Virus record (IMG/VR): IMGVR_UViG_3300014720_000015
Location: 1-64,000 of that record
Reading direction: 5' to 3' (one strand)
DNA length: 64,000 bases
Origin: a virus
The position numbers were made by a program, and so were the translations under genes. The notes under the pieces were generated by a model. That model saw only the letters and a list, made by a program, of their open reading frames with translations. It searched no databases and was not told the DNA's origin. Shown here piece by piece: positions 1 to 64,000 of the stretch (its first letter is position 1; each line of letters opens with the position of its first letter).

Positions 1-1
1 A

Positions 2-2587
2 TTGATTTTTAATTCTGGTAATACATATAGTCAAATTCTTCCAGCAACAACAAATTTACAATTACCAAATGTAACCAATTATGATAGTGATGGTAGTGCT
101 GTATTAACACCAGCTATGGTTGGTTTCACCGCTACTACTTGTCAACCAGTAACGATAATCAATTCAGGTAGTACATATTCAGCTAGTACACCGTCAGGTT
201 CAATTTTTCAATTACCTAATATAAACGTTTATGGTAATAGTCAACTATTGTATTCACAACCTTCGGTTGAAGATGTTAATATCGGTATTACCAATGGATT
301 CAATAGTGTTGGTTCTGTTAGTGGAACATCATATTATATATCAGCATCGACAATAAACAATTCTGGTAACACATTTAGTATAAGCGTACCAGCTGAAAGT
401 GGTTATACCTTACCAAATGTAACCAATTATGATAGTGATGGTAGTGCTGTGTTAACACCAGCTATGGTTGGATTTACAGCTACCACCTGTCAACCAGTAA
501 CCATTATAAATTCAGGTAGCACCTACAGTGCTAGTACGTCTGCTGGTAGCACATTTCAACTACCCAATATTACAATAAGTAATACTACGGGTACAACAAT
601 TACCACAATACCTTCAGTTGAAAATTATATTATACCTGATGTCAATTGGACTGATTCGGATGGTACAAATTATTCAACACCATATGGTGAACCGATAAGC
701 GCAACAACCTGTGATTCACTAACAGTATCAGCAACCTCCAGTTCTTCTACAGTTGTGTTTGGTGATACTGTATCATTTTCAGCCATATCTGAATCAATAT
801 TAACATCGGTTGATTGGTATGTTGATGGTATATATGTTGGTTCTGGTATTAATTTTAATTGGGCTTCCGAGTATTTATATGGGTTGTTTGATGTTGAGTG
901 TGTGGCTAGTAATGGTAGCAGTGAGGTGGTTTCAACATTTCAACTTAATATTATCGTTCGTCCATACGAAAGGCCTTCGGATTGGTTGGACATTGATAGT
1001 CTGGTAAGTCCTGGCGATGAAAAAATAGTAGGCTTGTTTGCTGTATTTGACAGCGATTCAAATGTAGTGGCATTCAGATGTCAAGGAAATTATCAGGTAG
1101 ATTGGGGTGATGGCACGGTTACAACACACGCTTCAAATACGAATGCAGAACATTCCTACACGTATTCTTCTATTAGCTCATCAACATATTCAACTCGTGG
1201 ATATAGGCAGGTCATCATAACAATAACGCCTCAAGCTGGTCAGACTTTAACAAGATTTGATGTTACTCCATATCGACATTCAAGTAGAACGTGGCTGTAT
1301 TTGGAACAGTGGCTTGATGTTAAACTATCGGTTCCTAATTTATCATTCCACCAATTCAACGGTGGTACCAATAAGTTTTTTGGGATGCTTGAAAAGTATG
1401 TGATGATTGCTACTGGGTTAACGTCTTATCTATCATTGATGAGTGGCAATCGTTCATTAAGACATTTAGAAGTTCCTCCGATAACTGGAAGTTATGGGTC
1501 AATATTAATCAATTGTGGTAATATAGAATATTTCAATCACGATTTTTCAAATGCAACTACATTATCAAATGCTTTTCAAGGTAGTGGTTTGAGGTATCTG
1601 GAGGCCAATGTTCCAAATGCTGTTGTGGCATCAGCATTTTATCAAGCATATTCATTGATGAATGTGAATATAACAAATATTATTGGTAGTTGTGATAATA
1701 TGTTCAATCAATGCTATTCGCTTAGAAAAGCCAATTTGACAGGAACACCCACTTCTTGTGTAAGTATGTTTTACAATTGTCTATCATTAGAATTACCACC
1801 TAATAATTTAACTTGTACTTCTATTTTATCAGCACTTCAAATGTTCGCTGGGTGCGCATCATTGAAAGAAAATCTGGTTGGAACATTCTCCGTATGCGCA
1901 CAGATGTCTTCAATGTATAGTGGATGTAGAAATCTCGTTGAAGTTTATATGTTTGATATGGGTGCTTGTACACTTACAAGCGGAATGTTTCAGAATTGCT
2001 CTGGACTAAGAGTGGTTCCTACATTGGACACATCAAATGTTACCAATAATACATTTATGTTTGAGAACTGTTATTCATTGGTATCGGTTGGCAATTTAGA
2101 CTTTTCATCAGTTACAAGATGGGGTCAACCAAACTCAGGAACATTCACGAGTTGCTATTCATTGACAGAACTTCCAACTTTAGACTTTGCTGGAACATCG
2201 ACAGATACGTATGGAAATTATAGGACTTTCCAAAATATGTACTCGTTAAGAAGGCTTGATATGATAAACACTGGTGCAGTGACTGGTTGGCAAGAATTTG
2301 TAAGAAGTTGTTCTGCGTTAGCTGAAATAGGACCTTGTAGTATGAGTTCAGGTACCAACTTTTCAGCAGCATTCTCTGGTTGCTATAATCTAAGGAGGAT
2401 GCAAGGTACTGGAATAAAGGTGTCAGTATCATTTAATCAGTGTGCTTTAGATGCAACAGCAATCGATGAGATATTTACTAATCTGGCAATTGTTGTAGGT
2501 CAAACAATAACGGTGTCACAGAACCCAGGCTCTTCAACTTGCAATACAGCAATTGCTACTGGAAAAGGTTGGACAGTAATAATTTAA
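2..2587 (+). CDS. Adhesin-like tail protein with PKD and BspA-type leucine-rich repeats, 5' partial
   Basis: The frame is open at the left edge, so the true start lies outside the window; 861 residues are visible. The first ~230 residues hold repeated modules (NVTNYDSDGSAVLTP occurs twice, and a shorter TIINSGSTYSAST unit also recurs). An Ig-like stretch at about 240-320 follows, then a PKD-like segment with the QVDWGDGT motif near 365. From about 450 to the end there are many short units of the type MFxxCxSL, as in BspA/DUF285 surface proteins of Bacteroidota and other host-associated bacteria. These domain families mediate adhesion, so I infer a fibre or other surface-exposed tail protein that contacts the host or its surroundings. 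It lies just upstream of the sheath gene, in line with the structural cluster. The domain calls are by motif only and the exact position in the tail is unknown. Confidence 0.65.
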   Translation: MIFNSGNTYSQILPATTNLQLPNVTNYDSDGSAVLTPAMVGFTATTCQPVTIINSGSTYSASTPSGSIFQLPNINVYGNSQLLYSQPSVEDVNIGITNGFNSVGSVSGTSYYISASTINNSGNTFSISVPAESGYTLPNVTNYDSDGSAVLTPAMVGFTATTCQPVTIINSGSTYSASTSAGSTFQLPNITISNTTGTTITTIPSVENYIIPDVNWTDSDGTNYSTPYGEPISATTCDSLTVSATSSSSTVVFGDTVSFSAISESILTSVDWYVDGIYVGSGINFNWASEYLYGLFDVECVASNGSSEVVSTFQLNIIVRPYERPSDWLDIDSLVSPGDEKIVGLFAVFDSDSNVVAFRCQGNYQVDWGDGTVTTHASNTNAEHSYTYSSISSSTYSTRGYRQVIITITPQAGQTLTRFDVTPYRHSSRTWLYLEQWLDVKLSVPNLSFHQFNGGTNKFFGMLEKYVMIATGLTSYLSLMSGNRSLRHLEVPPITGSYGSILINCGNIEYFNHDFSNATTLSNAFQGSGLRYLEANVPNAVVASAFYQAYSLMNVNITNIIGSCDNMFNQCYSLRKANLTGTPTSCVSMFYNCLSLELPPNNLTCTSILSALQMFAGCASLKENLVGTFSVCAQMSSMYSGCRNLVEVYMFDMGACTLTSGMFQNCSGLRVVPTLDTSNVTNNTFMFENCYSLVSVGNLDFSSVTRWGQPNSGTFTSCYSLTELPTLDFAGTSTDTYGNYRTFQNMYSLRRLDMINTGAVTGWQEFVRSCSALAEIGPCSMSSGTNFSAAFSGCYNLRRMQGTGIKVSVSFNQCALDATAIDEIFTNLAIVVGQTITVSQNPGSSTCNTAIATGKGWTVII
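62..470 (+). repeat. Coding direct repeat in the adhesin gene (62-122 and 410-470)
   Basis: About 61 bases at 62-122 recur at 410-470 with a single difference (gtattaac versus gtgttaac). Similarity continues downstream of both copies, with mostly third-position changes. This is a tandem-type module duplication inside the coding sequence, consistent with a modular fibre. Confidence 0.85.
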
Positions 2588-2608
2588 TAGAATTAAAAAA
2601 TTATAAAT

Positions 2609-2815
2609 ATGGAAGATACATCAGGTTTTTATAAATTAATAGATGACCAATGGTTTTTTGGTCCTAATGCAGTACTAGGTCCGTATGGTTCGTGGGAATT
2701 ACTTCGTGAACTTAAAGACACATACACTTATCCATATGAAGGATGGACTTGGTATGATGAAGCGCCAATAGAATATATTGAATGGTTAAGTACAATTATT
2801 GAACCTTTAAATTAA
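2609..2815 (+). CDS. Small protein of unknown function (68 aa)
   Basis: It encodes 68 residues rich in aromatic amino acids (many W, Y and F) and acidic overall, with no signal peptide or membrane segment. It starts 21 bases after the adhesin stop with an A/T-rich leader (aaaaattataaat before ATG), typical of genes in this window, and is probably co-transcribed with the adhesin. I do not recognise the family. Its position between a fibre-like gene and the sheath gene suggests a virion or assembly role, but nothing in the sequence proves it. Confidence 0.6.
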   Translation: MEDTSGFYKLIDDQWFFGPNAVLGPYGSWELLRELKDTYTYPYEGWTWYDEAPIEYIEWLSTIIEPLN

Positions 2816-2902
2816 TGGCAACAATCAATTCAATATGTTGTAACACTAATTAAAGATATATGAAGAATTTAACATTCAATAAATCTTTTGCCAATTGTCT
2901 CA

Positions 2903-2916
2903 TATTTATAATAAAG
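2903..2916 (+). promoter_or_regulatory. TATTTA-type motif upstream of the tail sheath gene
   Basis: TATTTATAATAAAG lies 35 bases upstream of the sheath start codon in a 135-base intergenic region. It fits the TATTTA-N3/4-TAAA pattern found before many genes here and is a candidate late promoter. No TTG -33 element is at a fixed spacing upstream. Confidence 0.45.
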
Positions 2917-2950
2917 TATTATAATATCAAATAAAAAAATAAAAAAAATA

Positions 2951-5857
2951 ATGGCTATAGATAGAGTATTCGTAAGTCCAGGTGTTTATACCTCAGAAAA
3001 AGACCTTTCATTCGTAACACGTCAAGTTGGTGTTACTACTCTTGGTCTTGTTGGTGAGACTACTAAAGGACCAGCTTTTCAACCAGTTTTCGTGTCAAAC
3101 TATGACGAATTCACAACTTTTTTTGGTGGATTGAATCCAACAAAATTTAAAGATTCTGGTTACCCACAATATGAATTACCATATATTGCAAAATCATATT
3201 TAACACAATCAAACCAATTATTCGTATCAAGAATCTTAGGTTTTTCTGGTTATGATGCTGGACCAGCTTGGGGTATTGTTTTGGATGCTGCATTGGACCC
3301 ATCTACAGTTTCAAGTGCATCAACAACAACTTACACAGGAAACACTGGTAACCCAATGATTACTTATAGTGTTAGCAGTGCTGGAACTGTTACTTACAAT
3401 GCTGTAAATGACCCGATAATTTCAGCATTATTGGCTGAAGGTCAATTGAATAGTTTGACCACATATTTGTCAACAGCTACTTCAGCAACAACAACACTAA
3501 ACGTTAATACCACTTATCTTAATACACAAAGTAATAACACATTTAGTGGTGTATCATTCAATGTTACCGTTACTAATACAGTACCACCAAACCCAACTGG
3601 TTCAACAGCTTACACTGGTTTTACATCTGGTGTTACTATATCTTACACAGGTACTGGATATGCTGATGTTGAAAATAAATTGGTTGCATTACTTAGGTCA
3701 AGAGGCGAATATGATGGTCAAGAAAATATCTTATTTGAAGTTACTGGTTACACTAACTCAAGTGTAACATTTGTTGAATTTGGTTCAACTCCATCAACCG
3801 CAGCATTGGACCCATTAGGTGATTTCTCACTTACTGGTAACGCATTAACTTTGGGTAACTTCAGTTATGAATGCTCATTTGATACAACTAAACGAAACTA
3901 TATCGGTAAAGTACTAGGTAGAAATGAAAAAGATGGTAGACCAGCTTTATTTGTTGAAGAACTTTATCAAAAAATGTTTGATAAATTCGTAAATGAAAAT
4001 AAAGTTAGAGCAATTAATATTGTATCATTGGTTGATTACACTAACTCAGTCTCACAAGGTAACCCATTTGATGATTATAAACAAGAATACAAACCAGCGG
4101 TTACACCATATGTTGTATCAGAACTTCGTGGTACAAACCTATTGAGATTGTTCAGAATGTGGACAATTTCTGATGGTAATTCAGCTAACGAATTGATTAA
4201 AATATCAATAACAAATATTAAACCAGATGAAAGAGAGTTTGATATTGAAATTAGAGCTTTCTATGATACTGACGCTAATAAAGTTGTATTGGAGAAATTC
4301 TCTAGATTGACAATGAATCCACAATCTAATAACTTTATCGCTAAAAGAATTGGTACATTAGATGGTGAATACGCATCAAAATCTAATCATATTTTAATTG
4401 AACTTGATGATACCAACGATACTAGTGAGGCATTCCCAGCTGGTTTCGTAGGATTCCCAATCAGAGATTATACTCAATCAACAAATACTAACGTATTAGC
4501 ACCAAATATCCTTTATAAACAAACTTATGGCGAATTTGAAAACAAACGTAAGTATTACTTAGGTCTTTCAAATACTGAAGGTATTGACGCTGATTTCTTT
4601 GATTATAAAGGTATTCCAGATAGTCCAGATATCGATATGTGGACTGGCCTTACAAAAGGTTTCCACATGGACTTTGCAGCTACTGGTGCAACAATTGACG
4701 GTGTTGAAATCGTTATCAATAGTTCAGGTGATACCTATTCACCAGTATTCTTATTCGATACGGGATGCTGCCCATTCAGAACTGATTTAGTAATTCAAGG
4801 TACTGCTTACGAAAAAATATATGCCCGTAAATTTACATTGGCACCATACGGTGGTTTCGATGGTTGGGATGTATATAGAGATAGAAGAACCAATACCGAC
4901 ACATACGCTATTAATGGTGTTAAAGGTCAATTAGGTTTAGATAAAACTTTCGAAAATAAAGTTCTTTCTAACGGTGACTTAGGTATTACTTCAGATTACT
5001 ACGCTTACTTAGAAGGTATTTGGACATTCAGAAACCCTGAAGCTGTTAACATTAATGTGTTTGCAACACCAGGTATCGATGGATTTGAAAACAGTAATCT
5101 TATCGAAGCTTCAATCGAAATGATTGAAGAAGATAGAGCTGACTCATGGTATATTATGACAATACCAGACGTTGACGCTGGTGGTGAAGTTCTTACAGCT
5201 GAAGATGTATCAGATACTTTAGATGGTTTGTATGATAGTAGCTATACTTCCACTTACTTCCCATGGATTCAAGTTAATGATACCGAAAATAACGTTTATA
5301 TTTGGTTACCACCAACAAGAGACGTTGTTAGAAACACAGCATTAACTGATAATATCGCTTTCCCATGGTTTGCAGTAGCTGGTATCCAAAGAGGTAACGT
5401 GGATGCAATTAAGGCTAGAAAGAAACTTACATTGGATGAAAGAGATACATTGTATGCCGCAAGAGTTAACCCAGTTACAACTTTCGCTTCAGAAGGTATT
5501 AAAATCTGGGGTAACAAAACAATGCAAGTTAGAGAATCTGCACTTGATAGAGTTAACGTTAGAAGACTTCTTCTTCAAGCAAGAAAACTTATTTCTGCTG
5601 TATCTATCAGATTGCTATTCGAACAAAACGATGATGTTGTTAGAAATCAATTCTTGACCCTTGTTAACCCAATATTGGATAACATTAGAAGTGAAAGAGG
5701 TCTTACAGATTTCCGTGTGGTTCTTGTTGATACACCAGAATCTATCGATAGAAATGAATTGAATGGTAAGATATTCTTGAAACCTACTCGTTCTCTTGAA
5801 TATATTTCAATCGAATTCAATATCCTTAATACTGGTGCTTCTTTCGAGAATGTATAA
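2951..5857 (+). CDS. Contractile tail sheath protein (T4 gp18-like)
   Basis: The 968-residue product forms the contractile sheath around the tail tube. The N-terminus has the classic sheath start (SPGVYTSEKDLSF, then a TTLGLVGETTKGPA segment). The C-terminal ~165 residues, from WFAVAGIQRG near residue 806, carry the most conserved sheath domain, including the LYAARVNPV segment, RRLLLQARKLI and FRVVLVDTPE. Variable surface insertions lie between residues ~120 and 700, which makes it longer than T4 gp18 (659 aa). The ATG follows an A-rich leader and a TATTTA motif. A strong bidirectional hairpin terminator starts 24 bases after the stop, and the tube gene is the next + strand gene, separated only by an inserted antisense gene. 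The identification is firm. Confidence 0.95.
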   Translation: MAIDRVFVSPGVYTSEKDLSFVTRQVGVTTLGLVGETTKGPAFQPVFVSNYDEFTTFFGGLNPTKFKDSGYPQYELPYIAKSYLTQSNQLFVSRILGFSGYDAGPAWGIVLDAALDPSTVSSASTTTYTGNTGNPMITYSVSSAGTVTYNAVNDPIISALLAEGQLNSLTTYLSTATSATTTLNVNTTYLNTQSNNTFSGVSFNVTVTNTVPPNPTGSTAYTGFTSGVTISYTGTGYADVENKLVALLRSRGEYDGQENILFEVTGYTNSSVTFVEFGSTPSTAALDPLGDFSLTGNALTLGNFSYECSFDTTKRNYIGKVLGRNEKDGRPALFVEELYQKMFDKFVNENKVRAINIVSLVDYTNSVSQGNPFDDYKQEYKPAVTPYVVSELRGTNLLRLFRMWTISDGNSANELIKISITNIKPDEREFDIEIRAFYDTDANKVVLEKFSRLTMNPQSNNFIAKRIGTLDGEYASKSNHILIELDDTNDTSEAFPAGFVGFPIRDYTQSTNTNVLAPNILYKQTYGEFENKRKYYLGLSNTEGIDADFFDYKGIPDSPDIDMWTGLTKGFHMDFAATGATIDGVEIVINSSGDTYSPVFLFDTGCCPFRTDLVIQGTAYEKIYARKFTLAPYGGFDGWDVYRDRRTNTDTYAINGVKGQLGLDKTFENKVLSNGDLGITSDYYAYLEGIWTFRNPEAVNINVFATPGIDGFENSNLIEASIEMIEEDRADSWYIMTIPDVDAGGEVLTAEDVSDTLDGLYDSSYTSTYFPWIQVNDTENNVYIWLPPTRDVVRNTALTDNIAFPWFAVAGIQRGNVDAIKARKKLTLDERDTLYAARVNPVTTFASEGIKIWGNKTMQVRESALDRVNVRRLLLQARKLISAVSIRLLFEQNDDVVRNQFLTLVNPILDNIRSERGLTDFRVVLVDTPESIDRNELNGKIFLKPTRSLEYISIEFNILNTGASFENV

Positions 5858-5880
5858 GAATTAAGAAAGATGATAAAAAG

Positions 5881-5910
5881 AAAAAGCCTAGATTATTCTA
5901 GGCTTTTTTT
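5881..5910. terminator. Bidirectional intrinsic terminator after the sheath gene
   Basis: A perfect 12-bp stem (AAAAAGCCTAGA at 5881-5892 with TCTAGGCTTTTT at 5897-5908) closes a TTAT loop. It is flanked by A and T runs, so it can end transcription from both sides. The stop codon of the antisense gene lies in the loop. Confidence 0.9.
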
Positions 5911-6708
5911 GTATTTAAGTGTACCACAATTAGGACATCCATGACCATTTATATGTATATAAGGTGATTGTTCAAAATCACCATGTGTCGGACAGTTAAT
6001 TAAAACTTTATTTCGAATATCTTTATAGTCAACCTTAGAATAATCATATTTGTCTTTATGTACCTCTTTAGCTTTACCTATAAAATCATCAACAGTATAA
6101 GTTAATTTTAACTTAACCTCATTATTACCACATTTAGGACAACCCTTACCACGTAAATGATTATATGGTTGTTGTTCAAATTCACCATGTTCTTCGCAAA
6201 TTATTTTAACCTTAGTTTTCGAATCAATATAATCTACTTTAGAATAATCATATTTATTACCATGAATTGATTTAGCTTTATTTACGAAACCATCAGTATC
6301 ATACCGATTTTCGATTGAGGTTTTAAGTGTACCACATATCGGACACCCTTGACCATTTAAATGATTATGTAATAATTGATAGAAATCACCATGTTTTGGA
6401 CAATTAATTTTAAGTTTATTAACTGTATCGACTTTAGTTATACTATCGTAATTGTAAGCATTAGAATGAACTTCTTTAGCTTTTTTGATAAATGACTCAA
6501 CAGACCACTTAATTTTACCATTGCAATGTATACAACCATTTTTACCTCTTAAATGTTCCGAAGGTGCTTGGTAAAAGGAGTAATCATGTTTTTTACAACG
6601 TATTTTTATTTTGGTTTTTGAATCAATATAATCAATTTCTGAATAATCAAATTTATTATTAAATTTTAATTCACATTTATTTATGAATTTTTCTTTACGG
6701 TCTATCAT
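5893..6708 (-). CDS. Zinc-ribbon repeat protein related to homing endonuclease N-termini, no nuclease domain
   Basis: The 271-residue product is four tandem copies of a ~65-residue unit. Each has a KVHxxKYDYSKVDY-like start, a CPKHG or CEEHG knuckle, then an HLxGxGCPxCG knuckle, i.e. a C-x2-H plus C-x2-C zinc ribbon. The same unit forms the N-terminal half of the endonuclease encoded at 39590-41212, but here the chain stops after repeat four and no nuclease motif follows. I infer DNA or RNA binding. It is antisense to its neighbours, inserted between sheath and tube genes, and its stop codon sits in the terminator loop. It could be a degenerate homing element or a nuclease-free regulator derived from one. 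Confidence 0.7.
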   Translation of the reverse strand: MIDRKEKFINKCELKFNNKFDYSEIDYIDSKTKIKIRCKKHDYSFYQAPSEHLRGKNGCIHCNGKIKWSVESFIKKAKEVHSNAYNYDSITKVDTVNKLKINCPKHGDFYQLLHNHLNGQGCPICGTLKTSIENRYDTDGFVNKAKSIHGNKYDYSKVDYIDSKTKVKIICEEHGEFEQQPYNHLRGKGCPKCGNNEVKLKLTYTVDDFIGKAKEVHKDKYDYSKVDYKDIRNKVLINCPTHGDFEQSPYIHINGHGCPNCGTLKYKKSLE

Positions 6709-6725
6709 TTTTTTTAATTTCTAAC

Positions 6726-6740
6726 TATTTATATACAAAG
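6726..6740 (+). promoter_or_regulatory. TATTTA-type motif upstream of the tail tube gene
   Basis: TATTTATATACAAAG ends 30 bases before the tube ATG, between the antisense zinc-ribbon gene and the tube gene. It is the same pattern as upstream of the sheath gene and a candidate late promoter. Confidence 0.45.
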
Positions 6741-6770
6741 ATAATAATAAATATTTAAAAAACAAGAAAA

Positions 6771-7259
6771 ATGGCAGACTTATTAATGAAAATGCCCACA
6801 CCGTATGAGCCTAAAAGAAAGAATAGGTGGCTCTTGAGATTCCCTTCAGATTTGGGTATTCAAGAGTGGTGGTTAGCTTCAGCTTCTAGACCTACAATTA
6901 CGCAATCTGACGTTGAAATTCCATTTTTGAACACATCAACTTTCGTGTTGGGTCGTTTCACTTGGGAAGCTATTGATGTTACTTTTAGGGACGCAATTGG
7001 TCCATCTACCGCACAAGCTATTATGGAGTGGGTTCGATTAGGTTCTGAATCAATTACTGGTAGACAAGGTTATGCCGCTGGATATAAAAGAGATGTTTAT
7101 CTTGAAATGCTTGACCCAACTGGCGTTGTCGTTGAGAAATGGGAACTTCAAGGTACAATGTTAACAACTGTTAACTTTGGAGACTTAGGTATGGATGATG
7201 ACGGTATTGCTGAAATTACCGCCACGCTTAGGTTTGACCGCGCTATACTTTTGTTCTAG
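6771..7259 (+). CDS. Tail tube protein (T4 gp19-like)
   Basis: A 162-residue protein of the length expected for a myovirus tail tube subunit. It has the typical features: an early KRKNRWLLRFP segment, a central WEAIDVTFRD strand and a later WELQGTMLTTVNFGDLG segment near residues 125-140. These match the beta-barrel tube/gp54 fold family of T4-like phages. The protein would polymerise into hexameric rings inside the sheath. Its location after the sheath gene is the canonical order. The leader is A-rich (aacaagaaaa before ATG). A terminator hairpin follows 27 bases after the stop. Confidence 0.92.
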   Translation: MADLLMKMPTPYEPKRKNRWLLRFPSDLGIQEWWLASASRPTITQSDVEIPFLNTSTFVLGRFTWEAIDVTFRDAIGPSTAQAIMEWVRLGSESITGRQGYAAGYKRDVYLEMLDPTGVVVEKWELQGTMLTTVNFGDLGMDDDGIAEITATLRFDRAILLF

Positions 7260-7286
7260 CAGAATCGCCCCATCAAAAACAGTACT

Positions 7287-7341
7287 TGCTTTACTTTTTA
7301 CATATTTATTTATATATTTGTGTAAAGAGTAAAGCATTTTT
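7287..7341 (+). terminator. Intrinsic terminator after the tail tube gene (copy 1)
   Basis: TGCTTTACTTTTTACA (7287-7302) pairs with TGTAAAGAGTAAAGCA (7321-7336), a 16-bp stem with one mismatch, followed by a T run. The 18-base loop is A/T-only and contains TATTTATTTATATAT, which could also serve as a promoter for the endonuclease gene. Confidence 0.8.
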
Positions 7342-7344
7342 ATT

Positions 7345-8238
7345 ATGGAAAAAATTATTTGTATAGATTGTAATAGAGATTTTAAAAGTTTAGATTCATT
7401 AAGACGTCATAGGTCTCAGGTTCATAACATATCATCTGAGCAGACCTATATTGATTATAAGTTAAATGGTGTTAGACCAACGTGTGAATGTGGTTGTGGT
7501 GAGAATACCAGTTTTTTGTCGTTTGGTAAGGGTTTTGTTGATTACGTTCTTGGTCATGCATCAAGAGTTCATAACAATTGGGGTCATAATCCAAAGGCGA
7601 TTAAAAAATCTCATGAGACACAAAAAAAGATGTATGAATCTGGAGAATTGACCGTTTGGAATAAAGGTTTAACGATTGATGACCCTAGAATTAAGGATAA
7701 TATTGAAAAGATGTTATCAAATCCAGATAGGGGTAAGAATATATCTAAAGCTTTGACCAATAAACCAAAATCAAAAGAACATAAAGAAAATTTATCAAGG
7801 GTAGCTAAAGAGCGATGGGCTGACCCAAAAGAAAGAGAAAAACAAAGTAATAGACGTATGTTGTGGATGCGTGAAAACGATTATACTGTTAAGTCTAAAT
7901 TGGAAGAAGTTATAAATAATATGTTAATAGACGTTGGATTAGTTGAGAACGTTGACTATATAAGACAATATTATGTTAGACCAATTAAATCTTATTTTGA
8001 TTTCAAAATTATTAAAAACAATGCATTAATTGAGGTTGATGGTGATTTTTGGCATTGTAATCCAGATACTGATTTTAACGAACCATTATATGAATGTCAA
8101 TTTAAGAATTTAGAAAAAGATAAAATTAAAAATGACTGGTGTCATGAAAATAATATTACTTTAATCAGGTTTTGGGAATCGGACATTAACAATAACATTA
8201 AGAATGTTAAGTCTATATTGAAGACTGTATTAACTTAA
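7345..8238 (+). CDS. Homing endonuclease, Vsr-like, with N-terminal zinc finger
   Basis: The 297-residue protein begins with a C2H2-type finger (C6, C9, H22, H27). A second cysteine cluster (CECGCG) follows near residue 50. A NUMOD3-like Lys/Ser-rich segment (SKEHKENLSRVAKERW) lies near 140-165. The C-terminal ~110 residues look like the Vsr/EDxHD nuclease fold, with E230-V-D-G-D-F-W-H237 and a final LIRFWESDI strand. Free-standing homing endonucleases of this kind cut an allele lacking the element and copy themselves in during repair. It is flanked by a duplicated terminator, as expected for an insertion in the gap after the tube gene. Close relatives would show the tube gene followed directly by the 92-residue gene. 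Confidence 0.82.
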   Translation: MEKIICIDCNRDFKSLDSLRRHRSQVHNISSEQTYIDYKLNGVRPTCECGCGENTSFLSFGKGFVDYVLGHASRVHNNWGHNPKAIKKSHETQKKMYESGELTVWNKGLTIDDPRIKDNIEKMLSNPDRGKNISKALTNKPKSKEHKENLSRVAKERWADPKEREKQSNRRMLWMRENDYTVKSKLEEVINNMLIDVGLVENVDYIRQYYVRPIKSYFDFKIIKNNALIEVDGDFWHCNPDTDFNEPLYECQFKNLEKDKIKNDWCHENNITLIRFWESDINNNIKNVKSILKTVLT

Positions 8239-8266
8239 TGTAAAAGGTCTTATCAAAAACAGTACT

Positions 8267-8324
8267 TGCTTTACTTTTTACAGGTTCGTTATTAGAATTT
8301 GTGGAAGGTAGAGCATTTTTTTTT
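8267..8324 (+). terminator. Intrinsic terminator after the endonuclease gene (copy 2)
   Basis: The 5' arm (8267-8282) is identical to that of the terminator at 7287. The 3' arm TGTGGAAGGTAGAGCA (8300-8315) differs from a perfect complement only at positions that give G-U pairs, so the RNA hairpin is kept. Nine T residues follow. Confidence 0.8.
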
Positions 8325-8343
8325 AAAAATGTTTCATTACCAG

Positions 8344-8358
8344 TATTTAATGTAAAAG
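8344..8358 (+). promoter_or_regulatory. TATTTA-type motif upstream of the 92-aa gene
   Basis: TATTTAATGTAAAAG lies directly downstream of terminator copy 2 and ends 4 bases before the ATG at 8363. Such a site would restart transcription for the hub and tape-measure genes. Because of the short distance, the AAAAG part may simply be the ribosome-binding leader. Confidence 0.3.
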
Positions 8359-8362
8359 AGTT

Positions 8363-8641
8363 ATGGATAGAAATTACAGGTTATTGACTAAACAACAAAT
8401 CTATGAGAGGTTTGATGTTGAATATATCAAAAAGTTAATTGAGTATTCTGATATAAAGAATCCGATAAAAACCAAGACAATAATACACAAGGCTTTGTTT
8501 GAGGAATTCGGTGGTGATAATGAACCTAAAAAGTTAAACGAATTAAAGGATATTGAACAGATTGACGATACTGAAACTATTCAGATTCCAAAAGCTTTAT
8601 TTGATGAGATGATGAAGTTTTTAAATAACAATAATAAATAA
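8363..8641 (+). CDS. Protein of unknown function (92 aa) between tube and hub genes
   Basis: It encodes 92 residues, charged and predicted helical, ending in an asparagine run (FLNNNNK). I see no domain. It is separated by 10 bases from the gp26-like gene and is probably its co-transcribed partner. In T4-like phages the gap between tube and tape measure usually holds assembly chaperones, so a chaperone role is possible but not shown. Confidence 0.65.
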   Translation: MDRNYRLLTKQQIYERFDVEYIKKLIEYSDIKNPIKTKTIIHKALFEEFGGDNEPKKLNELKDIEQIDDTETIQIPKALFDEMMKFLNNNNK

Positions 8642-8651
8642 AAGTTTTATA

Positions 8652-9635
8652 ATGTCTGACACAAAACCAAATGTTTTTCCGCAGAATGGTGGGAAAGCAT
8701 CAAGTGAAACTAATGATGCTGGGATACCTGGTGTTTTTGAAATACCAGAGGAACAAAGAAAGGCGGCTGAGGAGTTAAAAAGAAGAGCTGATGAAGAAGT
8801 TGCTGCAAGAAAAGCTGCTATGGAAGCAAGTAAAGTTATTGAGCAACCAAAAGAGGTTGTTAATGTAAATGTCAAAAAAGCGGAATTACATCCATTGGCT
8901 GAACCTAAGTGGGATGCGGCATTTGATTTGGTTCCATTACCATCAAAGGGTAAACTATATAAAGGTGTACGGGAAAGTGTTAAGGTTTCATATATGACAG
9001 GTTCTGATGAGAATATTTTAACGTCACCTAATTTGGTTCAGAGTGGTAAATTCTTGGAAATATTAATAAGTAGAAACTTATTAGAGCCAAATTTAAAGTA
9101 TAAGGATTTGCATGTTGGTGATAGAAACGCTTTGATGATTTGGTTAAGGGCCAGTGCGTTTGGTAATATTTATAATGTTTCGGTATACAATGATAAATAT
9201 GAACCTGTTGAGGGTGAGGTTGATTTATCTGAATTGAAGTATAAACCATTGGGTGCTGAGCCAGATGAGAATGGTTTATTTGATTTCAAATGTCCTGTTA
9301 GTGGTGATATGTTAAAATTCAAGTTTTTAACAGCTGGTGATGAGGATGAGATTGAAGCCAAATTAGCTGAAGAAACTAAGAACGGTGTTGAGGTTAATAA
9401 CCGTTCAACTTATACATTACATAAACAAATTGTTGGTATTAATGGTGATTTTAATAGTTCAAATGTAAAGAAGTTCATTGAGAATATGCGAATAGGTGAT
9501 ATAAAAGCCTTTAGAAAGTATGTAGATAACATAGAGTCAGGTATCGACTTACAGGTACAAGTTCGGACAAGTGGGGGTGAGTCCATTTCTACATTTCTTC
9601 CCATTGAGTCAAGCTTTTTTTGGCCTGAACTCTGA
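8652..9635 (+). CDS. Baseplate hub protein, T4 gp26-like
   Basis: The 327-residue protein begins with ~75 Ala/Glu/Lys-rich, probably helical residues. A segment typical of the T4-type baseplate hub family follows: DLVPLPSKGKLYKG, then VKVSYMTGSDENIL and NLVQSGKFLEILISRNLL. Residues around 215-250 (FDFKCPVSGDMLKFKFLTAGDEDEIE) fit the same family. The C-terminus, TFLPIESSFFWPEL, resembles the conserved FF(x)P end of gp26-like proteins. In T4, gp26 helps assemble the central hub. The last 65 bases overlap the next gene in another frame, across a run of seven T. Confidence 0.7.
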   Translation: MSDTKPNVFPQNGGKASSETNDAGIPGVFEIPEEQRKAAEELKRRADEEVAARKAAMEASKVIEQPKEVVNVNVKKAELHPLAEPKWDAAFDLVPLPSKGKLYKGVRESVKVSYMTGSDENILTSPNLVQSGKFLEILISRNLLEPNLKYKDLHVGDRNALMIWLRASAFGNIYNVSVYNDKYEPVEGEVDLSELKYKPLGAEPDENGLFDFKCPVSGDMLKFKFLTAGDEDEIEAKLAEETKNGVEVNNRSTYTLHKQIVGINGDFNSSNVKKFIENMRIGDIKAFRKYVDNIESGIDLQVQVRTSGGESISTFLPIESSFFWPEL

Positions 9636-9891
9636 TTATAGAGCCAATTGGGAAGAGGAACTTTATATCTGTAGAAAGCATATAGGGTGGTCTCGTCAGG
9701 ATTTAATGGATATGTCTATAAACAGTAGACGTTATCAGATTCACTTGCTTAAAACTGAAAATAGGGCAAGAGAGGAGCATTATGAGAATATGCGAAGGGA
9801 GCATAGCAATTCTGCCAAAGGTAGAAGAACCAGAAGTATCAGTGGTGAAGAGTTAAAGAGTAAATTGCGAAATGGTGAGATAAATGCCTAA
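9571..9891 (+). CDS. Small tail-assembly protein overlapping the hub gene (start uncertain)
   Basis: The frame is +1 relative to the hub gene and overlaps it by 65 bases. From the ATG at 9571 it would encode 106 residues, but the first ~17 look like read-through of the overlap. The clear protein part is WEEELYICRKHIGWSRQDLM followed by a SRRYQI segment. This resembles small tail-assembly chaperones with a WSxxDxMxMxxxxRRYxI pattern. No ribosome-binding site is evident at 9571. It may be made by translational coupling or by frameshifting at the T7 run (9615-9621), giving a hub-chaperone fusion. The reading frame is supported, the exact N-terminus is not. Confidence 0.6.
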   Translation: MGVSPFLHFFPLSQAFFGLNSDYRANWEEELYICRKHIGWSRQDLMDMSINSRRYQIHLLKTENRAREEHYENMRREHSNSAKGRRTRSISGEELKSKLRNGEINA

Positions 9892-9898
9892 TTAAACA

Positions 9899-9913
9899 TA
9901 TTTACATTTAAAT
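9899..9913 (+). promoter_or_regulatory. TATTTA-type motif upstream of the acidic 414-aa gene
   Basis: TATTTACATTTAAAT ends 12 bases before the ATG at 9926. Same pattern as before other structural genes. Confidence 0.4.
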
Positions 9914-9925
9914 GATATATTAATT

Positions 9926-11170
9926 ATGCTACTCACTGAAAATCAATATAGACAGTTATTGGAGGCTTTGAATTTAAAGTCACCATTTATGAATTTATCT
10001 GTAGGTAAAATCATTGTTATTACAGCCAAAAGTAAACAGAGCGGTGAACCTTTTGATTTTAAATTCAAGGTTGTTGAGGATTTGGGTGATTCTTGGAGAT
10101 TGGAGAGTTTAACCGAGGGTTCAACATTCACTGGTTTTGATTGGGTTGTTAAAAAGAACGAGGATGTAAGTGATGCTGATATTAAATCAACTTTAAAAGG
10201 TAAGAAGAGTAAAAAGGAAAGACCATATACATTAAAGAGGATTACAACAATGGATTTGGAAGACCCATCAGACATTGATGGTGAAGATGAGGCTCCAGTT
10301 GATGGTGAGGATGTTGAACATCCAGAAGAAAGTGAAATTGAACGGTTAAAAGCTTTAATGAAGGAAGAAGAGGGTTTCTTCTTTGAAACTGATAATGTTG
10401 ATAAAATTATTTTCAATGTTCTCGAAAAAACAGATGCTTATGCTGTTATCCAACTTATGAAGACTGAAGATTCAGATTATAAAGATGATGTCAATAAGCG
10501 GTTTAAATTAATGTTTAATGATGAAGCCATTGAAGAATCAGATGAGGGTGATAAATTTATTAATTTAACTAATGTTGATGATAATATTGCGGATAGGTTA
10601 GTAAATGTAACTGATTATAATGTTACTGAATGGGTTGATAAATCTGATGATGATGATGAAGATAATCAAGATGAAAAATTATCATCGAAAGAGTTATTTA
10701 ATATTATAAATTCAGACCCTAGTCTTAAAAAGTTTTTTGTTGATAGGCCTAAACTATTGGGTTTTATTGAAGGCGCTGATTATACTGGATTGTCTAGAGT
10801 ATATCAAATATTAAATGATAAGGGTTTTATATCTGATGACGATGAAGTCAATAATATTAGAACTGAATTTACCAATAATAGATTTGTTGAATTTAGATAT
10901 TTAGAGGATATTACTTTAAATACAAGACCTGGTTCAAACGAATCTAAACTATTACTTAGACGTGGTTCAGATATTAAAGCTAAAATTCAAAAATCAAAAG
11001 GTAAAATAAATTTAAAATATTCGTATAAAATAGATAATAAAAAATCTATTACAGTTAAAATCTTATTAAAAAATGAACTTGGTGGTAATAAGTTTGGTAT
11101 TGAGGTTTATACTGATAACCATATACCTAAAGAAACTACAATAAATGTCATTAAAAATAATATTTTTTAA
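9926..11170 (+). CDS. Acidic protein of unknown function (414 aa)
   Basis: The 414-residue product starts LLTENQYRQLLEA, a predicted helix. A beta-rich stretch follows, then strongly acidic regions (residues ~110-140 and ~205-255, with a DDDDEDNQDE run). The C-terminal ~70 residues are basic and beta-rich (KAKIQKSKGKINLKYSYKI). No family was recognised. It ends 7 bases before the tape measure gene and shares the operon, so an assembly or tail-interior function is a reasonable guess. The acid-rich middle is compatible with a scaffold or linker. Confidence 0.7.
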   Translation: MLLTENQYRQLLEALNLKSPFMNLSVGKIIVITAKSKQSGEPFDFKFKVVEDLGDSWRLESLTEGSTFTGFDWVVKKNEDVSDADIKSTLKGKKSKKERPYTLKRITTMDLEDPSDIDGEDEAPVDGEDVEHPEESEIERLKALMKEEEGFFFETDNVDKIIFNVLEKTDAYAVIQLMKTEDSDYKDDVNKRFKLMFNDEAIEESDEGDKFINLTNVDDNIADRLVNVTDYNVTEWVDKSDDDDEDNQDEKLSSKELFNIINSDPSLKKFFVDRPKLLGFIEGADYTGLSRVYQILNDKGFISDDDEVNNIRTEFTNNRFVEFRYLEDITLNTRPGSNESKLLLRRGSDIKAKIQKSKGKINLKYSYKIDNKKSITVKILLKNELGGNKFGIEVYTDNHIPKETTINVIKNNIF

Positions 11171-11177
11171 ATAAGTT

Positions 11178-13670
11178 ATGGTAAGTAATAATTGGGATGA
11201 TATAGCTAAAAGATTAGCCGAACAGGAAGCTTTACAAAATAAAGTAAATACTAGTGCGGCTGAATATCTTAAATTAATAAAAGAGATTGGTCTTTTAGAG
11301 CAAAATATAAAAAAATTAAAAGACCAACAAGCTGAATTAGACCAAAAAGCTCGTGAGTCTGCTGCGGAAGAAGCCGCAGCTCTACAGGCTTATAATGCGC
11401 TTCAAAATAGTAATAATACCCAAGCTATAGCCGCTGCAAAACAAAAACTTAAAGAAGCAAAAAAAGCTAGCAAAGTAGCCGAAGGTTTAGTTAAATACAA
11501 TAAAAAGCAAACAAAAAAATTAGAGGAGCAATTAAAAATTCAACAACAAATCGCTAAAGAAGCTAATAAAGCTAATATTGCATATGTTGAAGCTGGTAAA
11601 ATTTGGAGTAAGTTACCAGGTCTAGCTCAAAGTTTTTATGGTAAATTAAAGAATTTGGCAGCGGTTCAAATGTCAAAAGACATTAAAGCTGCTGAATTAA
11701 GTATGGGTATACTTAATGGTCAATCAAAGTTCTTTTCAAAGACAATTTCAACAGCTTCTGAATCAACAATACAGTTGGGTGTTGGTGTAAGTGATTTGGC
11801 TAAAGGACAAGCTGAATATTCAGCTGAGATAGGTAGGTCAGTAATGTTATCTGAGGCTGGATACCAAGCAATGGCTGAAATGGCTAAGGGTACAACTTTG
11901 GGTATGCAAGGTGCTGCTCAAATGGCTGCTGATATGGAGCGTTTTGGTTTGGGTGTTGAATCATCAAGAAATGCGGTTCAAGAGACTGTTGATATTGCAC
12001 ATAGTATGGGTGTTAATGCTGAAAAAGCGTTAAAGGGTCTTAGTAAGAATCTTAAGATTGCCAATACGTATCACTTTAAAGGTGGTGTTAAAGGTATGGC
12101 TGAGATGGCCGTATTCGCTGAAAAAATGAAAGTGGATATGGGTTCGATAGCTGGTATGGCTGGAAAAGTATTCAGACCAGAGGGTGCTGTTGAAATGGCG
12201 GCACAATTGCAGACCATGGGTGGGTCTTTTGCTAGATTGGGTAACCCATTTGAGTTGATGTTCAAAGCTAGAAATGATTTCGGTGCTTTCACAAAGGATG
12301 TGGCAAATGCAACGGCTGAATTGGCGCAATTCAATGAAAATTCTGGTGAGTTTGAAATTGGTGGTCTTCAATTGGACAGAATGCGAGAGATTGCAAAGAT
12401 AACTGGTATTAGTGAGGAACAATTATCTGAAATGGCAAAAGCTGCCGCCAAATTCAATAAGATTGAATCATTGGTTCCAAGCACATTTGAAGAAGATGAT
12501 AAACAATTAATATCATCGTTGGCACAAATGGGTGAAGATGGTCAATGGCGAGTACATATTGATAATCAAGATATGTTGCTTAATCAATTGGATACAAATG
12601 CGCTTAAAAGATATAAAGATGAAAAACAAGCCTTAGATGCTAGAGCCAAACAAGCACAGACGTTTGATGATGCTTTTAATAATTTGGTTAATCAATTTAA
12701 AACAGTGATGTTACCATTTGTTGAAGCATTAAATACTGCTTTGGTTCAACCAATCGCTAATTTACAAGAATTATTAAAAAATGAAAATGTATTAGCTAAT
12801 CTTAAATCATTAGCTGAAAAAGTCGGTACATTAATAGGTTCTATCGGTAAGTTTATTATTGAAAACCCTGTAGCTAGTTTAGTGACGGCATTGGGTGGTA
12901 CAGTTTTTTTTAATGCCGCTAAATGGTATGCTCAAGGTGTGCAATTGGGTATGGGCTTTAATAGTGTAGCTAAGGCTGGTGGTAAAAGTGGATTACAAGA
13001 TTCTTTTTTAGATAAAACTCTATTAGGTAAGGGTACCAAAGGTAAAATGGTTAGAAATTTATTACCAAAAATTGGTAAAACTGGTACTAAGTTAGCTGTT
13101 GGTGGTGCAAAATTGGCAAGTGGTGCGGCAGGTTTAGGTGCTGGCTTTTTGGGTGACTTTTTAGGCGGTAAAGGTAGTGAAGCTATGGGTTTAGAAGACA
13201 CCGCAATTGGTGATGCGGGTTCATTGGCTGGCGGACTTATTGGTGGTGCAATTGGTCAAACACTGATACCAATACCAGGTGTTGGGTTTGCAATAGGCTC
13301 ATTGGCTGGTTCAGCATTAGGTAAGATGGGTGGTGACGCGATATCAACAAATTTTGTAGATGACGCAATCATAAAATTCAATCCACAGGATAAGATTGTA
13401 TCAATGGATGATGGTCTTGTGGCATCAACAAATAAGGGTAAAATTGATGAATTAGTTCAAGGTAAAGGTGTTAAAAAACAAAAAATTGAGTTCGGAAAGC
13501 TTGAAATTGGTGGTAAGATATCGATAGATATGCCTGGTGGAAATGTTGCCAATATTGATTTAACACGAGAGCCAGAATTTGTAAGAAAACTGTCAACTAT
13601 GATACAAGAACAGCTTAGAACTAACCTTGCAGGTGGTAAATTATCACCAAATCCGATACCGAGATACTAA
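11178..13670 (+). CDS. Tail tape measure protein
   Basis: The 830-residue protein opens with ~130 residues of Lys/Glu/Gln/Ala heptad-rich sequence, an evident coiled coil (EQNIKKLKDQQAELDQKARE and onward). The middle is Ala/Gly/Met-rich helix. Towards the C-terminus there are hydrophobic Gly/Ala stretches (NPVASLVTALGGTVFFNA near 562, and a long LAGGLIGGAIGQTL region near 685-720). This coiled-coil plus hydrophobic-segment pattern is characteristic of tape measures, which set tail length and can form a membrane channel on infection. At ~0.15 nm per residue it would correspond to a tail of roughly 120 nm, a rough inference. The position after the tube and hub genes supports the call. Confidence 0.85.
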   Translation: MVSNNWDDIAKRLAEQEALQNKVNTSAAEYLKLIKEIGLLEQNIKKLKDQQAELDQKARESAAEEAAALQAYNALQNSNNTQAIAAAKQKLKEAKKASKVAEGLVKYNKKQTKKLEEQLKIQQQIAKEANKANIAYVEAGKIWSKLPGLAQSFYGKLKNLAAVQMSKDIKAAELSMGILNGQSKFFSKTISTASESTIQLGVGVSDLAKGQAEYSAEIGRSVMLSEAGYQAMAEMAKGTTLGMQGAAQMAADMERFGLGVESSRNAVQETVDIAHSMGVNAEKALKGLSKNLKIANTYHFKGGVKGMAEMAVFAEKMKVDMGSIAGMAGKVFRPEGAVEMAAQLQTMGGSFARLGNPFELMFKARNDFGAFTKDVANATAELAQFNENSGEFEIGGLQLDRMREIAKITGISEEQLSEMAKAAAKFNKIESLVPSTFEEDDKQLISSLAQMGEDGQWRVHIDNQDMLLNQLDTNALKRYKDEKQALDARAKQAQTFDDAFNNLVNQFKTVMLPFVEALNTALVQPIANLQELLKNENVLANLKSLAEKVGTLIGSIGKFIIENPVASLVTALGGTVFFNAAKWYAQGVQLGMGFNSVAKAGGKSGLQDSFLDKTLLGKGTKGKMVRNLLPKIGKTGTKLAVGGAKLASGAAGLGAGFLGDFLGGKGSEAMGLEDTAIGDAGSLAGGLIGGAIGQTLIPIPGVGFAIGSLAGSALGKMGGDAISTNFVDDAIIKFNPQDKIVSMDDGLVASTNKGKIDELVQGKGVKKQKIEFGKLEIGGKISIDMPGGNVANIDLTREPEFVRKLSTMIQEQLRTNLAGGKLSPNPIPRY

Positions 13671-13696
13671 TAATTTGATTTTTTTCACTAAGAGAC

Positions 13697-13727
13697 TTGA
13701 CTTTTGGTAAAAAATATTGTTAATTTG
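13697..13727 (+). promoter_or_regulatory. Bacteroidota-type promoter upstream of the 1342-aa gene
   Basis: TTG (13697-13699), 20 bases, then TTAATTTG (13720-13727), matching seven of eight bases of TAnnTTTG. It has the same 20-base spacing as the sites at 24639 and 26629. It lies about 180 bases upstream of the gene. Confidence 0.6.
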
Positions 13728-13739
13728 CATTAACCTAAC

Positions 13740-13825
13740 GGGGGGAATAAAAGGGGGGCCAATATAACTAAATATATATAATTAATAATATATAATATAA
13801 ATAATAATATAATATATATTATATA
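13740..13825. other. Two G6 tracts followed by a pure A/T stretch
   Basis: Within the 238-base gap between tape measure and the 1342-aa gene, GGGGGG occurs at 13740-13745 and 13753-13758, separated by AATAAAA. Then 57 bases (13769-13825) are only A or T with alternating TA steps. This could be an easily melted element or protein-binding site; the function is unknown. Confidence 0.5.
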
Positions 13826-13884
13826 CTTTTATAGTATAGTGACTTATTTTGAGTATAGTAGTTTTCAATTTTCAATGATTAAAC

Positions 13885-13898
13885 TATTTATGGTAAAG
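13885..13898 (+). promoter_or_regulatory. TATTTA-type motif upstream of the 1342-aa gene
   Basis: TATTTATGGTAAAG ends 10 bases before the ATG at 13909, so this gene has both a host-like and a TATTTA-type candidate promoter. Confidence 0.4.
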
Positions 13899-13908
13899 GA
13901 TAAGTTAA

Positions 13909-16900
13909 ATGGATATAAGTAGTTTATCACCAAGTATTAGAGAAAGTTTACTTGCAAGGAATATTATTTCAGATACTGTTGAAGAAAATGGTCTTTCTGG
14001 TTTATTATTTGATATTGGTCAGTTAGCAAGTACTACCAATGGTACACAGAATGTTAGACCTTCTGACAATATAGAAGAACTTGGTGATTTATATAAGGAT
14101 TTATTGATAATCAATAATAAATTTCAAGGTGAACTAACAGATTACCAAAGAGTATCCATAGTAACAACACCAATTAATTATTCAGACGGACAACCGTATA
14201 ATACAAGTCCAGAACCAGCAAATAGTCCAATAGTTCAAAACAGTGAATTTTATAAAGAGTTCAATGCTTTAAAGAACAAATATCAAGGTTTATTAGAGAA
14301 TAATACAACAATATCTTTAGTTACATATCAACCAACTGAAGAGACCTTTATCAATTATGATTATAGTTTAGCTGATTTAGGTACAAGTGATGATTCAAAA
14401 TCATATAGGAAAAATATTACTACTAAGAACAAATATTTAGATTTTGAATCTCAAATATTAGCTGATATTATAACTACACCAGTTGTTACTGATAAGAATT
14501 TACCAAATTATGCTGAAAGAATGGCTGGTATTGTTGGCGGAGGACCCTCTAACAACGCTTCTACGGTCATAGATAATCTTTTAGGTGGTATTGTTCCAAA
14601 TTATTCAGTTAGTGGCACAGACCCGTTATTTGACGTTACAAGCCTTTTAAGTGGTGGTAGAAGCACTGATACACCAGAAACACCGTTAGGTATTATTGCT
14701 GCTGATAGATTAGGTTTTGCAATAAGACAGAATGCTGCATTCAATTTAGTTGAAGAAACATTAGGTAATATCAATACCAATCCAATAAGTATACTTCAAG
14801 GTGATAGTTTTCTAATACCAAATTATAGTATAACCGTTGCAAAGGGTACTGCTGGAGGATTTTTGGATTATGCGGAACGCATATTAGGATTTCAAACACC
14901 AGTAAGTCTATTATCAACAACGTCATCTATATTTTCATCAGAGAACCCTATTGGTAATATTGAAAGGGCTAACAGTATGATTGAGAATACTGGTAGAGGT
15001 CAGATTGAAGCTTTATTTTTCAATTTACGTCAAAATTTATTAAGTTCTAACGATAGAAAAAGCGGATATGCACCAGGTTTCAGAGACCCAAGAAGTCCAA
15101 ATCAAGGTTTAAATGCTAATATATATGCTTTTCAAACCACTGATGGTCAAGTGATTGATATTGAATTTGGTTCAGAGAATAATCCGATATCAAGAAGTAA
15201 CTATCAATTGGAAGGGATGGTTAGGGATTCTGGTTTTCAATCATTAGCTGATAAGACAATAACAGTCGATGACGGTGATGGTGGTAGTGAAACGATACCA
15301 TTTACATGGGGGTTGGATAGTAGAAATTTTGATAAGAAATCAATGTTGGGTAAAACTCAACAATTATTTAATGCTGGTGCTGGTATTGATTCTATTCAAA
15401 ATGAAAAGATGAAAACTATGGTCAATGACCGTTTTAGGATTCAAGATAAGACAGAGGTTAATTCAGCTGTTGTTAATAATAACGGGTTTAGCTATGCTTC
15501 TAGGGGTAGTAATAAGGTTAAATTCAATGGTCAAACTCAGGAAAGTGACCCAGAAACAATGTTTTTCAGAACGTTTAATTCATCAAGAAGATATGATAGG
15601 GTTAATAGATTACAGAAACATAGTGGTGTTTTAGGTAATGCTGGTACCAATCAAAGACGTAACACTGAAAAATCGGTATTAGATGATAATGGTTTTGTTA
15701 AAATAACACCATATAGTGACCAACCATCAGATTTTAGTAGACAAGGTGACCTTTCAATACTTCCAGCTGTTGAAACTAAAAAATATATGTTTTCAATTGA
15801 GAATTTGGCATGGGCTGGTTATGAACAAAATTTAATTCCAGAAGAAATTGGTAATGGTGACCCAACGACAGGTAAACGAGGTAGAATAATGTGGTTTCCA
15901 CCTTATGATATGGCGTTTACTGATAACACATCAGTTAATTGGGAAAAAACAGATTTTATTGGTAGAGGTGAACCAATTTATACATACAATAATACAACTA
16001 GAACTGGTACATTACAGTTCAAAATGATTATTGACCATCCAGCGTATTTGAATAGTTTAAAAGGTGAAAGTGATGAGTTGATAAGTTCATTCTTTGCTGG
16101 TGGTTTTGAAGTTGATGATAGAGTTAGAAGCCGACTATCAGCAAATGAATTGCAAGCTCTTGAAATAGCTAACAACCAAGCAATTGATAAAGTCAACAAT
16201 ACACCTCAACCAGAGCCACCTGAATTCACAATATATTTCCCATATAATGATAGTTTATTAAGTGATGTTTTAGATAATGGTTTTGAAGATGGTTTAAGTG
16301 GCAGTACTGACATAAATTATCAACAAAACCCAAATGGTTATGGTGCTGGTTTAGGTAGTTATGGTGACGAAGATGGAATTACTAGAACTGATTTTACAAA
16401 TTATGGTCTAAACGAAGGTAAATCATCAATTCAATTTTTTGAAAGTTTAGCTGAAGGTATGACAAATTGCCAAGCCTGTAGAGTAATAATAACAACATAT
16501 GGCGTTACTGGTGAATCTGATTTAGCTAGAAGGGGTCGTGGTGTTGAAATACAGAATTGGTTTGAAAATGAAATAATACAGTTTCAAGATGTTGATAGCA
16601 ATGGGGCATCATTAGTTAATAAACGTTATAAATTAGTTGATGGAGGTACAATTAATGTACCATTAGTTGATTTTAATGGAGTTCCTTTGAGAACTGATAA
16701 CAAAATCTTCAAAGAAAATATAAAGGTAACAGTCCAATTCAAATTTGATTCTGTATTAGCCGAATTAATAAATCCAAACAAAAAACAACCTCAAAGAGAA
16801 ACGATTGAATTTAATCTTAATCAAAAAGTTAAAAGTAGATGGTATAATGAGTCGTTGTATTTTAAAAAATTAGCTCAGGAAAATAAATTTGTCTATAACT

Positions 16901-17937
16901 CAATAAGTGAGAAAATATCATTTTTTCACCCATCATTTCATTCAATAACACCAGAAGGTTTTAATAGTCGATTAACCTTCTTACAGCAATGTACCAGACA
17001 AGGACCAACAGGGTTTTTTAAGGATGAAGCTGGTAACACGATAACCAATTTAAATAATGTATCAAACGCTACTAGAAATTGTAGTCCTGACAATTTAGCT
17101 TTCGGTCGACCACCAATTTGTATACTAAGAATTGGTGATTTTTACCACACAAAGATTGTGATTGACTCAATGAACTTCAGTTTTGACCCATTAGTTTGGG
17201 ATTTAAACCCAGAGGGTGTTGGTGTACAACCTATGATATGTACTGTAGACCTTAATTTCGCATTTATTGGTGGTTCTAGTTTGAGCGCACCTATAAATAG
17301 ATTACAAAATGCGGTATCATATAACTTCTTTGCAAACACTGAAATGTACAGTCCACAATCTGACACGGTTGATGGTGAGTTTGGTAATGCTACAATTAAT
17401 AGAGGTAAATACCCAACAACATTGGTTGACCCAATTGATGAAGACCCAGTTGATACTGAAGGTATTGATACAAATAACACAATTGTTCCAGATACAAATC
17501 AAGAACAAGAAGCAGATTCAGCAAATGATGCTAATCAACCACCAGTCGAGGTTTCGCCAGAACAATCTGATTTTGAACGATTAACAATCAGTAGAGCGTT
17601 CTGGGATGGCACCACTCTTAATTTTTCAATAACTAGAGTTGAGGGTACTGATAATACAGCATTGTCTAAAGATTATATAATATCTGTTAAGGTTGATGAT
17701 AGCACCACAGTTAATGTATCGGCTGCGGTTCAAGATGTCCAATATCCTAACCAACAGCTTAACAGCGTTGATTTAGCTCAGACATATATTTTAGAAATCA
17801 CCGCTATTACATATGGAACCAGTGATAACCAAAATTATGATGTTAACCAGTTTGAGTTTCCTGGTCTATTAAATAAACTAACGGTTACTTTAGATGGTAT
17901 AGATACACCATTAACAGCTAACATAACAACTAATTAA
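13909..17937 (+). CDS. Large tail/baseplate protein with OmpA-like segment (1342 aa)
   Basis: The 1342-residue product lies between tape measure and hub genes, where tail-terminal and baseplate proteins are normally encoded. Residues ~620-720 (KKYMFSIENLAWAGYEQNLI, GRIMWFPPYDMAFTD, TRTGTLQFKMIIDHP) are beta-rich and structural in appearance. Residues ~772-893 resemble an OmpA-like peptidoglycan-binding domain: FTIYFPYNDSLL at the start, then RVIITTYGVTG and LARRGRGVEIQNWFEN. Near 1100 comes PPICILRIGDFYHTKIVIDS, a hub-like beta segment. An acidic, Pro/Gln-rich linker near 1180-1220 precedes an Ig or FnIII-like C-terminus. I infer a baseplate-associated protein that may bind the cell wall; the exact T4 counterpart is not clear. 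Confidence 0.65.
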   Translation: MDISSLSPSIRESLLARNIISDTVEENGLSGLLFDIGQLASTTNGTQNVRPSDNIEELGDLYKDLLIINNKFQGELTDYQRVSIVTTPINYSDGQPYNTSPEPANSPIVQNSEFYKEFNALKNKYQGLLENNTTISLVTYQPTEETFINYDYSLADLGTSDDSKSYRKNITTKNKYLDFESQILADIITTPVVTDKNLPNYAERMAGIVGGGPSNNASTVIDNLLGGIVPNYSVSGTDPLFDVTSLLSGGRSTDTPETPLGIIAADRLGFAIRQNAAFNLVEETLGNINTNPISILQGDSFLIPNYSITVAKGTAGGFLDYAERILGFQTPVSLLSTTSSIFSSENPIGNIERANSMIENTGRGQIEALFFNLRQNLLSSNDRKSGYAPGFRDPRSPNQGLNANIYAFQTTDGQVIDIEFGSENNPISRSNYQLEGMVRDSGFQSLADKTITVDDGDGGSETIPFTWGLDSRNFDKKSMLGKTQQLFNAGAGIDSIQNEKMKTMVNDRFRIQDKTEVNSAVVNNNGFSYASRGSNKVKFNGQTQESDPETMFFRTFNSSRRYDRVNRLQKHSGVLGNAGTNQRRNTEKSVLDDNGFVKITPYSDQPSDFSRQGDLSILPAVETKKYMFSIENLAWAGYEQNLIPEEIGNGDPTTGKRGRIMWFPPYDMAFTDNTSVNWEKTDFIGRGEPIYTYNNTTRTGTLQFKMIIDHPAYLNSLKGESDELISSFFAGGFEVDDRVRSRLSANELQALEIANNQAIDKVNNTPQPEPPEFTIYFPYNDSLLSDVLDNGFEDGLSGSTDINYQQNPNGYGAGLGSYGDEDGITRTDFTNYGLNEGKSSIQFFESLAEGMTNCQACRVIITTYGVTGESDLARRGRGVEIQNWFENEIIQFQDVDSNGASLVNKRYKLVDGGTINVPLVDFNGVPLRTDNKIFKENIKVTVQFKFDSVLAELINPNKKQPQRETIEFNLNQKVKSRWYNESLYFKKLAQENKFVYNSISEKISFFHPSFHSITPEGFNSRLTFLQQCTRQGPTGFFKDEAGNTITNLNNVSNATRNCSPDNLAFGRPPICILRIGDFYHTKIVIDSMNFSFDPLVWDLNPEGVGVQPMICTVDLNFAFIGGSSLSAPINRLQNAVSYNFFANTEMYSPQSDTVDGEFGNATINRGKYPTTLVDPIDEDPVDTEGIDTNNTIVPDTNQEQEADSANDANQPPVEVSPEQSDFERLTISRAFWDGTTLNFSITRVEGTDNTALSKDYIISVKVDDSTTVNVSAAVQDVQYPNQQLNSVDLAQTYILEITAITYGTSDNQNYDVNQFEFPGLLNKLTVTLDGIDTPLTANITTN

Positions 17938-17950
17938 TTTTTAATAACCA

Positions 17951-18265
17951 ATGCCTTATTTTGATAGATATGAAAAATTTAAAGTGAATGGTACTGTTAA
18001 GCCAGTGCCTGGTATAAAGATACCTATTGCGAATACAGATAAACAAGTTTTATACAAAGCTGGTGAAACAAGGCTTGACATATTGAGTCAAACCTATTAT
18101 GGTAATGGTTATCATGGATTTCTAATTATGGCTGCGAATCCACAATATGGTGGTTTGGAGTTTGATATTAAAGATAGGGATATAATTAGGGTTCCATTTC
18201 CATTTGACAGTGCTGTTGAAAGATATATCAGTGCTGTTAATAGGTATAAAAACTTATATGGTTGA
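17951..18265 (+). CDS. Small baseplate protein, LysM/gp53-like (104 aa)
   Basis: It encodes 104 residues. The middle (ETRLDILSQTYYGNGYHGFL followed by IMAANPQYGG, then DRDIIRVPFP) matches the pattern of LysM-type tail proteins and T4 gp53-like wedge proteins, in which a short helix-loop-helix precedes a W/Y-rich asparagine motif. In such phages this protein often links the hub to the tube or wedge. It starts 13 bases after the 1342-aa gene and its stop lies 5 bases before the favoured ATG of the giant hub gene, so the three are one transcription unit. Confidence 0.65.
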   Translation: MPYFDRYEKFKVNGTVKPVPGIKIPIANTDKQVLYKAGETRLDILSQTYYGNGYHGFLIMAANPQYGGLEFDIKDRDIIRVPFPFDSAVERYISAVNRYKNLYG

Positions 18266-18270
18266 TAGAC

Positions 18271-21200
18271 ATGGATAATACACCAAAAATACCTAGAGCT
18301 TTATATGTTGACCCAAATAATTTGGATGATAATATATTAACTAATACACCTATTAATCATGAAGATTTATCGATATATGTCAGTTTAACCACAACATCAA
18401 AATCTCGTTCTAGAATTGTTAATGATACCCTAACAAATAGTGGTAATAATATTGGTTTTATAAATTTCATACACGGAAGTAAAGTTGGCTCTGACGATTG
18501 CGATAGGTCACTTACGACTAGTTATACTGATATTAGTACAACTTTTGATAAACCATCAGGTGATGATTCTTTAGAAGGTTTTGGTATTACATCTATCGAC
18601 ATATCATTTGATACCGCATATACACCATTAGTTAAAATTAATTTTATTGACACTAGGGGTAATATGATAGCTAGAGGAAATAATTCAAAATACAGTATGT
18701 TTTTTGAATTACCATACCCATTATTTAATTTGACGGTTAAGGGTTATTATGGTAAAGCGGTCAGTTATTGTTTACATTTAACCAAATGGAATGCCAAATT
18801 TAATTCACAAACTGGAAATTTTGAAATTGAGGCTGAATTCATAGGTTACACTTATGCAATGTTAACCGATATGTTAATTGGTTATTTAAAGGCCATACCA
18901 TATACAACCATTGGTAGTGAAGAATTTATAAATGTAAAATCAGATTATGATAAAAAGATAGTTGATGCTGATGCTTCAAAGCAAACCAACACTATAAATG
19001 ATTTGTTAGAAAAACTTGCAAAATTAAAGGGTGCAATACCAGATATAAAACAAAATAGTGAAAGTTTCCAAAAATTAGCTTCGTTAAACAAAGTCAATCA
19101 AATCTTATCACAGATAAAATCACTTAATCGAGAATTTATTTTAAGTTTAGGTGATGATGCTAATAGAATCGGTAGTGGTATAAGCGGTAATGATTTTGTA
19201 TATGTAAAAGAAAAAAAAGATGATGTATTAAACGACTATAAATCTAAACTAAACGAAAAAATTTCCGAAATAAACAAATATTTAAAATCTACTAAATTTG
19301 AACCAGAAAATATGTTACCAATTATTTCTGGACCACTTACATATCAAAAAATAAAAATTGGTGATTCAGCGAGTAATATTGAAACTTCAATTGATAATTT
19401 TATTAATGCGTCAAATAATGGTTATGATAAGACAATAGATACGGATAAAGATAGGGTAACAAATTTGATTAGAACTAATGACAGTAAATTATCAAAGTAT
19501 ACTGGTAATTTTTATGTTTATGACCTCAAAAAGAATGCAATAGAGATAAATGAAATTATCGATGCTAATGAGGTATACGATAAAGAATTACGGGAAGAAT
19601 TTTCTAAAGAGATTAGACGATACGGTAAGCGAAATTTTGATATAGACCCTACGATTGGAACCATATTTAGAACATTAGTTGCTAGTTGTGATACTTTTTT
19701 AAGAACAATAGCTAGAGTGTCTGATAAAGCATCTAAATCTAACGATAGAATAAAACAACTGGAATCATTACTTAAAGCTGGTAGTTTAAATATTAAACAA
19801 AATTCGGACATTTATCCTTGGCCAGAATATAATAAAGATGGTAATGAAACATGGCTTGGTTCTGTAGTTGACGCCAACGAAGTTGATGAGTTAAAATTTG
19901 TTGAAGAATTATTAGAGGCTTTAATAAAGAGTAAACGGGATGATATTAATCTTTCGTCATTTTTAAACAACCCTCCACGCACTTGGTTTTGTTTAAATCC
20001 CTTAGATACACCAATAAGCATTTTTGGTTACAATAAAAACCCATATTTCAGATTAGGTAATAAAGCCAAACCTGACGAATATTTTAGGTTATTAATGTAT
20101 CGAATGTTTATTTATTTAGGTATTGGTAACGCAGGTTATGATAATAATAACGTACCAAATCCAGACCTGTTAGAATTTATGGCAAAGTTTGAGGCTTGGA
20201 ACATGTTTGATGGTATAGGGTATGATGATTCCGATTTTACTAAAAAATCAGCACTTGTCGATTTTTATAAAACAGCAGATTCTGTTATCAATTCATATAC
20301 AAAGGGTGAATTTATGATTTCTGGTGATTTAAAACATCCAGCAGGTGGTACTATATATATGGATGAGGTTGCAGATGAATATAAATATACATATATTAAC
20401 ACTGAAGATACTGGTAGAGCCTACATACCGATAGATGGTGATTATGATGGTATTGCGTTCTATAATGGATTTAAGCTGATTAATAACCCAGCACTATCTG
20501 GTAATGTAACTTCCACGTATTTAGGTAACTATGTTAATGGCACTTCTGAAGATAATAAAGTTGATGATGGTGCAACTTATTTGCGTATAATTGATTATAC
20601 TACCTATGCTAATAGCGATTATACATTACCAGTAGAAAAAGCCACAAAGACCTATGATGACTATAAATCAAGTAATCTATATGGTAAATATCCAGAGGAA
20701 AACTCGTTAAATGAATCTGGCGGTGCATCAACAGATAGACCAAGATTAGTAAAAAATACCAACCCGATTGAGAGGGACAAATTTGGCGTTACCAATTTTT
20801 CTAAAGTCAAAGCGACATATGATGAAGCTAAATCAATATCTAACAGTGAAGGTTATTCGTTAATGTCACCATTATTTTTTTCAAACACAGAAAGTAACTA
20901 TGGTACAAAATTAGGTGTAAATCCAAAATACGTAGGTAGTGATAAATTAACTGTTACTGGTGGCGTTCCACAAAGGCCTGTTTTATATGAGTTTGAAAGT
21001 AACGGTAGTAATATACAAATCGTTAATAACCAAATAACTAATAATAATACCGAAAATAATGTAGTAACAGATATTAGTTTTGGTTTTTCAAAAACTGGAG
21101 CGAGTTCAAGTTATTTATGGGGTGTGAGCTTATTCGGTAGCCCTTTGTATTATGCACAATCAATATCTAAGTCCCCCGATTTAGCTAAATCATTTTTATT

Positions 21201-24200
21201 TTTAAACACATTACCATTAAAAGGTTTAATTGATGGTACCGAAAATAACTTTACTGAAAACACGCTGTCCAATAATTTTTCACTAGGTAATTATCGTAGT
21301 GTAATGGGAATGTTCACTAGTTCATCAGCATTTATTAATGCTCCAGCATTGTGGGTTTATTGGGTTGGTAGTATATTATGGCGATACGAAGAGTTTAAAA
21401 AAACTGGGGAAGACCTCATAATAACAAAAACTGTAGATACTAATGTTAATTTAGTGCCTGGTATAACAGTATATCCAAAACCAGATGAGTTATTTTTTAA
21501 TTTATCAACAAAAGAAATTGATAATGAGGATAAACCAGCAATGTTTTTTAGTCCGACTGGTAAATATCGTAAGGTTGATGAAACATTATTAAAGTTACCA
21601 AAACAAGTAAAAGATGAGTTCATAGAAAGATTTAAAAGTTGGTCATACAATGATATTTCAATAGACTCTGGCTTTAAATATTTAAGAACACTTTTAGAGG
21701 TGTTTCCAGATGGATACATTACAAATAGTAATAACTTAGCTAACCTAACGACATGGCAAGGAAGTAGTGTTATAAACTATTCAGCTATGACAGCTAATGT
21801 TAGTATAGATAACCCATGGTATTCTAATGAACCGATAAATAGCAGTAATTATAAGTATATATTCCCTAATAAACCACCAGTTGGTGGGGATAGTAGATTC
21901 TATTCATTAACTTTTGATTTTAAACCAGAATTAAACAACCCGTTGATGAAGTTATTTAGTAAACAGTTGGTAATACTTAATGCATCACCGTATACTTTTT
22001 ATCAAAGTCAAAGGGAGGATAACAAATTGACAGGCCCTTATAAACCAATCACGGTTAAAAAAACGACATTTAAAAAATTCTTAGAAGTATTTGTTGAAGA
22101 ATTTAGAAGACTTTATGATGAGTACCGTGAACAAAAAATCGATGAGGACACAATTAAAAATGGTATTTTTAAAAGCACCTCAAATGATTTAATTAAATTA
22201 CAAATTTATCGACATTTATCAGCAATAAATAATAAATGGATTGGTTCGGGGGAAATAGGTGGTCAAATGTTTTATCCCTGTTCAAATTATGGCTATACTG
22301 GTGAATATGATAACTTATTTGATTCCTTTATCTTTTTAGATAAAGGCTACAATGATATTAGCGATAAGTTTATACTCAATCCTGATGTTATTTCTGAATT
22401 ATTAATTAAAAATTACAATCAAAGTTTTTTTGATATTATTAGTAATATTTTAGCTAATAATAATTTTAACTTCATTCCGTTACCCACTTTTGTTAATTTT
22501 AAAAATGAAGCAGGTCTTAAGTCTGTATTTAGACCAATTAGTTATTTGGACATGGTGACTAATGACGAGAATATAACATATGGACCATCATTCGTTTGTG
22601 TCTATATTGGTCAAAACTCAACAAATTTAGATTTAGGTGAAAATAGTGATTTTATTGATGATGGTGTTGATTTTAGTCCGTGTGGCAAACAAATAAAAAG
22701 TTCAGCTTTTAATACTGATTTAAGCAAAAGTGAAAGGGCAATACCAATATTTGAGGTAAATTATGCACAACAAAATCAAAACTTCTTCAAAGACTTAACC
22801 TTAGACCAAAAAGAATTTGTTGAAACTGAAGAATCATTGGTCATAATTGATAAGTTAAGTAATAGCGGGGATAAAAATAATCCAGCATTTAAGGGTCAAA
22901 ATTTATATAATGTGTATCAAACTAGAAGTTATAGTGCTAAAGTTGAGGCTTTAGGTATGCCGATGATACAACCTATGATGTATTTTCAGTTGAACAATAT
23001 ACCAATGTTTAGGGGTGGGTATATTATAATTAATACCACGCATAATATCAAGCCGAACCATATGACTACTCAATTTACTGGTGTTAGAATTAAAGATATT
23101 GACACTGAACTAAATCAAGACCTTTACGAAATCAAGTCATTAATAGCTGGGTCAGAAGATTTAGCATCAATCAAATATGATTTAGATGAGCCAGCTGTGA
23201 ATACAGATAGTACTACAGGTAATGAACCAGTTCCAGTTAAAAATGCCAATGAAGATACCGCTACTGGTAAAAATCAAGCTACAAATAGTACAAATACGAA
23301 CATCTATCAATACAACTTCCAAAACTCAAATAGAGAATATGGTTTTAACAATTCATTATTTGATAGAGAATCAAATACAATTAAAAATGGTCAAAGATTA
23401 ACCTATAATCAAATATTCGACATCGCGGCTAAGTTAACTAAAGTTGATATAAACGTTCTAAAAACCATATCAGTATTAGAAACCGTTGTTGGTGTTAATA
23501 AGGGTGGTATAGGTGACGGCATGAACCCACTTGGGTATGTTGGGTTAATGCAGTTTGGTGTTGATGCGGCAAATCAAGTGAATAAATCGGTTTCAGATTT
23601 ATTATTCAATAAACTGGAGGATTTCAATCAATATACATTTTTTGCTAATGTTGACCAACAAAGAAAATCTTTAAAAATACCTATCCGTGATAAATATAAT
23701 GCAAACCCAGCTGATAATAATCGAATAACAAATTCATTATTTGATGATTTAATTTCTATCATTGCAGCTTCACAATTAGCAATATTTAATCTTGATACTA
23801 ACCCAACATCACTACAAAATACTAGGGACGCATATTTGAGTCATCAACAAGGTAAGAGTGGTTATAATACAATTGTAAAAAATAATTTGTCCGAATTGAG
23901 TGATGGTAGTGATTTATCGGGTAGAATGAATAATAACAAACCGTTATATGATAAAATAGACAATCTTAAAATATATCTTGATTGGTATAACGGTTGGTGT
24001 GGTAGAATTGATGCTGCTTATTATGAAATAACAAAAGAATATAAACCATCGCTAGATGTACCGAAAACACCCAATGCTGATAAGTTAAGAGAAACCTTAA
24101 ATAAATTAGATTACACTGAAAATGGTAGAGCGATAGATAACTCTGGTAATGACATAAGTACTGATATTGAGAGATACGCATCAGCCGTATTTAATAAAAT

Positions 24201-24642
24201 TAAACAACTATACCCAACATATTATGTTCAGGTTACCGCTGGTAACGACCAATCACATAAAGATAGCGCCAAAAGTAGACATGCAAAGGGTAACGCAATA
24301 GATTTTGTAATAGGTAATGGACAAAAAATACCAACACCGAGTAATTATATAAGTATTCGTAACGACAATAAATCAAAACCATTAAACCAACAAACAGCTG
24401 TAACATACTCCCCACAGAATGAGATAATAATAAACAATGTTAAAAAGATACTTCAAGGGTTTGTGGTTGGTCAAAACCCACAATTTAAATTTTTGGATGA
24501 ATATAGATACCCATCACCAACAGCAACAGCTTCCCATTTCCATATTTCTTATGATAAAAATGGTGGTAACGAAGGTGATGCCTTTACATCAGAAGCTGTA
24601 GCAGCTTTAAATGCTGGTCAGATAACCGAATATACTGCTTGA
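18271..24642 (+). CDS. Giant baseplate hub protein with transglycosylase-like and M15 peptidase domains
   Basis: Length is 2123 residues from the ATG at 18271; a TTG three codons upstream (18262) is possible but less likely. The N-terminus (to ~220) has hub-like strands: SIDISFDTAYTPLVKINFID and YPLFNLTVKGYYGKA, resembling gp27-type hubs. Residues ~1715-1800 look like a lysozyme/transglycosylase fold, with candidate catalytic E1737 in ISVLETV and a YVGLMQFG segment. The C-terminus is an M15-type (VanY/D,D-carboxypeptidase) zinc peptidase: SRHAKGNAIDF gives H2004 and D2011, and SHFHIS gives H2089 and H2091. It would puncture the wall by cutting glycan and peptide bonds at the tail tip. T4 uses separate gp27 and gp5; here the roles appear fused. 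Enzyme activities are inferred from motifs. Confidence 0.8.
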   Translation: MDNTPKIPRALYVDPNNLDDNILTNTPINHEDLSIYVSLTTTSKSRSRIVNDTLTNSGNNIGFINFIHGSKVGSDDCDRSLTTSYTDISTTFDKPSGDDSLEGFGITSIDISFDTAYTPLVKINFIDTRGNMIARGNNSKYSMFFELPYPLFNLTVKGYYGKAVSYCLHLTKWNAKFNSQTGNFEIEAEFIGYTYAMLTDMLIGYLKAIPYTTIGSEEFINVKSDYDKKIVDADASKQTNTINDLLEKLAKLKGAIPDIKQNSESFQKLASLNKVNQILSQIKSLNREFILSLGDDANRIGSGISGNDFVYVKEKKDDVLNDYKSKLNEKISEINKYLKSTKFEPENMLPIISGPLTYQKIKIGDSASNIETSIDNFINASNNGYDKTIDTDKDRVTNLIRTNDSKLSKYTGNFYVYDLKKNAIEINEIIDANEVYDKELREEFSKEIRRYGKRNFDIDPTIGTIFRTLVASCDTFLRTIARVSDKASKSNDRIKQLESLLKAGSLNIKQNSDIYPWPEYNKDGNETWLGSVVDANEVDELKFVEELLEALIKSKRDDINLSSFLNNPPRTWFCLNPLDTPISIFGYNKNPYFRLGNKAKPDEYFRLLMYRMFIYLGIGNAGYDNNNVPNPDLLEFMAKFEAWNMFDGIGYDDSDFTKKSALVDFYKTADSVINSYTKGEFMISGDLKHPAGGTIYMDEVADEYKYTYINTEDTGRAYIPIDGDYDGIAFYNGFKLINNPALSGNVTSTYLGNYVNGTSEDNKVDDGATYLRIIDYTTYANSDYTLPVEKATKTYDDYKSSNLYGKYPEENSLNESGGASTDRPRLVKNTNPIERDKFGVTNFSKVKATYDEAKSISNSEGYSLMSPLFFSNTESNYGTKLGVNPKYVGSDKLTVTGGVPQRPVLYEFESNGSNIQIVNNQITNNNTENNVVTDISFGFSKTGASSSYLWGVSLFGSPLYYAQSISKSPDLAKSFLFLNTLPLKGLIDGTENNFTENTLSNNFSLGNYRSVMGMFTSSSAFINAPALWVYWVGSILWRYEEFKKTGEDLIITKTVDTNVNLVPGITVYPKPDELFFNLSTKEIDNEDKPAMFFSPTGKYRKVDETLLKLPKQVKDEFIERFKSWSYNDISIDSGFKYLRTLLEVFPDGYITNSNNLANLTTWQGSSVINYSAMTANVSIDNPWYSNEPINSSNYKYIFPNKPPVGGDSRFYSLTFDFKPELNNPLMKLFSKQLVILNASPYTFYQSQREDNKLTGPYKPITVKKTTFKKFLEVFVEEFRRLYDEYREQKIDEDTIKNGIFKSTSNDLIKLQIYRHLSAINNKWIGSGEIGGQMFYPCSNYGYTGEYDNLFDSFIFLDKGYNDISDKFILNPDVISELLIKNYNQSFFDIISNILANNNFNFIPLPTFVNFKNEAGLKSVFRPISYLDMVTNDENITYGPSFVCVYIGQNSTNLDLGENSDFIDDGVDFSPCGKQIKSSAFNTDLSKSERAIPIFEVNYAQQNQNFFKDLTLDQKEFVETEESLVIIDKLSNSGDKNNPAFKGQNLYNVYQTRSYSAKVEALGMPMIQPMMYFQLNNIPMFRGGYIIINTTHNIKPNHMTTQFTGVRIKDIDTELNQDLYEIKSLIAGSEDLASIKYDLDEPAVNTDSTTGNEPVPVKNANEDTATGKNQATNSTNTNIYQYNFQNSNREYGFNNSLFDRESNTIKNGQRLTYNQIFDIAAKLTKVDINVLKTISVLETVVGVNKGGIGDGMNPLGYVGLMQFGVDAANQVNKSVSDLLFNKLEDFNQYTFFANVDQQRKSLKIPIRDKYNANPADNNRITNSLFDDLISIIAASQLAIFNLDTNPTSLQNTRDAYLSHQQGKSGYNTIVKNNLSELSDGSDLSGRMNNNKPLYDKIDNLKIYLDWYNGWCGRIDAAYYEITKEYKPSLDVPKTPNADKLRETLNKLDYTENGRAIDNSGNDISTDIERYASAVFNKIKQLYPTYYVQVTAGNDQSHKDSAKSRHAKGNAIDFVIGNGQKIPTPSNYISIRNDNKSKPLNQQTAVTYSPQNEIIINNVKKILQGFVVGQNPQFKFLDEYRYPSPTATASHFHISYDKNGGNEGDAFTSEAVAALNAGQITEYTA

Positions 24643-24669
24643 TAAGTTTAATATTATTTAGTATCTTTG
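24639..24669 (+). promoter_or_regulatory. Bacteroidota-type promoter, possibly giving a leaderless transcript
   Basis: TTG (24639-24641), 20 bases, then TATCTTTG (24662-24669) followed by C: an exact match to TAnnTTTG. The ATG of the next gene lies only 4 bases beyond the -7 box, so transcription would begin at or inside the start codon. Confidence 0.75.
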
Positions 24670-24673
24670 CAAG

Positions 24674-25282
24674 ATGACAATTGGTTATATTATATCAGAT
24701 GAACGAATAAAGCCCGAAAATAATTTCGAGGTGATATCCTATGCTGACTATAATGAATTAATACATTCACCAGCTATTTTTATTGGATTTAAAGACGTTA
24801 AAACAATGTTTGGTGAGTCTATTGATATCTTAGATAGAAAGCTTGATAACAATAAATATTGGACTTTCACAATAGATGAACACCGAAGTTATCATGACTT
24901 AGATTTATATGAATTTAAGAAGTATTGCTATAACTTAATCATTAAAGATACTGATTATTATTTTATTGACCCATTACTGATGTCAGAAGATAAACATCAG
25001 AGAATGTTTGATAAAATAGAAAAAACCGATGATAAAATAATCACTTATCACAATAAGGATATGCTTTATATCTATACCATGGGTGTTATCTTAGGTATTA
25101 ATATAATGTTCTATGAATTTATTGGTGATGACAGAGAAAAAATAATATCTAAAATAAAAAAAGTATCGGATGTCTTTCTGCAAGGTAACGAGATAATTAT
25201 AGAATATAAAGATTTTATGGATATGTATGAAAATGATTATAAATACATTCCATATTTATATTCTATACGTAAAAATGAATGA
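24674..25282 (+). CDS. Protein of unknown function (202 aa), first gene of the early-type block
   Basis: The 202-residue product is rich in Asp, Ile, Lys and Tyr, with no signal peptide. A weak hydrophobic stretch (YIYTMGVILGINIMFYEF) near residues 135-152 is probably buried rather than membrane-spanning. No family was recognised. A host-type promoter abuts its start codon, which suggests early expression by unmodified host RNA polymerase. Its stop overlaps the next gene start (ATGAATGA), giving translational coupling. Confidence 0.7.
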   Translation: MTIGYIISDERIKPENNFEVISYADYNELIHSPAIFIGFKDVKTMFGESIDILDRKLDNNKYWTFTIDEHRSYHDLDLYEFKKYCYNLIIKDTDYYFIDPLLMSEDKHQRMFDKIEKTDDKIITYHNKDMLYIYTMGVILGINIMFYEFIGDDREKIISKIKKVSDVFLQGNEIIIEYKDFMDMYENDYKYIPYLYSIRKNE

Positions 25283-25679
25283 CAAACAAGTAATCATAGC
25301 CACATTTGTTGAAAAAAACAAGATAGAATGGTTTTATGGTTTTATGGAGGGCAGGTTCAACATCAAACAAAAACATATATTCACATATGTTAATAACGAT
25401 AATCCAGAGCATTATGTTATGACATTCAGATATTCAGTTCCGCAAGATGATAAACTTAATCTAAGCAAAGATTTCACAAATTCACTTATTGTACATAAAA
25501 AGGGTGATTGTCTTTACACAATAAACGGTCTGAATAGATTGATAGAAACCCTTAATCCAAACGCGATTGGTAATATTGATTATACATCAGTTAAAATAGA
25601 TTGGTCGGAATATCAGAATAAATTAATAACCTCTTTTGAAAATGAACTCATTATTAATGATATAAAAAGAATTTTTTAG
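25275..25679 (+). CDS. Protein of unknown function (134 aa), coupled to the preceding gene
   Basis: The preferred start is the ATG at 25275, overlapping the previous stop by 8 bases; an in-frame ATG at 25227 would add 16 residues lying inside the upstream gene. The 134-residue product is beta-rich in the middle (KQKHIFTYVNNDN, YVMTFRYSVP), with IDWSEYQNKLITSFENEL near the end. It has no recognised domain. Size and position in an early block recall small T4 regulatory proteins, but I see no sequence match. Confidence 0.65.
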   Translation: MNDKQVIIATFVEKNKIEWFYGFMEGRFNIKQKHIFTYVNNDNPEHYVMTFRYSVPQDDKLNLSKDFTNSLIVHKKGDCLYTINGLNRLIETLNPNAIGNIDYTSVKIDWSEYQNKLITSFENELIINDIKRIF

Positions 25680-25690
25680 TCATTTTGAGA

Positions 25691-25706
25691 TATTTACTTA
25701 TATAAC
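25691..25706 (+). promoter_or_regulatory. TATTTA-type motif upstream of the 60-aa gene
   Basis: TATTTACTTATATAAC ends 21 bases before the ATG at 25728; a candidate late promoter for the two small genes that follow. Confidence 0.35.
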
Positions 25707-25727
25707 ATTATTTAAAATTAATTAGTT

Positions 25728-25910
25728 ATGGAAAATAAAAGAGAAAAACTTTTCACTGAATTGGATGAGTTCTTAGCTCAGAATGAAAACAAAGATAATA
25801 AAACCATCGAATGTAAAGATGACGTTTGCATAATCAAAAACGACAAAAGTCTTATTGAAGTTGTCAATAAAAAAGTAATAACACAGGACGGAAGACAATT
25901 ACTTACTTAA
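25728..25910 (+). CDS. Small protein of unknown function (60 aa)
   Basis: It encodes 60 residues, highly charged, with two cysteines in a short CKDDVC motif and an apparent coiled-coil N-terminus (REKLFTELDEFLAQ). The next gene starts 1 base after its stop. No family was recognised. The tight coupling suggests that it works with the acidic 230-residue protein. Confidence 0.6.
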   Translation: MENKREKLFTELDEFLAQNENKDNKTIECKDDVCIIKNDKSLIEVVNKKVITQDGRQLLT

Positions 25911-25911
25911 T

Positions 25912-26604
25912 ATGAAGATAGAGAATAAAAATAAGCTTATCACTGAAGAAGCTAAACGATTTATGCAAATATCAGAATACTCTTTCATTGGTGTTAATGA
26001 AGCTGAGGATGATGAGTTAGATAAAGAACTTGCTGATTTAGAAAAGGAATTACCACCAGCAGATGATGCTGAAAACTCAGAAACACCAGAAGAACCTGTT
26101 GATGATATGGGTGGTGAAGAATCATTTGGTGAAGAAGAACCTGTTGATGATATGGGTGGTGATGAGGTTGAACTTGATGTGACAGATTTAGTAAATACAT
26201 CAAATGACCTTAAAGCTTCTTCAGAAGAGAATAGCGCTAAAATGGCCGAGCTTCTGGATAACTTCAATAAATTGGCTGCACAAGTTAACTCTATGAGTCA
26301 AATGACAAAAAAGATTGATTCTTTGGATAATGAGTTAACAAAAATGAGTGCTGAGATTGCCAAACGTAATCCAACACCAACGGAAAAGATTGAAATGCGT
26401 TCATTGGATTCATTCCCATATAACATTAAGCTTAGTGATTTTTGGTCTGACCATTCAGATAAGGTGACAACGGTTCAAAGTTCACAAAGTAATATGGGTG
26501 AAACAAAACCAAAGGAATATGTTTTAACCAAAGCTGACGTTAATGACTTTTCAAATACCGATATAAAGGATAGTTTCGGTGATTTTGAAGAGGAAGACAT
26601 CTAA
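25912..26604 (+). CDS. Acidic coiled-coil protein of unknown function (230 aa), scaffold-like
   Basis: The 230-residue product has an acidic N-terminal third containing a short duplication (EEPVDDMGG occurs twice, encoded by 29-base repeats near 26089 and 26134). A Met/Ser/Asn-rich helical segment at about 100-150 (MAELLDNFNKLAAQVN) is probably a coiled coil. The C-terminus is also acidic (DFEEEDI). The composition resembles phage scaffolding or core proteins, but no motif proves this. It is directly upstream of the SSB promoter and is the last gene of its unit. Confidence 0.65.
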   Translation: MKIENKNKLITEEAKRFMQISEYSFIGVNEAEDDELDKELADLEKELPPADDAENSETPEEPVDDMGGEESFGEEEPVDDMGGDEVELDVTDLVNTSNDLKASSEENSAKMAELLDNFNKLAAQVNSMSQMTKKIDSLDNELTKMSAEIAKRNPTPTEKIEMRSLDSFPYNIKLSDFWSDHSDKVTTVQSSQSNMGETKPKEYVLTKADVNDFSNTDIKDSFGDFEEEDI

Positions 26605-26628
26605 AAAAAAATTTTTTTAACATAACTG

Positions 26629-26659
26629 TTGACACCGCTGCAATTTTGTGGTACATTTG
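26629..26659 (+). promoter_or_regulatory. Bacteroidota-type promoter of the SSB gene
   Basis: TTG (26629-26631, within TTGACA), 20 bases, then TACATTTG (26652-26659) followed by C. This matches the Bacteroidota -33/-7 consensus and leaves a leader of about 60 bases before the SSB start at 26726. Confidence 0.8.
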
Positions 26660-26725
26660 CAATGTGTGTTATACGAACATATATAACATAACAATAATAA
26701 TTATTAACATTTAAATTTTAAAAAC

Positions 26726-27625
26726 ATGAGTAATCCATTAGACGCAATTTTAAACCAGTATAGTAAATCTGGTAGTAATTCAAATTTCGAGGCTAAGACA
26801 TATGACTTAGCAAATTATTTCAGCACCTACCTTCCAGACGGTGTTAAAGAAGGTACTAAAACAATTAGAATCCTTCCAGCTGCTGAAGGTCAAGCAACCC
26901 CATTCGTAGAAATGCATGCCCATAAGTATAAACTTGATGGTGATTGGAAAACATTTCCTTGTTTGGACAAAGAAGAGGGTAAAGATTGTCCATTTTGTGA
27001 GACAAGAAATGCTTTAAGAGCCGAAGGTACCGAAGAAAGCAAAGAACTTGCTAAAAAATTCAACGTTCGTAAATTCTATATTGTAAAAGTTATTGATAGA
27101 GATAAAGAGAACGAGGGTGTTAAATTCTGGCGATTCGCAGATAACTGGCAAAAAACTGGTACCTTCGATAAGATTGTTGGTATCTATAAGGCTGTTAAGC
27201 ATGATATTGCTGACCCAGAAACAGGTAGAGACCTTCAGATTAATTTAGCTAGAAACGCTAACGGCTCACCAGTTGTTCAATCAATTATTCAATTGGATAA
27301 AACCCCACTATCTGAAGATAAAGCTAAAGTTACTGAGTGGTTGGGTGATACTAGAACTTGGAGAGACGGTATTTATGCTGTTAAATCATACGACTACTTG
27401 GAAGTGGTTGTTAGAGGTGGTGTTCCAGCTTGGGATAAAGTTAAAGAATGTTGGGTTGATAAGGAATCACTATCCGAAAATAATGATTCAGAATCAACAA
27501 CTGATGATTTGGAAAGTGAATTATCAATCGGTTCATCAAATAGTAAATTGACTAGTGATGAAGCAATGCAACCTACAGCTGTAGCAGCTGGTACTGATGA
27601 TGACGAAGACGATTTACCGTTCTAA
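26726..27625 (+). CDS. Single-stranded DNA-binding protein, T4 gp32-like
   Basis: The 299-residue protein has the gp32 layout. The N-terminal ~20 residues are basic and polar (cooperativity region). A core follows with a zinc module likely formed by H64 or H66 with C79, C88 and C91. A linker precedes an acidic tail ending DDDEDDLPF, as in SSB proteins that recruit partners by the C-terminus. It coats single-stranded DNA in replication, recombination and repair. It has its own host-type promoter and a strong terminator, so it is a separately controlled unit, as expected for an abundant protein. UvsX follows immediately. Confidence 0.88.
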   Translation: MSNPLDAILNQYSKSGSNSNFEAKTYDLANYFSTYLPDGVKEGTKTIRILPAAEGQATPFVEMHAHKYKLDGDWKTFPCLDKEEGKDCPFCETRNALRAEGTEESKELAKKFNVRKFYIVKVIDRDKENEGVKFWRFADNWQKTGTFDKIVGIYKAVKHDIADPETGRDLQINLARNANGSPVVQSIIQLDKTPLSEDKAKVTEWLGDTRTWRDGIYAVKSYDYLEVVVRGGVPAWDKVKECWVDKESLSENNDSESTTDDLESELSIGSSNSKLTSDEAMQPTAVAAGTDDDEDDLPF

Positions 27626-27640
27626 TCATTTAATTTGAAT

Positions 27641-27675
27641 GAAAAATAAGTGGCGTAAAAACCACTTATTTTTTT
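27641..27675 (+). terminator. Intrinsic terminator after the SSB gene
   Basis: AAATAAGTGG (27644-27653) pairs perfectly with CCACTTATTT (27662-27671) around an 8-base loop, followed by T residues. It starts 16 bases after the SSB stop. Confidence 0.88.
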
Positions 27676-27713
27676 ATTCAAAAAAAAATAACATTTTAAT
27701 TAAAAAGTATATT

Positions 27714-28835
27714 ATGGCTAAAAAAGCACCTAAAAAAAGTTCTGAAACAAACACAGCTAACAAAAAATTCGATTTAGATTCATTTAAGAAAAATAATGGT
27801 TACGATGTAACGGTAAAAGAAAAAGAAATATCTTGGATACCAATGTCAGAAGCCTATCATGACGCATTAAAAATGCCAGGTTTAGCCAGAGGTTATGTAA
27901 CGGCATTTAGAGGTTATAGTAATACTGGTAAATCAACAGCAATTTATGAGGCTGTTGCTGGCGCACAAAAAATTGGTGACTTACCAGTGATTATTGAAAC
28001 TGAAGGTAACTGGAATTGGGAGCATGCCAAAAATATTGGTGTAAAATTCACCGAAATCGTTGACGAGTCAACAGGTGAAATCTATGATTATGATGGTGAT
28101 TTCATCTTTATCAGTGGTGATGATTTAGTCAAAAGATATCAAAACTATGATTATTCATCTGGTAAAGAGGGTACAAAACCGTTAAGATTTGAGCCAGTAA
28201 TTGAAGATGTTGCTAAACTAATCAATGATTTATTGGATGCACAGGAAAATGGTGACCTACCAAGAAATCTTTGTTTCCTTTGGGATTCTGTAGGTTCAAT
28301 AAACGGTTATCGTTCAGCAACATCAAAGAACAATAATAATCAATGGAACGCTGGCGCTATGGAATCAGCTTTCAAAACTTTGGTAAATTATAGAATACCA
28401 GCTTCTAAAAAAGAAGGTAAAGAATTTACCAATACGCTTGCTGTTGTTCAAAAAATATGGTTGGATAATGAAAATAAAGTAGTCAAACACAAGGGTGGCG
28501 AGGCTTTATTCTATTCAGCTAGAGTTATCGTACATTTTGGCGGTATACTAACGCATTCAACAAGCAAACTTAAAGCCACATCTGGTGGTGAAACATACCA
28601 ATTTGGTATTGAAACAAAGGTTAGGTGCGAGAAAAACCAAGTCAATGGTATCGAAGAACAAGGTAAGTTAGCTTCAACGCCACACGGATATTGGAACCCA
28701 GATAAAATCAACGATTATAAATCTAAACATAGAGACTTCATTTTAAGTCGATTGAATGTACCTTATAATGATTTTGAAATCGTTAAAGAAGAACAAGGTT
28801 TAACTGAAGAAGATTTGGCGCAAACCTTAAACTGA
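27714..28835 (+). CDS. uvsX: UvsX/RecA-like recombinase
   Basis: I chose the ATG at 27714 (373 residues). The longer reading from 27639 would begin inside the terminator hairpin and adds an unlikely Lys/Asn-rich leader. The protein has a P-loop, GYSNTGKST (residues 67-75), a Walker B-type LCFLWDSVGS, and a Gly-rich C-terminal half (VRCEKNQVNG). These fit the UvsX branch of the RecA family. UvsX catalyses strand exchange on gp32-coated DNA and drives recombination-dependent replication. The neighbouring SSB, nuclease and helicase genes are its usual partners. Confidence 0.88.
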   Translation: MAKKAPKKSSETNTANKKFDLDSFKKNNGYDVTVKEKEISWIPMSEAYHDALKMPGLARGYVTAFRGYSNTGKSTAIYEAVAGAQKIGDLPVIIETEGNWNWEHAKNIGVKFTEIVDESTGEIYDYDGDFIFISGDDLVKRYQNYDYSSGKEGTKPLRFEPVIEDVAKLINDLLDAQENGDLPRNLCFLWDSVGSINGYRSATSKNNNNQWNAGAMESAFKTLVNYRIPASKKEGKEFTNTLAVVQKIWLDNENKVVKHKGGEALFYSARVIVHFGGILTHSTSKLKATSGGETYQFGIETKVRCEKNQVNGIEEQGKLASTPHGYWNPDKINDYKSKHRDFILSRLNVPYNDFEIVKEEQGLTEEDLAQTLN

Positions 28836-28871
28836 AATTAATAGAATGTTTAACCATTTTAACTAATGTAA

Positions 28872-29915
28872 ATGCCTAAATTACCTCCAAAAAAAGGTAA
28901 ACGTATTGATAGGATTAACACGCTTTTGATAGATGGTAATGCGCTATTCAAAAGAGGTTACCATGGTAGCCATGACGCTTATAACAAAGAGGGTCAACAT
29001 ATTGGTGGATTATATCAATTCATAACTATTCTTAAAAAATTGCTGTCCGAAGATGTATACCATAGAGTATACGTCTTCTGGGACGGTGAGTTCAGTGGTA
29101 AACTGAGGTATGCAATATATCCAGACTATAAATCTGATAGGGGTAAAAACTATGAGACTGGCACCAAACCAGACGATATGGATGAAAAACTCCAACAGTA
29201 CATGGTTAAAGAATATCTATACCACTTATCCATTCGTCAAATTGAAGATGACGTTGTAGAAGCTGATGATTATATAGCTTTTTATTGCATTAATCGTGCT
29301 GATAATGAAGATATTACAATTTGTACTAGCGATAGAGACATCTGTCAACTTGTAAATGACCAAATTAAAATATATCTTTGTGATAAGAAAGTATATCTAA
29401 CTAAGGAAAATTATAGTGAATATTTCAACCACCACTATACAAATATTGCGTTAATTAAAACTATCGCTGGTGATAATTCAGATAGCATTAAAGGTATTAA
29501 AGGTGTTAAAGAAAACACGTTACTAAAGCATTTTCCACAGATAACTGAAAGGTCTGTTAAACTTGATGAGATACTAAATGAAGCTAAACAGATACAAGAG
29601 AATAGGGTTTTAGATAAGAAGAAACCACTTAAAGCTTTGGATAATCTGATAAATTCAGTTACTGATGGTATTCAAGGTGAAAAGATATATGAAATAAACG
29701 ATGAATTGGTTAATTTGAGTAAACCAAAAATGACCGAGAAATCAATAAAACATTTTTATGATGTTATTGACACACCTTTAAGTGATGACAGAAGCATTAT
29801 GAATGTATATAAAATGGTTAAACGGGATAGTTTAGATGATGTAATAAAGGAATATTATATGTCAGACTATTTCTTACCGTTCAAAAAATTAAATGATAGA
29901 GAATATAAAAATTAA
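28872..29915 (+). CDS. 5'-3' nuclease of the FEN/T4 RNase H family
   Basis: The 347-residue protein shows the acidic motifs of PIN/FEN nucleases: LLIDGNALFKRGYHG (first Asp, residues ~15-30), VFWDGEFSGKLR, then DDVVEADDYIAF and CTSDRDICQLV. A helix-hairpin-helix-like segment, IAGDNSDSIKGIKGVKE, follows. T4 RNase H removes RNA primers from Okazaki fragments and trims 5' flaps. The gene lies between UvsX and helicase genes, in the replication block, and ends 5 bases before the next gene. Confidence 0.85.
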   Translation: MPKLPPKKGKRIDRINTLLIDGNALFKRGYHGSHDAYNKEGQHIGGLYQFITILKKLLSEDVYHRVYVFWDGEFSGKLRYAIYPDYKSDRGKNYETGTKPDDMDEKLQQYMVKEYLYHLSIRQIEDDVVEADDYIAFYCINRADNEDITICTSDRDICQLVNDQIKIYLCDKKVYLTKENYSEYFNHHYTNIALIKTIAGDNSDSIKGIKGVKENTLLKHFPQITERSVKLDEILNEAKQIQENRVLDKKKPLKALDNLINSVTDGIQGEKIYEINDELVNLSKPKMTEKSIKHFYDVIDTPLSDDRSIMNVYKMVKRDSLDDVIKEYYMSDYFLPFKKLNDREYKN

Positions 29916-29920
29916 AAAAA

Positions 29921-30406
29921 ATGGAACAAAAACAAACTCACAATTACGAAAGAAAACCACATCAAAATTTCGAATTTCTGTTAACAATTAATGGTAATAT
30001 TTTATGTAAAAGATATTTCTCAGTTAGAGATGTTGATTTTGAAAAACTAAAAGACATTAAACCAATGATGGATGAACTTTCAGGTATGAACAATGACCGA
30101 TTCGGTAGCATGGGTATTATCCCGACATTTCTGAAAGATAAAAGTGTTGATTTTTTGTGGAGAACATATAATCCACATTATAAACAAACTGAAGATATGA
30201 TTGACAGACGTGACGTGTTTGAAAATGAAGATATTATCGGTTTTAAAGTAACATTTTTTGATTTTAGAAGAAATGAAGAGCGTTTAGTTGGTGAAACACA
30301 GTTCAGTGGTAACTTTTTCCCACCAAAAGTTCGCTATGAAATTAACATTAAGGACATTATACCAGACATCATTAGAACTATCAGGGAACATACGAGTAAC
30401 GTTTAA
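29921..30406 (+). CDS. Protein of unknown function in the replication block (161 aa)
   Basis: The 161-residue product begins with a polar stretch and then a beta-strand pattern (FEFLLTINGNILCKRYFSV). Later segments are VDFLWRTYNPHYKQ, DIIGFKVTFFDFRRNEERL and a final KDIIPDIIRTIREH helix. I recognise no catalytic motif. It starts 5 bases after the nuclease gene and precedes the helicase gene, so it is co-expressed with replication proteins and may be an accessory factor. Confidence 0.65.
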   Translation: MEQKQTHNYERKPHQNFEFLLTINGNILCKRYFSVRDVDFEKLKDIKPMMDELSGMNNDRFGSMGIIPTFLKDKSVDFLWRTYNPHYKQTEDMIDRRDVFENEDIIGFKVTFFDFRRNEERLVGETQFSGNFFPPKVRYEINIKDIIPDIIRTIREHTSNV

Positions 30407-30430
30407 AAAAACCTGAAAATTAAGTCAATT

Positions 30431-30450
30431 ATACCATATATATATGGTAT
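30431..30450. promoter_or_regulatory. Perfect 20-bp palindrome upstream of the helicase gene
   Basis: ATACCATATATATATGGTAT is fully self-complementary and lies 28 bases before the helicase ATG, overlapping a TATTTA motif. It is a likely operator or RNA hairpin; no T-tract of terminator type follows. Confidence 0.6.
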
Positions 30451-30460
30451 TTATAATAAC
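30448..30460 (+). promoter_or_regulatory. TATTTA-type motif upstream of the helicase gene
   Basis: TATTTATAATAAC overlaps the 3' end of the palindrome at 30431-30450 and ends 18 bases before the helicase ATG. A dimeric protein bound to the palindrome would cover it. Confidence 0.4.
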
Positions 30461-30478
30461 AATATTTAATGTTCTAAT

Positions 30479-31888
30479 ATGAGTAAAATTGAAAAAACTA
30501 ATTTTAATTATCTAGGTGTTGATTATCAATATAGTTTGATAAACCAAATCATTGTTGATACTAAATTTGGTGAGGGTATCATAGACGCTATTGACCCAAA
30601 TTATTTTGAAACAGTGGACCTTAAAAATATTGTTGCTGAGATTAGGAATATTAAAGATTCTTACGGTTCAATACCAGACTATCCGACCTTAGAGTTGAAA
30701 TTAAAGCAAAGTAACGATAGTATTGTACTTAACTTTGTTTTAGCTAGTTTAGATAAAGTTAGGGGTTTAACAGTAAAAACACCTAAATTAATACAGGAAG
30801 AGGCTATTAAATTCTGTAAACAACAAGAGTTAAGTAAAGCTGTCAAAAAAATACAAAAATTAATTGATGGTGGTAAATCTAGTGATTTTGATACCGCCAA
30901 TGAAATTATAAAAAAAGCGTTGGATGTTGGATATACTAAAGAGGACGATACGACCTTATTTGATGGTATGGAAGAGGTTTTAGCGGATGATTATCGAAAT
31001 CCAATCTCAACTGGTATACCAAAATTGGATGAAATTATGAATGGTGGTCTGTCAAAGACGGAATTAGCGGTTGTTGTTGCGCCATTCGGGATTGGCAAAA
31101 CTACCTTAGCTACTAAACTGGCAAATAGCGCATTTAATAACGGTTACAATGTACTTCAAATCTTCTTTGAAGACCAACCTAAAGTAATTAAAAGAAAACA
31201 CTATTCGTGTTGGACCAAGATTGAATTAAATAATTTAGGGTTATTTAGGGATGAGGTTATCACCAAAGTAAAGGAAATGGAGCAAAACTCTAAAGGTAAC
31301 CTTAAACTGAAAAGATTTGCTAGTGATGGAACAACGATTAAAACAATTAGAAAATATATTGATAAGAAAATTTCAGAAGGTTTCAGACCAGATTTAATTA
31401 TATTGGATTATATTGATTGTATTCAACCATCTAAGAAATTCGATGATTATTATGCTGGTGAAGGTAATGTTATGCGTGAATTTGAAACAATGATATTAGA
31501 CCTTAATATGGCTGGATGGACATTTGTTCAAGGTAATCGAAGTTCAATAAAGGCTGATGTTGTTGAGGCTGACCAAATTGGTGGTTCAATTAAAAAAGGT
31601 CAAATTGGTCACTTTATTATGAGTATAGCTAAAAGTTTAACACAAAAAGAAAGTGGCCATGCTAATATTGCGATACTTAAATCTAGATTTGGTAGAGACG
31701 GTTTGGTGTTCCAAGATTGCATTTTTGATAACTCTAAAATTCAGATTGAAATCGGTGAAGAGCAAAACGCTGTAACATCCTTTGAAGCTAAGACTGGTAT
31801 AAATGGTGGTAACCAAGCTATTATTAGTAATGCTTTAGATAGAATTAAAGCCGCAAAACAACTTGAAAGCGGTCAAATAATTGATTAA
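30479..31888 (+). CDS. Replicative DNA helicase, DnaB/T4 gp41-like
   Basis: The 469-residue protein has the RecA-type helicase core: TGIPKLDEIMNGGL, a P-loop at about 201-209 (APFGIGKTT), LIILDYIDCIQP as Walker B, and a later QGNRSS segment with the sensor-type glutamine. It unwinds DNA at the fork and interacts with primase. The N-terminal ~170 residues fit the helical N-domain of DnaB-like proteins. It lies in the replication block and is followed 15 bases later by nrdB. Confidence 0.9.
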   Translation: MSKIEKTNFNYLGVDYQYSLINQIIVDTKFGEGIIDAIDPNYFETVDLKNIVAEIRNIKDSYGSIPDYPTLELKLKQSNDSIVLNFVLASLDKVRGLTVKTPKLIQEEAIKFCKQQELSKAVKKIQKLIDGGKSSDFDTANEIIKKALDVGYTKEDDTTLFDGMEEVLADDYRNPISTGIPKLDEIMNGGLSKTELAVVVAPFGIGKTTLATKLANSAFNNGYNVLQIFFEDQPKVIKRKHYSCWTKIELNNLGLFRDEVITKVKEMEQNSKGNLKLKRFASDGTTIKTIRKYIDKKISEGFRPDLIILDYIDCIQPSKKFDDYYAGEGNVMREFETMILDLNMAGWTFVQGNRSSIKADVVEADQIGGSIKKGQIGHFIMSIAKSLTQKESGHANIAILKSRFGRDGLVFQDCIFDNSKIQIEIGEEQNAVTSFEAKTGINGGNQAIISNALDRIKAAKQLESGQIID

Positions 31889-31903
31889 TAAAAAAAAAAT
31901 ATA

Positions 31904-32857
31904 ATGTATTTAAGAAATAAAGACGTAGGTAAGAGATATTCGATATTCCCAATAACCCATAATGACATTTGGGAAAGATATAAGAATGCTGAATCACAAA
32001 CGTGGGTAGCTGAAGAGATAGACCTAAGTAAAGATAGGTTTGATGAACTTAAAGATAATGAAAAAACTTATCTTAAGAATATATTGGCGTTTTTTGCCAT
32101 ATCTGATGGTTTAGTCATTGACAATCTTGCAACTAATTTTCTAAATGAAGTAGAGATATTGGAAGCCCAATATTTTTACGGTCATCAAACTTTCATTGAA
32201 CAAGTACATGCCAATGGATATTCATTATTAATAGATACATATATTAAGGACTTAATTGAACGAGACGCATTATTTAATTCAATGGAAACAAATCCAGCAG
32301 TTAATAAAAAAGCTGCTTGGGCTGAAAATTGGATTGAACACCCGTCATTTGCCCATAGATTGGTGGCGTTTGCGTGTGTAGAGGGTATTTCATTTGCCAG
32401 CGTATTTTCTGGTGTATTTTGGTTCAGAAGTCGTAATAAAATGCCAGGTCTTGGAAGTATGAATGAACTAATACTTAGAGACGAAACAACACATTATGAG
32501 TTCGCTCTTAATCTTTATAAGGAATATCTAAAAGATAATTATAAACTATCAAAATCAGAACTTAGAAATATAATACTTGGTTGTTATGAGGTTGAGAAGA
32601 TTTTTGTTGAAGAAAGTATGCCAGACGGACTTCAAGGACTAACAAAATCAGATATGGTTAAATATGTTCAGTATGTAACAGATATTGTTTTAAGTGATTT
32701 TGGTTGTGAACGAGAATTTAATGTTAATAATCCATTGGAGTATATGGCCAGAATAGGTCTTTCAGCTAAAAATAATTTCTTTGAAAAGAGAGATGGTGAA
32801 TATACACGAGTAGAGATACCCTCATCCATGGATGGTGTTTTTGATGAAGATTTTTAA
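31904..32857 (+). CDS. nrdB: Class I ribonucleotide reductase small subunit
   Basis: The 317-residue protein is NrdB. It shows EQVHANGY, giving metal ligands E99 and H102 and the radical-bearing Y106 with the spacing of E. coli E115/H118/Y122. Further family motifs are FFAISDGLV, EAQYFYGHQ and ILRDETTHYEF. It houses the di-iron tyrosyl radical that starts catalysis in NrdA, giving dNTPs for phage replication. It is 12 bases upstream of nrdA, in the usual coupled arrangement but with the small subunit gene first. Confidence 0.93.
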   Translation: MYLRNKDVGKRYSIFPITHNDIWERYKNAESQTWVAEEIDLSKDRFDELKDNEKTYLKNILAFFAISDGLVIDNLATNFLNEVEILEAQYFYGHQTFIEQVHANGYSLLIDTYIKDLIERDALFNSMETNPAVNKKAAWAENWIEHPSFAHRLVAFACVEGISFASVFSGVFWFRSRNKMPGLGSMNELILRDETTHYEFALNLYKEYLKDNYKLSKSELRNIILGCYEVEKIFVEESMPDGLQGLTKSDMVKYVQYVTDIVLSDFGCEREFNVNNPLEYMARIGLSAKNNFFEKRDGEYTRVEIPSSMDGVFDEDF

Positions 32858-32869
32858 AAAAAGATAAGA

Positions 32870-34852
32870 ATGAAAATTGTAAAAAGAGACGGTACGAAAC
32901 AAAATTTTGCACCAAACAAAATATTGACTAGAATTAAAACCCAATCTAAAGGGTTAAACGTTAATCCTGATTTATTATTTCAGGAGGTAATACCATTAAT
33001 TTCTGATAATATAACAACCACTGAGGTTGATGAAATTATAGCGTTCAAAGCTGCTGATAAAATCATCCAACACCCAGACTATTCATTATTAGGTGGTAGA
33101 ATATTGTTAAGTAGACAATCAAAACTAATAGGTAAAGAATTACAAGAGGTTGACCTAACTTATGACTTTTTTGGTGCTACAACATTCTTAACCAAATATT
33201 CAATGAAGAGTGACGATAATTCACCAATTGAATTACCATCTTGTATGTATAATAGGGTAGCTTCATTTTTATCCGAAACACCAATTGAAAAGAGAAAATT
33301 ATTAGACGAATTAAATTCAAAAAGGGTTAACTTTGCAACACCAACATATACCAATGCTGGTATAGAAAAACGTGGTGGTATGATTAGCTGCAACTTGACT
33401 CATTTAGAATCTGACACTATTGAAGGAATCGAAGAAACATTAACAAAGATTTCTTATGCCTCAAAAGAAGGTTCTGGTATTGGTTTACTTATTGACCCAA
33501 TCAGAAGCAAAGATAGTTATGTAAGTTCTTTTAATGGTAAAGCTGGTGGTGTGGTAAGGTTAGCTGATATGGTTCAATCTAAGATGCGATTCTATAAGCA
33601 AGGTTCACGCTCTGGAAGTTGTGCTTTGTATCTATCAGTATGGCATAGAGATATCATTGATTTTCTTGAATTAACACTTCCTGTTGGTGATGAGCAATTA
33701 AGAACTAGAGATTTGTTTACGGCTGTTGTAATAAATGACCTATTCATGGAGAAATTACAATCAGGGGAAGATTGGTATATATTCTGTCCAAACGACATTA
33801 AAAAAGCTGGTTTAAGACCACTATATGACTTATATGGTGACGAATTTGTTATGGAGTATAATAAAGCTGTTGAATTGGGTATAGGTAAAGCAATTAACCC
33901 TAAAAAGATATTTGATGCGATAATTAAATCACAAGTGGAAAGTGGTAAGCCATATGTTATGTTCAAAGATAACGCCAATAAAAGAAACATGCAAGACAAT
34001 ATTGGTGTTATTAAACAAAGTAATCTTTGCATAGAAATTTTTCAAGCAAGCAAACCAAATTACACACCGCAATGCACATTAGCATCATTAAATTTAGCTG
34101 AACATTCAGATTTGAAATCAATAGCTAAAAGTACCAGAGTACTGGTTAGAGCTTTAAATCGTGTTATTGATAAGAATAAGTGGTCTGATGAATGGAGTAA
34201 GAACGCTGGTGTTAACCAAAGAGCATTAGCAATCGGTGTTGCTGGTATGGCTGATTTCTTTGCAAAGAAAAAAATATCTTATGAATCAGAAGAAGCCAAA
34301 CAATGGAATAATGACATTTTTGAAACAATGTATAAAGCTGCGGTACTTGAATCTTCTAAAATTGCTGAAGAAACTGGTGAGAATTATCCAGCATGGGAAG
34401 GTAGTAGATACTCAAGAGGTGAAACATATATTGATGGTTGGTCACCAAATGAAAAGGGTGAACCAATACCAATGTACAATAGCCTTTTATTGGGACTAAT
34501 GCCGACTGCAAGTTGTTTTGTTTCTACAGGTAAAATCAAGACTGATAAGGGTGTTTTATCATATCAAGATATCTTAAAAATGAACGGTATTGATTACGAA
34601 ACTATTGAAACACTAAATGAACAACAAGTATTTAAATTAAAAGTACCATTAAAGGTCGATAGTAGATATGGATATAGGGATATACATAATATTATCTATA
34701 ACGGTAAAGTAGAAACATTAGCAATAGAAATGGAAGATGGTGAAATATTTGAATGCACACATAATCATAAATTTCTTGTTAATCGTGATGGTAAAGAGGT
34801 TTGGTTGAGAGCCGATGAGTTAAATGAAAATGATGATATTATAGAAAAATAG
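32870..34852 (+). CDS. nrdA: Ribonucleotide reductase large subunit, N-terminal part fused to split-intein N half
   Basis: Residues 1-548 are the N-extein. They include an ATP-cone region at the start (IVKRDGTKQNFAPNKIL) and the catalytic residues C174 (SCNLT), N385, C387 and E389 (SNLCIEI) and C402. After MPTAS comes C549, the first residue of an intein N half of 112 residues. It carries a Hint-type TxxH motif (CTHNHKFLV), then RADELNENDDI and a stop. The rest of NrdA is encoded at 36152-36766. The two products should associate and splice in trans to give a 717-residue enzyme. The stop is not a frameshift, because the junction has complete intein motifs on both sides. Confidence 0.93.
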   Translation: MKIVKRDGTKQNFAPNKILTRIKTQSKGLNVNPDLLFQEVIPLISDNITTTEVDEIIAFKAADKIIQHPDYSLLGGRILLSRQSKLIGKELQEVDLTYDFFGATTFLTKYSMKSDDNSPIELPSCMYNRVASFLSETPIEKRKLLDELNSKRVNFATPTYTNAGIEKRGGMISCNLTHLESDTIEGIEETLTKISYASKEGSGIGLLIDPIRSKDSYVSSFNGKAGGVVRLADMVQSKMRFYKQGSRSGSCALYLSVWHRDIIDFLELTLPVGDEQLRTRDLFTAVVINDLFMEKLQSGEDWYIFCPNDIKKAGLRPLYDLYGDEFVMEYNKAVELGIGKAINPKKIFDAIIKSQVESGKPYVMFKDNANKRNMQDNIGVIKQSNLCIEIFQASKPNYTPQCTLASLNLAEHSDLKSIAKSTRVLVRALNRVIDKNKWSDEWSKNAGVNQRALAIGVAGMADFFAKKKISYESEEAKQWNNDIFETMYKAAVLESSKIAEETGENYPAWEGSRYSRGETYIDGWSPNEKGEPIPMYNSLLLGLMPTASCFVSTGKIKTDKGVLSYQDILKMNGIDYETIETLNEQQVFKLKVPLKVDSRYGYRDIHNIIYNGKVETLAIEMEDGEIFECTHNHKFLVNRDGKEVWLRADELNENDDIIEK

Positions 34853-34868
34853 TAGTGGGCATAACACT

Positions 34869-34925
34869 TTTTAACAGTTAAATATATTTATATAATAATA
34901 ATAATAACGATAATAACTGTTAAAA
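34869..34925 (+). promoter_or_regulatory. 12-bp inverted repeat between intein half and endonuclease gene
   Basis: TTTTAACAGTTA (34869-34880) and TAACTGTTAAAA (34914-34925) are exact reverse complements around a 33-base A/T loop, 10 bases before the endonuclease ATG. In RNA this can act as a terminator-like or RBS-masking hairpin. Confidence 0.6.
34885..34898 (+). promoter_or_regulatory. TATTTA-type motif upstream of the intein-associated endonuclease
   Basis: TATTTATATAATAA lies in the loop of the inverted repeat at 34869-34925, 37 bases before the ATG. If it is a promoter, the transcript would lack the 5' arm of the hairpin and so escape it. Confidence 0.35.
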
Positions 34926-34935
34926 CGTATTATAT

Positions 34936-36162
34936 ATGAATTTTAATTACAAACGAAATATTACTAAATACCTAAAAGAGAATGATAAAATAAACTTAAA
35001 TGGTGAAGAATTATGTATTATTAGAAAAACTTTAGGTTTAAATAAAGAGATTGACAATAATATGTTATTTTTTTATCGAATACTTCTTATGAAGTATAAC
35101 GGTTTAACCTTAACTAAAATAACAAATGATTTAAATGAAATTGATGATTTTAATATGGCCAGATATTTTAAATTTATCGAATTTAAAAATAATAACCAAT
35201 TTGTTGTTAATGAAGAATTTTATAAATTAAAATATGGTAATGATTTAGGTGTAAAACTATTTAAAGAAAAAGATTTAAAAAGACTTATTAATTCACCATA
35301 TAAAATAGACTATTGGGTTAAAAAAGGTTATACACACGATGAATCTATTTTAAAGGTTAAAGAATATAAAACCAAAAAATCAACTTCATTAAAAGGTTTT
35401 ATAAAGAGACATGGTAAAAAATTAGGAAGTGAAAAATTCAAAGAATTTCAAGAAACATCAAAACACACATATGATAAGTTTATCGATAAATATGGGGAAG
35501 AAATTGGTGAAAAAAAATGGTTGAGTTATACACAATCTAAAGATTCGACTAGTTATAAATGGGCATTAAAAAAATGTAATGGTAATGTTTCCGAAGCCAA
35601 TAAACTTTTAAAAGAAAGGAAAAAAAGTATTAAAACTACTTTTGAAAAAATTCTTAAAAAGTTTGATGGTGATGTTGAAAAAGCTACTATAGAATATGAA
35701 AAAATAATTAATAGTAAAACTGTTAAAATAGGTAGGGCTAGTAAAGAATCGTTAAAGATTTTAAAACCTTTTTATGAAAAACTTATTAATTGTGGTTATA
35801 AAATTGGTGATATTAAAATGGGTGTTGAAAATAACTATGAGTTAGTTATTTATGATGTTGATACTAAAAGACCATATTTATATGATTTTGCGATTAAAAG
35901 TAAAAAAATAATAATAGAATATAATGGAGAAGCATGGCACCCTAACTATATGAAGTTTTCAACTGACTGGTTAATGGAAAACTGGTGTCATAAAAGAAGT
36001 AAAAAAGATGCAATTCACTTTATAAATAAAGATAAAAATAAAATAAAAATTGCTGAAGAACATGGGTATAAAATTTTAACTTTGTGGTCGTCAGATAAAT
36101 TAGAAATAAATAAAGAAAGAGTAAATAATTTTTTAAAAGAAAATAAAATATATGAAGATTAA
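34936..36162 (+). CDS. Free-standing homing endonuclease inside the split intein locus (Vsr-like)
   Basis: The 408-residue protein lies between the two nrdA/intein halves. The C-terminal region has the EDxHD/Vsr-like signature: IIIEYNGEAWHPN with E328 and H335, a downstream Lys-rich helix and a final YKILTLWSSD strand. The N-terminal ~260 residues contain repeated GKKLGSEKFKEFQE or GEEIGEKKWLSY units, probably for DNA recognition. Split inteins with such a gene between the halves are known as fractured genes (Dassa and colleagues, 2009), and this fits that arrangement. Its end overlaps the start of the C half by 11 bases. It probably cuts intein-free nrdA alleles. Confidence 0.85.
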   Translation: MNFNYKRNITKYLKENDKINLNGEELCIIRKTLGLNKEIDNNMLFFYRILLMKYNGLTLTKITNDLNEIDDFNMARYFKFIEFKNNNQFVVNEEFYKLKYGNDLGVKLFKEKDLKRLINSPYKIDYWVKKGYTHDESILKVKEYKTKKSTSLKGFIKRHGKKLGSEKFKEFQETSKHTYDKFIDKYGEEIGEKKWLSYTQSKDSTSYKWALKKCNGNVSEANKLLKERKKSIKTTFEKILKKFDGDVEKATIEYEKIINSKTVKIGRASKESLKILKPFYEKLINCGYKIGDIKMGVENNYELVIYDVDTKRPYLYDFAIKSKKIIIEYNGEAWHPNYMKFSTDWLMENWCHKRSKKDAIHFINKDKNKIKIAEEHGYKILTLWSSDKLEINKERVNNFLKENKIYED

Positions 36163-36766
36163 AAGTATTAAAGAAAATGGTGTTAAACCAACATGGGACA
36201 TTGAAGTACCAGAAATTCATGAATACATAACAGGTAACGGTTGTGTGAGTCATAATTCTGCGATTTTATTAGGTAGTTTTGAATCATTTGAACCAGTTAC
36301 AGCTAATCTATTTACCAGAAGAGTTGGTCAAGGTGAATTCTTAGTGGTTAATAAGTATCTTGTAAATGAATTGATTGAATTGGGTTTATGGGATTCTGAT
36401 ATGATTGATAAGGTGATTTCTAATAAGGGTAGTATACAAACCATAATGGAAATTCCAGAAGATGTTAGATATCGATATAAGGATGTTTGGGAGATACCAC
36501 AAAAAGTATTATTAGACCTATCAATAATTAGAAATAAATATGTTGACCAATCACAATCATTAAATGTATATCACTCAGATGCTAAGTATTCAAAGATTGC
36601 CAGTGCTTTAATGTATGCTTGGAAAGGTGGACTTAAAACTGGAGTTTATTACACAAGAAGTAAGTCAAAATTAGATACAAATACAAAGTTAGCAACGTCA
36701 AAAATAAACGAAACACCAGAAAAACCAAAAGATAGTCCATTTGAATGTTTTGGTTGTAGTGCATAA
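36152..36766 (+). CDS. nrdA: Split-intein C half fused to the C-terminal part of NrdA
   Basis: Residues 1-35 form the intein C half, with TWDIEVPEIHEYITGNG and a terminal SHN. The penultimate His and final Asn are present, and Ser36 is the +1 residue that starts the C-extein (SAILLGSFESFEP). The 169-residue C-extein contains the radical-transfer tyrosine pair (GVYYTR) and ends FECFGCSA, the shuttle cysteines of NrdA. Joined to the N-extein it restores an MPTAS-SAILLGS sequence, matching the uninterrupted motif of other phage NrdA proteins. The stop codon TAA lies inside the R'' box of the first attC-like site, so the cassette array begins exactly here. Confidence 0.92.
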   Translation: MKIKSIKENGVKPTWDIEVPEIHEYITGNGCVSHNSAILLGSFESFEPVTANLFTRRVGQGEFLVVNKYLVNELIELGLWDSDMIDKVISNKGSIQTIMEIPEDVRYRYKDVWEIPQKVLLDLSIIRNKYVDQSQSLNVYHSDAKYSKIASALMYAWKGGLKTGVYYTRSKSKLDTNTKLATSKINETPEKPKDSPFECFGCSA

Positions 36767-36813
36767 CGGTGAGTATAAGCCATCGTTTTAATGTGGCTTA
36801 TACAGTGTTGTAC
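36761..36813 (+). other. attC-like site 1, directly after nrdA
   Basis: R'' GCATAAC (36761-36767), stem GTATAAGCCA (36773-36782) with TGGCTTATAC (36794-36803), 11-base loop, R' GTTGTAC (36807-36813); 53 bases. R'' contains the nrdA stop codon and has no matching cassette start in view. Confidence 0.75.
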
Positions 36814-36846
36814 ACAGTACGGGTTTAATGAATTAAAAATAAAATT

Positions 36847-37260
36847 ATGATAACGGAATTAGTAAAGCAATGGGAAGAAAACAAGCATAAGCTTGAAGAG
36901 TATTTCAAAACGACAAAACAAGATGAATACGATAGCTATGAAGCTATTGTAAAGAAGATATTTGAATTGTGCATACCCGAAGCAACCACTTATAACGGAT
37001 GGGCTTTGGATAAAATGACTGTAATTGATGATGGTGATTATCAAGGTACACAAATATTTATTGTGCCTACTGACACTTACCAACCAAGTGTGGAAGATTA
37101 TGTAATGACTGACACTTATTACGGTAGTTGTAGTGGTTGCGATACTCTTCAAGCGATTAGTGAGTACGATTATGACCTACCAACAAATGAACAAGTTAAA
37201 GAGTATATGACCCTTGCTTTACATTTAGTGCAGAAACTTAAAAGGTTAGGCACAGAGTAG
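36847..37260 (+). CDS. Cassette 1 protein of unknown function (137 aa)
   Basis: The 137-residue acidic, soluble protein has no signal peptide or membrane segment. An N-terminal helical part (ELVKQWEENKHKLEEYF) is followed by a beta-rich middle (MTVIDDGDYQGTQIFIVP), a GSCSGCDTLQAI cysteine pair and a final helix (MTLALHLVQKLKRLG). I recognise no function. It lies alone between attC-like sites 1 and 2 in the same direction, the standard layout of an integron cassette, with an A-rich leader of its own. Confidence 0.75.
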   Translation: MITELVKQWEENKHKLEEYFKTTKQDEYDSYEAIVKKIFELCIPEATTYNGWALDKMTVIDDGDYQGTQIFIVPTDTYQPSVEDYVMTDTYYGSCSGCDTLQAISEYDYDLPTNEQVKEYMTLALHLVQKLKRLGTE

Positions 37261-37266
37261 TATTGT

Positions 37267-37362
37267 GTACAACGGACGAGTGTATGGGTAGTGGCACATA
37301 CACCGAACCTTTGAATTATGCCACAAACTTTAACGTGCCATTACTTATACACATTGTTGTGT
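37267..37362 (+). other. attC-like site 2
   Basis: R'' GTACAAC (37267-37273) is complementary to the R' of site 1. Stem arms at 37280-37297 and 37335-37352 pair over 18 bases with three G-T positions. R' GTTGTGT (37356-37362). Total 96 bases. Confidence 0.85.
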
Positions 37363-37387
37363 GTAGTAGCGGTTTAATAACAGAAAG

Positions 37388-37603
37388 ATGACAGTAGATA
37401 GAGAACATACAGAAATTTTTGACCAAGCACACCAAATGTGGGCAGAAGGTACAAGCATTGGAAGCGGAGAAGGTTTAGAACCAAAAGAACACGACATTCA
37501 ACACTTATTAGGTGGAGAGGGTTGGGTTGCTGATGAAATTGATATTTGGTTTGATAGCCTTCAAAAATTTTGGCGATGGAGTTGCAAGATAGTAAAACCG
37601 TAG
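37388..37603 (+). CDS. Cassette 2 protein of unknown function (71 aa)
   Basis: The 71-residue, acidic, Trp- and Gly-containing protein begins TVDREHTEIFDQAHQMW. It has a Gly/Glu-rich centre (GSGEGLEPKEHD) and an aromatic C-terminus (IWFDSLQKFWRWSCK). No family is known to me. Its stop lies 7 bases before the R'' box of site 3, as is typical of compact cassettes. Confidence 0.65.
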   Translation: MTVDREHTEIFDQAHQMWAEGTSIGSGEGLEPKEHDIQHLLGGEGWVADEIDIWFDSLQKFWRWSCKIVKP

Positions 37604-37610
37604 CTATTAC

Positions 37611-37707
37611 ACACAACGGTTTCGGGCTTGGCGTTAGTGCCACCTTGCAAGAACTTTAAATTTAGGCACAAACTATCTGGTGGCATTACGCCAAACCCGT
37701 GTTATCG
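37611..37707 (+). other. attC-like site 3
   Basis: R'' ACACAAC (37611-37617) is complementary to the R' of site 2. Long arms at 37623-37644 and 37679-37699 pair with one mismatch and one extra base on the left arm, a typical attC extrahelical base. R' GTTATCG (37701-37707). Total 97 bases. Confidence 0.85.
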
Positions 37708-37748
37708 GATAGTTCATTTTTCGTGGGTTGGCATTTAAGAATTTAAAA

Positions 37749-38051
37749 ATGGAACAAAAATTTAAAACACCAAACATTGCTTTTCAAAATGTCATTTCAT
37801 TTACTTGTTCTGATGATGCAGTAAAACCGCTATTAGAATTATTTTCAAGACTACGAAGTCTTGGACAAATGGGAAGTAGTAGAGAAGTGGTAATTGATTG
37901 GGATGGTGATGGTAGAGATAGACTTGAAAATATTTCAGTAAATGGAATGACATTGGATGCTTGGGAGTCTGAATTTGCAAGACTAAATAAAATCAGGGAA
38001 GATTTTGAAAAGCAAGAACCTTCTTCTGAGCAGGAGTCGGAAGAAAAATGA
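37749..38051 (+). CDS. Cassette 3 protein of unknown function (100 aa)
   Basis: I prefer the ATG at 37749 (100 residues); a TTG at 37728 would add seven residues. The product starts EQKFKTPNIAFQNVISFTC and has a central VVIDWDGDGRDRLENISVNG that is beta-rich. The C-terminus is acidic and charged (KIREDFEKQEPSSEQESEEK). No function was recognised. The stop codon lies 5 bases before the R'' box of site 4. Confidence 0.7.
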   Translation: MEQKFKTPNIAFQNVISFTCSDDAVKPLLELFSRLRSLGQMGSSREVVIDWDGDGRDRLENISVNGMTLDAWESEFARLNKIREDFEKQEPSSEQESEEK

Positions 38052-38056
38052 ATTTC

Positions 38057-38148
38057 CGATAACGGAACAGGTGTATGAGCCGTGCCTGTTCGGAACTATC
38101 GAATTTACTACGGCTTTTAATTGGCATGGCTTATACACCATGTTAGCA
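38057..38148 (+). other. attC-like site 4
   Basis: R'' CGATAAC (38057-38063) is complementary to the R' of site 3. Arms at 38070-38086 and 38123-38139 pair over 17 bases with two G-T or A-C-type differences. R' GTTAGCA (38142-38148). Total 92 bases. Confidence 0.85.
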
Positions 38149-38162
38149 ATCTGTAAAAAATT

Positions 38163-38429
38163 ATGGCAAAATTAAGATTAAACTCAGAAGAAAGAATGCG
38201 AATCACCGCAGACTATAAAGAAAATAACTTCATTGACGTGTGTGGGCATAAAGATGAACTTGGAATGAGCGTTGAATTTTACCCAACTATGCAATATATT
38301 GAGATACGTAAAAAAGGTGGGGTGTGTAGGCAATTTATGTTTGAAAAGAAAGGGCATAAAAAACATTATGACTTTGGATATTGGAAAGATGCAGAAGTTA
38401 TTTTCTCTCTCAACGAAGTACGGCAGTAA
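38163..38429 (+). CDS. Cassette 4 protein of unknown function (88 aa)
   Basis: The 88-residue, basic, beta-rich protein starts AKLRLNSEERMRITADYK and continues FIDVCGHKDELGMSVEFYP. Several aromatic residues follow, with a KKGHKKHYDFGYW segment near 62-74. No domain was recognised. It begins 14 bases after the R' box of site 4, so its leader is short. Confidence 0.7.
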   Translation: MAKLRLNSEERMRITADYKENNFIDVCGHKDELGMSVEFYPTMQYIEIRKKGGVCRQFMFEKKGHKKHYDFGYWKDAEVIFSLNEVRQ

Positions 38430-38443
38430 TAATTTTTTATTGT

Positions 38444-38497
38444 TGCTAACGTCTGATGATAAACAATCGTTGTAATGTTGTTTATCATTTGTTATAC
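38444..38497 (+). other. attC-like site 5
   Basis: R'' TGCTAAC (38444-38450) is complementary to the R' of site 4. A perfect 11-bp stem is formed by ATGATAAACAA (38456-38466) and TTGTTTATCAT (38478-38488). R' GTTATAC (38491-38497). Total 54 bases. Confidence 0.82.
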
Positions 38498-38562
38498 ACA
38501 GTACGGTTTATTAAGGTAGAATGTTGATACAAAGAGCGGATAAAAACTTTTAAAAAATTTAT

Positions 38563-38910
38563 ATGAAAAATACAAGAGAAAACGCAGAAAAATTTATATG
38601 GGACTTTGGTAAAGGGAAAAGTTTCGTAGATAGACTGGAAGGAGTACCAGATTTTGTTGATTTATTGACTGAGTATGGTAATAAAGTTGAAAACCAATAC
38701 ATACCGAATGATGCACATTCGTTTGAAGTATTTGCTATAAAAGATAGCGAGGATTCACCAACTGGAAAACAAGCATTTATTGGTTTTAAACTTGATAATG
38801 GGAACTTTCATTTTGTTGGAGTACCATACACTGAACCAATAAAAAATAAACAAAACTGGTTCTCGAAATTTTTTAAAAGTTTTATAGACAAACTTAAATT
38901 GAAACACTAA
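38563..38910 (+). CDS. Cassette 5 protein of unknown function (115 aa)
   Basis: The 115-residue protein has an N-terminal helical part (NTRENAEKFIWDFGKGKSFV), a beta-rich middle (HSFEVFAIKDSED, QAFIGFKLDNGNFHFVGVP) and a basic amphipathic C-terminus (NWFSKFFKSFIDKLKLKH) that could bind a membrane. No family was recognised. It is the last gene of the array and lies before the shortened site 6. Confidence 0.7.
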   Translation: MKNTRENAEKFIWDFGKGKSFVDRLEGVPDFVDLLTEYGNKVENQYIPNDAHSFEVFAIKDSEDSPTGKQAFIGFKLDNGNFHFVGVPYTEPIKNKQNWFSKFFKSFIDKLKLKH

Positions 38911-38921
38911 TGTAGTATTGT

Positions 38922-38961
38922 GTATAACTAGGATATATACACACCTTTTAGTAAGTTATTG
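38922..38961 (+). other. attC-like site 6, short and possibly degenerate
   Basis: R'' GTATAAC (38922-38928) is the exact complement of the R' of site 5. Downstream only a 7-bp stem (ACTAGGA with TTTTAGT) and a weak R' GTTATTG (38955-38961) can be proposed. It probably marks the end of the array and may be truncated. Confidence 0.5.
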
Positions 38962-39072
38962 ATTTTAATATAGTTACAGGGTCATTTTATTAAAAAATAT
39001 AAAGATTTAAAAAGAAATCTTATAATTGATATATTAATTTACAAAACTTATTGTTCCAGTATATTTACTATT

Positions 39073-39459
39073 ATGGCACAAGGTAAATATATTAATATTA
39101 GATATCCATTTAGGGATAGCAATCAAGGGTTTTATCTTGATTTAAATAATACTGATGCAACAGCTATCAGGTCAGACCTACTCCACCTTCTTTTAACACA
39201 AAAGGGTCAAAGGTTATATATGCCAGATTTTGGTACAGACCTACTTAAGTATATCTTTGAACAAAACGATTCTAAACTATCGTCCGATATTAAATTTGAT
39301 ATTAATGAAACCGTTAAGAAGTACATACCAAACCTAAGAATTAATGAGGTTATCGTTGATAGAGATGAAAATAATGAACATAAAGTAACATTGACAATAG
39401 ATTACACCGTAACTGAAGATGTGTTTGAACAAAATGATGTTATTGTGATTAATCTTTAA
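39073..39459 (+). CDS. Baseplate wedge protein, T4 gp25-like
   Basis: The 128-residue protein has the size and motifs of gp25. It shows an early IRYPFRDSNQGFYL, DATAIRSDLLHLLLTQKGQR and RLYMPDFGTDLLKYIFEQ (the most conserved segment), then VKKYIPNLRINEVIV and a final beta-strand. gp25 clamps the wedge (gp6/gp53) to the sheath in T4 and initiates sheath contraction. The next full gene is gp6-like, the order expected in contractile systems. TATTTA (39062-39067) lies just 5 bases before the ATG, probably too near to be a promoter of the same kind. Confidence 0.92.
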   Translation: MAQGKYINIRYPFRDSNQGFYLDLNNTDATAIRSDLLHLLLTQKGQRLYMPDFGTDLLKYIFEQNDSKLSSDIKFDINETVKKYIPNLRINEVIVDRDENNEHKVTLTIDYTVTEDVFEQNDVIVINL

Positions 39460-39483
39460 TTTCAAAATTTAACCATTATAATA

Positions 39484-39498
39484 TATTTATATCTAAAG
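39484..39498 (+). promoter_or_regulatory. TATTTA-type motif, left copy
   Basis: TATTTATATCTAAAG lies 8 bases before the start codon of the truncated gp6 copy. It is identical to the right copy at 41286-41300. Confidence 0.4.
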
Positions 39499-39506
39499 AA
39501 TTTATA

Positions 39507-39614
39507 ATGGCACAAAAAATACCATATTTTGCTAGAAACTTTGCTGACGTAAGAACTGAATTAGTTAACTATGTTAGACAATATTACCATTATTGGTTTA
39601 AAATATATGTATAA
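39507..39614 (+). pseudogene. Truncated 5' copy of the gp6-like gene
   Basis: The first ~27 codons match the start of the intact gp6-like gene at 41309 (AQKIPYFARNFADVRTELVN). Then the sequence diverges and ends after 35 codons, running into the 3' end of the antisense endonuclease gene. It retains motif and start codon and may be translated into a short nonfunctional peptide. It is best read as the left footprint of the endonuclease insertion. Confidence 0.85.
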
Positions 39615-41212
39615 CTGCCACAATCATAAATCTTATATAAACCATTATCTCTTAATATCTCATCAGCTGTTTTACCATTAAAATCAAAACCCATATCATA
39701 AAGTTTATGTTTTTGATACTTAAATCTACTCTCTCTATTTTTACCTTTAGAAATTGTGAAAGATGGTTTATTGATTGATTTTAGTTTAAACCCTAATGTT
39801 TCATACATATTACCAGTACTCCACCTTCTATCAGCATAACTAATAATTTCTTTTGGTTTATATTCTCTAATGAAATATTTAAGTAATTTACTAGCACCAC
39901 CAACAATAGTAGTATTAAGTTTATTACAAAATCTAAGTAACTCAGTCTTTTTATGTTTTATAACACCCCTTTTACCAAAAGTCATTATACTAACTAATTC
40001 ATTATTATAATAAAGTCCTAAATTAACCTTACTACCAACGGCACCCTGAATGTGATTTTCATTAAGGAAGTTAGTTTTTTCTTTTGTAGGTACTTCTTTA
40101 ATTTGGCATTTCCTAGCATATATTCTATTTTCAGTTATACCTAACAAGTTCTTTAATCTACTCTTAACAATATCCTGTTTATATAACCATTCATCTTCAA
40201 AGATATGTATTAATCTAACACCTTTAGCTTCACACTCTTTGGTTTTATTTAAGTGATAGTCTTTATCTTTATGTAATTCAGAATGCCAATATAAACCATT
40301 GAATTCAATGGCTAATTTATGTTTTGGAAGATAAATATCTAATTCGTATGGTTCAATAATGTCCCTACAATTTTCTAATATACTAAACCCAAAAGAATTA
40401 ATAAAAGCCACAATGTCTTTTTCAATATTAGATATACTATTTAAACATTTTTTACAACCACTACCGTTTCTATGTGAATCAGGTCTTAATTCAAACTCAC
40501 CATGTTCTGGACAAATTATTGTAACAGGCGTTTTAATATCAACATAATCAACTTTACTATAGTCGTATGTATTACCATGTATTTGACCCATTTTTTCTAT
40601 AAAGGATTGATTATCAAAAATTTTAAAAGCGCAATATGGGCATCCCCGATTTTTAGACGTAAAGTTATTTGGTGTTGTTATAAATTCACCATGCTCTGGA
40701 CATATGATAATAACATCCGTGACACTATTAACGTAATTAACCTTTGAGTAATCATATTTGTCACCATAAATCTCTTTAGATTTTTTTATAAAAAGTTTAG
40801 TATCCATTTTAGCGGTACCACCGCAGTATTTACAACCTTTACCACTTAAATGATTAGTTGGCGCTTGCTCAAACTTACCATGTTCTGGACAAATTATTGT
40901 TACTTTAGTTTTATTATTAATATATTCCACCTCTGAGTAGTCATATTTATTACCATGAATCTCTTTAGCCTCATTAATAAAAGCATCCAAACCCTTTTTC
41001 TGCCTACTAACTTGTTGCTCTATTGAACATTTTGGGCAACCTTGCTTCCCAGACACATGTTTTGCGGGGGCCTTTTCAAACACACCATGCTTTGGGCATA
41101 TTATTTTGACTGGTATATTATTTAATTTGTAGTCAACTTTAGAATAGTCGTATTTATCACCATGGACTTTTTTAGCCTTGATTATAAAATTTTTAGTGTT
41201 ATTTTTTTTCAT
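39590..41212 (-). CDS. Homing endonuclease with four zinc-ribbon repeats and Vsr-like nuclease domain
   Basis: The 540-residue protein begins with four ~65-residue zinc-ribbon repeats (KKVHGDKYDYSKVDY type, CPEHG and CKYCG or CPKCS knuckles), related to those of the gene at 5893. Then follows a Vsr/PD-(D/E)xK-like nuclease segment, LAIEFNGLYWHSE with E303 and H309, and IHIFEDEW. The C-terminal ~170 residues (GLYYNNELVSIMTFGKRG, ISYADRRWSTGNMYETLGF) form a domain seen in other phage endonucleases. It is antisense between two copies of the gp6 start. The arrangement suggests insertion near gp6 codon 27 with restoration of the target gene. Confidence 0.85.
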   Translation of the reverse strand: MKKNNTKNFIIKAKKVHGDKYDYSKVDYKLNNIPVKIICPKHGVFEKAPAKHVSGKQGCPKCSIEQQVSRQKKGLDAFINEAKEIHGNKYDYSEVEYINNKTKVTIICPEHGKFEQAPTNHLSGKGCKYCGGTAKMDTKLFIKKSKEIYGDKYDYSKVNYVNSVTDVIIICPEHGEFITTPNNFTSKNRGCPYCAFKIFDNQSFIEKMGQIHGNTYDYSKVDYVDIKTPVTIICPEHGEFELRPDSHRNGSGCKKCLNSISNIEKDIVAFINSFGFSILENCRDIIEPYELDIYLPKHKLAIEFNGLYWHSELHKDKDYHLNKTKECEAKGVRLIHIFEDEWLYKQDIVKSRLKNLLGITENRIYARKCQIKEVPTKEKTNFLNENHIQGAVGSKVNLGLYYNNELVSIMTFGKRGVIKHKKTELLRFCNKLNTTIVGGASKLLKYFIREYKPKEIISYADRRWSTGNMYETLGFKLKSINKPSFTISKGKNRESRFKYQKHKLYDMGFDFNGKTADEILRDNGLYKIYDCGSYTYILNQ

Positions 41213-41285
41213 ACTTATAGCCGTTTACTTGTAATTACTAACAAATATACAAAAACTTCACAAATAAAAAAAATCATTTATAATA

Positions 41286-41300
41286 TATTTATATCTAAAG
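41286..41300 (+). promoter_or_regulatory. TATTTA-type motif of the intact gp6-like gene
   Basis: TATTTATATCTAAAG lies 8 bases before the ATG at 41309, part of the 111-bp repeat. Its duplication lets the gene be expressed downstream of the insertion. Confidence 0.45.
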
Positions 41301-41308
41301 AATTTATA

Positions 41309-43129
41309 ATGGCACAAAAAATACCATACTTTGCTAGAAACTTTGCTGATGTAAGAACTGAATTAGTTAACTATGTTAGACAATATTATCCCCAAATCTT
41401 CAATGATTTCAATGATGCGTCCGTTGGGATGATGCTCTTGGAACTCAACGCTGCTGTAGGAGACATGTTATCATTCCATACTGATAGGATGTTTCAGGAG
41501 ACCCAGATTAATTTTGCACAGGAGCGTTCAAGTGTTTTAAGTATGGCTAGGACTTTTGGTTTAAAGGTACCAGGTAAAAGAGCCAGCGCAACGATTGTCG
41601 ATTTCAGTGTAACCGTACCTGTTTTTGGTGATACGTTTGATTTATCGTATGCACCAGTTATAAGACAAGGTGCTCAAGTTTCTGGTGCTGGAAAGGTTTT
41701 TGAATCTATGTATGATATTGATTTTTCATCACCTTTCACTATTGGTGGTATACCTAATAGATTGGTAATACCTAACTTAGATGGCTCTGGTAATATCATT
41801 AACTACACGTTAACCAAACGTGAAATGGTTATTAATGGTGTAACAAAGATTTTCAAGCGAGCTATTGGTCAAAATGATGTTAGACCATTCTTTGAGGTTA
41901 CACTACCAGATAATGATGTTATATCGATTAATTCAATAATAACCTTAGAGGGTACAAACTATACACAGACGCCAAGCATTGACCAATTCTTGAATTTTGA
42001 TAATCGGTGGTATGAAATGGATGCTTTGGCTGAGGATAAAGTTTTTATTGAAGACCAACTATCACCAAGTACACAGTCAGGAATTAAGACAGGTAAATGG
42101 GTTAGAGTTGATAGGCGGTTTATTAGGGAATATACTGATTTAGGTTTTACGAACATAATATTTGGTGGTGGTTCACAAGATATTGGTTCATTATGTGATT
42201 TTGATGTTGATGTTACATTAGTTAATAGAATTGGTGATTTCATTAATAATATGAGTTTGGGTACCACACTAACACCAAACACAACAATGTTTATCAGTTA
42301 TCGTGTTGGTGGTGGTGGTGCAACTAATTTGGGGCCTAACGTAATCAATACAGTTAATAACGTTAATATGTTGGTTAATGGTTCAAACCCAACAATCAAT
42401 TCTGCTGTTAGAAATTCATTAACGGTAAATAACCCATTACCAGCTGTAGGCGGTAAAGATGAACCATCAGTTGAAGAGATACGAAACCTTGTAAGGTATA
42501 ATTTTTCAGCACAGAACAGATGTGTTACATTAAAGGATTACCAATCACGAATTCAATTAATGCCAGGTCAATTTGGTTCACCATTCAGGACTGGCGTTAT
42601 TGAAGACCAAAACAAGGTTAGTGTCTATATATTGACATTGAATAGTGACGGTAGTTTATCAAACCAAACAACATCAACATTAAGGAATAATATTTCAGAA
42701 TATCTATCTGAGTATAGAATGATGAATGACTATGTTGAGGTTAAGAGTGGTAAGGTTATAAATTTAGGTTTCGATATTGATGTTTTTATTGATAAACAGT
42801 ATCCACAGACACAAATTGTTAGTCAGGTTATTCAAGAGGTACAAAATTATATGGATATCAATAATTTCGATATGGGTGAATCAATATATTTAAGTCAATT
42901 AATTGAAAATATAAATAATGTTGGCGGTGTGTTGAATGTGATAAATATGCAGGTCTTCAATAAAGTCGGTGGTAATTACTCATTAAATGAGATATCACAA
43001 CCATTGATAAATGAAGAAACTTTGGAGATTGATTTATCACAGAATTATGCTCTTATAGGTGACCCAATTAGTATGTTTGAAATTAAGAATGTTGGTACAG
43101 ATATAAGGGTTCGAGTTAGGACGTCCTAA
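41309..43129 (+). CDS. Baseplate wedge protein, T4 gp6/baseplate J-like
   Basis: I chose the ATG at 41309 (606 residues) because it matches the start of the truncated copy; an open frame extends 49 codons upstream across the endonuclease leader but is not plausible coding. The protein shows the gp6/J-type pattern: FARNFADVRTELVNYVRQYY, SVGMMLLELNAAVGDMLSFH, RSSVLSMARTFGLKVPG, then a beta-rich core and SVEEIRNLVRYNFSAQNRCV, YVEVKSGKVINLGFDID. gp6 forms the iris ring of the baseplate. It follows gp25 in the canonical order. Confidence 0.9.
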   Translation: MAQKIPYFARNFADVRTELVNYVRQYYPQIFNDFNDASVGMMLLELNAAVGDMLSFHTDRMFQETQINFAQERSSVLSMARTFGLKVPGKRASATIVDFSVTVPVFGDTFDLSYAPVIRQGAQVSGAGKVFESMYDIDFSSPFTIGGIPNRLVIPNLDGSGNIINYTLTKREMVINGVTKIFKRAIGQNDVRPFFEVTLPDNDVISINSIITLEGTNYTQTPSIDQFLNFDNRWYEMDALAEDKVFIEDQLSPSTQSGIKTGKWVRVDRRFIREYTDLGFTNIIFGGGSQDIGSLCDFDVDVTLVNRIGDFINNMSLGTTLTPNTTMFISYRVGGGGATNLGPNVINTVNNVNMLVNGSNPTINSAVRNSLTVNNPLPAVGGKDEPSVEEIRNLVRYNFSAQNRCVTLKDYQSRIQLMPGQFGSPFRTGVIEDQNKVSVYILTLNSDGSLSNQTTSTLRNNISEYLSEYRMMNDYVEVKSGKVINLGFDIDVFIDKQYPQTQIVSQVIQEVQNYMDINNFDMGESIYLSQLIENINNVGGVLNVINMQVFNKVGGNYSLNEISQPLINEETLEIDLSQNYALIGDPISMFEIKNVGTDIRVRVRTS

Positions 43130-43148
43130 TTCAAAAATAAGTAACACT

Positions 43149-43180
43149 TTGTTAAGGTTATTGACTTAAATGTTATTTTG
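43149..43180 (+). promoter_or_regulatory. Possible host-type promoter upstream of the small membrane protein gene
   Basis: TTG (43149-43151), 21 bases, then TTATTTTG (43173-43180), seven of eight bases of TAnnTTTG. It is 22 bases before the ATG at 43203. Weaker than the three main sites because the second base of the -7 box is off. Confidence 0.35.
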
Positions 43181-43202
43181 TTTAAATTAAAGGTAAAAAA
43201 AT

Positions 43203-43529
43203 ATGAGTTGTGGTTGTAAAAATGTAAGAGATACTAGTGTTCCAGACGCTAAGTTAATGTCAACAAATAAATCGATAAATACTAATACCATATTTAAGTG
43301 GTTAATCTTTATTGGTATGGTGGTATTATCACCATTATTTTTACCATTTTTTATTAGTTTTTTATATAAATTAATAATCAAAAACCAAAATATGGACATG
43401 ACCCACACGCTAAAATCTATTGTCGAGCTAATGAAAACCAGTAGAATTTTAAATACTAAAAGTGATATTGATATTGTGGATTTAGAACTATATGATAATA
43501 ATTCTAAATTAGAACTGGTAAATGTCTAA
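43203..43529 (+). CDS. Small membrane protein of unknown function (108 aa)
   Basis: The 108-residue protein has a Cys-containing N-terminus (SCGCKN) and one strong hydrophobic segment, about residues 30-55 (WLIFIGMVVLSPLFLPFFIS). A charged helical C-terminus follows. This makes it a probable inner-membrane protein, N-in or N-out unknown. It is odd inside a baseplate gene cluster; its last 8 bases overlap the next gene. It could be a small lysis or superinfection-type protein, but there is no specific evidence. Confidence 0.7.
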   Translation: MSCGCKNVRDTSVPDAKLMSTNKSINTNTIFKWLIFIGMVVLSPLFLPFFISFLYKLIIKNQNMDMTHTLKSIVELMKTSRILNTKSDIDIVDLELYDNNSKLELVNV

Positions 43530-46500
43530 AACAATTAGAATACGGACAACACCTAATGGTGATGATAAGTTCATTAAAATCAATATGGAACAAGATTTTG
43601 ATTTTGTTGAAATCTTATCATTAAAAATATCTCAAAAAGAATTATATACAACCTTTTGTGCTGGTTATGGTGCGATAGTTGGTCGAGTATCTATTAATGG
43701 TGGTTTTGGTGTTCCAAATGCTAAAGTTAGCGTGTTTATTCCAGTATCTGAGCTTGATAGACAGAACGATAAGATATTCGGTTTATATCCATTTGAAACA
43801 ATTACTGATATTGGTCCTAACGGTTTAAGATATAATTTATTAAGTAAGGATAATCAAACAAACGATGATTGTTTTACGCCTGTTGGTGATTTTTCTGATA
43901 AAAGGACATTTTTGGATGACGACACGATGTTGGACATATATTGTGAATACTATAAATTCACTACAACATCTAATGCCGCTGGTGATTATATGATATTCGG
44001 TGTACCCACTGGCGCTCAGATAATGCACGTTGAGGCTGATGTATCAGACATAGGCATTATTAGCCAAAAACCATTTGACTTTGTTAGAAAGGGTTCATCC
44101 GAAGAGGTTTTTGAATCAACAACAAAGTTCAGGGGTAGTGAGGAAGATTTAGATTTCAATTTACAAATAATCAAACAATCACCGATAAGTGTTAATGTAC
44201 AACCATACTGGGGTGATGACGATAATTGTAATGTTGCAATTACTAGAAGGGATATTGATTTAAAAGCTGCTATCACACCACAGGCAATATTCATGGGTTC
44301 AATTTTTGGTGATAACGAAATTAATTCACTAAGTTTAACCTGTAAACCCAGAGAAAATATGGGTACACTAAATGACCAAACAACTGGAACTGGTAAAATT
44401 GAAATGGTCAGAGAAACATTATCAGGCAATATCGAAAGGTTTGATGTCGGTGGTGGACAATTAATCGATTCTGACGGTACATGGGCTTATCAAGTACCAA
44501 TGAATTTGGACTATAGGGTTACGGATGAATATGGTAATTTAGTACCAACCGATGACCCAAAGAAAGGTATACCCACTAGAGCCAAAGTTAGATTTAGAAT
44601 TAAAATGAATATAACTGGTGGCGAGGGTAATCTAAGAGAACGAGCAGCATACTTAGTTCCCAATAATCCAATAAATGTTGGTGGATTAAATACCGATTTT
44701 GAATTTGGTCCAAATACCAAAAAAGAAAATTTAGCCGAATTAGTTTGGAATGGTATTTATACTGTTAAAAATTATATACCCAGAGTTCAAAAATCAGACA
44801 CCCACCCAAGCAGTAGAAGTGGCGATAAGATTAGAAATTTTATTGGAATCAAAGACGTTGATAGTGCCAGAGGTAAGTATACACCATTTCCATATAATCA
44901 TATGACTTTCGAAACCGAAGCTTTGTTTGGTTTCATATGCACTTTAACAATTGCTTTTGCTGGTCTTATTAGTTTTATAAATACTGGTATTATATCGCTA
45001 TTAAACATAATTATTAGTACGATTAATGATGTTTTAGATATATTTGGTATACCACTCATTGATTATATAGCCTGTATTACGTTAGAATGTGATAATGTAC
45101 CATATGCACCAGGTTGTTGTTCATCAGATAGTCAACAGTTTCCATGTACATTACCAAGAGCTGATTTAGGTTGTGATGCCGCTGGTAACGGTGTTGTTTG
45201 TGTCGGAAGTGAAATTAATGTAAATGATTGGAACCAGACATTACCACCAGGCGATGCTGGATATACTAAATGTATTGCAATATCTCTGGCAAAAGACCTT
45301 AATCTATTTAAATTCGATTTCTATAACGATTGGGTAAATGGTACATTATATTCACCTTTATTCAAGGTTAGAGTGAAAGACGGTGACCCAAATAACCTTA
45401 GTTACGGCCCACATAAGTTTTGTGAGTGGTCTAATGACGGTATACCATCAAATCTAAGTGTCAATAATGATAATAATGGTACACCAGATAATACTAGTTA
45501 CGATGACATATTTTTAGTTGATACTTGTTTTGGAATACCTTTAGGTTGTCCAAATACAACTTATCCTAATTGTGGAGAACTTAATTTATGTAATAACCAA
45601 AGACCGAATAATCAAGGCCATAGGTATATAGGACAACCATATAACATCAAACATGGTTTAATCGTTTATTATGATGAAAACTATTATTATGCTCCATATT
45701 CTAAAACTAATGATGAGTATTTATTAGCAACTGACATAGTTACACTTGGCTCAAGCGTAAAGTGTCATTGGTTAGGTTTACCATCAGTTTATGAATTGTT
45801 TGTTGACACAACATACAAATTACCACCATATTTGGATGAAACAGACCAAAACTTCACAGTATCTGGAATGGATAATTTAAGTGCCCAATTAAGCTCTAAC
45901 CCATGTCAAGATAATTTACCACCTCTTAGTTCTTTATTTTTCAGTGTCAACTGTTTTTTTGCTAGAACAACAAATATCAGTTGCGGAAATCTAAGAAGAC
46001 AGTGTGAATTAGGTGTTGGGTTTGACGAGACTAGAGGTAATACACCACCAGATGATGAACTCACAGCGGACGACATAGACATTAGATTTACTAGAAACGT
46101 GTTTGCATGGATGAATGGTTATGGTTTAGATGGTACGCCATTAAATAGTTTATATACCACACCTTTTAGTATAAACACAGATTTTAATAATCTACCATCA
46201 TGTGGTAATCAAGTTGGGGATTTAGATACATTACTAAATGGTTTAAGTTATAATCGCTTTAGGTATGGTTGGGTTGATAGTACCCAAGTCGGTAAAATGT
46301 GTGACGCATTTCCACAGTCATTAAACTCTTTTTATTTTTACTTTGGTTTAAATAGAAACAAAACCGCATTAGCTAAAATGTTAGCAAAATATTTTGCACC
46401 ATGCCCAGTTCAAGATAAACCAGATTTTCTAATATTAGGTGATATTACCGATAGTACCGATTTAAATAATTGTAATGGTGAAATAGATGTTACGATACAA

Positions 46501-47586
46501 GGCGGTACAGCGCCATATCAATATTTTTGGACACTTCCAGATAACACACAATTTAATATATCTGGAAATACTAACCCAACATTAGATGCTGTTGACTTGG
46601 AAGACCTTTGCGGTGGGTCATATGTGTTAACAGTAGTTGACGCAAATGGTTTATCTTCAACAATCACTTTCATTGTCGGTGAACCACAACCAGTAACATG
46701 TGTAACTAATGCAATACCAACATCAAATCAAGGGGCATCGGACGGAATAATCAATGTCAGCATATCTGGTGGAATAGGACCATACACAATGAACATCTCT
46801 CCAGACCCTAATAATATTTATCCATTTAGTAATTTGATTGCTGGAGAACAAATAATAGACAATTTACCAAGCGGTGTATATACTATTACAATAACCGATT
46901 CAAACGGTGAGAGTAGTACATGTACTGCTGAAGTTTTAGAACCACAAGGGTTAACGGTATTAATTAATCATTATTATAATGTCGGTAATATAAATAACCC
47001 TAATGACCCAACAGACCCAGATAACTACCTTTACAACAGTAATTCTCAAGATATTAATGGTGGTGTTGAAACTTATGTAACCTGTAATGGTGATACTGAT
47101 GGTCAGATAAGGGCGTCAATCTTTGGTGGTGTACCACCTTATAATGCAACTTTATCAGACAACAACGGCCCAATACAAATAACACCAATTACCAGTTCAA
47201 CACCAGCACCATCATTTACATTTGCGCCACTTGTTGCTGGAACATATTATGTTACCATAACTGATAATGCTAATAATACGGTTGCAATTACAGTTATTGT
47301 TAGTGAACCATCATTATTCAATGTTGGTGATACCAATAGCTTTACACCACCAACAATTACACCAACAACAATTAATGTAATTGTAACACCGTTCAACAAT
47401 CAGAATGGTGGTGAACAGATTACATATTATTTATATGATAGTACTGGTAACACATTAATAGACCAAGCTACCGTCCAACAGGGTAATTATACCTTTACTG
47501 GCCTAACATCTGGAACTACATATCAAATCGCTGCTCGTAATGAAGCTGGTTGTTATGCAACACCGATAACAGTAACCACATTATAG
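43522..47586 (+). CDS. Large baseplate or tail protein with SprB-type repeats (1354 aa)
   Basis: The 1354-residue product starts with a beta-rich region containing a VGRVSINGGFGVPNAKVSVF segment, like carboxypeptidase-regulatory or Ig folds. Residues ~467-520 are unusually hydrophobic (FGFICTLTIAFAGLISFINT and onward) and are followed by a Cys-rich stretch (CITLECDN, GCCSSDSQQFPC). Residues ~970-1270 carry three SprB-type repeats: CNGEIDVTIQGGTAPYQYFW, SGGIGPYTMNIS and CNGDTDGQIRASIFGGVPPY, each ending in a YxxTxTDxN segment. SprB repeats are known from gliding adhesins of flavobacteria. I infer a large peripheral baseplate protein, perhaps replacing gp7/gp10. Confidence 0.7.
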   Translation: MSKTIRIRTTPNGDDKFIKINMEQDFDFVEILSLKISQKELYTTFCAGYGAIVGRVSINGGFGVPNAKVSVFIPVSELDRQNDKIFGLYPFETITDIGPNGLRYNLLSKDNQTNDDCFTPVGDFSDKRTFLDDDTMLDIYCEYYKFTTTSNAAGDYMIFGVPTGAQIMHVEADVSDIGIISQKPFDFVRKGSSEEVFESTTKFRGSEEDLDFNLQIIKQSPISVNVQPYWGDDDNCNVAITRRDIDLKAAITPQAIFMGSIFGDNEINSLSLTCKPRENMGTLNDQTTGTGKIEMVRETLSGNIERFDVGGGQLIDSDGTWAYQVPMNLDYRVTDEYGNLVPTDDPKKGIPTRAKVRFRIKMNITGGEGNLRERAAYLVPNNPINVGGLNTDFEFGPNTKKENLAELVWNGIYTVKNYIPRVQKSDTHPSSRSGDKIRNFIGIKDVDSARGKYTPFPYNHMTFETEALFGFICTLTIAFAGLISFINTGIISLLNIIISTINDVLDIFGIPLIDYIACITLECDNVPYAPGCCSSDSQQFPCTLPRADLGCDAAGNGVVCVGSEINVNDWNQTLPPGDAGYTKCIAISLAKDLNLFKFDFYNDWVNGTLYSPLFKVRVKDGDPNNLSYGPHKFCEWSNDGIPSNLSVNNDNNGTPDNTSYDDIFLVDTCFGIPLGCPNTTYPNCGELNLCNNQRPNNQGHRYIGQPYNIKHGLIVYYDENYYYAPYSKTNDEYLLATDIVTLGSSVKCHWLGLPSVYELFVDTTYKLPPYLDETDQNFTVSGMDNLSAQLSSNPCQDNLPPLSSLFFSVNCFFARTTNISCGNLRRQCELGVGFDETRGNTPPDDELTADDIDIRFTRNVFAWMNGYGLDGTPLNSLYTTPFSINTDFNNLPSCGNQVGDLDTLLNGLSYNRFRYGWVDSTQVGKMCDAFPQSLNSFYFYFGLNRNKTALAKMLAKYFAPCPVQDKPDFLILGDITDSTDLNNCNGEIDVTIQGGTAPYQYFWTLPDNTQFNISGNTNPTLDAVDLEDLCGGSYVLTVVDANGLSSTITFIVGEPQPVTCVTNAIPTSNQGASDGIINVSISGGIGPYTMNISPDPNNIYPFSNLIAGEQIIDNLPSGVYTITITDSNGESSTCTAEVLEPQGLTVLINHYYNVGNINNPNDPTDPDNYLYNSNSQDINGGVETYVTCNGDTDGQIRASIFGGVPPYNATLSDNNGPIQITPITSSTPAPSFTFAPLVAGTYYVTITDNANNTVAITVIVSEPSLFNVGDTNSFTPPTITPTTINVIVTPFNNQNGGEQITYYLYDSTGNTLIDQATVQQGNYTFTGLTSGTTYQIAARNEAGCYATPITVTTL

Positions 47587-47624
47587 GTTGACAACTTTAT
47601 TTTTGTTAAATTCATAATACATTA

Positions 47625-47640
47625 TATTTACCATTATAGG
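47625..47640 (+). promoter_or_regulatory. TATTTA-type motif upstream of the 614-aa gene
   Basis: TATTTACCATTATAGG ends 11 bases before the ATG at 47652, in the short gap after the 1354-residue protein gene. A weak match to the downstream TAAA part. Confidence 0.3.
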
Positions 47641-47651
47641 TTAAATGTAAT

Positions 47652-49496
47652 ATGAGTAATGATAGAATAAGGTATAGGTTACAAAGTACAAATTCACAAC
47701 TTAGTACTGATACTGATACGTTTATTAAATTGAATTTGGAGGGTAGTAGACGTCTATTACCTAAAAATGATATTAATGAAACCGTGAATAGTGCTGAGGT
47801 CTTTAATAATGAAAGACAAAAAAGTAAAAAATATCGTGTATTTGGTACCATAAAACCTTTAGTTAGTAATGTACTATTCAATCTAACCAGTAATTATAAT
47901 CCAAGTACGGACTTTTCAGGTTCAGAATCCTATGGTTGGAACATATTTAACGACATAAAATTTAGAAAAGACCCAATTGACGATTATAATGATGATACTG
48001 GTCAATATAGTGGACTAACATTTGCACAATCGTATAAAAAATTCCTGAAAGAAAAAGATGGTTGGTTTGGTTTTTATAATCCAGATATTTTATTAACTGG
48101 TAATTGTGATTTTTACACAATGGAACCTAAAAAAGAAAGATTTTCATTTAAACCGACATCAAATAAAAAATGGGAATTAACCGTAACATACCCATTTTCT
48201 GCGGATACAAAACACTTTTTAGTTGTAGGTGGACTGAAAATTATCGGTTATAATTCAGTAAGTATCGGTGGTCGCAACAGATACGCCTTTTCAACTGCTG
48301 TTAGACATAATCTAAATCAAGGTGATTTGGTATTTATTTCTGGTCTAAATCCAACAACTGAAGATGGTTATTATCGGGTATTAAGGACTGGATTAGATGA
48401 TGGGACAATGAAAGAATATTATTTTTCAGTAGACATTGACCCTAACAATTTAAATGCAAACCCCGTTACTGGTGCTAGAATGGAAAGGGTTTTAGGTGGA
48501 CGGGATAACGGTTTTAAATCTAAATATTATTTACGATTATTTAAAAAAATAACAACCGTTAATATTAATATCAATAATGGTATTATTGAATCCGATGATT
48601 ATGAAATTTACCAAGCCGCCTTTTCACAAACGATATTCAATGATGAAGTTTGTCAGTTCGTATTCAATGAAGATATAGATGTAAGTAATATTGTTGATAA
48701 TTTAGGTAGGCCTATAAGTGAAATGTTTTTAACGGTTGTTAAAACAAGGGATAATAATTTTTTCACACCAATACAAGCTGGTCTTGACTGCGGTAAAGTT
48801 TCTGGGATTTTTGATTACTATCCAAGTATACCAGATATAAGACAACTTAGAGACGGACCACAAACAGGATTAGACCCACAGTATCGCGATTCACCAAACC
48901 CACTGACCGCTAATGTTAACATAAACGACCAATTCTTTTATGGTGATTTGGTTGAATATAATGATTATGAGCTTATTGAACACACATTAGGTGTCGTTGG
49001 TCACAGATTCAATACAGAAAATCGTATTTCCAATGGAATAACAATAGGGTGTGGGTTTAGTAGTGGCGCAAAATGTATTGCTGGGCCAAGACATGAAGGC
49101 TATTTTTATTATCCACACCATAGGATTAAAATAAGAGATTATTCTACATATATTGAACAAGGAAATGCTAATACCGTTGGTATACCTGATTATGCGACAA
49201 ATCTAAATGATGGCAATAATAATGAGGGTAGATGGATATGGCGCGATTTATTGGATATTGGCGTAAATGATGGTCAGCAAGAAACGCTGAATTATCCATT
49301 TTTAAATGGTGCGCATTATATGTATCAGAATTATTGTTTTCCAGTCAGGAGACAAGACCCATATGGTCAATATGATTTATATTATGGGTATGAAGAAGAT
49401 ACTAATGGTGGTCAAATTAATTTTGAACCATACGATATAGTTGGTGTCGGAATAACAAATAATTTTGATGTAAACTCTGCTGAAGATGCTTGTTGA
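47652..49496 (+). CDS. Structural protein of unknown function (614 aa), baseplate region
   Basis: The 614-residue product is beta-rich with no signal peptide. It starts SNDRIRYRLQSTNSQLSTDT. Notable segments are KPTSNKKWELTVTYPFSADT, GRNRYAFSTAVRHNLNQGDL and an aromatic C-terminal part (GYFYYPHHRIKIRDYSTY). The repeated beta pattern fits a wedge or baseplate-periphery protein. No family assignment was possible. It overlaps the next gene by 11 bases and belongs to the same unit. Confidence 0.65.
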   Translation: MSNDRIRYRLQSTNSQLSTDTDTFIKLNLEGSRRLLPKNDINETVNSAEVFNNERQKSKKYRVFGTIKPLVSNVLFNLTSNYNPSTDFSGSESYGWNIFNDIKFRKDPIDDYNDDTGQYSGLTFAQSYKKFLKEKDGWFGFYNPDILLTGNCDFYTMEPKKERFSFKPTSNKKWELTVTYPFSADTKHFLVVGGLKIIGYNSVSIGGRNRYAFSTAVRHNLNQGDLVFISGLNPTTEDGYYRVLRTGLDDGTMKEYYFSVDIDPNNLNANPVTGARMERVLGGRDNGFKSKYYLRLFKKITTVNININNGIIESDDYEIYQAAFSQTIFNDEVCQFVFNEDIDVSNIVDNLGRPISEMFLTVVKTRDNNFFTPIQAGLDCGKVSGIFDYYPSIPDIRQLRDGPQTGLDPQYRDSPNPLTANVNINDQFFYGDLVEYNDYELIEHTLGVVGHRFNTENRISNGITIGCGFSSGAKCIAGPRHEGYFYYPHHRIKIRDYSTYIEQGNANTVGIPDYATNLNDGNNNEGRWIWRDLLDIGVNDGQQETLNYPFLNGAHYMYQNYCFPVRRQDPYGQYDLYYGYEEDTNGGQINFEPYDIVGVGITNNFDVNSAEDAC

Positions 49497-50346
49497 TAGA
49501 TATCAAATAAGAATACCAAGACCAGAATCAAGCGCAACAACGTTGAACGTTCCGATTGACCTTACACCACAGATGGTTGACCAAGCGGAAATAATCGATA
49601 GAAAATTTGTTGAGGTTGAAGTTGAAAATGCAATAAACCCAATATTGGATTATGAGAAAGTTAGGTTTTTACCAGCAATAATTTCACCAAATGCAACCGC
49701 AACAACAGTAAACTTACCAGTTATTGAAATACAAACAGTAACATATCAAATAAATCTATTGGATAGTAACAATAACTATTTTTCACCATCAACAACATAT
49801 GCCGATGCTGGATTTGATAATGATGATTTAAGATTTCGAAAGAATAGACTCATTAAATCATATCTCCGTTTGGATTTTTATGATTCTGACATTTTAACAG
49901 ACCAAAGATTGGTCGCCTCAATGTCAATAAACCCAAACATTACTTACGCTGACATACAACCAAACATAAGTGCATATCCAGTAGCAACAAATAAACAACT
50001 ATGGCTTCAATTAAAGAACCCACTAACCAATGACGAGGTTTTTGGTGAAGGTTTTTTCATATATTATTTTAAAGACGAGGTTGATATAAATCTACCAGAA
50101 ATATTATATATGAGGGCAACATTCAATAATGCAAAGACAGGTATATCAAAGGGTTTAATGACAGATTCAACGCAAGTACCAATAGACCAATTGGTTGACC
50201 AATTACATACCAGATATGTTCTACATAGAACACAAACTGGTTATTATTATGCTATTGATAGTCAATATAGTAATAATGTTATTTATGGGTCAATTATACC
50301 AACACCAAATGTTACGGTACAATTATATGAAGTAAGAGTATCATAA
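49486..50346 (+). CDS. Structural protein of unknown function (286 aa)
   Basis: The 286-residue product starts inside the previous gene (ATG at 49486, overlap 11 bases). It contains IQTVTYQINLLDSNNNYFSP, RLIKSYLRLDFYDSDILTDQ and DEVDINLPEILYMRATFNNA, which are beta-sandwich-like. The overlap and order suggest a partner of the 614-residue protein. No homologue was recognised. Confidence 0.65.
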   Translation: MLVDRYQIRIPRPESSATTLNVPIDLTPQMVDQAEIIDRKFVEVEVENAINPILDYEKVRFLPAIISPNATATTVNLPVIEIQTVTYQINLLDSNNNYFSPSTTYADAGFDNDDLRFRKNRLIKSYLRLDFYDSDILTDQRLVASMSINPNITYADIQPNISAYPVATNKQLWLQLKNPLTNDEVFGEGFFIYYFKDEVDINLPEILYMRATFNNAKTGISKGLMTDSTQVPIDQLVDQLHTRYVLHRTQTGYYYAIDSQYSNNVIYGSIIPTPNVTVQLYEVRVS

Positions 50347-50347
50347 A

Positions 50348-51550
50348 ATGAAAGTATTAAGAAGAAAAATATTATTGGATGACCTTAAAACCTTTGAGGA
50401 TGGTTTAGCATATGGTACAATTACTGCCTCATCAATCTATATGAAGGTTGAAATGGTTCAGACGATTGATGATTTAGGTATGGTGACCGATTTACCATTT
50501 ATACCAAATGGTAGTGAATGTGCTCAGTTTGACGGTACTATAATTGTAACTAATGTTACATGTTATGACCCAAATTCACCAGCACCATCAAACGCATATA
50601 TCAAACCAACGGTATATGGTGGTCAACCACCTTTTACATATACATTTTATAACGGTTCAAATGGTGTTATTGATGTTATACAAACAAGTAATAATACATA
50701 TACACTTTATAACCAACCAGCTGGTACATATACGGTAACAGTTGAAGATAATCTTGGGTGTACAATAACATTAAGTGGAACATCTGAAAATATATCAGAT
50801 GGCGTATCACCAACAGGGTATGTAATATTAAGTGAACCATATGGTAATTTTCCAGCTAACACAGAGATACCATTTGAGAATATAATTGATGTGATTTCAG
50901 TTTGTGAAACTGTGGATATTACACTAGGTGTTTATGATTATAATAATTATACTGAAGTTCTTTGGAGTACAGGTGAAGGTACAGAGCAAATTAATGTGAC
51001 AAATAACGGCACCTACAGCGTGTCAGCATCAAATGGCGATTGCTATGGTCAATCACCATCAATCGATATATTTATTTATGCTGATAATGGTAGTCAGATA
51101 TCTAATCAGTTGGTAATTGAACCACAGACGGATGTTTCTGGTCTACAAGGTAGTGGGACACAACAAGACCCATATATATTACCTTGTAATCCAGAAACGA
51201 CAACAACTGATAGATTTTTAGCTAGATTACAAAGTGGTATAAATCCAGCTAATTATAATTGTTTATCGGCTAATTGGTATTCAGAATGGCCAACAAACCC
51301 ACATTATCTTTATTACGAAAGTCTATTATCACCACTTTCAATCAATCAAGGTCAACAACTAATAGCAAATCCAGAAGGATTTTCATTTGACTTTAGTCCA
51401 AATCAATGTCCTCCAGAATATCCATGTAGTATATTTTTACGGGCAACTGATTGTGGTTGTACCAATAGTGTATTAGCCGAAAGTAATAGAATTTGGGTGG
51501 CATATGGTAATAGCAATGATTGTGAATTAAACGTAATAAATCGACAATAG
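50348..51550 (+). CDS. Tail/baseplate protein with one SprB-type repeat (400 aa)
   Basis: The 400-residue protein starts 1 base after the previous stop. Its N-terminal ~60 residues look like a structural attachment region (KILLDDLKTFEDGLAYGTIT). Residues ~65-145 form one SprB-type repeat: YGGQPPFTYTFYNGSNG and AGTYTVTVEDNLGC. The rest is Cys- and Gly-rich with Ig-like strands (ITLGVYDYNNYTEVLWSTGE). It is probably displayed on the baseplate. The repeat matches those of the 1354-residue protein, pointing to a shared module. Confidence 0.7.
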   Translation: MKVLRRKILLDDLKTFEDGLAYGTITASSIYMKVEMVQTIDDLGMVTDLPFIPNGSECAQFDGTIIVTNVTCYDPNSPAPSNAYIKPTVYGGQPPFTYTFYNGSNGVIDVIQTSNNTYTLYNQPAGTYTVTVEDNLGCTITLSGTSENISDGVSPTGYVILSEPYGNFPANTEIPFENIIDVISVCETVDITLGVYDYNNYTEVLWSTGEGTEQINVTNNGTYSVSASNGDCYGQSPSIDIFIYADNGSQISNQLVIEPQTDVSGLQGSGTQQDPYILPCNPETTTTDRFLARLQSGINPANYNCLSANWYSEWPTNPHYLYYESLLSPLSINQGQQLIANPEGFSFDFSPNQCPPEYPCSIFLRATDCGCTNSVLAESNRIWVAYGNSNDCELNVINRQ

Positions 51551-51551
51551 C

Positions 51552-51566
51552 TATTTAAAATAAAAT
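51552..51566 (+). promoter_or_regulatory. TATTTA-type motif upstream of the 239-aa gene
   Basis: TATTTAAAATAAAAT ends 6 bases before the ATG at 51573, in a 22-base gap. Could be just an A-rich leader. Confidence 0.25.
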
Positions 51567-51572
51567 TATACT

Positions 51573-52292
51573 ATGCCGATAATATCATATAATACGCAAG
51601 ATTTAATAAACGACTTACAGTCGAGTGGGTTTACATTTCCATTTATGTTTGGAATAACACCACAAATGTTAAATCCAACATTTACCAATATATCAAACTC
51701 ACCTTATACAAGGTTTTCTGGTGCTACAGTAAACCAATGGTTTTTTTCTGGTGGATTTGTAAGTGGATTTACAAATGATAAACTTAATTTAGTTAGGTCT
51801 TATGATGCCGCTGACCTATATAATCCAGCAATAATAAATGATGCTGAAAATTACGTTAACTATTCTGGTGTTTCTATAAGTGGCGTTACCAAAGTCGTTG
51901 ATGATGGTAATCCTATAATCTATGCTGTTGATGCTGAAAGCCAACCACCATTTTTCCAAGTAATTGGTACCAATGCACAAACAACTGGTATAAGGTATAA
52001 AACATATTCCGATGAGACATACCCATTGGTTGATTTTGACAATAATATAACCTTAAAACCAAAAACTGAATTTAGATTTGTAAGTGAGGGTTGGAATGAT
52101 ACTAATGTTGATTTAAGAGCCTATATAAGACGAGAATACCTAATGGGTATAGTCAGTCCACCAGAAGTACAAAGCGATGTTTTTATTGATAGAGGTGCGA
52201 CAACAGTATTAGAAGACCATTTGATATTAGGTGAAATAAGAGGGTTGGACGCTTTACAAGATTATCGTAATGGTTATTTTAGATTTCAGTAG
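51573..52292 (+). CDS. Structural protein of unknown function (239 aa)
   Basis: The 239-residue protein begins PIISYNTQDLINDLQSSGFT and includes GITKVVDDGNPIIYAV-like beta segments. It ends RGLDALQDYRNGYFRFQ. The central segment, LVRSYDAADLYNPAIINDAE, is unusually polar. No family was recognised. It lies between two structural genes in the same direction and is probably a baseplate component. Confidence 0.65.
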   Translation: MPIISYNTQDLINDLQSSGFTFPFMFGITPQMLNPTFTNISNSPYTRFSGATVNQWFFSGGFVSGFTNDKLNLVRSYDAADLYNPAIINDAENYVNYSGVSISGVTKVVDDGNPIIYAVDAESQPPFFQVIGTNAQTTGIRYKTYSDETYPLVDFDNNITLKPKTEFRFVSEGWNDTNVDLRAYIRREYLMGIVSPPEVQSDVFIDRGATTVLEDHLILGEIRGLDALQDYRNGYFRFQ

Positions 52293-52312
52293 TAAAATAT
52301 TTGTTAAATCAC

Positions 52313-52331
52313 TATTTACAGATATAATAAG
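52313..52331 (+). promoter_or_regulatory. TATTTA-type motif upstream of the 308-aa gene
   Basis: TATTTACAGATATAATAAG ends 20 bases before the ATG at 52352, in a 59-base intergenic gap. Good spacing for a promoter. Confidence 0.4.
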
Positions 52332-52351
52332 AAAATTTAAAACAAGTTTGA

Positions 52352-53278
52352 ATGTCAACAGGAGTTTATGGTATAAATAGACCAGCGGATGTAAGTCCAT
52401 CAGATTGCGAAATATGGGTACATTATACACCAAGTAGAGATGTTGTTGGTAACACAACGGTTGCACAATTGAACCCACAACAGGTTCTTTTACAAATGGA
52501 TAACCCAAATAAAGTACAATCAAATGTAACGACTGGGTTTGAAGTCTTTGGTGGTATGTATACGCTGAAATTACCAGTTAACCAATTTAATCAAAAGGGT
52601 ATCTATACCATAATGATTAAACCTGTTGAAATTAGAACAAGAATTGTAGATTGTGGTGTATTATCAGCATTCCCAGATATTAAAGGTGTTTTATTTGATT
52701 TGGCTGCAATACCAGCACAACACGTTAATAAGTTCGAAAACAATAACTTAATCGGTTATCGAATAGAATATTTAAATACAAATACTAACGTTGCTGACGT
52801 TAAAATACGTAATTTCTTTAAAGTTGTAACATCGAACAACAGAGCTGAACCAGTTAATCAAAACTTAACAAATACCAGCCAAAAAGCGATAAGATATAAC
52901 TTTAACGATAATTCTACTTTGGTATTCTGTACAGTATCACCAAGCTCAGCAACAAATGTTAAACCAAACGTTTTACCATTTATCGGCCAACCAAATCAAG
53001 AGGTTATAATTACAAACACATTCTTTAACCCAATTATGCTTGAAATTGAGATGGTTGAACATGATATCGAAACATTAGCTTATGGGTTGTTTGCCAATCA
53101 GACCAAAAGTCTTGAAGATGGTATCTATACCATATACAATTTTGATAATCAGATTTACAAACAATATAACTTATTTGAAATCAAAGACCAATTCACTGGA
53201 AAACCATTATTTGAGGTTAGAGAAGAGAGGGATAATATCGATTTCACTAAGACATTTGATAATATTGCTAACGTATAA
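52352..53278 (+). CDS. Structural protein of unknown function (308 aa)
   Basis: The 308-residue product starts STGVYGINRPADVSPSDCEI. It has regular beta-segments (QKGIYTIMIKPVEIRTRIVD, NLIGYRIEYLNTNTNVADVK) and a final ELRE-type charged end. I infer a trimeric baseplate or fibre-connector protein by context. The stop shares one base with the next start codon (TAATG), so translation is coupled to the 896-residue gene. Confidence 0.65.
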   Translation: MSTGVYGINRPADVSPSDCEIWVHYTPSRDVVGNTTVAQLNPQQVLLQMDNPNKVQSNVTTGFEVFGGMYTLKLPVNQFNQKGIYTIMIKPVEIRTRIVDCGVLSAFPDIKGVLFDLAAIPAQHVNKFENNNLIGYRIEYLNTNTNVADVKIRNFFKVVTSNNRAEPVNQNLTNTSQKAIRYNFNDNSTLVFCTVSPSSATNVKPNVLPFIGQPNQEVIITNTFFNPIMLEIEMVEHDIETLAYGLFANQTKSLEDGIYTIYNFDNQIYKQYNLFEIKDQFTGKPLFEVREERDNIDFTKTFDNIANV

Positions 53279-55968
53279 TGGCTCAAAACCCTAGAATACG
53301 AGTTAGCGGTTACGCACAGAAAATATTCTATAATGATGGTATAGAATATCGTAACTTTGCGGATAATCTTGTGGGTAACCAATTTGTCGAAGATGGTGGT
53401 ACCGCACTATTCACATTAGGTAATTTTGTCGTATCAACAAACCTACAACCACCTAATAGTTTCAATTATAATTTAGGGCGGTATAGCCAATTCTTCACGT
53501 TAAACGATATTAATATATCAGATACTGAATTAGCAATACTATTAGATAATAATGCTAATGTTAGGCTTAGATTGGATGAATCAGATTTATTGACTCATGC
53601 TTATTTTGGTTCACTAACGGAATTCATTAGGGTTTCTCTTGAAAATATAATCACCAATTGGCCAGCTTCAATTTATATGAACCCAATCGCTACTAACGCA
53701 AACGGTAGTGAAACAGTAACATATACGGTAACAAATTATAGTTTTGACCCAATAACTCAAACCGCAACGTTCAATATACCTAATTTAGCAATAAATAATA
53801 ATTACCAATTAAATTATTTAATTAATGGTACTATATTGAATACTTTCAATGAAAGTAACCCATTACGTAATTTAACTGTAAATTACTTAAACTATGCTTT
53901 ATTATTAAATGATACGGAATATGATTTAGTCGGTTTTACTGGTTTAACAACATCTAATTCTGGTAGCCTTACTGTAAGGGTAAATGGTAATCCGTTCTAT
54001 ACAACTGGAAATACACAGAATCAATACCAAGTTTACCACATTAAACCTAACAAACTAAAGGTAGATACCTTCTTCAATGGGTTGAACGATTTTGAATCTA
54101 ATTTATTAAATACATTAATAAGACCAAGATATACCGCAACATTCAGATATCCAGTCCAAAGCGAAGATGGTGTTATATTATTTCAAACAACAACACTAAC
54201 TTGGCCAACATCAGATGGTTATAATCTGGATTTTAACACACCAAACTATGAACAGTATGTTAATAGTCTCATAGAAATTTCTCAAAACAGCGATATTACC
54301 AAATCAGACCTTATAACTAGATTCCTTACCAGTGATTCTATAAGTGATTTTGACACAATACCTATATTCTACGGTGATAGAGATGAAGAAGCTGACCAAA
54401 AAGTAACCAAATTATTAAGAATCTATGGTCGTGAATTTGATGATATAAAAAGATACATTGACGGTATTTCTTTCGCTAATGTTGTTTCATATAACCAAAG
54501 AAATAACACACCAGATATTGTGTTAAAGAATTTAGCAAGAACTTTAGGTTGGGACTTGATTTCAAGCGTGTTAGAGAACGATTTACTATCTAATTATGTT
54601 TCTACCAGTAGAACCAGTTATTCTGGCTTTACAAGGGGTTATACGCCTATTGAGTCTGAATATGAAATGTGGAGAAGAATAATATTGAATACGCCATATC
54701 TTTGGAAATCAAAAGGTACTAGAAAAGCCATTGAATTCCTAACAAAATTCATTGGGGCACCGACTGGGTTAATGCAATTCAATGAACATGTATATGTTGC
54801 TGACAATGCGTTAAATGCTGACATCGTACAATCAGCGATAGATTTAAATGGTCTAAATACTGATTTAACATTATATAATATTGATAGTGACGGGTTTCCA
54901 AGAATATTACCAGACACACCAGATATGTATTTCCAAAAAGGTGGTGGTTGGTATAGGGAAACTGGTGGTGGAAACGCCAGTAAATATATTTTAGCTGGTA
55001 ATAACCCACATTCAGGTCCTTATGACAGAGGTCAGGCATATATTGACCAATTTAGAGGTCTTATCCCAAATTTCCAACCAGTTACGATTGTAAATGCTTC
55101 ATACCAAACTGGTACAACAACATTATTTACAAACTACAATCAAGGTACAATAAACAATTATACTGGTAACACGTATATTGATTTGTCAAGTGAGGGGTTC
55201 GACCTATCTGATTGTGTTGTGTTAAATACGTATGTTGTTCCAGACCCAAAACCGACAGATGAGATTACACCCTGCGGTTGTGATATTGCAACAAATGATA
55301 ATAGCATACAGATAGATGTAGTCTATTCATCACAAACATTTGACTGTCAATCATTAGGTATAACTTCTGCTGAAACAACCGAAAATGACAATTTATTAAT
55401 AACGTATTCATCAAATACACAGAGTGAATTCCTATTCCCAGAATGTTGTGAAAGTCAATATTTCGGCCAACCAATGGAATACTATCAACTTGAACAAATA
55501 TCATTAGCTGATTATTATAATTTACCACAAAATGTTAGAGATTTACTACCATTAAGTTTAACTTATGGTGAAACTGGATATACTGTAAGTAATCGAGGTT
55601 ACATTTGTTGTAGAACCAACCCAGAACTTTCAGAAGCATGCATTCAATATGCGACATGTAATTGGCGATTGGCTGGTAATTTCCCATTACCATCAATTAA
55701 TACGGCATTAATATATATTGATGGCCAATCTTATTTGAAGTTTGTAACACCAAACGGTGATTTTAGAGTAACAACACCAAATGGCGCTCATTGTGTTGGA
55801 GAAACAGTACCGACATCAGTAGTTGACCCGTTTACTAATGAACTTGGTTTTGGTTGTCAGGTTGATTGGAATTCACTTAATCCGTCTCAAAGGTTAACAA
55901 TTGTAAGTACTTACAATGGTAGATTTGTTGGTAGTATTAATTGTGGTGAAACGTTTGAAATTGAATAA
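53278..55968 (+). CDS. Large baseplate/tail protein (896 aa)
   Basis: The 896-residue protein has an N-terminal virion-attachment-like part (RIRVSGYAQKIFYNDGIEYR). From about residue 370 it carries helical segments typical of baseplate-periphery proteins: VTKLLRIYGREFDDIKRYID, DIVLKNLARTLGWDLISSVL, MWRRIILNTPYLWKSKGTRK and AIEFLTKFIGAPTGL. This resembles tail protein I-like or gp7-like families that join wedge and fibres. The C-terminal ~250 residues are Cys-rich beta structure. It is coupled to the preceding gene and followed by another Cys-rich protein. Confidence 0.7.
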   Translation: MAQNPRIRVSGYAQKIFYNDGIEYRNFADNLVGNQFVEDGGTALFTLGNFVVSTNLQPPNSFNYNLGRYSQFFTLNDINISDTELAILLDNNANVRLRLDESDLLTHAYFGSLTEFIRVSLENIITNWPASIYMNPIATNANGSETVTYTVTNYSFDPITQTATFNIPNLAINNNYQLNYLINGTILNTFNESNPLRNLTVNYLNYALLLNDTEYDLVGFTGLTTSNSGSLTVRVNGNPFYTTGNTQNQYQVYHIKPNKLKVDTFFNGLNDFESNLLNTLIRPRYTATFRYPVQSEDGVILFQTTTLTWPTSDGYNLDFNTPNYEQYVNSLIEISQNSDITKSDLITRFLTSDSISDFDTIPIFYGDRDEEADQKVTKLLRIYGREFDDIKRYIDGISFANVVSYNQRNNTPDIVLKNLARTLGWDLISSVLENDLLSNYVSTSRTSYSGFTRGYTPIESEYEMWRRIILNTPYLWKSKGTRKAIEFLTKFIGAPTGLMQFNEHVYVADNALNADIVQSAIDLNGLNTDLTLYNIDSDGFPRILPDTPDMYFQKGGGWYRETGGGNASKYILAGNNPHSGPYDRGQAYIDQFRGLIPNFQPVTIVNASYQTGTTTLFTNYNQGTINNYTGNTYIDLSSEGFDLSDCVVLNTYVVPDPKPTDEITPCGCDIATNDNSIQIDVVYSSQTFDCQSLGITSAETTENDNLLITYSSNTQSEFLFPECCESQYFGQPMEYYQLEQISLADYYNLPQNVRDLLPLSLTYGETGYTVSNRGYICCRTNPELSEACIQYATCNWRLAGNFPLPSINTALIYIDGQSYLKFVTPNGDFRVTTPNGAHCVGETVPTSVVDPFTNELGFGCQVDWNSLNPSQRLTIVSTYNGRFVGSINCGETFEIE

Positions 55969-55974
55969 TAAACC

Positions 55975-55989
55975 TATTTATTGATAAAG
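55975..55989 (+). promoter_or_regulatory. TATTTA-type motif upstream of the 1086-aa gene
   Basis: TATTTATTGATAAAG ends 5 bases before the ATG at 55995. The match to the motif is good, but the spacing is short. Confidence 0.35.
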
Positions 55990-55994
55990 ACGAA

Positions 55995-58900
55995 ATGATT
56001 AACTTAGATTATTGTGGATTGGACAGTGCAAATGAAAACAATTTAGAAGTTTTCACGAATCCCAATGGTACAATTCAAGTATATGTTGATGGAATTTCGT
56101 CAACAATAAGTTCAGAGTTTTGTTGTAATTTTTTAAATACCATTGAAAACTATTCAACAACTGGATACACATTTACATGGGATATTGAATTAGGGCAATG
56201 TAGATGGTTACAAAGAGTTGATTGTAATAACTTACCAACATTCAATGTGACCCTAAATCCACAAGGAAATAGTGGTGCTATATTTGAAGTTGATGAGGGC
56301 GAACGATGCGTTCTTGACGTAAAGTTTGAATATCTATTTAAATTTAATTGTGACACAATAACTGGTATATCTGGTAGAACATTTAATCAACAAATAGAAT
56401 TTCATAATAACCAAATCGCTTCAGCAACAACACAAATAGCAATAGCGCAATCGGCTTTAACTGAAAATGTTGGTCAATTCAATAATGTTTTACCTTATGA
56501 AACACAAGAAGGTACAATATATCTATGCTTAACAGAAGCTGGTGTAGGTCTATTGGAAATATTAATGAATAATAGTACCGAATATGATTTTAATAGTTAT
56601 TTGAATGGTGAATATTATGATAATAATGGTAATGAATTATTAAATATATCTGGAACATTCTATGAGGTCGCCAATGAACCAGAACCACAAGGGCTTTATT
56701 ATGATATTTGTAGTGACGGTTCTAATTTAATGTATGAAACATATAATTGGATACAAACAAATCAATATTGGCAAAATATAATAGATACTGAAGAACAGGT
56801 TATTATAACAGCACAAGCTGCGATAAATCAATTATTGGCCGATAATCCAAACTCTTGTTTAACTGAAATTGAAACTTTAGAAAACCTTGAGATTGGAATG
56901 TCAATCGACATACAGAATCCACAATATGAACAATTGGTGGATTCAATTTATTCAGAAACATTCTTCAATATCGGTGAAGGCAATCTATTAACATACTTAA
57001 TTAATAATTTTAATAGTGGTTTATACATACCGAACTATAATGGTATCGACTGTACTGATACCGCATGTAATGATTTTGCAAATATAATAGTTGACCAATT
57101 AATTGCTCAAGCGAATGAACAAGATTTATTAACTGGAACAACCAGAGGTCAAAATTATCAAGAATTAATTAATCTAATTGGTGAAAATTATTTCGATTCT
57201 AATTGGTTAACATTTGAAACTAGAATAAGTGACCCAGCTGTAATTAGTGGTATTACGAATCAAGCTATTAACTTAAGTGTACAAGTTCTTAATAGTTGTA
57301 TCGATTTTTCAATATTGATTGATAGAATTGAAATAAATAAAGTTTGTGAACGAAAGGTAAATGATGATATTTTTGTTTCAGAAAACCCAGCTTTCAATCT
57401 AAAACGGGTGGTTGATAATAAAAAATCATGGACTGCGATTGAATCACCAGTTCACAGAACTTTTGATTTATCAATGCGTGAAACGGAATATGACGTTAAC
57501 AATTACAGATTGGTAATCAACACTAAAGAAACTGATTTAAATATTGCGATTGATAATGCCATAGAAACCGATGTTTGGTGTTATGTTAATGATAATCCAT
57601 GTATATTAGAACCGTGTTACTCATCATCAACAACTGGATTAACAGCAACAACATGTTGTTGTAATTTGGATGGTATAAGCGGTACATCAATAACTGGTGA
57701 AACAATATCATTACCACCAACTGAATCTTATAGTGGCTGTACGTGGGCTGTAGGTGATACAGGTCCAGCTGGCGGTACGGTATTTTGGGTTGACCCAAAT
57801 AATCCTTGTAGAGCGTTAGAAGTTGGTCCAAATGACTTATCATATTTCGATGTAATAACTAACTATGATTTTAATTGGTCACTTGGTATTTATCCACCAA
57901 TATTTCCAGCACCGACTGAAATGGGTATTGGTTATGGGCAACTAAACACTGAGTACATATTGAATAATAATGGTACGTTACCACAACAATATCCAGCCGC
58001 ATACACAGCTGATACTTATTCTTTTGGTGGATATAATGATTGGTTTTTACCTAGTGCTAATGAACTATTAGAAATCAATAATGCACTACCAAGCGAATTA
58101 ACAGTTTCAGTAACATGTCCAAACTTACCAATAGCATATTGGAGTTCAACATACATTAATCCAAATGAAATTTACGTATTAGATACCTGTAATAATGTAT
58201 TGACAGCAAACACCGCTAATGGTAGTTTTTTCGCAAAAAACACTAGAGTTAGACCAATCAGATTGATTGACACCAGTCCATGTAATAATGTGTATAACGC
58301 AATAACTGGTTCGACATCAATAACTGGTGGTTTTGAAATCGAAGAAACTGATTGTTCGTGGATTTATAAGTTTGATACAGACTCAAGTCCAACGACATTT
58401 GATGGTTTTTGGTTAGCTGGTATGCCAGACGGCAGTTTGGGGGTTTTTCAACAGATAACACAATCTGGTGTAACATCAACAACAATTAACTATACAGATA
58501 TTGTAACTGAAGATTGTTGTATTGCATACAACGAAGGTTTAAGGCACGTTGAGAATGAATTGTATCTTGGTAGACATTTAGCAAACCTAAGGTGGGACCA
58601 AGACTGTCAAAAATGTTTAATAAAGCAATGCAGTGACGAGCATTGCACTGATTACAATGAGTTATTAACCTCAAGCATAACAGGGTTAACCACCGTAACA
58701 CAATTCAACGACATATTAAGTAGCGAATTGATAAACGTTAGATGTAGAAAAATATCTTCTGGATACCCAACATTAAACGCATTATATCACCGTTATATGA
58801 ATTCAACGGAATATTGTGAGACTTTAAGTTCACAATTTACTTACCAAACAATGATTGAGTTTTCTGATTTGATTGGTAATTATTGGGTTGATTTGATTGA

Positions 58901-59255
58901 ACAGGTAATACCTAGTACGACAATATGGACGGCAAATTATATTTATGGTAACACACTATACGACCAAGAGAAGTTCAAATATAGAAGTGGTTCAGTATTC
59001 CCATGTAATCCTAATAGATATTACAGTGGTACACTGCCAATGAGACATACTTCAATGACACCAAATAACACATCAGGTGACACAGTAGATGTACAGTTAT
59101 ATACTTTATCTGATGATGGTATTTGCAAGGCTTACGAGGAGTGTAGTGATATTTATTATTATAATGGGGACTGCGGTTCTGAATTTGTTGGTACGGTATC
59201 AATATTTAGCACTAATATAAATAATAATAACGGTAATAATTTAATAGCCGAATAA
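55995..59255 (+). CDS. Large tail protein with DUF1566/lectin-like domain (1086 aa)
   Basis: The 1086-residue, Cys-rich product begins INLDYCGLDSANENNLEVFT. A helical stretch lies near 130-155. Residues ~583-757 match the DUF1566/C-type-lectin-like pattern: WAVGDTGPAGGTVFWVDP, YSFGGYNDWFLPSANELLEI, IAYWSSTY and KNTRVRPIRLID. Domains of this fold bind ligands on other surfaces, so a receptor-binding role is plausible. The C-terminal part (~830-1000) contains LRWDQDCQKCLIKQCSDEHC. It lies in the fibre-rich part of the window. Confidence 0.7.
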   Translation: MINLDYCGLDSANENNLEVFTNPNGTIQVYVDGISSTISSEFCCNFLNTIENYSTTGYTFTWDIELGQCRWLQRVDCNNLPTFNVTLNPQGNSGAIFEVDEGERCVLDVKFEYLFKFNCDTITGISGRTFNQQIEFHNNQIASATTQIAIAQSALTENVGQFNNVLPYETQEGTIYLCLTEAGVGLLEILMNNSTEYDFNSYLNGEYYDNNGNELLNISGTFYEVANEPEPQGLYYDICSDGSNLMYETYNWIQTNQYWQNIIDTEEQVIITAQAAINQLLADNPNSCLTEIETLENLEIGMSIDIQNPQYEQLVDSIYSETFFNIGEGNLLTYLINNFNSGLYIPNYNGIDCTDTACNDFANIIVDQLIAQANEQDLLTGTTRGQNYQELINLIGENYFDSNWLTFETRISDPAVISGITNQAINLSVQVLNSCIDFSILIDRIEINKVCERKVNDDIFVSENPAFNLKRVVDNKKSWTAIESPVHRTFDLSMRETEYDVNNYRLVINTKETDLNIAIDNAIETDVWCYVNDNPCILEPCYSSSTTGLTATTCCCNLDGISGTSITGETISLPPTESYSGCTWAVGDTGPAGGTVFWVDPNNPCRALEVGPNDLSYFDVITNYDFNWSLGIYPPIFPAPTEMGIGYGQLNTEYILNNNGTLPQQYPAAYTADTYSFGGYNDWFLPSANELLEINNALPSELTVSVTCPNLPIAYWSSTYINPNEIYVLDTCNNVLTANTANGSFFAKNTRVRPIRLIDTSPCNNVYNAITGSTSITGGFEIEETDCSWIYKFDTDSSPTTFDGFWLAGMPDGSLGVFQQITQSGVTSTTINYTDIVTEDCCIAYNEGLRHVENELYLGRHLANLRWDQDCQKCLIKQCSDEHCTDYNELLTSSITGLTTVTQFNDILSSELINVRCRKISSGYPTLNALYHRYMNSTEYCETLSSQFTYQTMIEFSDLIGNYWVDLIEQVIPSTTIWTANYIYGNTLYDQEKFKYRSGSVFPCNPNRYYSGTLPMRHTSMTPNNTSGDTVDVQLYTLSDDGICKAYEECSDIYYYNGDCGSEFVGTVSIFSTNINNNNGNNLIAE

Positions 59256-59259
59256 TAAA

Positions 59260-59505
59260 ATGCCAAAATTAGTTAGAAATATAGTTGGAGTTATATACGA
59301 CCCAGAAACGGCTGAAACAAGATACATAAGAGGTCTTGAAGGTGAATTCGGTGAAGGTGATTATTTCAACGTACTTAGACTTTATGTATACCAACAAGAT
59401 TATAGTAAGGTTGAAGCACCATTGGAAAATATACCAAAAAACACAACTTTTGGCCTACTTACAAATATAAATAGAAGGATAATAGAATTAGAAGTGTCAT
59501 ATTAA
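59260..59505 (+). CDS. Small protein of unknown function (81 aa) in the fibre region
   Basis: The 81-residue product begins PKLVRNIVGVIYDPETAETR, then YIRGLEGEFGEGDYFNVLRL and a final IIELEVSY. It has no membrane segment. It starts 4 bases after the 1086-residue gene and its stop overlaps the next start (TAATG), so it is co-translated with its neighbours. It may be a connector or chaperone for fibre proteins, but nothing shows this. Confidence 0.6.
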   Translation: MPKLVRNIVGVIYDPETAETRYIRGLEGEFGEGDYFNVLRLYVYQQDYSKVEAPLENIPKNTTFGLLTNINRRIIELEVSY

Positions 59506-61442
59506 TGAGATATCAAGAAAGGACATATATTAGCTCACCGATTGAATGTATAAGAAACAAATCAATATATAATGTTTCTTGTAGTTCTGATATTGATATA
59601 TTCACACCACCAATTTTTGAGGTAACTGGTACAACCACAGGTAATTGTATTTACAATTCAATTGATTTCAGCGGAACGCCCTACACAAATATATTATCAG
59701 CAGCAACCACTGCGTGTACAATTTCAGCAACATGTTTTGATTATTCGGTTTGGAGAGTTAATGTAGCTGAAAATGGAACGACCGTTTATACTGGTGGAAC
59801 TGGTTTTTGGACTGGTAACACTTATAGCGGTGACACACCAACAGACACAGCTTTAAGTAATGCACTTAACAATACCTTTTCAACTTTGGGGTATGATTAT
59901 TATTCTGATAGTTTATTATACAATATAAGAAAACCATATGGAGCAAGTGGACTAACAGTATCATTATGTGTTGATTTATATTTTTTCGATGATGGTGCGT
60001 TTTGTACAGGTGGAACATGCTCAAACTCGTGTATTAGCATTGGTAGTGCTACATATCCAGTATTAGATAGTGGTTCAACGGGTGTATATGTTATAGACAG
60101 AGTTACTGGTGGTACCGAATTTGACTTTGAGTTTAAATTCTCTTCTTCACAATTCAGTGGTTTTACTAACTCAAGAAACTTAAAATTCAGATACGAAGTT
60201 TATAAATATTTCCCAGCTTCAGGTAATTTTAGAAAACCTGTACTATATAATGCTGGTTATTTCGATAAAAATGCTTTCTCAATTGATAAGGGCGGTGATT
60301 ATATTTTAAATCAAAAAATACCATATAGTTCTTTGAATTTGGATGGCGATTACTTGATTAAAGGTTATTTTTTAGGTGATGTTCTTACTGATTATGGTAA
60401 ACGATTGGGTCAACAAATAGATACTTCAGACTATAAGTTCGGTAGTGATAATAGATATTATAATCGACTTAGTTTTAGAGATTGGTATTTCAGCGCAAAT
60501 TATAAAGCTGATACACCAAATATCAGTTTAACGGCACCAACTACGTCCCAATTGGGTACATTAAGGGTAATAAGTGAATATATTACATGCCAAAGCGCAA
60601 CGACAGCAACAACAATTTGTAATACTGGTACAACATATGTTCTTGGTTCTGACATAAATGGTGATGTATTAATTTCACTTAATGGTGAGGTTTTAAATGA
60701 GGACTTAGATTATACGTTATCGGCATCAACCAACCAAACTGGTCGAACCGTTAAGGTTCTTGAATTATTTACTGGTACCACGACAGGTGATGTGTTAACA
60801 TACGCCTTTGTACAAAATGGCGATTCCAATAACTTCAAGTATGAAATTATTGATATTGATTTCCCAATAGTATCTGGCGCCACTGGTGGTCAAGGTGATA
60901 ACAACGTTTATTATAATACGACAACGGGTAAATACGAATTATATACCGAACTTCCACCAGCAACAGGAAATGACATATACGTAACAATAAATGGTGCTAC
61001 ATTGGCCAATAACATTGATTATTATAGGTCAACGTCAGTTGATAATAGAATAATATTACAAGGTGCTATATTTTCTGGTGATGTAATAAACATCTATTAT
61101 AATTCATTGGCAAATGTATCAGACGATATTTATACAGCAACCCACCAAATTAATTGGACGATTGATAACGCTCCACAAGAATCTAACGGATTCTTCACAT
61201 TGGAGGTTGCCAATTTTAAATCGTTTAGTGCCATAACGCAAAGCGCGACAACTGATTATGTTACAAATCAACATAATTATTCAAGCTATGTAACATTCAG
61301 TGGTGATGTTAATACTGTACAGTATTATCGAGTGAAGAATACTAAGGAATATCGAACCATGTGTGGTGATAAAATAATAAGCGAAGCGTACAGTGAAACG
61401 ATACCTATAACAATTAGATACAATTCAATTAATTCCTATTGA
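59505..61442 (+). CDS. Fibre-like structural protein (645 aa)
   Basis: The 645-residue product is rich in Thr, Ser and Gly. From about 370 there are two related modules: DVLISLNGEVLNEDLDYTLS near 387 and DIYVTINGATLANNIDYYRS near 487, each followed by a GDVxxxxY segment, a pattern found in repeated fibre domains. The N-terminal part has cysteine pairs (FCTGGTCSNSCIS) and beta structure. The start overlaps the previous stop by one base. I infer a fibre or fibre-connector protein. Confidence 0.65.
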   Translation: MRYQERTYISSPIECIRNKSIYNVSCSSDIDIFTPPIFEVTGTTTGNCIYNSIDFSGTPYTNILSAATTACTISATCFDYSVWRVNVAENGTTVYTGGTGFWTGNTYSGDTPTDTALSNALNNTFSTLGYDYYSDSLLYNIRKPYGASGLTVSLCVDLYFFDDGAFCTGGTCSNSCISIGSATYPVLDSGSTGVYVIDRVTGGTEFDFEFKFSSSQFSGFTNSRNLKFRYEVYKYFPASGNFRKPVLYNAGYFDKNAFSIDKGGDYILNQKIPYSSLNLDGDYLIKGYFLGDVLTDYGKRLGQQIDTSDYKFGSDNRYYNRLSFRDWYFSANYKADTPNISLTAPTTSQLGTLRVISEYITCQSATTATTICNTGTTYVLGSDINGDVLISLNGEVLNEDLDYTLSASTNQTGRTVKVLELFTGTTTGDVLTYAFVQNGDSNNFKYEIIDIDFPIVSGATGGQGDNNVYYNTTTGKYELYTELPPATGNDIYVTINGATLANNIDYYRSTSVDNRIILQGAIFSGDVINIYYNSLANVSDDIYTATHQINWTIDNAPQESNGFFTLEVANFKSFSAITQSATTDYVTNQHNYSSYVTFSGDVNTVQYYRVKNTKEYRTMCGDKIISEAYSETIPITIRYNSINSY

Positions 61443-61461
61443 TGAATTATTGACAAATGAC

Positions 61462-61476
61462 TATTTATAAATAAAC
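61462..61476 (+). promoter_or_regulatory. TATTTA-type motif upstream of the 711-aa gene
   Basis: TATTTATAAATAAAC ends 16 bases before the ATG at 61493. It contains both TATTTATA and TATAAATA, the latter identical to the T4 late promoter octamer. Confidence 0.45.
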
Positions 61477-61492
61477 TATAAAATAAAAAGAA

Positions 61493-63628
61493 ATGAGCTA
61501 TATAATCAATAACACATCACCGTTTGTTAGTATTAAACTGACAGAAACTGGTCGTGAAAAATTAGCATCTGGTAATTTAAACTTTTCTTATTGGGCAATC
61601 GGAGATTCTGAAATCAACTATGTTAGGGAAGAATTATATGATAATCAGTCTGGGATTTATTCAAATGTTACAGACCCAGCAAGGATTTTAAGACCAAAAG
61701 ATAGACAACCTAATTTTAAATACTTTATCACTAAGGATAACCAGACAAATCTTAATGCTATGCAAGGCGCTAATATTGAGGTTGTTAAAGCTGTTGTTAA
61801 TAATCAAGCTGATGAAAGAGGGTTTTTCAATAATAGTGGTGGAACTTTCACAACATTAAGTAGCTCAACATACATTGTAAGTTCGCAAGTAATTAATAAC
61901 ACATCATTAACTGGTGGTACTTCAGTTAATATTACTGGTCTAACATTCAGTATCGGTGATTTGATTTTAATGAAAGTTGGTAATTGTACCTTAACTGGTC
62001 AAACCAATTTTGCAAATACATTACCAATGCCAAATCTTTGGTTTCAAATCACAGGAACTGGTGCAACAGCAAGTGATATTGTTGTTGATAGAGATTTACC
62101 AAACCTAAGCGGTGACTGTGGTACAACACAGGTAATTGTTTATCCAAGTGGCCAAGTTTGGGATATTTATGGTAGCAATACTGCGCCATATTGGGATAAT
62201 GGTACACTAAGTTTTGATAGTTGCTGTGGTGTGTCATGTAGTGATGTGCCTATTTGGAATATGAATAACGTTTGGTGTGAAGACCCTGCTGGTTTTGACT
62301 CTGGAACGACTTATGAACACTATTGGGATTTTGGTTCATTTGATTATTTAGGTCAAAAATATCCATATTTCTGGTATGATTGTGAAGAAGACCCAACGTT
62401 AAATGATATTCTTTGTGAAGTACCAGGTCAATCAGTTTTAGATACCGTTAGAAAATCCATATCAATACTACATTACACAAATAATACGGTGTCAAATGTT
62501 TATGGTGAATTCTTTTATATAGATACAACAAATAATAAAACATTGACATTAGATATGCCAGATATAATGTACCACAGAAGAAATTATTCAACTGGTTCTG
62601 GTACAATAATGGGTATGCGTTTCATTGCAAGTGGTGCGACACAATTGGTACCTAATAGTCAAATTGAATATGTTCCTTTGATTGAAGACCCAACTAAAGT
62701 ATCTGGTGTACCACAACAAGTCGGTAGAGTATTCCCACAACTTAAAATGGTTGTTATTGATGATGATGAAATTGTTATGGCAATGTCATATAAAGCGAAT
62801 AGAAATTGGACATTACCACCATTGGCTGCAAATCTAAAGGCACCAGCATCGTCATCAACTGGCGGTACATTACCTTCAGATAGAACAATGTATATTACAT
62901 ATATTTTGGATAATGATTTAAGTGGTGCAACAACAACAGGTATAACAACACCTATAAATTGTCAATATTATACCAAAATGACAAATACAACACCAACATC
63001 TAAAGATGTTGAATTCAGAATATCTGAGGTTGATTTGTTACCTTATATGAGAAAGGTTGAAGACCCATCGTATGACGGTTTAGGTTTCTATGCTAGAAAC
63101 TTTAAAGTATTATGGCAAATTGTTGAGAATCCAGAAGATAGACCATTAACAAACCAATGGAATGTGTATGATTTTACATCAACAGCTATAACAACCAATG
63201 CTGGTGAAACAATTGACCCTGTTGCTTTGGAAAATCAAAATCCAACAACGAACGGTTTCTTGATTGACCAGAACGTTGCGACTGGTAGCACACAATATTT
63301 TAATATAATCAATACGTTGAATCTACCACTGAATTCAAATTCATCTGGATTACAGTTTGGTGATGAAAGATTCTTTTATGGTAATCTTAATACATTCATA
63401 GGTGCAACAATATACAAAACAATATTCAGAGTTACGGTAGATGCCAATCAATTTAATTTTACCAGTAATCCAACTAGAACAACCGACCCTAATCAACCTG
63501 ATATAAGGGTTAGTGAAGTTGGTGTATACGATTCAAACAGGGAATTGGTTGTTGTCGGTAAATTAAGTAAACCAGTCTTATTAACAGACTCAGACGTAAT
63601 AACACTTGAACTTTCAATCGATTTTTAA
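61493..63628 (+). CDS. Tail fibre-type protein with collar-like N-terminal module (711 aa)
   Basis: The N-terminal ~40 residues (VSIKLTETGREKLASGNLNF, then SYWAIGDSEINY) match the start pattern of phage tail-collar fibre proteins. In these, an N-terminal segment docks on the baseplate. The rest is beta-rich with Cys-pairs (FDSCCGVSCSD) and a long C-terminal part that ends DVITLELSIDF. The next gene, beginning right after the stop, has the same N-terminal module (FTPLGRQRLITS, FSLGDSDANY). I infer that both proteins attach to the same socket. Receptor specificity may lie in the variable middle. Confidence 0.72.
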   Translation: MSYIINNTSPFVSIKLTETGREKLASGNLNFSYWAIGDSEINYVREELYDNQSGIYSNVTDPARILRPKDRQPNFKYFITKDNQTNLNAMQGANIEVVKAVVNNQADERGFFNNSGGTFTTLSSSTYIVSSQVINNTSLTGGTSVNITGLTFSIGDLILMKVGNCTLTGQTNFANTLPMPNLWFQITGTGATASDIVVDRDLPNLSGDCGTTQVIVYPSGQVWDIYGSNTAPYWDNGTLSFDSCCGVSCSDVPIWNMNNVWCEDPAGFDSGTTYEHYWDFGSFDYLGQKYPYFWYDCEEDPTLNDILCEVPGQSVLDTVRKSISILHYTNNTVSNVYGEFFYIDTTNNKTLTLDMPDIMYHRRNYSTGSGTIMGMRFIASGATQLVPNSQIEYVPLIEDPTKVSGVPQQVGRVFPQLKMVVIDDDEIVMAMSYKANRNWTLPPLAANLKAPASSSTGGTLPSDRTMYITYILDNDLSGATTTGITTPINCQYYTKMTNTTPTSKDVEFRISEVDLLPYMRKVEDPSYDGLGFYARNFKVLWQIVENPEDRPLTNQWNVYDFTSTAITTNAGETIDPVALENQNPTTNGFLIDQNVATGSTQYFNIINTLNLPLNSNSSGLQFGDERFFYGNLNTFIGATIYKTIFRVTVDANQFNFTSNPTRTTDPNQPDIRVSEVGVYDSNRELVVVGKLSKPVLLTDSDVITLELSIDF

Positions 63629-64000
63629 ATGGGATTCAATAATTCAACAACAGTATTAACCGCTAAATTCACACCTTTGGGTAGACAAAGGTTAATAACT
63701 AGCACTAATAATCTAATCACTAAATTTTCATTAGGTGATTCAGATGCGAATTACAATGCAACACTAACTTTAAGTACAGGTGAAGTACCTGGTTATGGTG
63801 GTGACCTTACCAGTTCAAGCGGTGTGACAAATAACGGTGTTGCACAGAATACTGGGATTAAGAGTAATCTATTTTTATTAGGCTCAAACCCATATAAAAA
63901 TGTTGAAGCCAACTCTTCTAGATTGGTTGTCTCAAATGAAAGTATAGGTACAACAACAGTAACTGGAACCAGCCTTTCACATGATACCATTTATCTATCA
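63629..64000 (+). CDS. Fibre-type protein, 3' partial at the window end
   Basis: The frame opens with ATG at 63629, directly after the stop of the 711-residue gene, and stays open to the window end (124 residues visible). The start GFNNSTTVLTAKFTPLGRQR, then LITKFSLGDSDANY, parallels the beginning of the upstream protein, so it is a paralogous attachment module. The remaining visible part is Ser/Thr/Asn-rich, as expected for a fibre. The C-terminus lies outside the window. Confidence 0.72.
   Translation, partial: MGFNNSTTVLTAKFTPLGRQRLITSTNNLITKFSLGDSDANYNATLTLSTGEVPGYGGDLTSSSGVTNNGVAQNTGIKSNLFLLGSNPYKNVEANSSRLVVSNESIGTTTVTGTSLSHDTIYLS

Follow-up and report, generated by a model that had tools for sequence, protein, structure and literature searches.

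In classical integrons, the order counted from attI is anchor-GTT-gene-AAC-hairpin-GTT. Cassette genes usually read away from attI, a property that is not strictly defining, and cassette insertion at attG sites has also been described. Xer recombinases act on dif sites, and we know of no tie between them and cassette arrays.

In PMC7790495, hairpin recombination by integron integrases is credited to the extra helix I2, which is said to be absent from all other proteins, and a viral origin of integrons is speculated on. For the integron-like subgroup of PMC8138268, the integron-specific insertion is described as "not fully conserved", so sequences of short relatives may be on record already. 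For Bacteroidetes proper, the complete integron named by IntegronFinder 2.0 was that of Salinibacter (PMC9024848). CALINs, attC clusters that lack a nearby integrase, have been described in virulent phage genomes devoid of IntI (Qi et al. 2023, PMC9892861, on phage CALINs and integrons in Polaribacter phage P12002L, MW202573 and others). In that paper, IntI1 acted on 5 of the 6 phage attC sites put to the test, and the integrases reported belong to temperate phages, where they form part of complete integrons and one In0. The original prediction took a cassette array between nrdA and gp25 of a myovirus to be unusual; CALINs in phages as such had already been published.

The window is a 64,000-nucleotide stretch of a viral record (IMG/VR IMGVR_UViG_3300014720_000015, positions 1 to 64,000). 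Its array, one of three in the phage genome, is very probably part of a phage-encoded integron-like system. With IntI integrons (class 1, chromosomal and archaeal) this system shares (i) circular-junction complementarity, (ii) GTT/AAC boxes, (iii) a folded hairpin site, (iv) an attI-like site beside a tyrosine recombinase, and (v) mostly one-gene cassettes. Unlike them, it is encoded by phages, its cassette genes point towards the recombinase, the stem of its site counts about 14 pairs and has one mismatch at a fixed place, and the recombinase tested (L104) is shorter in the additional-domain stretch. It shares attC arrays without IntI and methyltransferase cargo with the phage CALINs of PMC9892861, whose available text describes no phage-encoded short recombinase, anchor or reversed polarity. 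Our literature searches did not find a short-recombinase variant of a phage integron.

Box pairing and hairpins in the window array

As had been proposed, the array lies between nrdA and gp25 (Table 1). A second IMG/VR record holds an identical 16,001-nt stretch, so the array is no assembly slip of one sample.

Table 1. The window array and its flanks. Units run from the start of the R' (GTT) box to the end of the R'' (AAC) box; run, bases of start/end complementarity; arms, hairpin-arm score; z, circular-form site.
Feature	Position	Strand	Remarks
nrdA, 3' part	36152..36766	+	PF02867 6.8e-36
AAC, left boundary of array	36765-36767		nrdA stop codon TAA plus next C; R'' box end 36767
Unit 1 hairpin, attC-like stem-loop	36768..36806	+	arms 10.0; z -5.4
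Unit 1, R' to R''	36807..37273	+	run 10, 13/14
ORF1, unit 1	36847-37260	+	137 aa; PHROG_12588 1.2e-16
Unit 2 hairpin	37274..37355	+	arms 14.1; z -2.6
Unit 2, R' to R''	37356..37617	+	run 10, 13/14
ORF2, unit 2	37388-37603	+	71 aa
Unit 3 hairpin	37618..37700	+	arms 12.2; z -5.4
Unit 3, R' to R''	37701..38063	+	run 9
ORF3, unit 3	37749-38051	+	ATG start; TTG at 37728 is an alternative
Unit 4 hairpin	38064..38141	+	arms 14.4; z -5.0
Unit 4, R' to R''	38142..38450	+	run 8
ORF4, unit 4	38163-38429	+	88 aa
Unit 5 hairpin	38451..38490	+	arms 11.0; z -4.0
Unit 5, R' to R''	38491..38928	+	run 10, 13/14
ORF5, unit 5	38563-38910	+	115 aa
attI-like anchor AACTAGGATATATACACACC ("site 6")	38926..38961	-	motif also before recombinases and at the L002 array end
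gp25, right flank	39073..39459	+	PF04965 8.2e-16

The central claim of the original prediction, an integron-type cassette array carrying the signature of a circular junction, was borne out. The start and end of every cassette are complementary over the runs given in Table 1, and in cassettes 1, 2 and 5 this extends to 13 of the first 14 bases. Random GTT/AAC pairs in the window have a run of at least 7 in 0.6% of cases, and the observed pairing of R'' boxes is the best among 720 assignments (1/720 as good). Outside the core, R''1 and R'1 are not complementary (5/12). In a set of 172 distinct cassettes, selected on nothing but their hairpin arms and box positions 0-6, pairing at positions 7-9 and 11-14 is present in 74-95% of cases, against 30-61% when shuffled, and position 10 is a G-T pair in 78%. 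The pairing result was the same for a set of 181 cassettes, whose selection score also credited the tested positions.

The hairpins themselves, claimed as attC-type arms at sites 1 to 5, were upheld in part. Six one-strand shuffles scored 12.2 at most; sites 2 and 4 lie above this value and site 3 matches it, but sites 1 and 5 on their own fall below because their arms are short. The last of the six palindromes, site 6, gave no attC hairpin in the arm scan and is reassigned to an attI-like anchor. The same region (38926..38961) also holds what look like remains of a leader that elsewhere precedes the recombinase ATG. An Rfam scan returned a single chance-level match, under the gathering score.

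Since the arm scanner alone is noisy, with six shuffles reaching 12.2, we required paired sites with a complementary junction. The cut-off of the array score was raised from 24 to 29 because 20-kb shuffles reached 24.4 and some nrdA loci up to 25.1. In a first-hairpin test, a partner with a run of at least 7 was present upstream of the first hairpin in 14 of 39 arrays, probably owing to hairpins missed by the detector; 13 of 59 array listings have no downstream partner with such a run.

Unit boundaries and exchange between phages

Judged by sequence comparison, the mobile unit is AAC|hairpin-GTT-ORF-AAC, with the hairpin ahead of the gene. Two phage loci with unrelated flanks (L261 and L262) have in common a cassette of the unit 1 type, 511 nt at 94.7% identity, that runs exactly from AAC to AAC. 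With the unit boundary at AAC, each hairpin precedes its own ORF, which reverses the earlier description of each ORF as followed by its own site. Among similar cassette pairs inside recombinase loci, just 2 of 31 stand in differing context (1 at stricter identity), so the boundary assignment draws mainly on the L261/L262 pair. In two homologues of unit 1 (L259 and L263), both boxes have changed together relative to the window. ORF starts inside hairpins were considered as proof of a hairpin-first unit and rejected: they are no commoner there (67/181) than in other frames (131/362).

Comparison with related phages, suggested at the outset, showed that the array differs between relatives. One relative (L002, nrdA 94% identical) carries different cassettes, unlike those of the window by blastn, which start from an identical left boundary and end at an identical anchor. 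Another (L003, nrdA 91%) has a 121-nt gap between nrdA and gp25 and no array; this gap usually measures about 90-130 nt in relatives. Cassettes in L017 were seen by eye only and lie below the array score.

These comparisons bear on whether the palindromes could be terminators or other repeats within a fixed phage operon, with complementarity arising from box duplication. Several relatives have, by eye, a terminator-like hairpin at the place of the array, and attC-like hairpins may end transcripts. Pairing, however, goes with the cassettes and not with the sites (the single best of the assignments above), near relatives differ in cassette content, and the exact AAC ends of a unit 1 type shared by unrelated phages contradict a fixed operon. 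We consider such an origin hardly credible.

Recombinase, anchor and orientation

No recombinase was found among the ORFs between nrdA and gp25, and the window array taken alone is a CALIN. The earlier description "without integrase" thus stands for this array but not for the genome, which carries two more arrays: the second lies beside a tyrosine recombinase with an internal deletion, and the third beside a 40-aa recombinase remnant. No intact recombinase is present in the phage's own 162.5-kb record, which may be incomplete. With its own copies decayed or lacking, the window array would now need a recombinase acting in trans.

An integron-like system with its own recombinase and reversed cassette genes is present in dozens of phage contigs. 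Arrays adjoin relatives of the recombinase in 54 of 80 viral loci (matches that include partial or truncated ones such as L108), compared with 0/40 shuffled controls and 1/80 nrdA loci, and in 47 of the 50 viral loci whose upstream sequence spans 1.9 kb or more. In 60 of 76 loci, against 9/1520 when shuffled, the anchor motif lies no more than 130 nt upstream of the point where the recombinase gene starts; by sequence, it is a candidate attI-like site beside the recombinase at the array end. Upstream of phage recombinases, 161 of 167 cassettes read towards the recombinase; one locus (L151) has two cassettes behind it. As viral hallmarks, 11 of 22 contigs tested have terminase and 6 of 22 have sheath, 3 of these above the curated cut-off.

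The recombinase is Xer-like in fold and length (XerA 4a8e, XerC/D, Xer-exploiting phages). In an intact homologue (L104), 36 residues stand opposite 84 of IntI4 in the additional-domain stretch, making it about 48 residues shorter there; 245 of 313 IntI4 residues align in the fold comparison. The IntI-type additional-domain (I2) insert is absent from 32 aligned relatives, and two homologues scored 160 and 159 bits with TIGR02249 (cut-off 265). A tree of 140 out of 160 recombinases, left after removal of duplicates and of proteins outside the length range 200-330 and with no IntI or Xer reference among them, groups the phage enzymes apart from the chromosomal ones with support of 100. INPHARED gave 839 records matching the L104 protein, none at 60% identity, the highest among the 30 listed being 39.7%.

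Could this be an ordinary lysogeny or dimer-resolution enzyme whose nearness to arrays is incidental? Archaeal XerA is the best structural match among those listed (4a8e, Z 22.0, rmsd 9.0). XerA is also the top NCBIfam model for two intact phage homologues, which at 175 and 186 bits are below the curated 220 of NF040815; six chromosomal relatives straddle that value (213-238). Annotated "integrases" of Polaribacter and Cellulophaga phages are 33-40% identical to this phage's own or the L104 protein. Against these likenesses stand the frequencies of adjoining arrays and anchors given above and the arrays near the recombinase in 15 of 80 chromosomal relatives, which make an incidental association very improbable.

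The chromosomal arrays, from Bacteroidota and others (L197, L246, L251 and 12 more loci), have a related short recombinase and follow the same box rules as the phage arrays, including the position-10 G-T pair (76% of 38). Hairpin asymmetry is as in phages, and some loci have a similar TATATA..GTT site. Unlike in phages, the arrays lie behind the recombinase stop codon; 34 of 38 genes point away from the recombinase and 4 of 38 in the phage sense, with the same hairpin polarity.

The window array might instead be a passive CALIN, consisting of host chromosomal cassettes that entered the phage through illegitimate recombination and would owe any movement to the integrase of a host integron. The CALINs of virulent phages and the use of phage attC sites by IntI1 (PMC9892861), the lack of an adjoining recombinase in the window and the box rules common to Bacteroidota chromosomes all fit this origin. 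We regard it as unlikely because a phage recombinase group with adjacent arrays and an anchor exists; in addition, phage genes are inverted relative to chromosomal arrays, and the same phage carries three arrays, two of them with recombinase remains. The window array is thus probably more than a fragment of a host integron picked up by the phage.

Proposed cassette movement and cargo

In the phage-encoded system that we favor, each unit is bounded by AAC on the gene strand and GTT on the other. Sequence and folding show that the two end boxes of a unit pair; brought together on either side of the hairpin in a putative excised circle, they can form a single long hairpin, whose stem has about 14 pairs and the fixed mismatch. 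The tyrosine recombinase encoded beside the anchor is short, at about 267 aa, and would cut at GTT on the folded strand. From the exactness of the unit boundaries we infer three insertion targets for the circle: the anchor, another cassette boundary and, in rare cases, a solitary GTT of another phage. Counted from the anchor, the order is that of classical integrons, but the genes are turned round and so are read in the same direction as the recombinase. Cassette recombination in phage arrays is deduced here from such sequence features.

On balance, we lean towards large phages and Bacteroidota sharing a second integron class, independent or ancestral, with single-strand hairpin cassettes, a short Xer-like recombinase that never had I2, and a viral branch whose cassettes were flipped to be read from phage promoters. 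If so, many "orphan" CALINs would be explained and viruses would stand near the origin of integrons. Phage enzymes without I2 beside integron-marked arrays make both the need for I2 and a viral origin directly testable. They would also imply that phages own a device for trading accessory genes singly across unrelated phages, and that IntI-based surveys may miss such systems.

Pfam, PHROG, NCBIfam and PADLOC gave no function for the five window ORFs, and a DNA search of INPHARED with 36000-39700 gave no match. ORF1 has 13 relatives in IMG/VR, including the second record of the same phage, which is the sole match of ORF4. Beyond the window cassettes, which were scanned apart, we searched 147 of 179 distinct cassette proteins (five near-identical loci skipped beforehand). 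Pfam matched 5 families, in no more than 6 members, PADLOC 67 families and PHROGs 36; among the 25 listed for each of the latter two, most are methyltransferases or unnamed. The few methyltransferases weakly suggest counter-defence cargo.

Units and borders of the array

The original prediction of five small ORFs alternating with palindromes, with complementary cassette ends, was confirmed. Across each ORF of the five window cassettes, the R′ box (GTT) pairs with the next R″ box (AAC) over 10, 10, 9, 8 and 10 bases, and the actual box pairing ranks top of 720 assignments; a chance run of at least 7 occurs in 0.6% of random box pairs. The single-strand folding proposed as a check was also run: joined as a circle and read on the gene strand (the strand bearing AAC), the sites give folding z-scores of -5.4, -2.6, -5.4, -5.0 and -4.0, in order. 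A second record, IMGVR_UViG_3300013131_002268, contains bases 30496-46496 at 100% identity.

Classical cassettes start with GTT and end with a hairpin 3′ of the gene, and each ORF had been read as followed by its own site. This reading did not survive comparison of homologous cassettes. The cassette 1 ORF has 13 viral-contig relatives, one being the second record of the same phage. Two cassette 1 loci, L261 and L262, have 511 nt in common at 94.7% identity and nothing elsewhere by blastn within stretches of 6.4 and 4.8 kb. The common block runs from the AAC before the hairpin to the AAC behind the gene, with 18-20 matches per 20-nt step inside and 2-8 outside at both ends. At the level of sequence, this is clean proof that the unit is bordered AAC to AAC, with the hairpin before the gene. 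In two further loci (L259, L263), the two end boxes of the homologous cassette have changed together.

Of 59 array listings (two of which, L085 and L097, represent a single array), 46 have an AAC partner for the last GTT of the array, and none was found in the other 13. The partner mostly stands in front of a conserved attI-like anchor, AAC-TANNATATATA, rather than a hairpin. Conversely, 14 of 39 first AAC boxes could be paired with a box upstream, which probably reflects missed hairpins. The anchor motif occurs within 130 nt upstream of the recombinase in 60 of 76 cases (shuffled stretches, 9 of 1520). By eye, locus L113 carries at about 4917-4945 an apparently empty cassette, in which R′ nearly abuts R″ and the anchor follows with no ORF.

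We collected 172 distinct cassettes, using for selection nothing but hairpin arms and box positions 0-6. End-box positions 7-9 and 11-14 pair in 74-95% of these (30-61% when shuffled), and 78% have a G-T pair, read on the gene strand, at position 10 (80% in the set of 181). Spacer length differs between the two sides, usually 5 nt for AAC and 2 nt for GTT. The longest ORF lies on the hairpin-polarity strand in 175 of 181 distinct cassettes, none of the 175 extending beyond AAC. Upstream of the recombinase, 161 of 167 cassettes read towards it; two cassettes behind the recombinase of L151 both read away from it.

A short phage recombinase beside the arrays

Among viral contigs, the best 80 of 166 recombinase relatives were kept, a few of them partial. 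At the chosen score, 54 of these 80 loci have at least one cassette pair beside the recombinase, on its strand and upstream (L151 has some downstream in addition), compared with 0 of 40 shuffled loci and 1 of 80 nrdA loci. Upstream sequence is shorter than 1.9 kb in 23 of the 26 array-less loci; where at least 1.9 kb is available, 47 of 50 loci carry arrays. Terminase or sheath models match 12 of 22 contigs tested, so many recombinase contigs are plainly viral; the viral status of the remainder follows the IMG/VR classification.

Against TIGR02249, whose cut-off is 265 bits, two intact homologues reach 160 and 159 bits. Where IntI4 has 84 residues at its additional domain, the recombinase of L104 has 36. 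The AlphaFold2 model of the latter (pLDDT 84) matches XerA (4a8e) with Z 22.0 and rmsd 9.0, and IntI4 (2a3v) with Z 19.6 and rmsd 3.6 over 245 of 313 residues. R132, K157, H216, R219, H242 and Y251, which we take to be the positions with catalytic roles, are invariant in 32 aligned sequences. The usual definition of IntI (PMC9668308) requires the additional domain; since that domain is missing, the phage recombinase is not an IntI by this definition.

These comparisons demonstrate the unit borders, end-box pairing, anchor, recombinase-array association and orientation, and on paper the whole phage system works like an integron. The recombinase would fold out and cut one strand at GTT, and cassette circles would exist. 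Phage CALINs, and the use of phage attC sites by IntI1, are already known (PMC9892861). In the open-access literature, which leaves preprints and most subscription papers outside, we found no description of phages that encode a short recombinase together with a dedicated anchor and reversed cassettes.

Chromosomal relatives

Bacterial and archaeal genomes, when scanned, yielded at least 533 recombinase relatives. The best 80 (41-55% identity) are mostly Bacteroidota, and 15 of them have arrays, located behind the recombinase stop. Position 10 follows the same rule in 76% of 38 chromosomal cassettes, and 34 of the 38 have genes that read away from the recombinase. Because the hairpin asymmetry is of the phage type (with both strands scoring in L180 and L227) but gene direction is opposite, polarity relative to the recombinase is common to both, and it is the genes that are flipped in the phages; the flipped genes may be readable from phage promoters. 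For 9 of the 15 loci, the nearest hairpin has its partner GTT 50-283 nt behind the recombinase, and for 2 it is farther away; in the other 4 none was identified. A TATATA-like stretch precedes this GTT in L180, L199, L202, L214 and L251 and is absent before the GTT of the other loci. The phage recombinases cluster together in the tree with support 100; three MAG contigs fall inside this cluster, and phage-type anchors are present in two of the three.

Short recombinases that lack the IntI insert have chromosomal cassette arrays beside them in L197, L246, L251, L245, L248 and ten other loci, from Bacteroidota and other phyla. Such arrays are possibly invisible to IntI-based integron surveys.

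The array in its phage genome and in related phages

Features of the phage genome (positions in the 162,536-base IMG/VR record, of which the window is bases 1-64000)
Feature	Position	Description
nrdA	32870-36766	split by intein
Cassette array	36761-38961	between nrdA end (PF02867) and gp25 (PF04965); five small ORFs alternating with palindromes
ORF1	36847-37260	
Region with 540-aa ORF	39476-41388	reverse strand; inside start of baseplate gene (PF04865)
Second array	about 91.9-93.9 kb	detector
Third array	about 141-143.4 kb	detector
Recombinase ORF	143,462-144,061	199 aa; TIGR02249 (integron integrase) and Xer model matches

The array detector required two hairpins linked by a complementary junction. 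The absence of an integrase holds for the window array, whose end carries a leader resembling those before recombinases and no recombinase, but not for the genome. A PF00589 search of the whole record gave a single match, near 143.9 kb, immediately behind the third array. In this recombinase a stretch of about 70 residues midway through the catalytic domain is missing; 20 of 21 aligned relatives keep it (the exception, L108, is truncated; intact relatives have about 267 aa). The second array stops before a 40-aa ORF that by eye resembles a recombinase start. The window array may be served in trans.

A search with the nrdA C-terminus gave 136 relatives among viral contigs; 80 of these were kept, and the array was compared across them as the original prediction had proposed. 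In most, the nrdA-gp25 gap is about 90-130 nt. In L003 (nrdA end 91% identical) the gap measures 121 nt and an array is absent. The array of L002 (94%) has its left boundary, the nrdA stop (read as GCATAACGG), and its final sequence, TATAACTAGRATATATAC, in common with the window array, yet its cassettes show no similarity to those of the window by blastn; L017 (84%) has different cassettes again, seen by eye. Since gaps are longer with other content in L042, L074 and L079 (and in L029 and L076, judged by length), the gap accepts various inserts. By eye, those of L074 and L042 hold an ORF resembling a homing endonuclease and repeated small ORFs.

The end of the nrdA N-part matches the intein splicing domain PF14890 below cut-off, a 408-aa ORF with no Pfam match follows, and the C-part starts like an intein C-end; this insert is absent from L002 and L003. 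The 540-aa ORF has DUF723 and treble-clef repeats, with MTES_1575 below cut-off, and 111 nt of the PF04865 gene start are duplicated on both its flanks at 98% identity.

Few of 147 cassette proteins scanned match anything; those that stand out are DNA methyltransferases, also reported in phage CALINs (PMC9892861), one PARP-like and one HNH-type match. ORF1 has distant relatives (33-35% identity) in three Clostridioides phage records.
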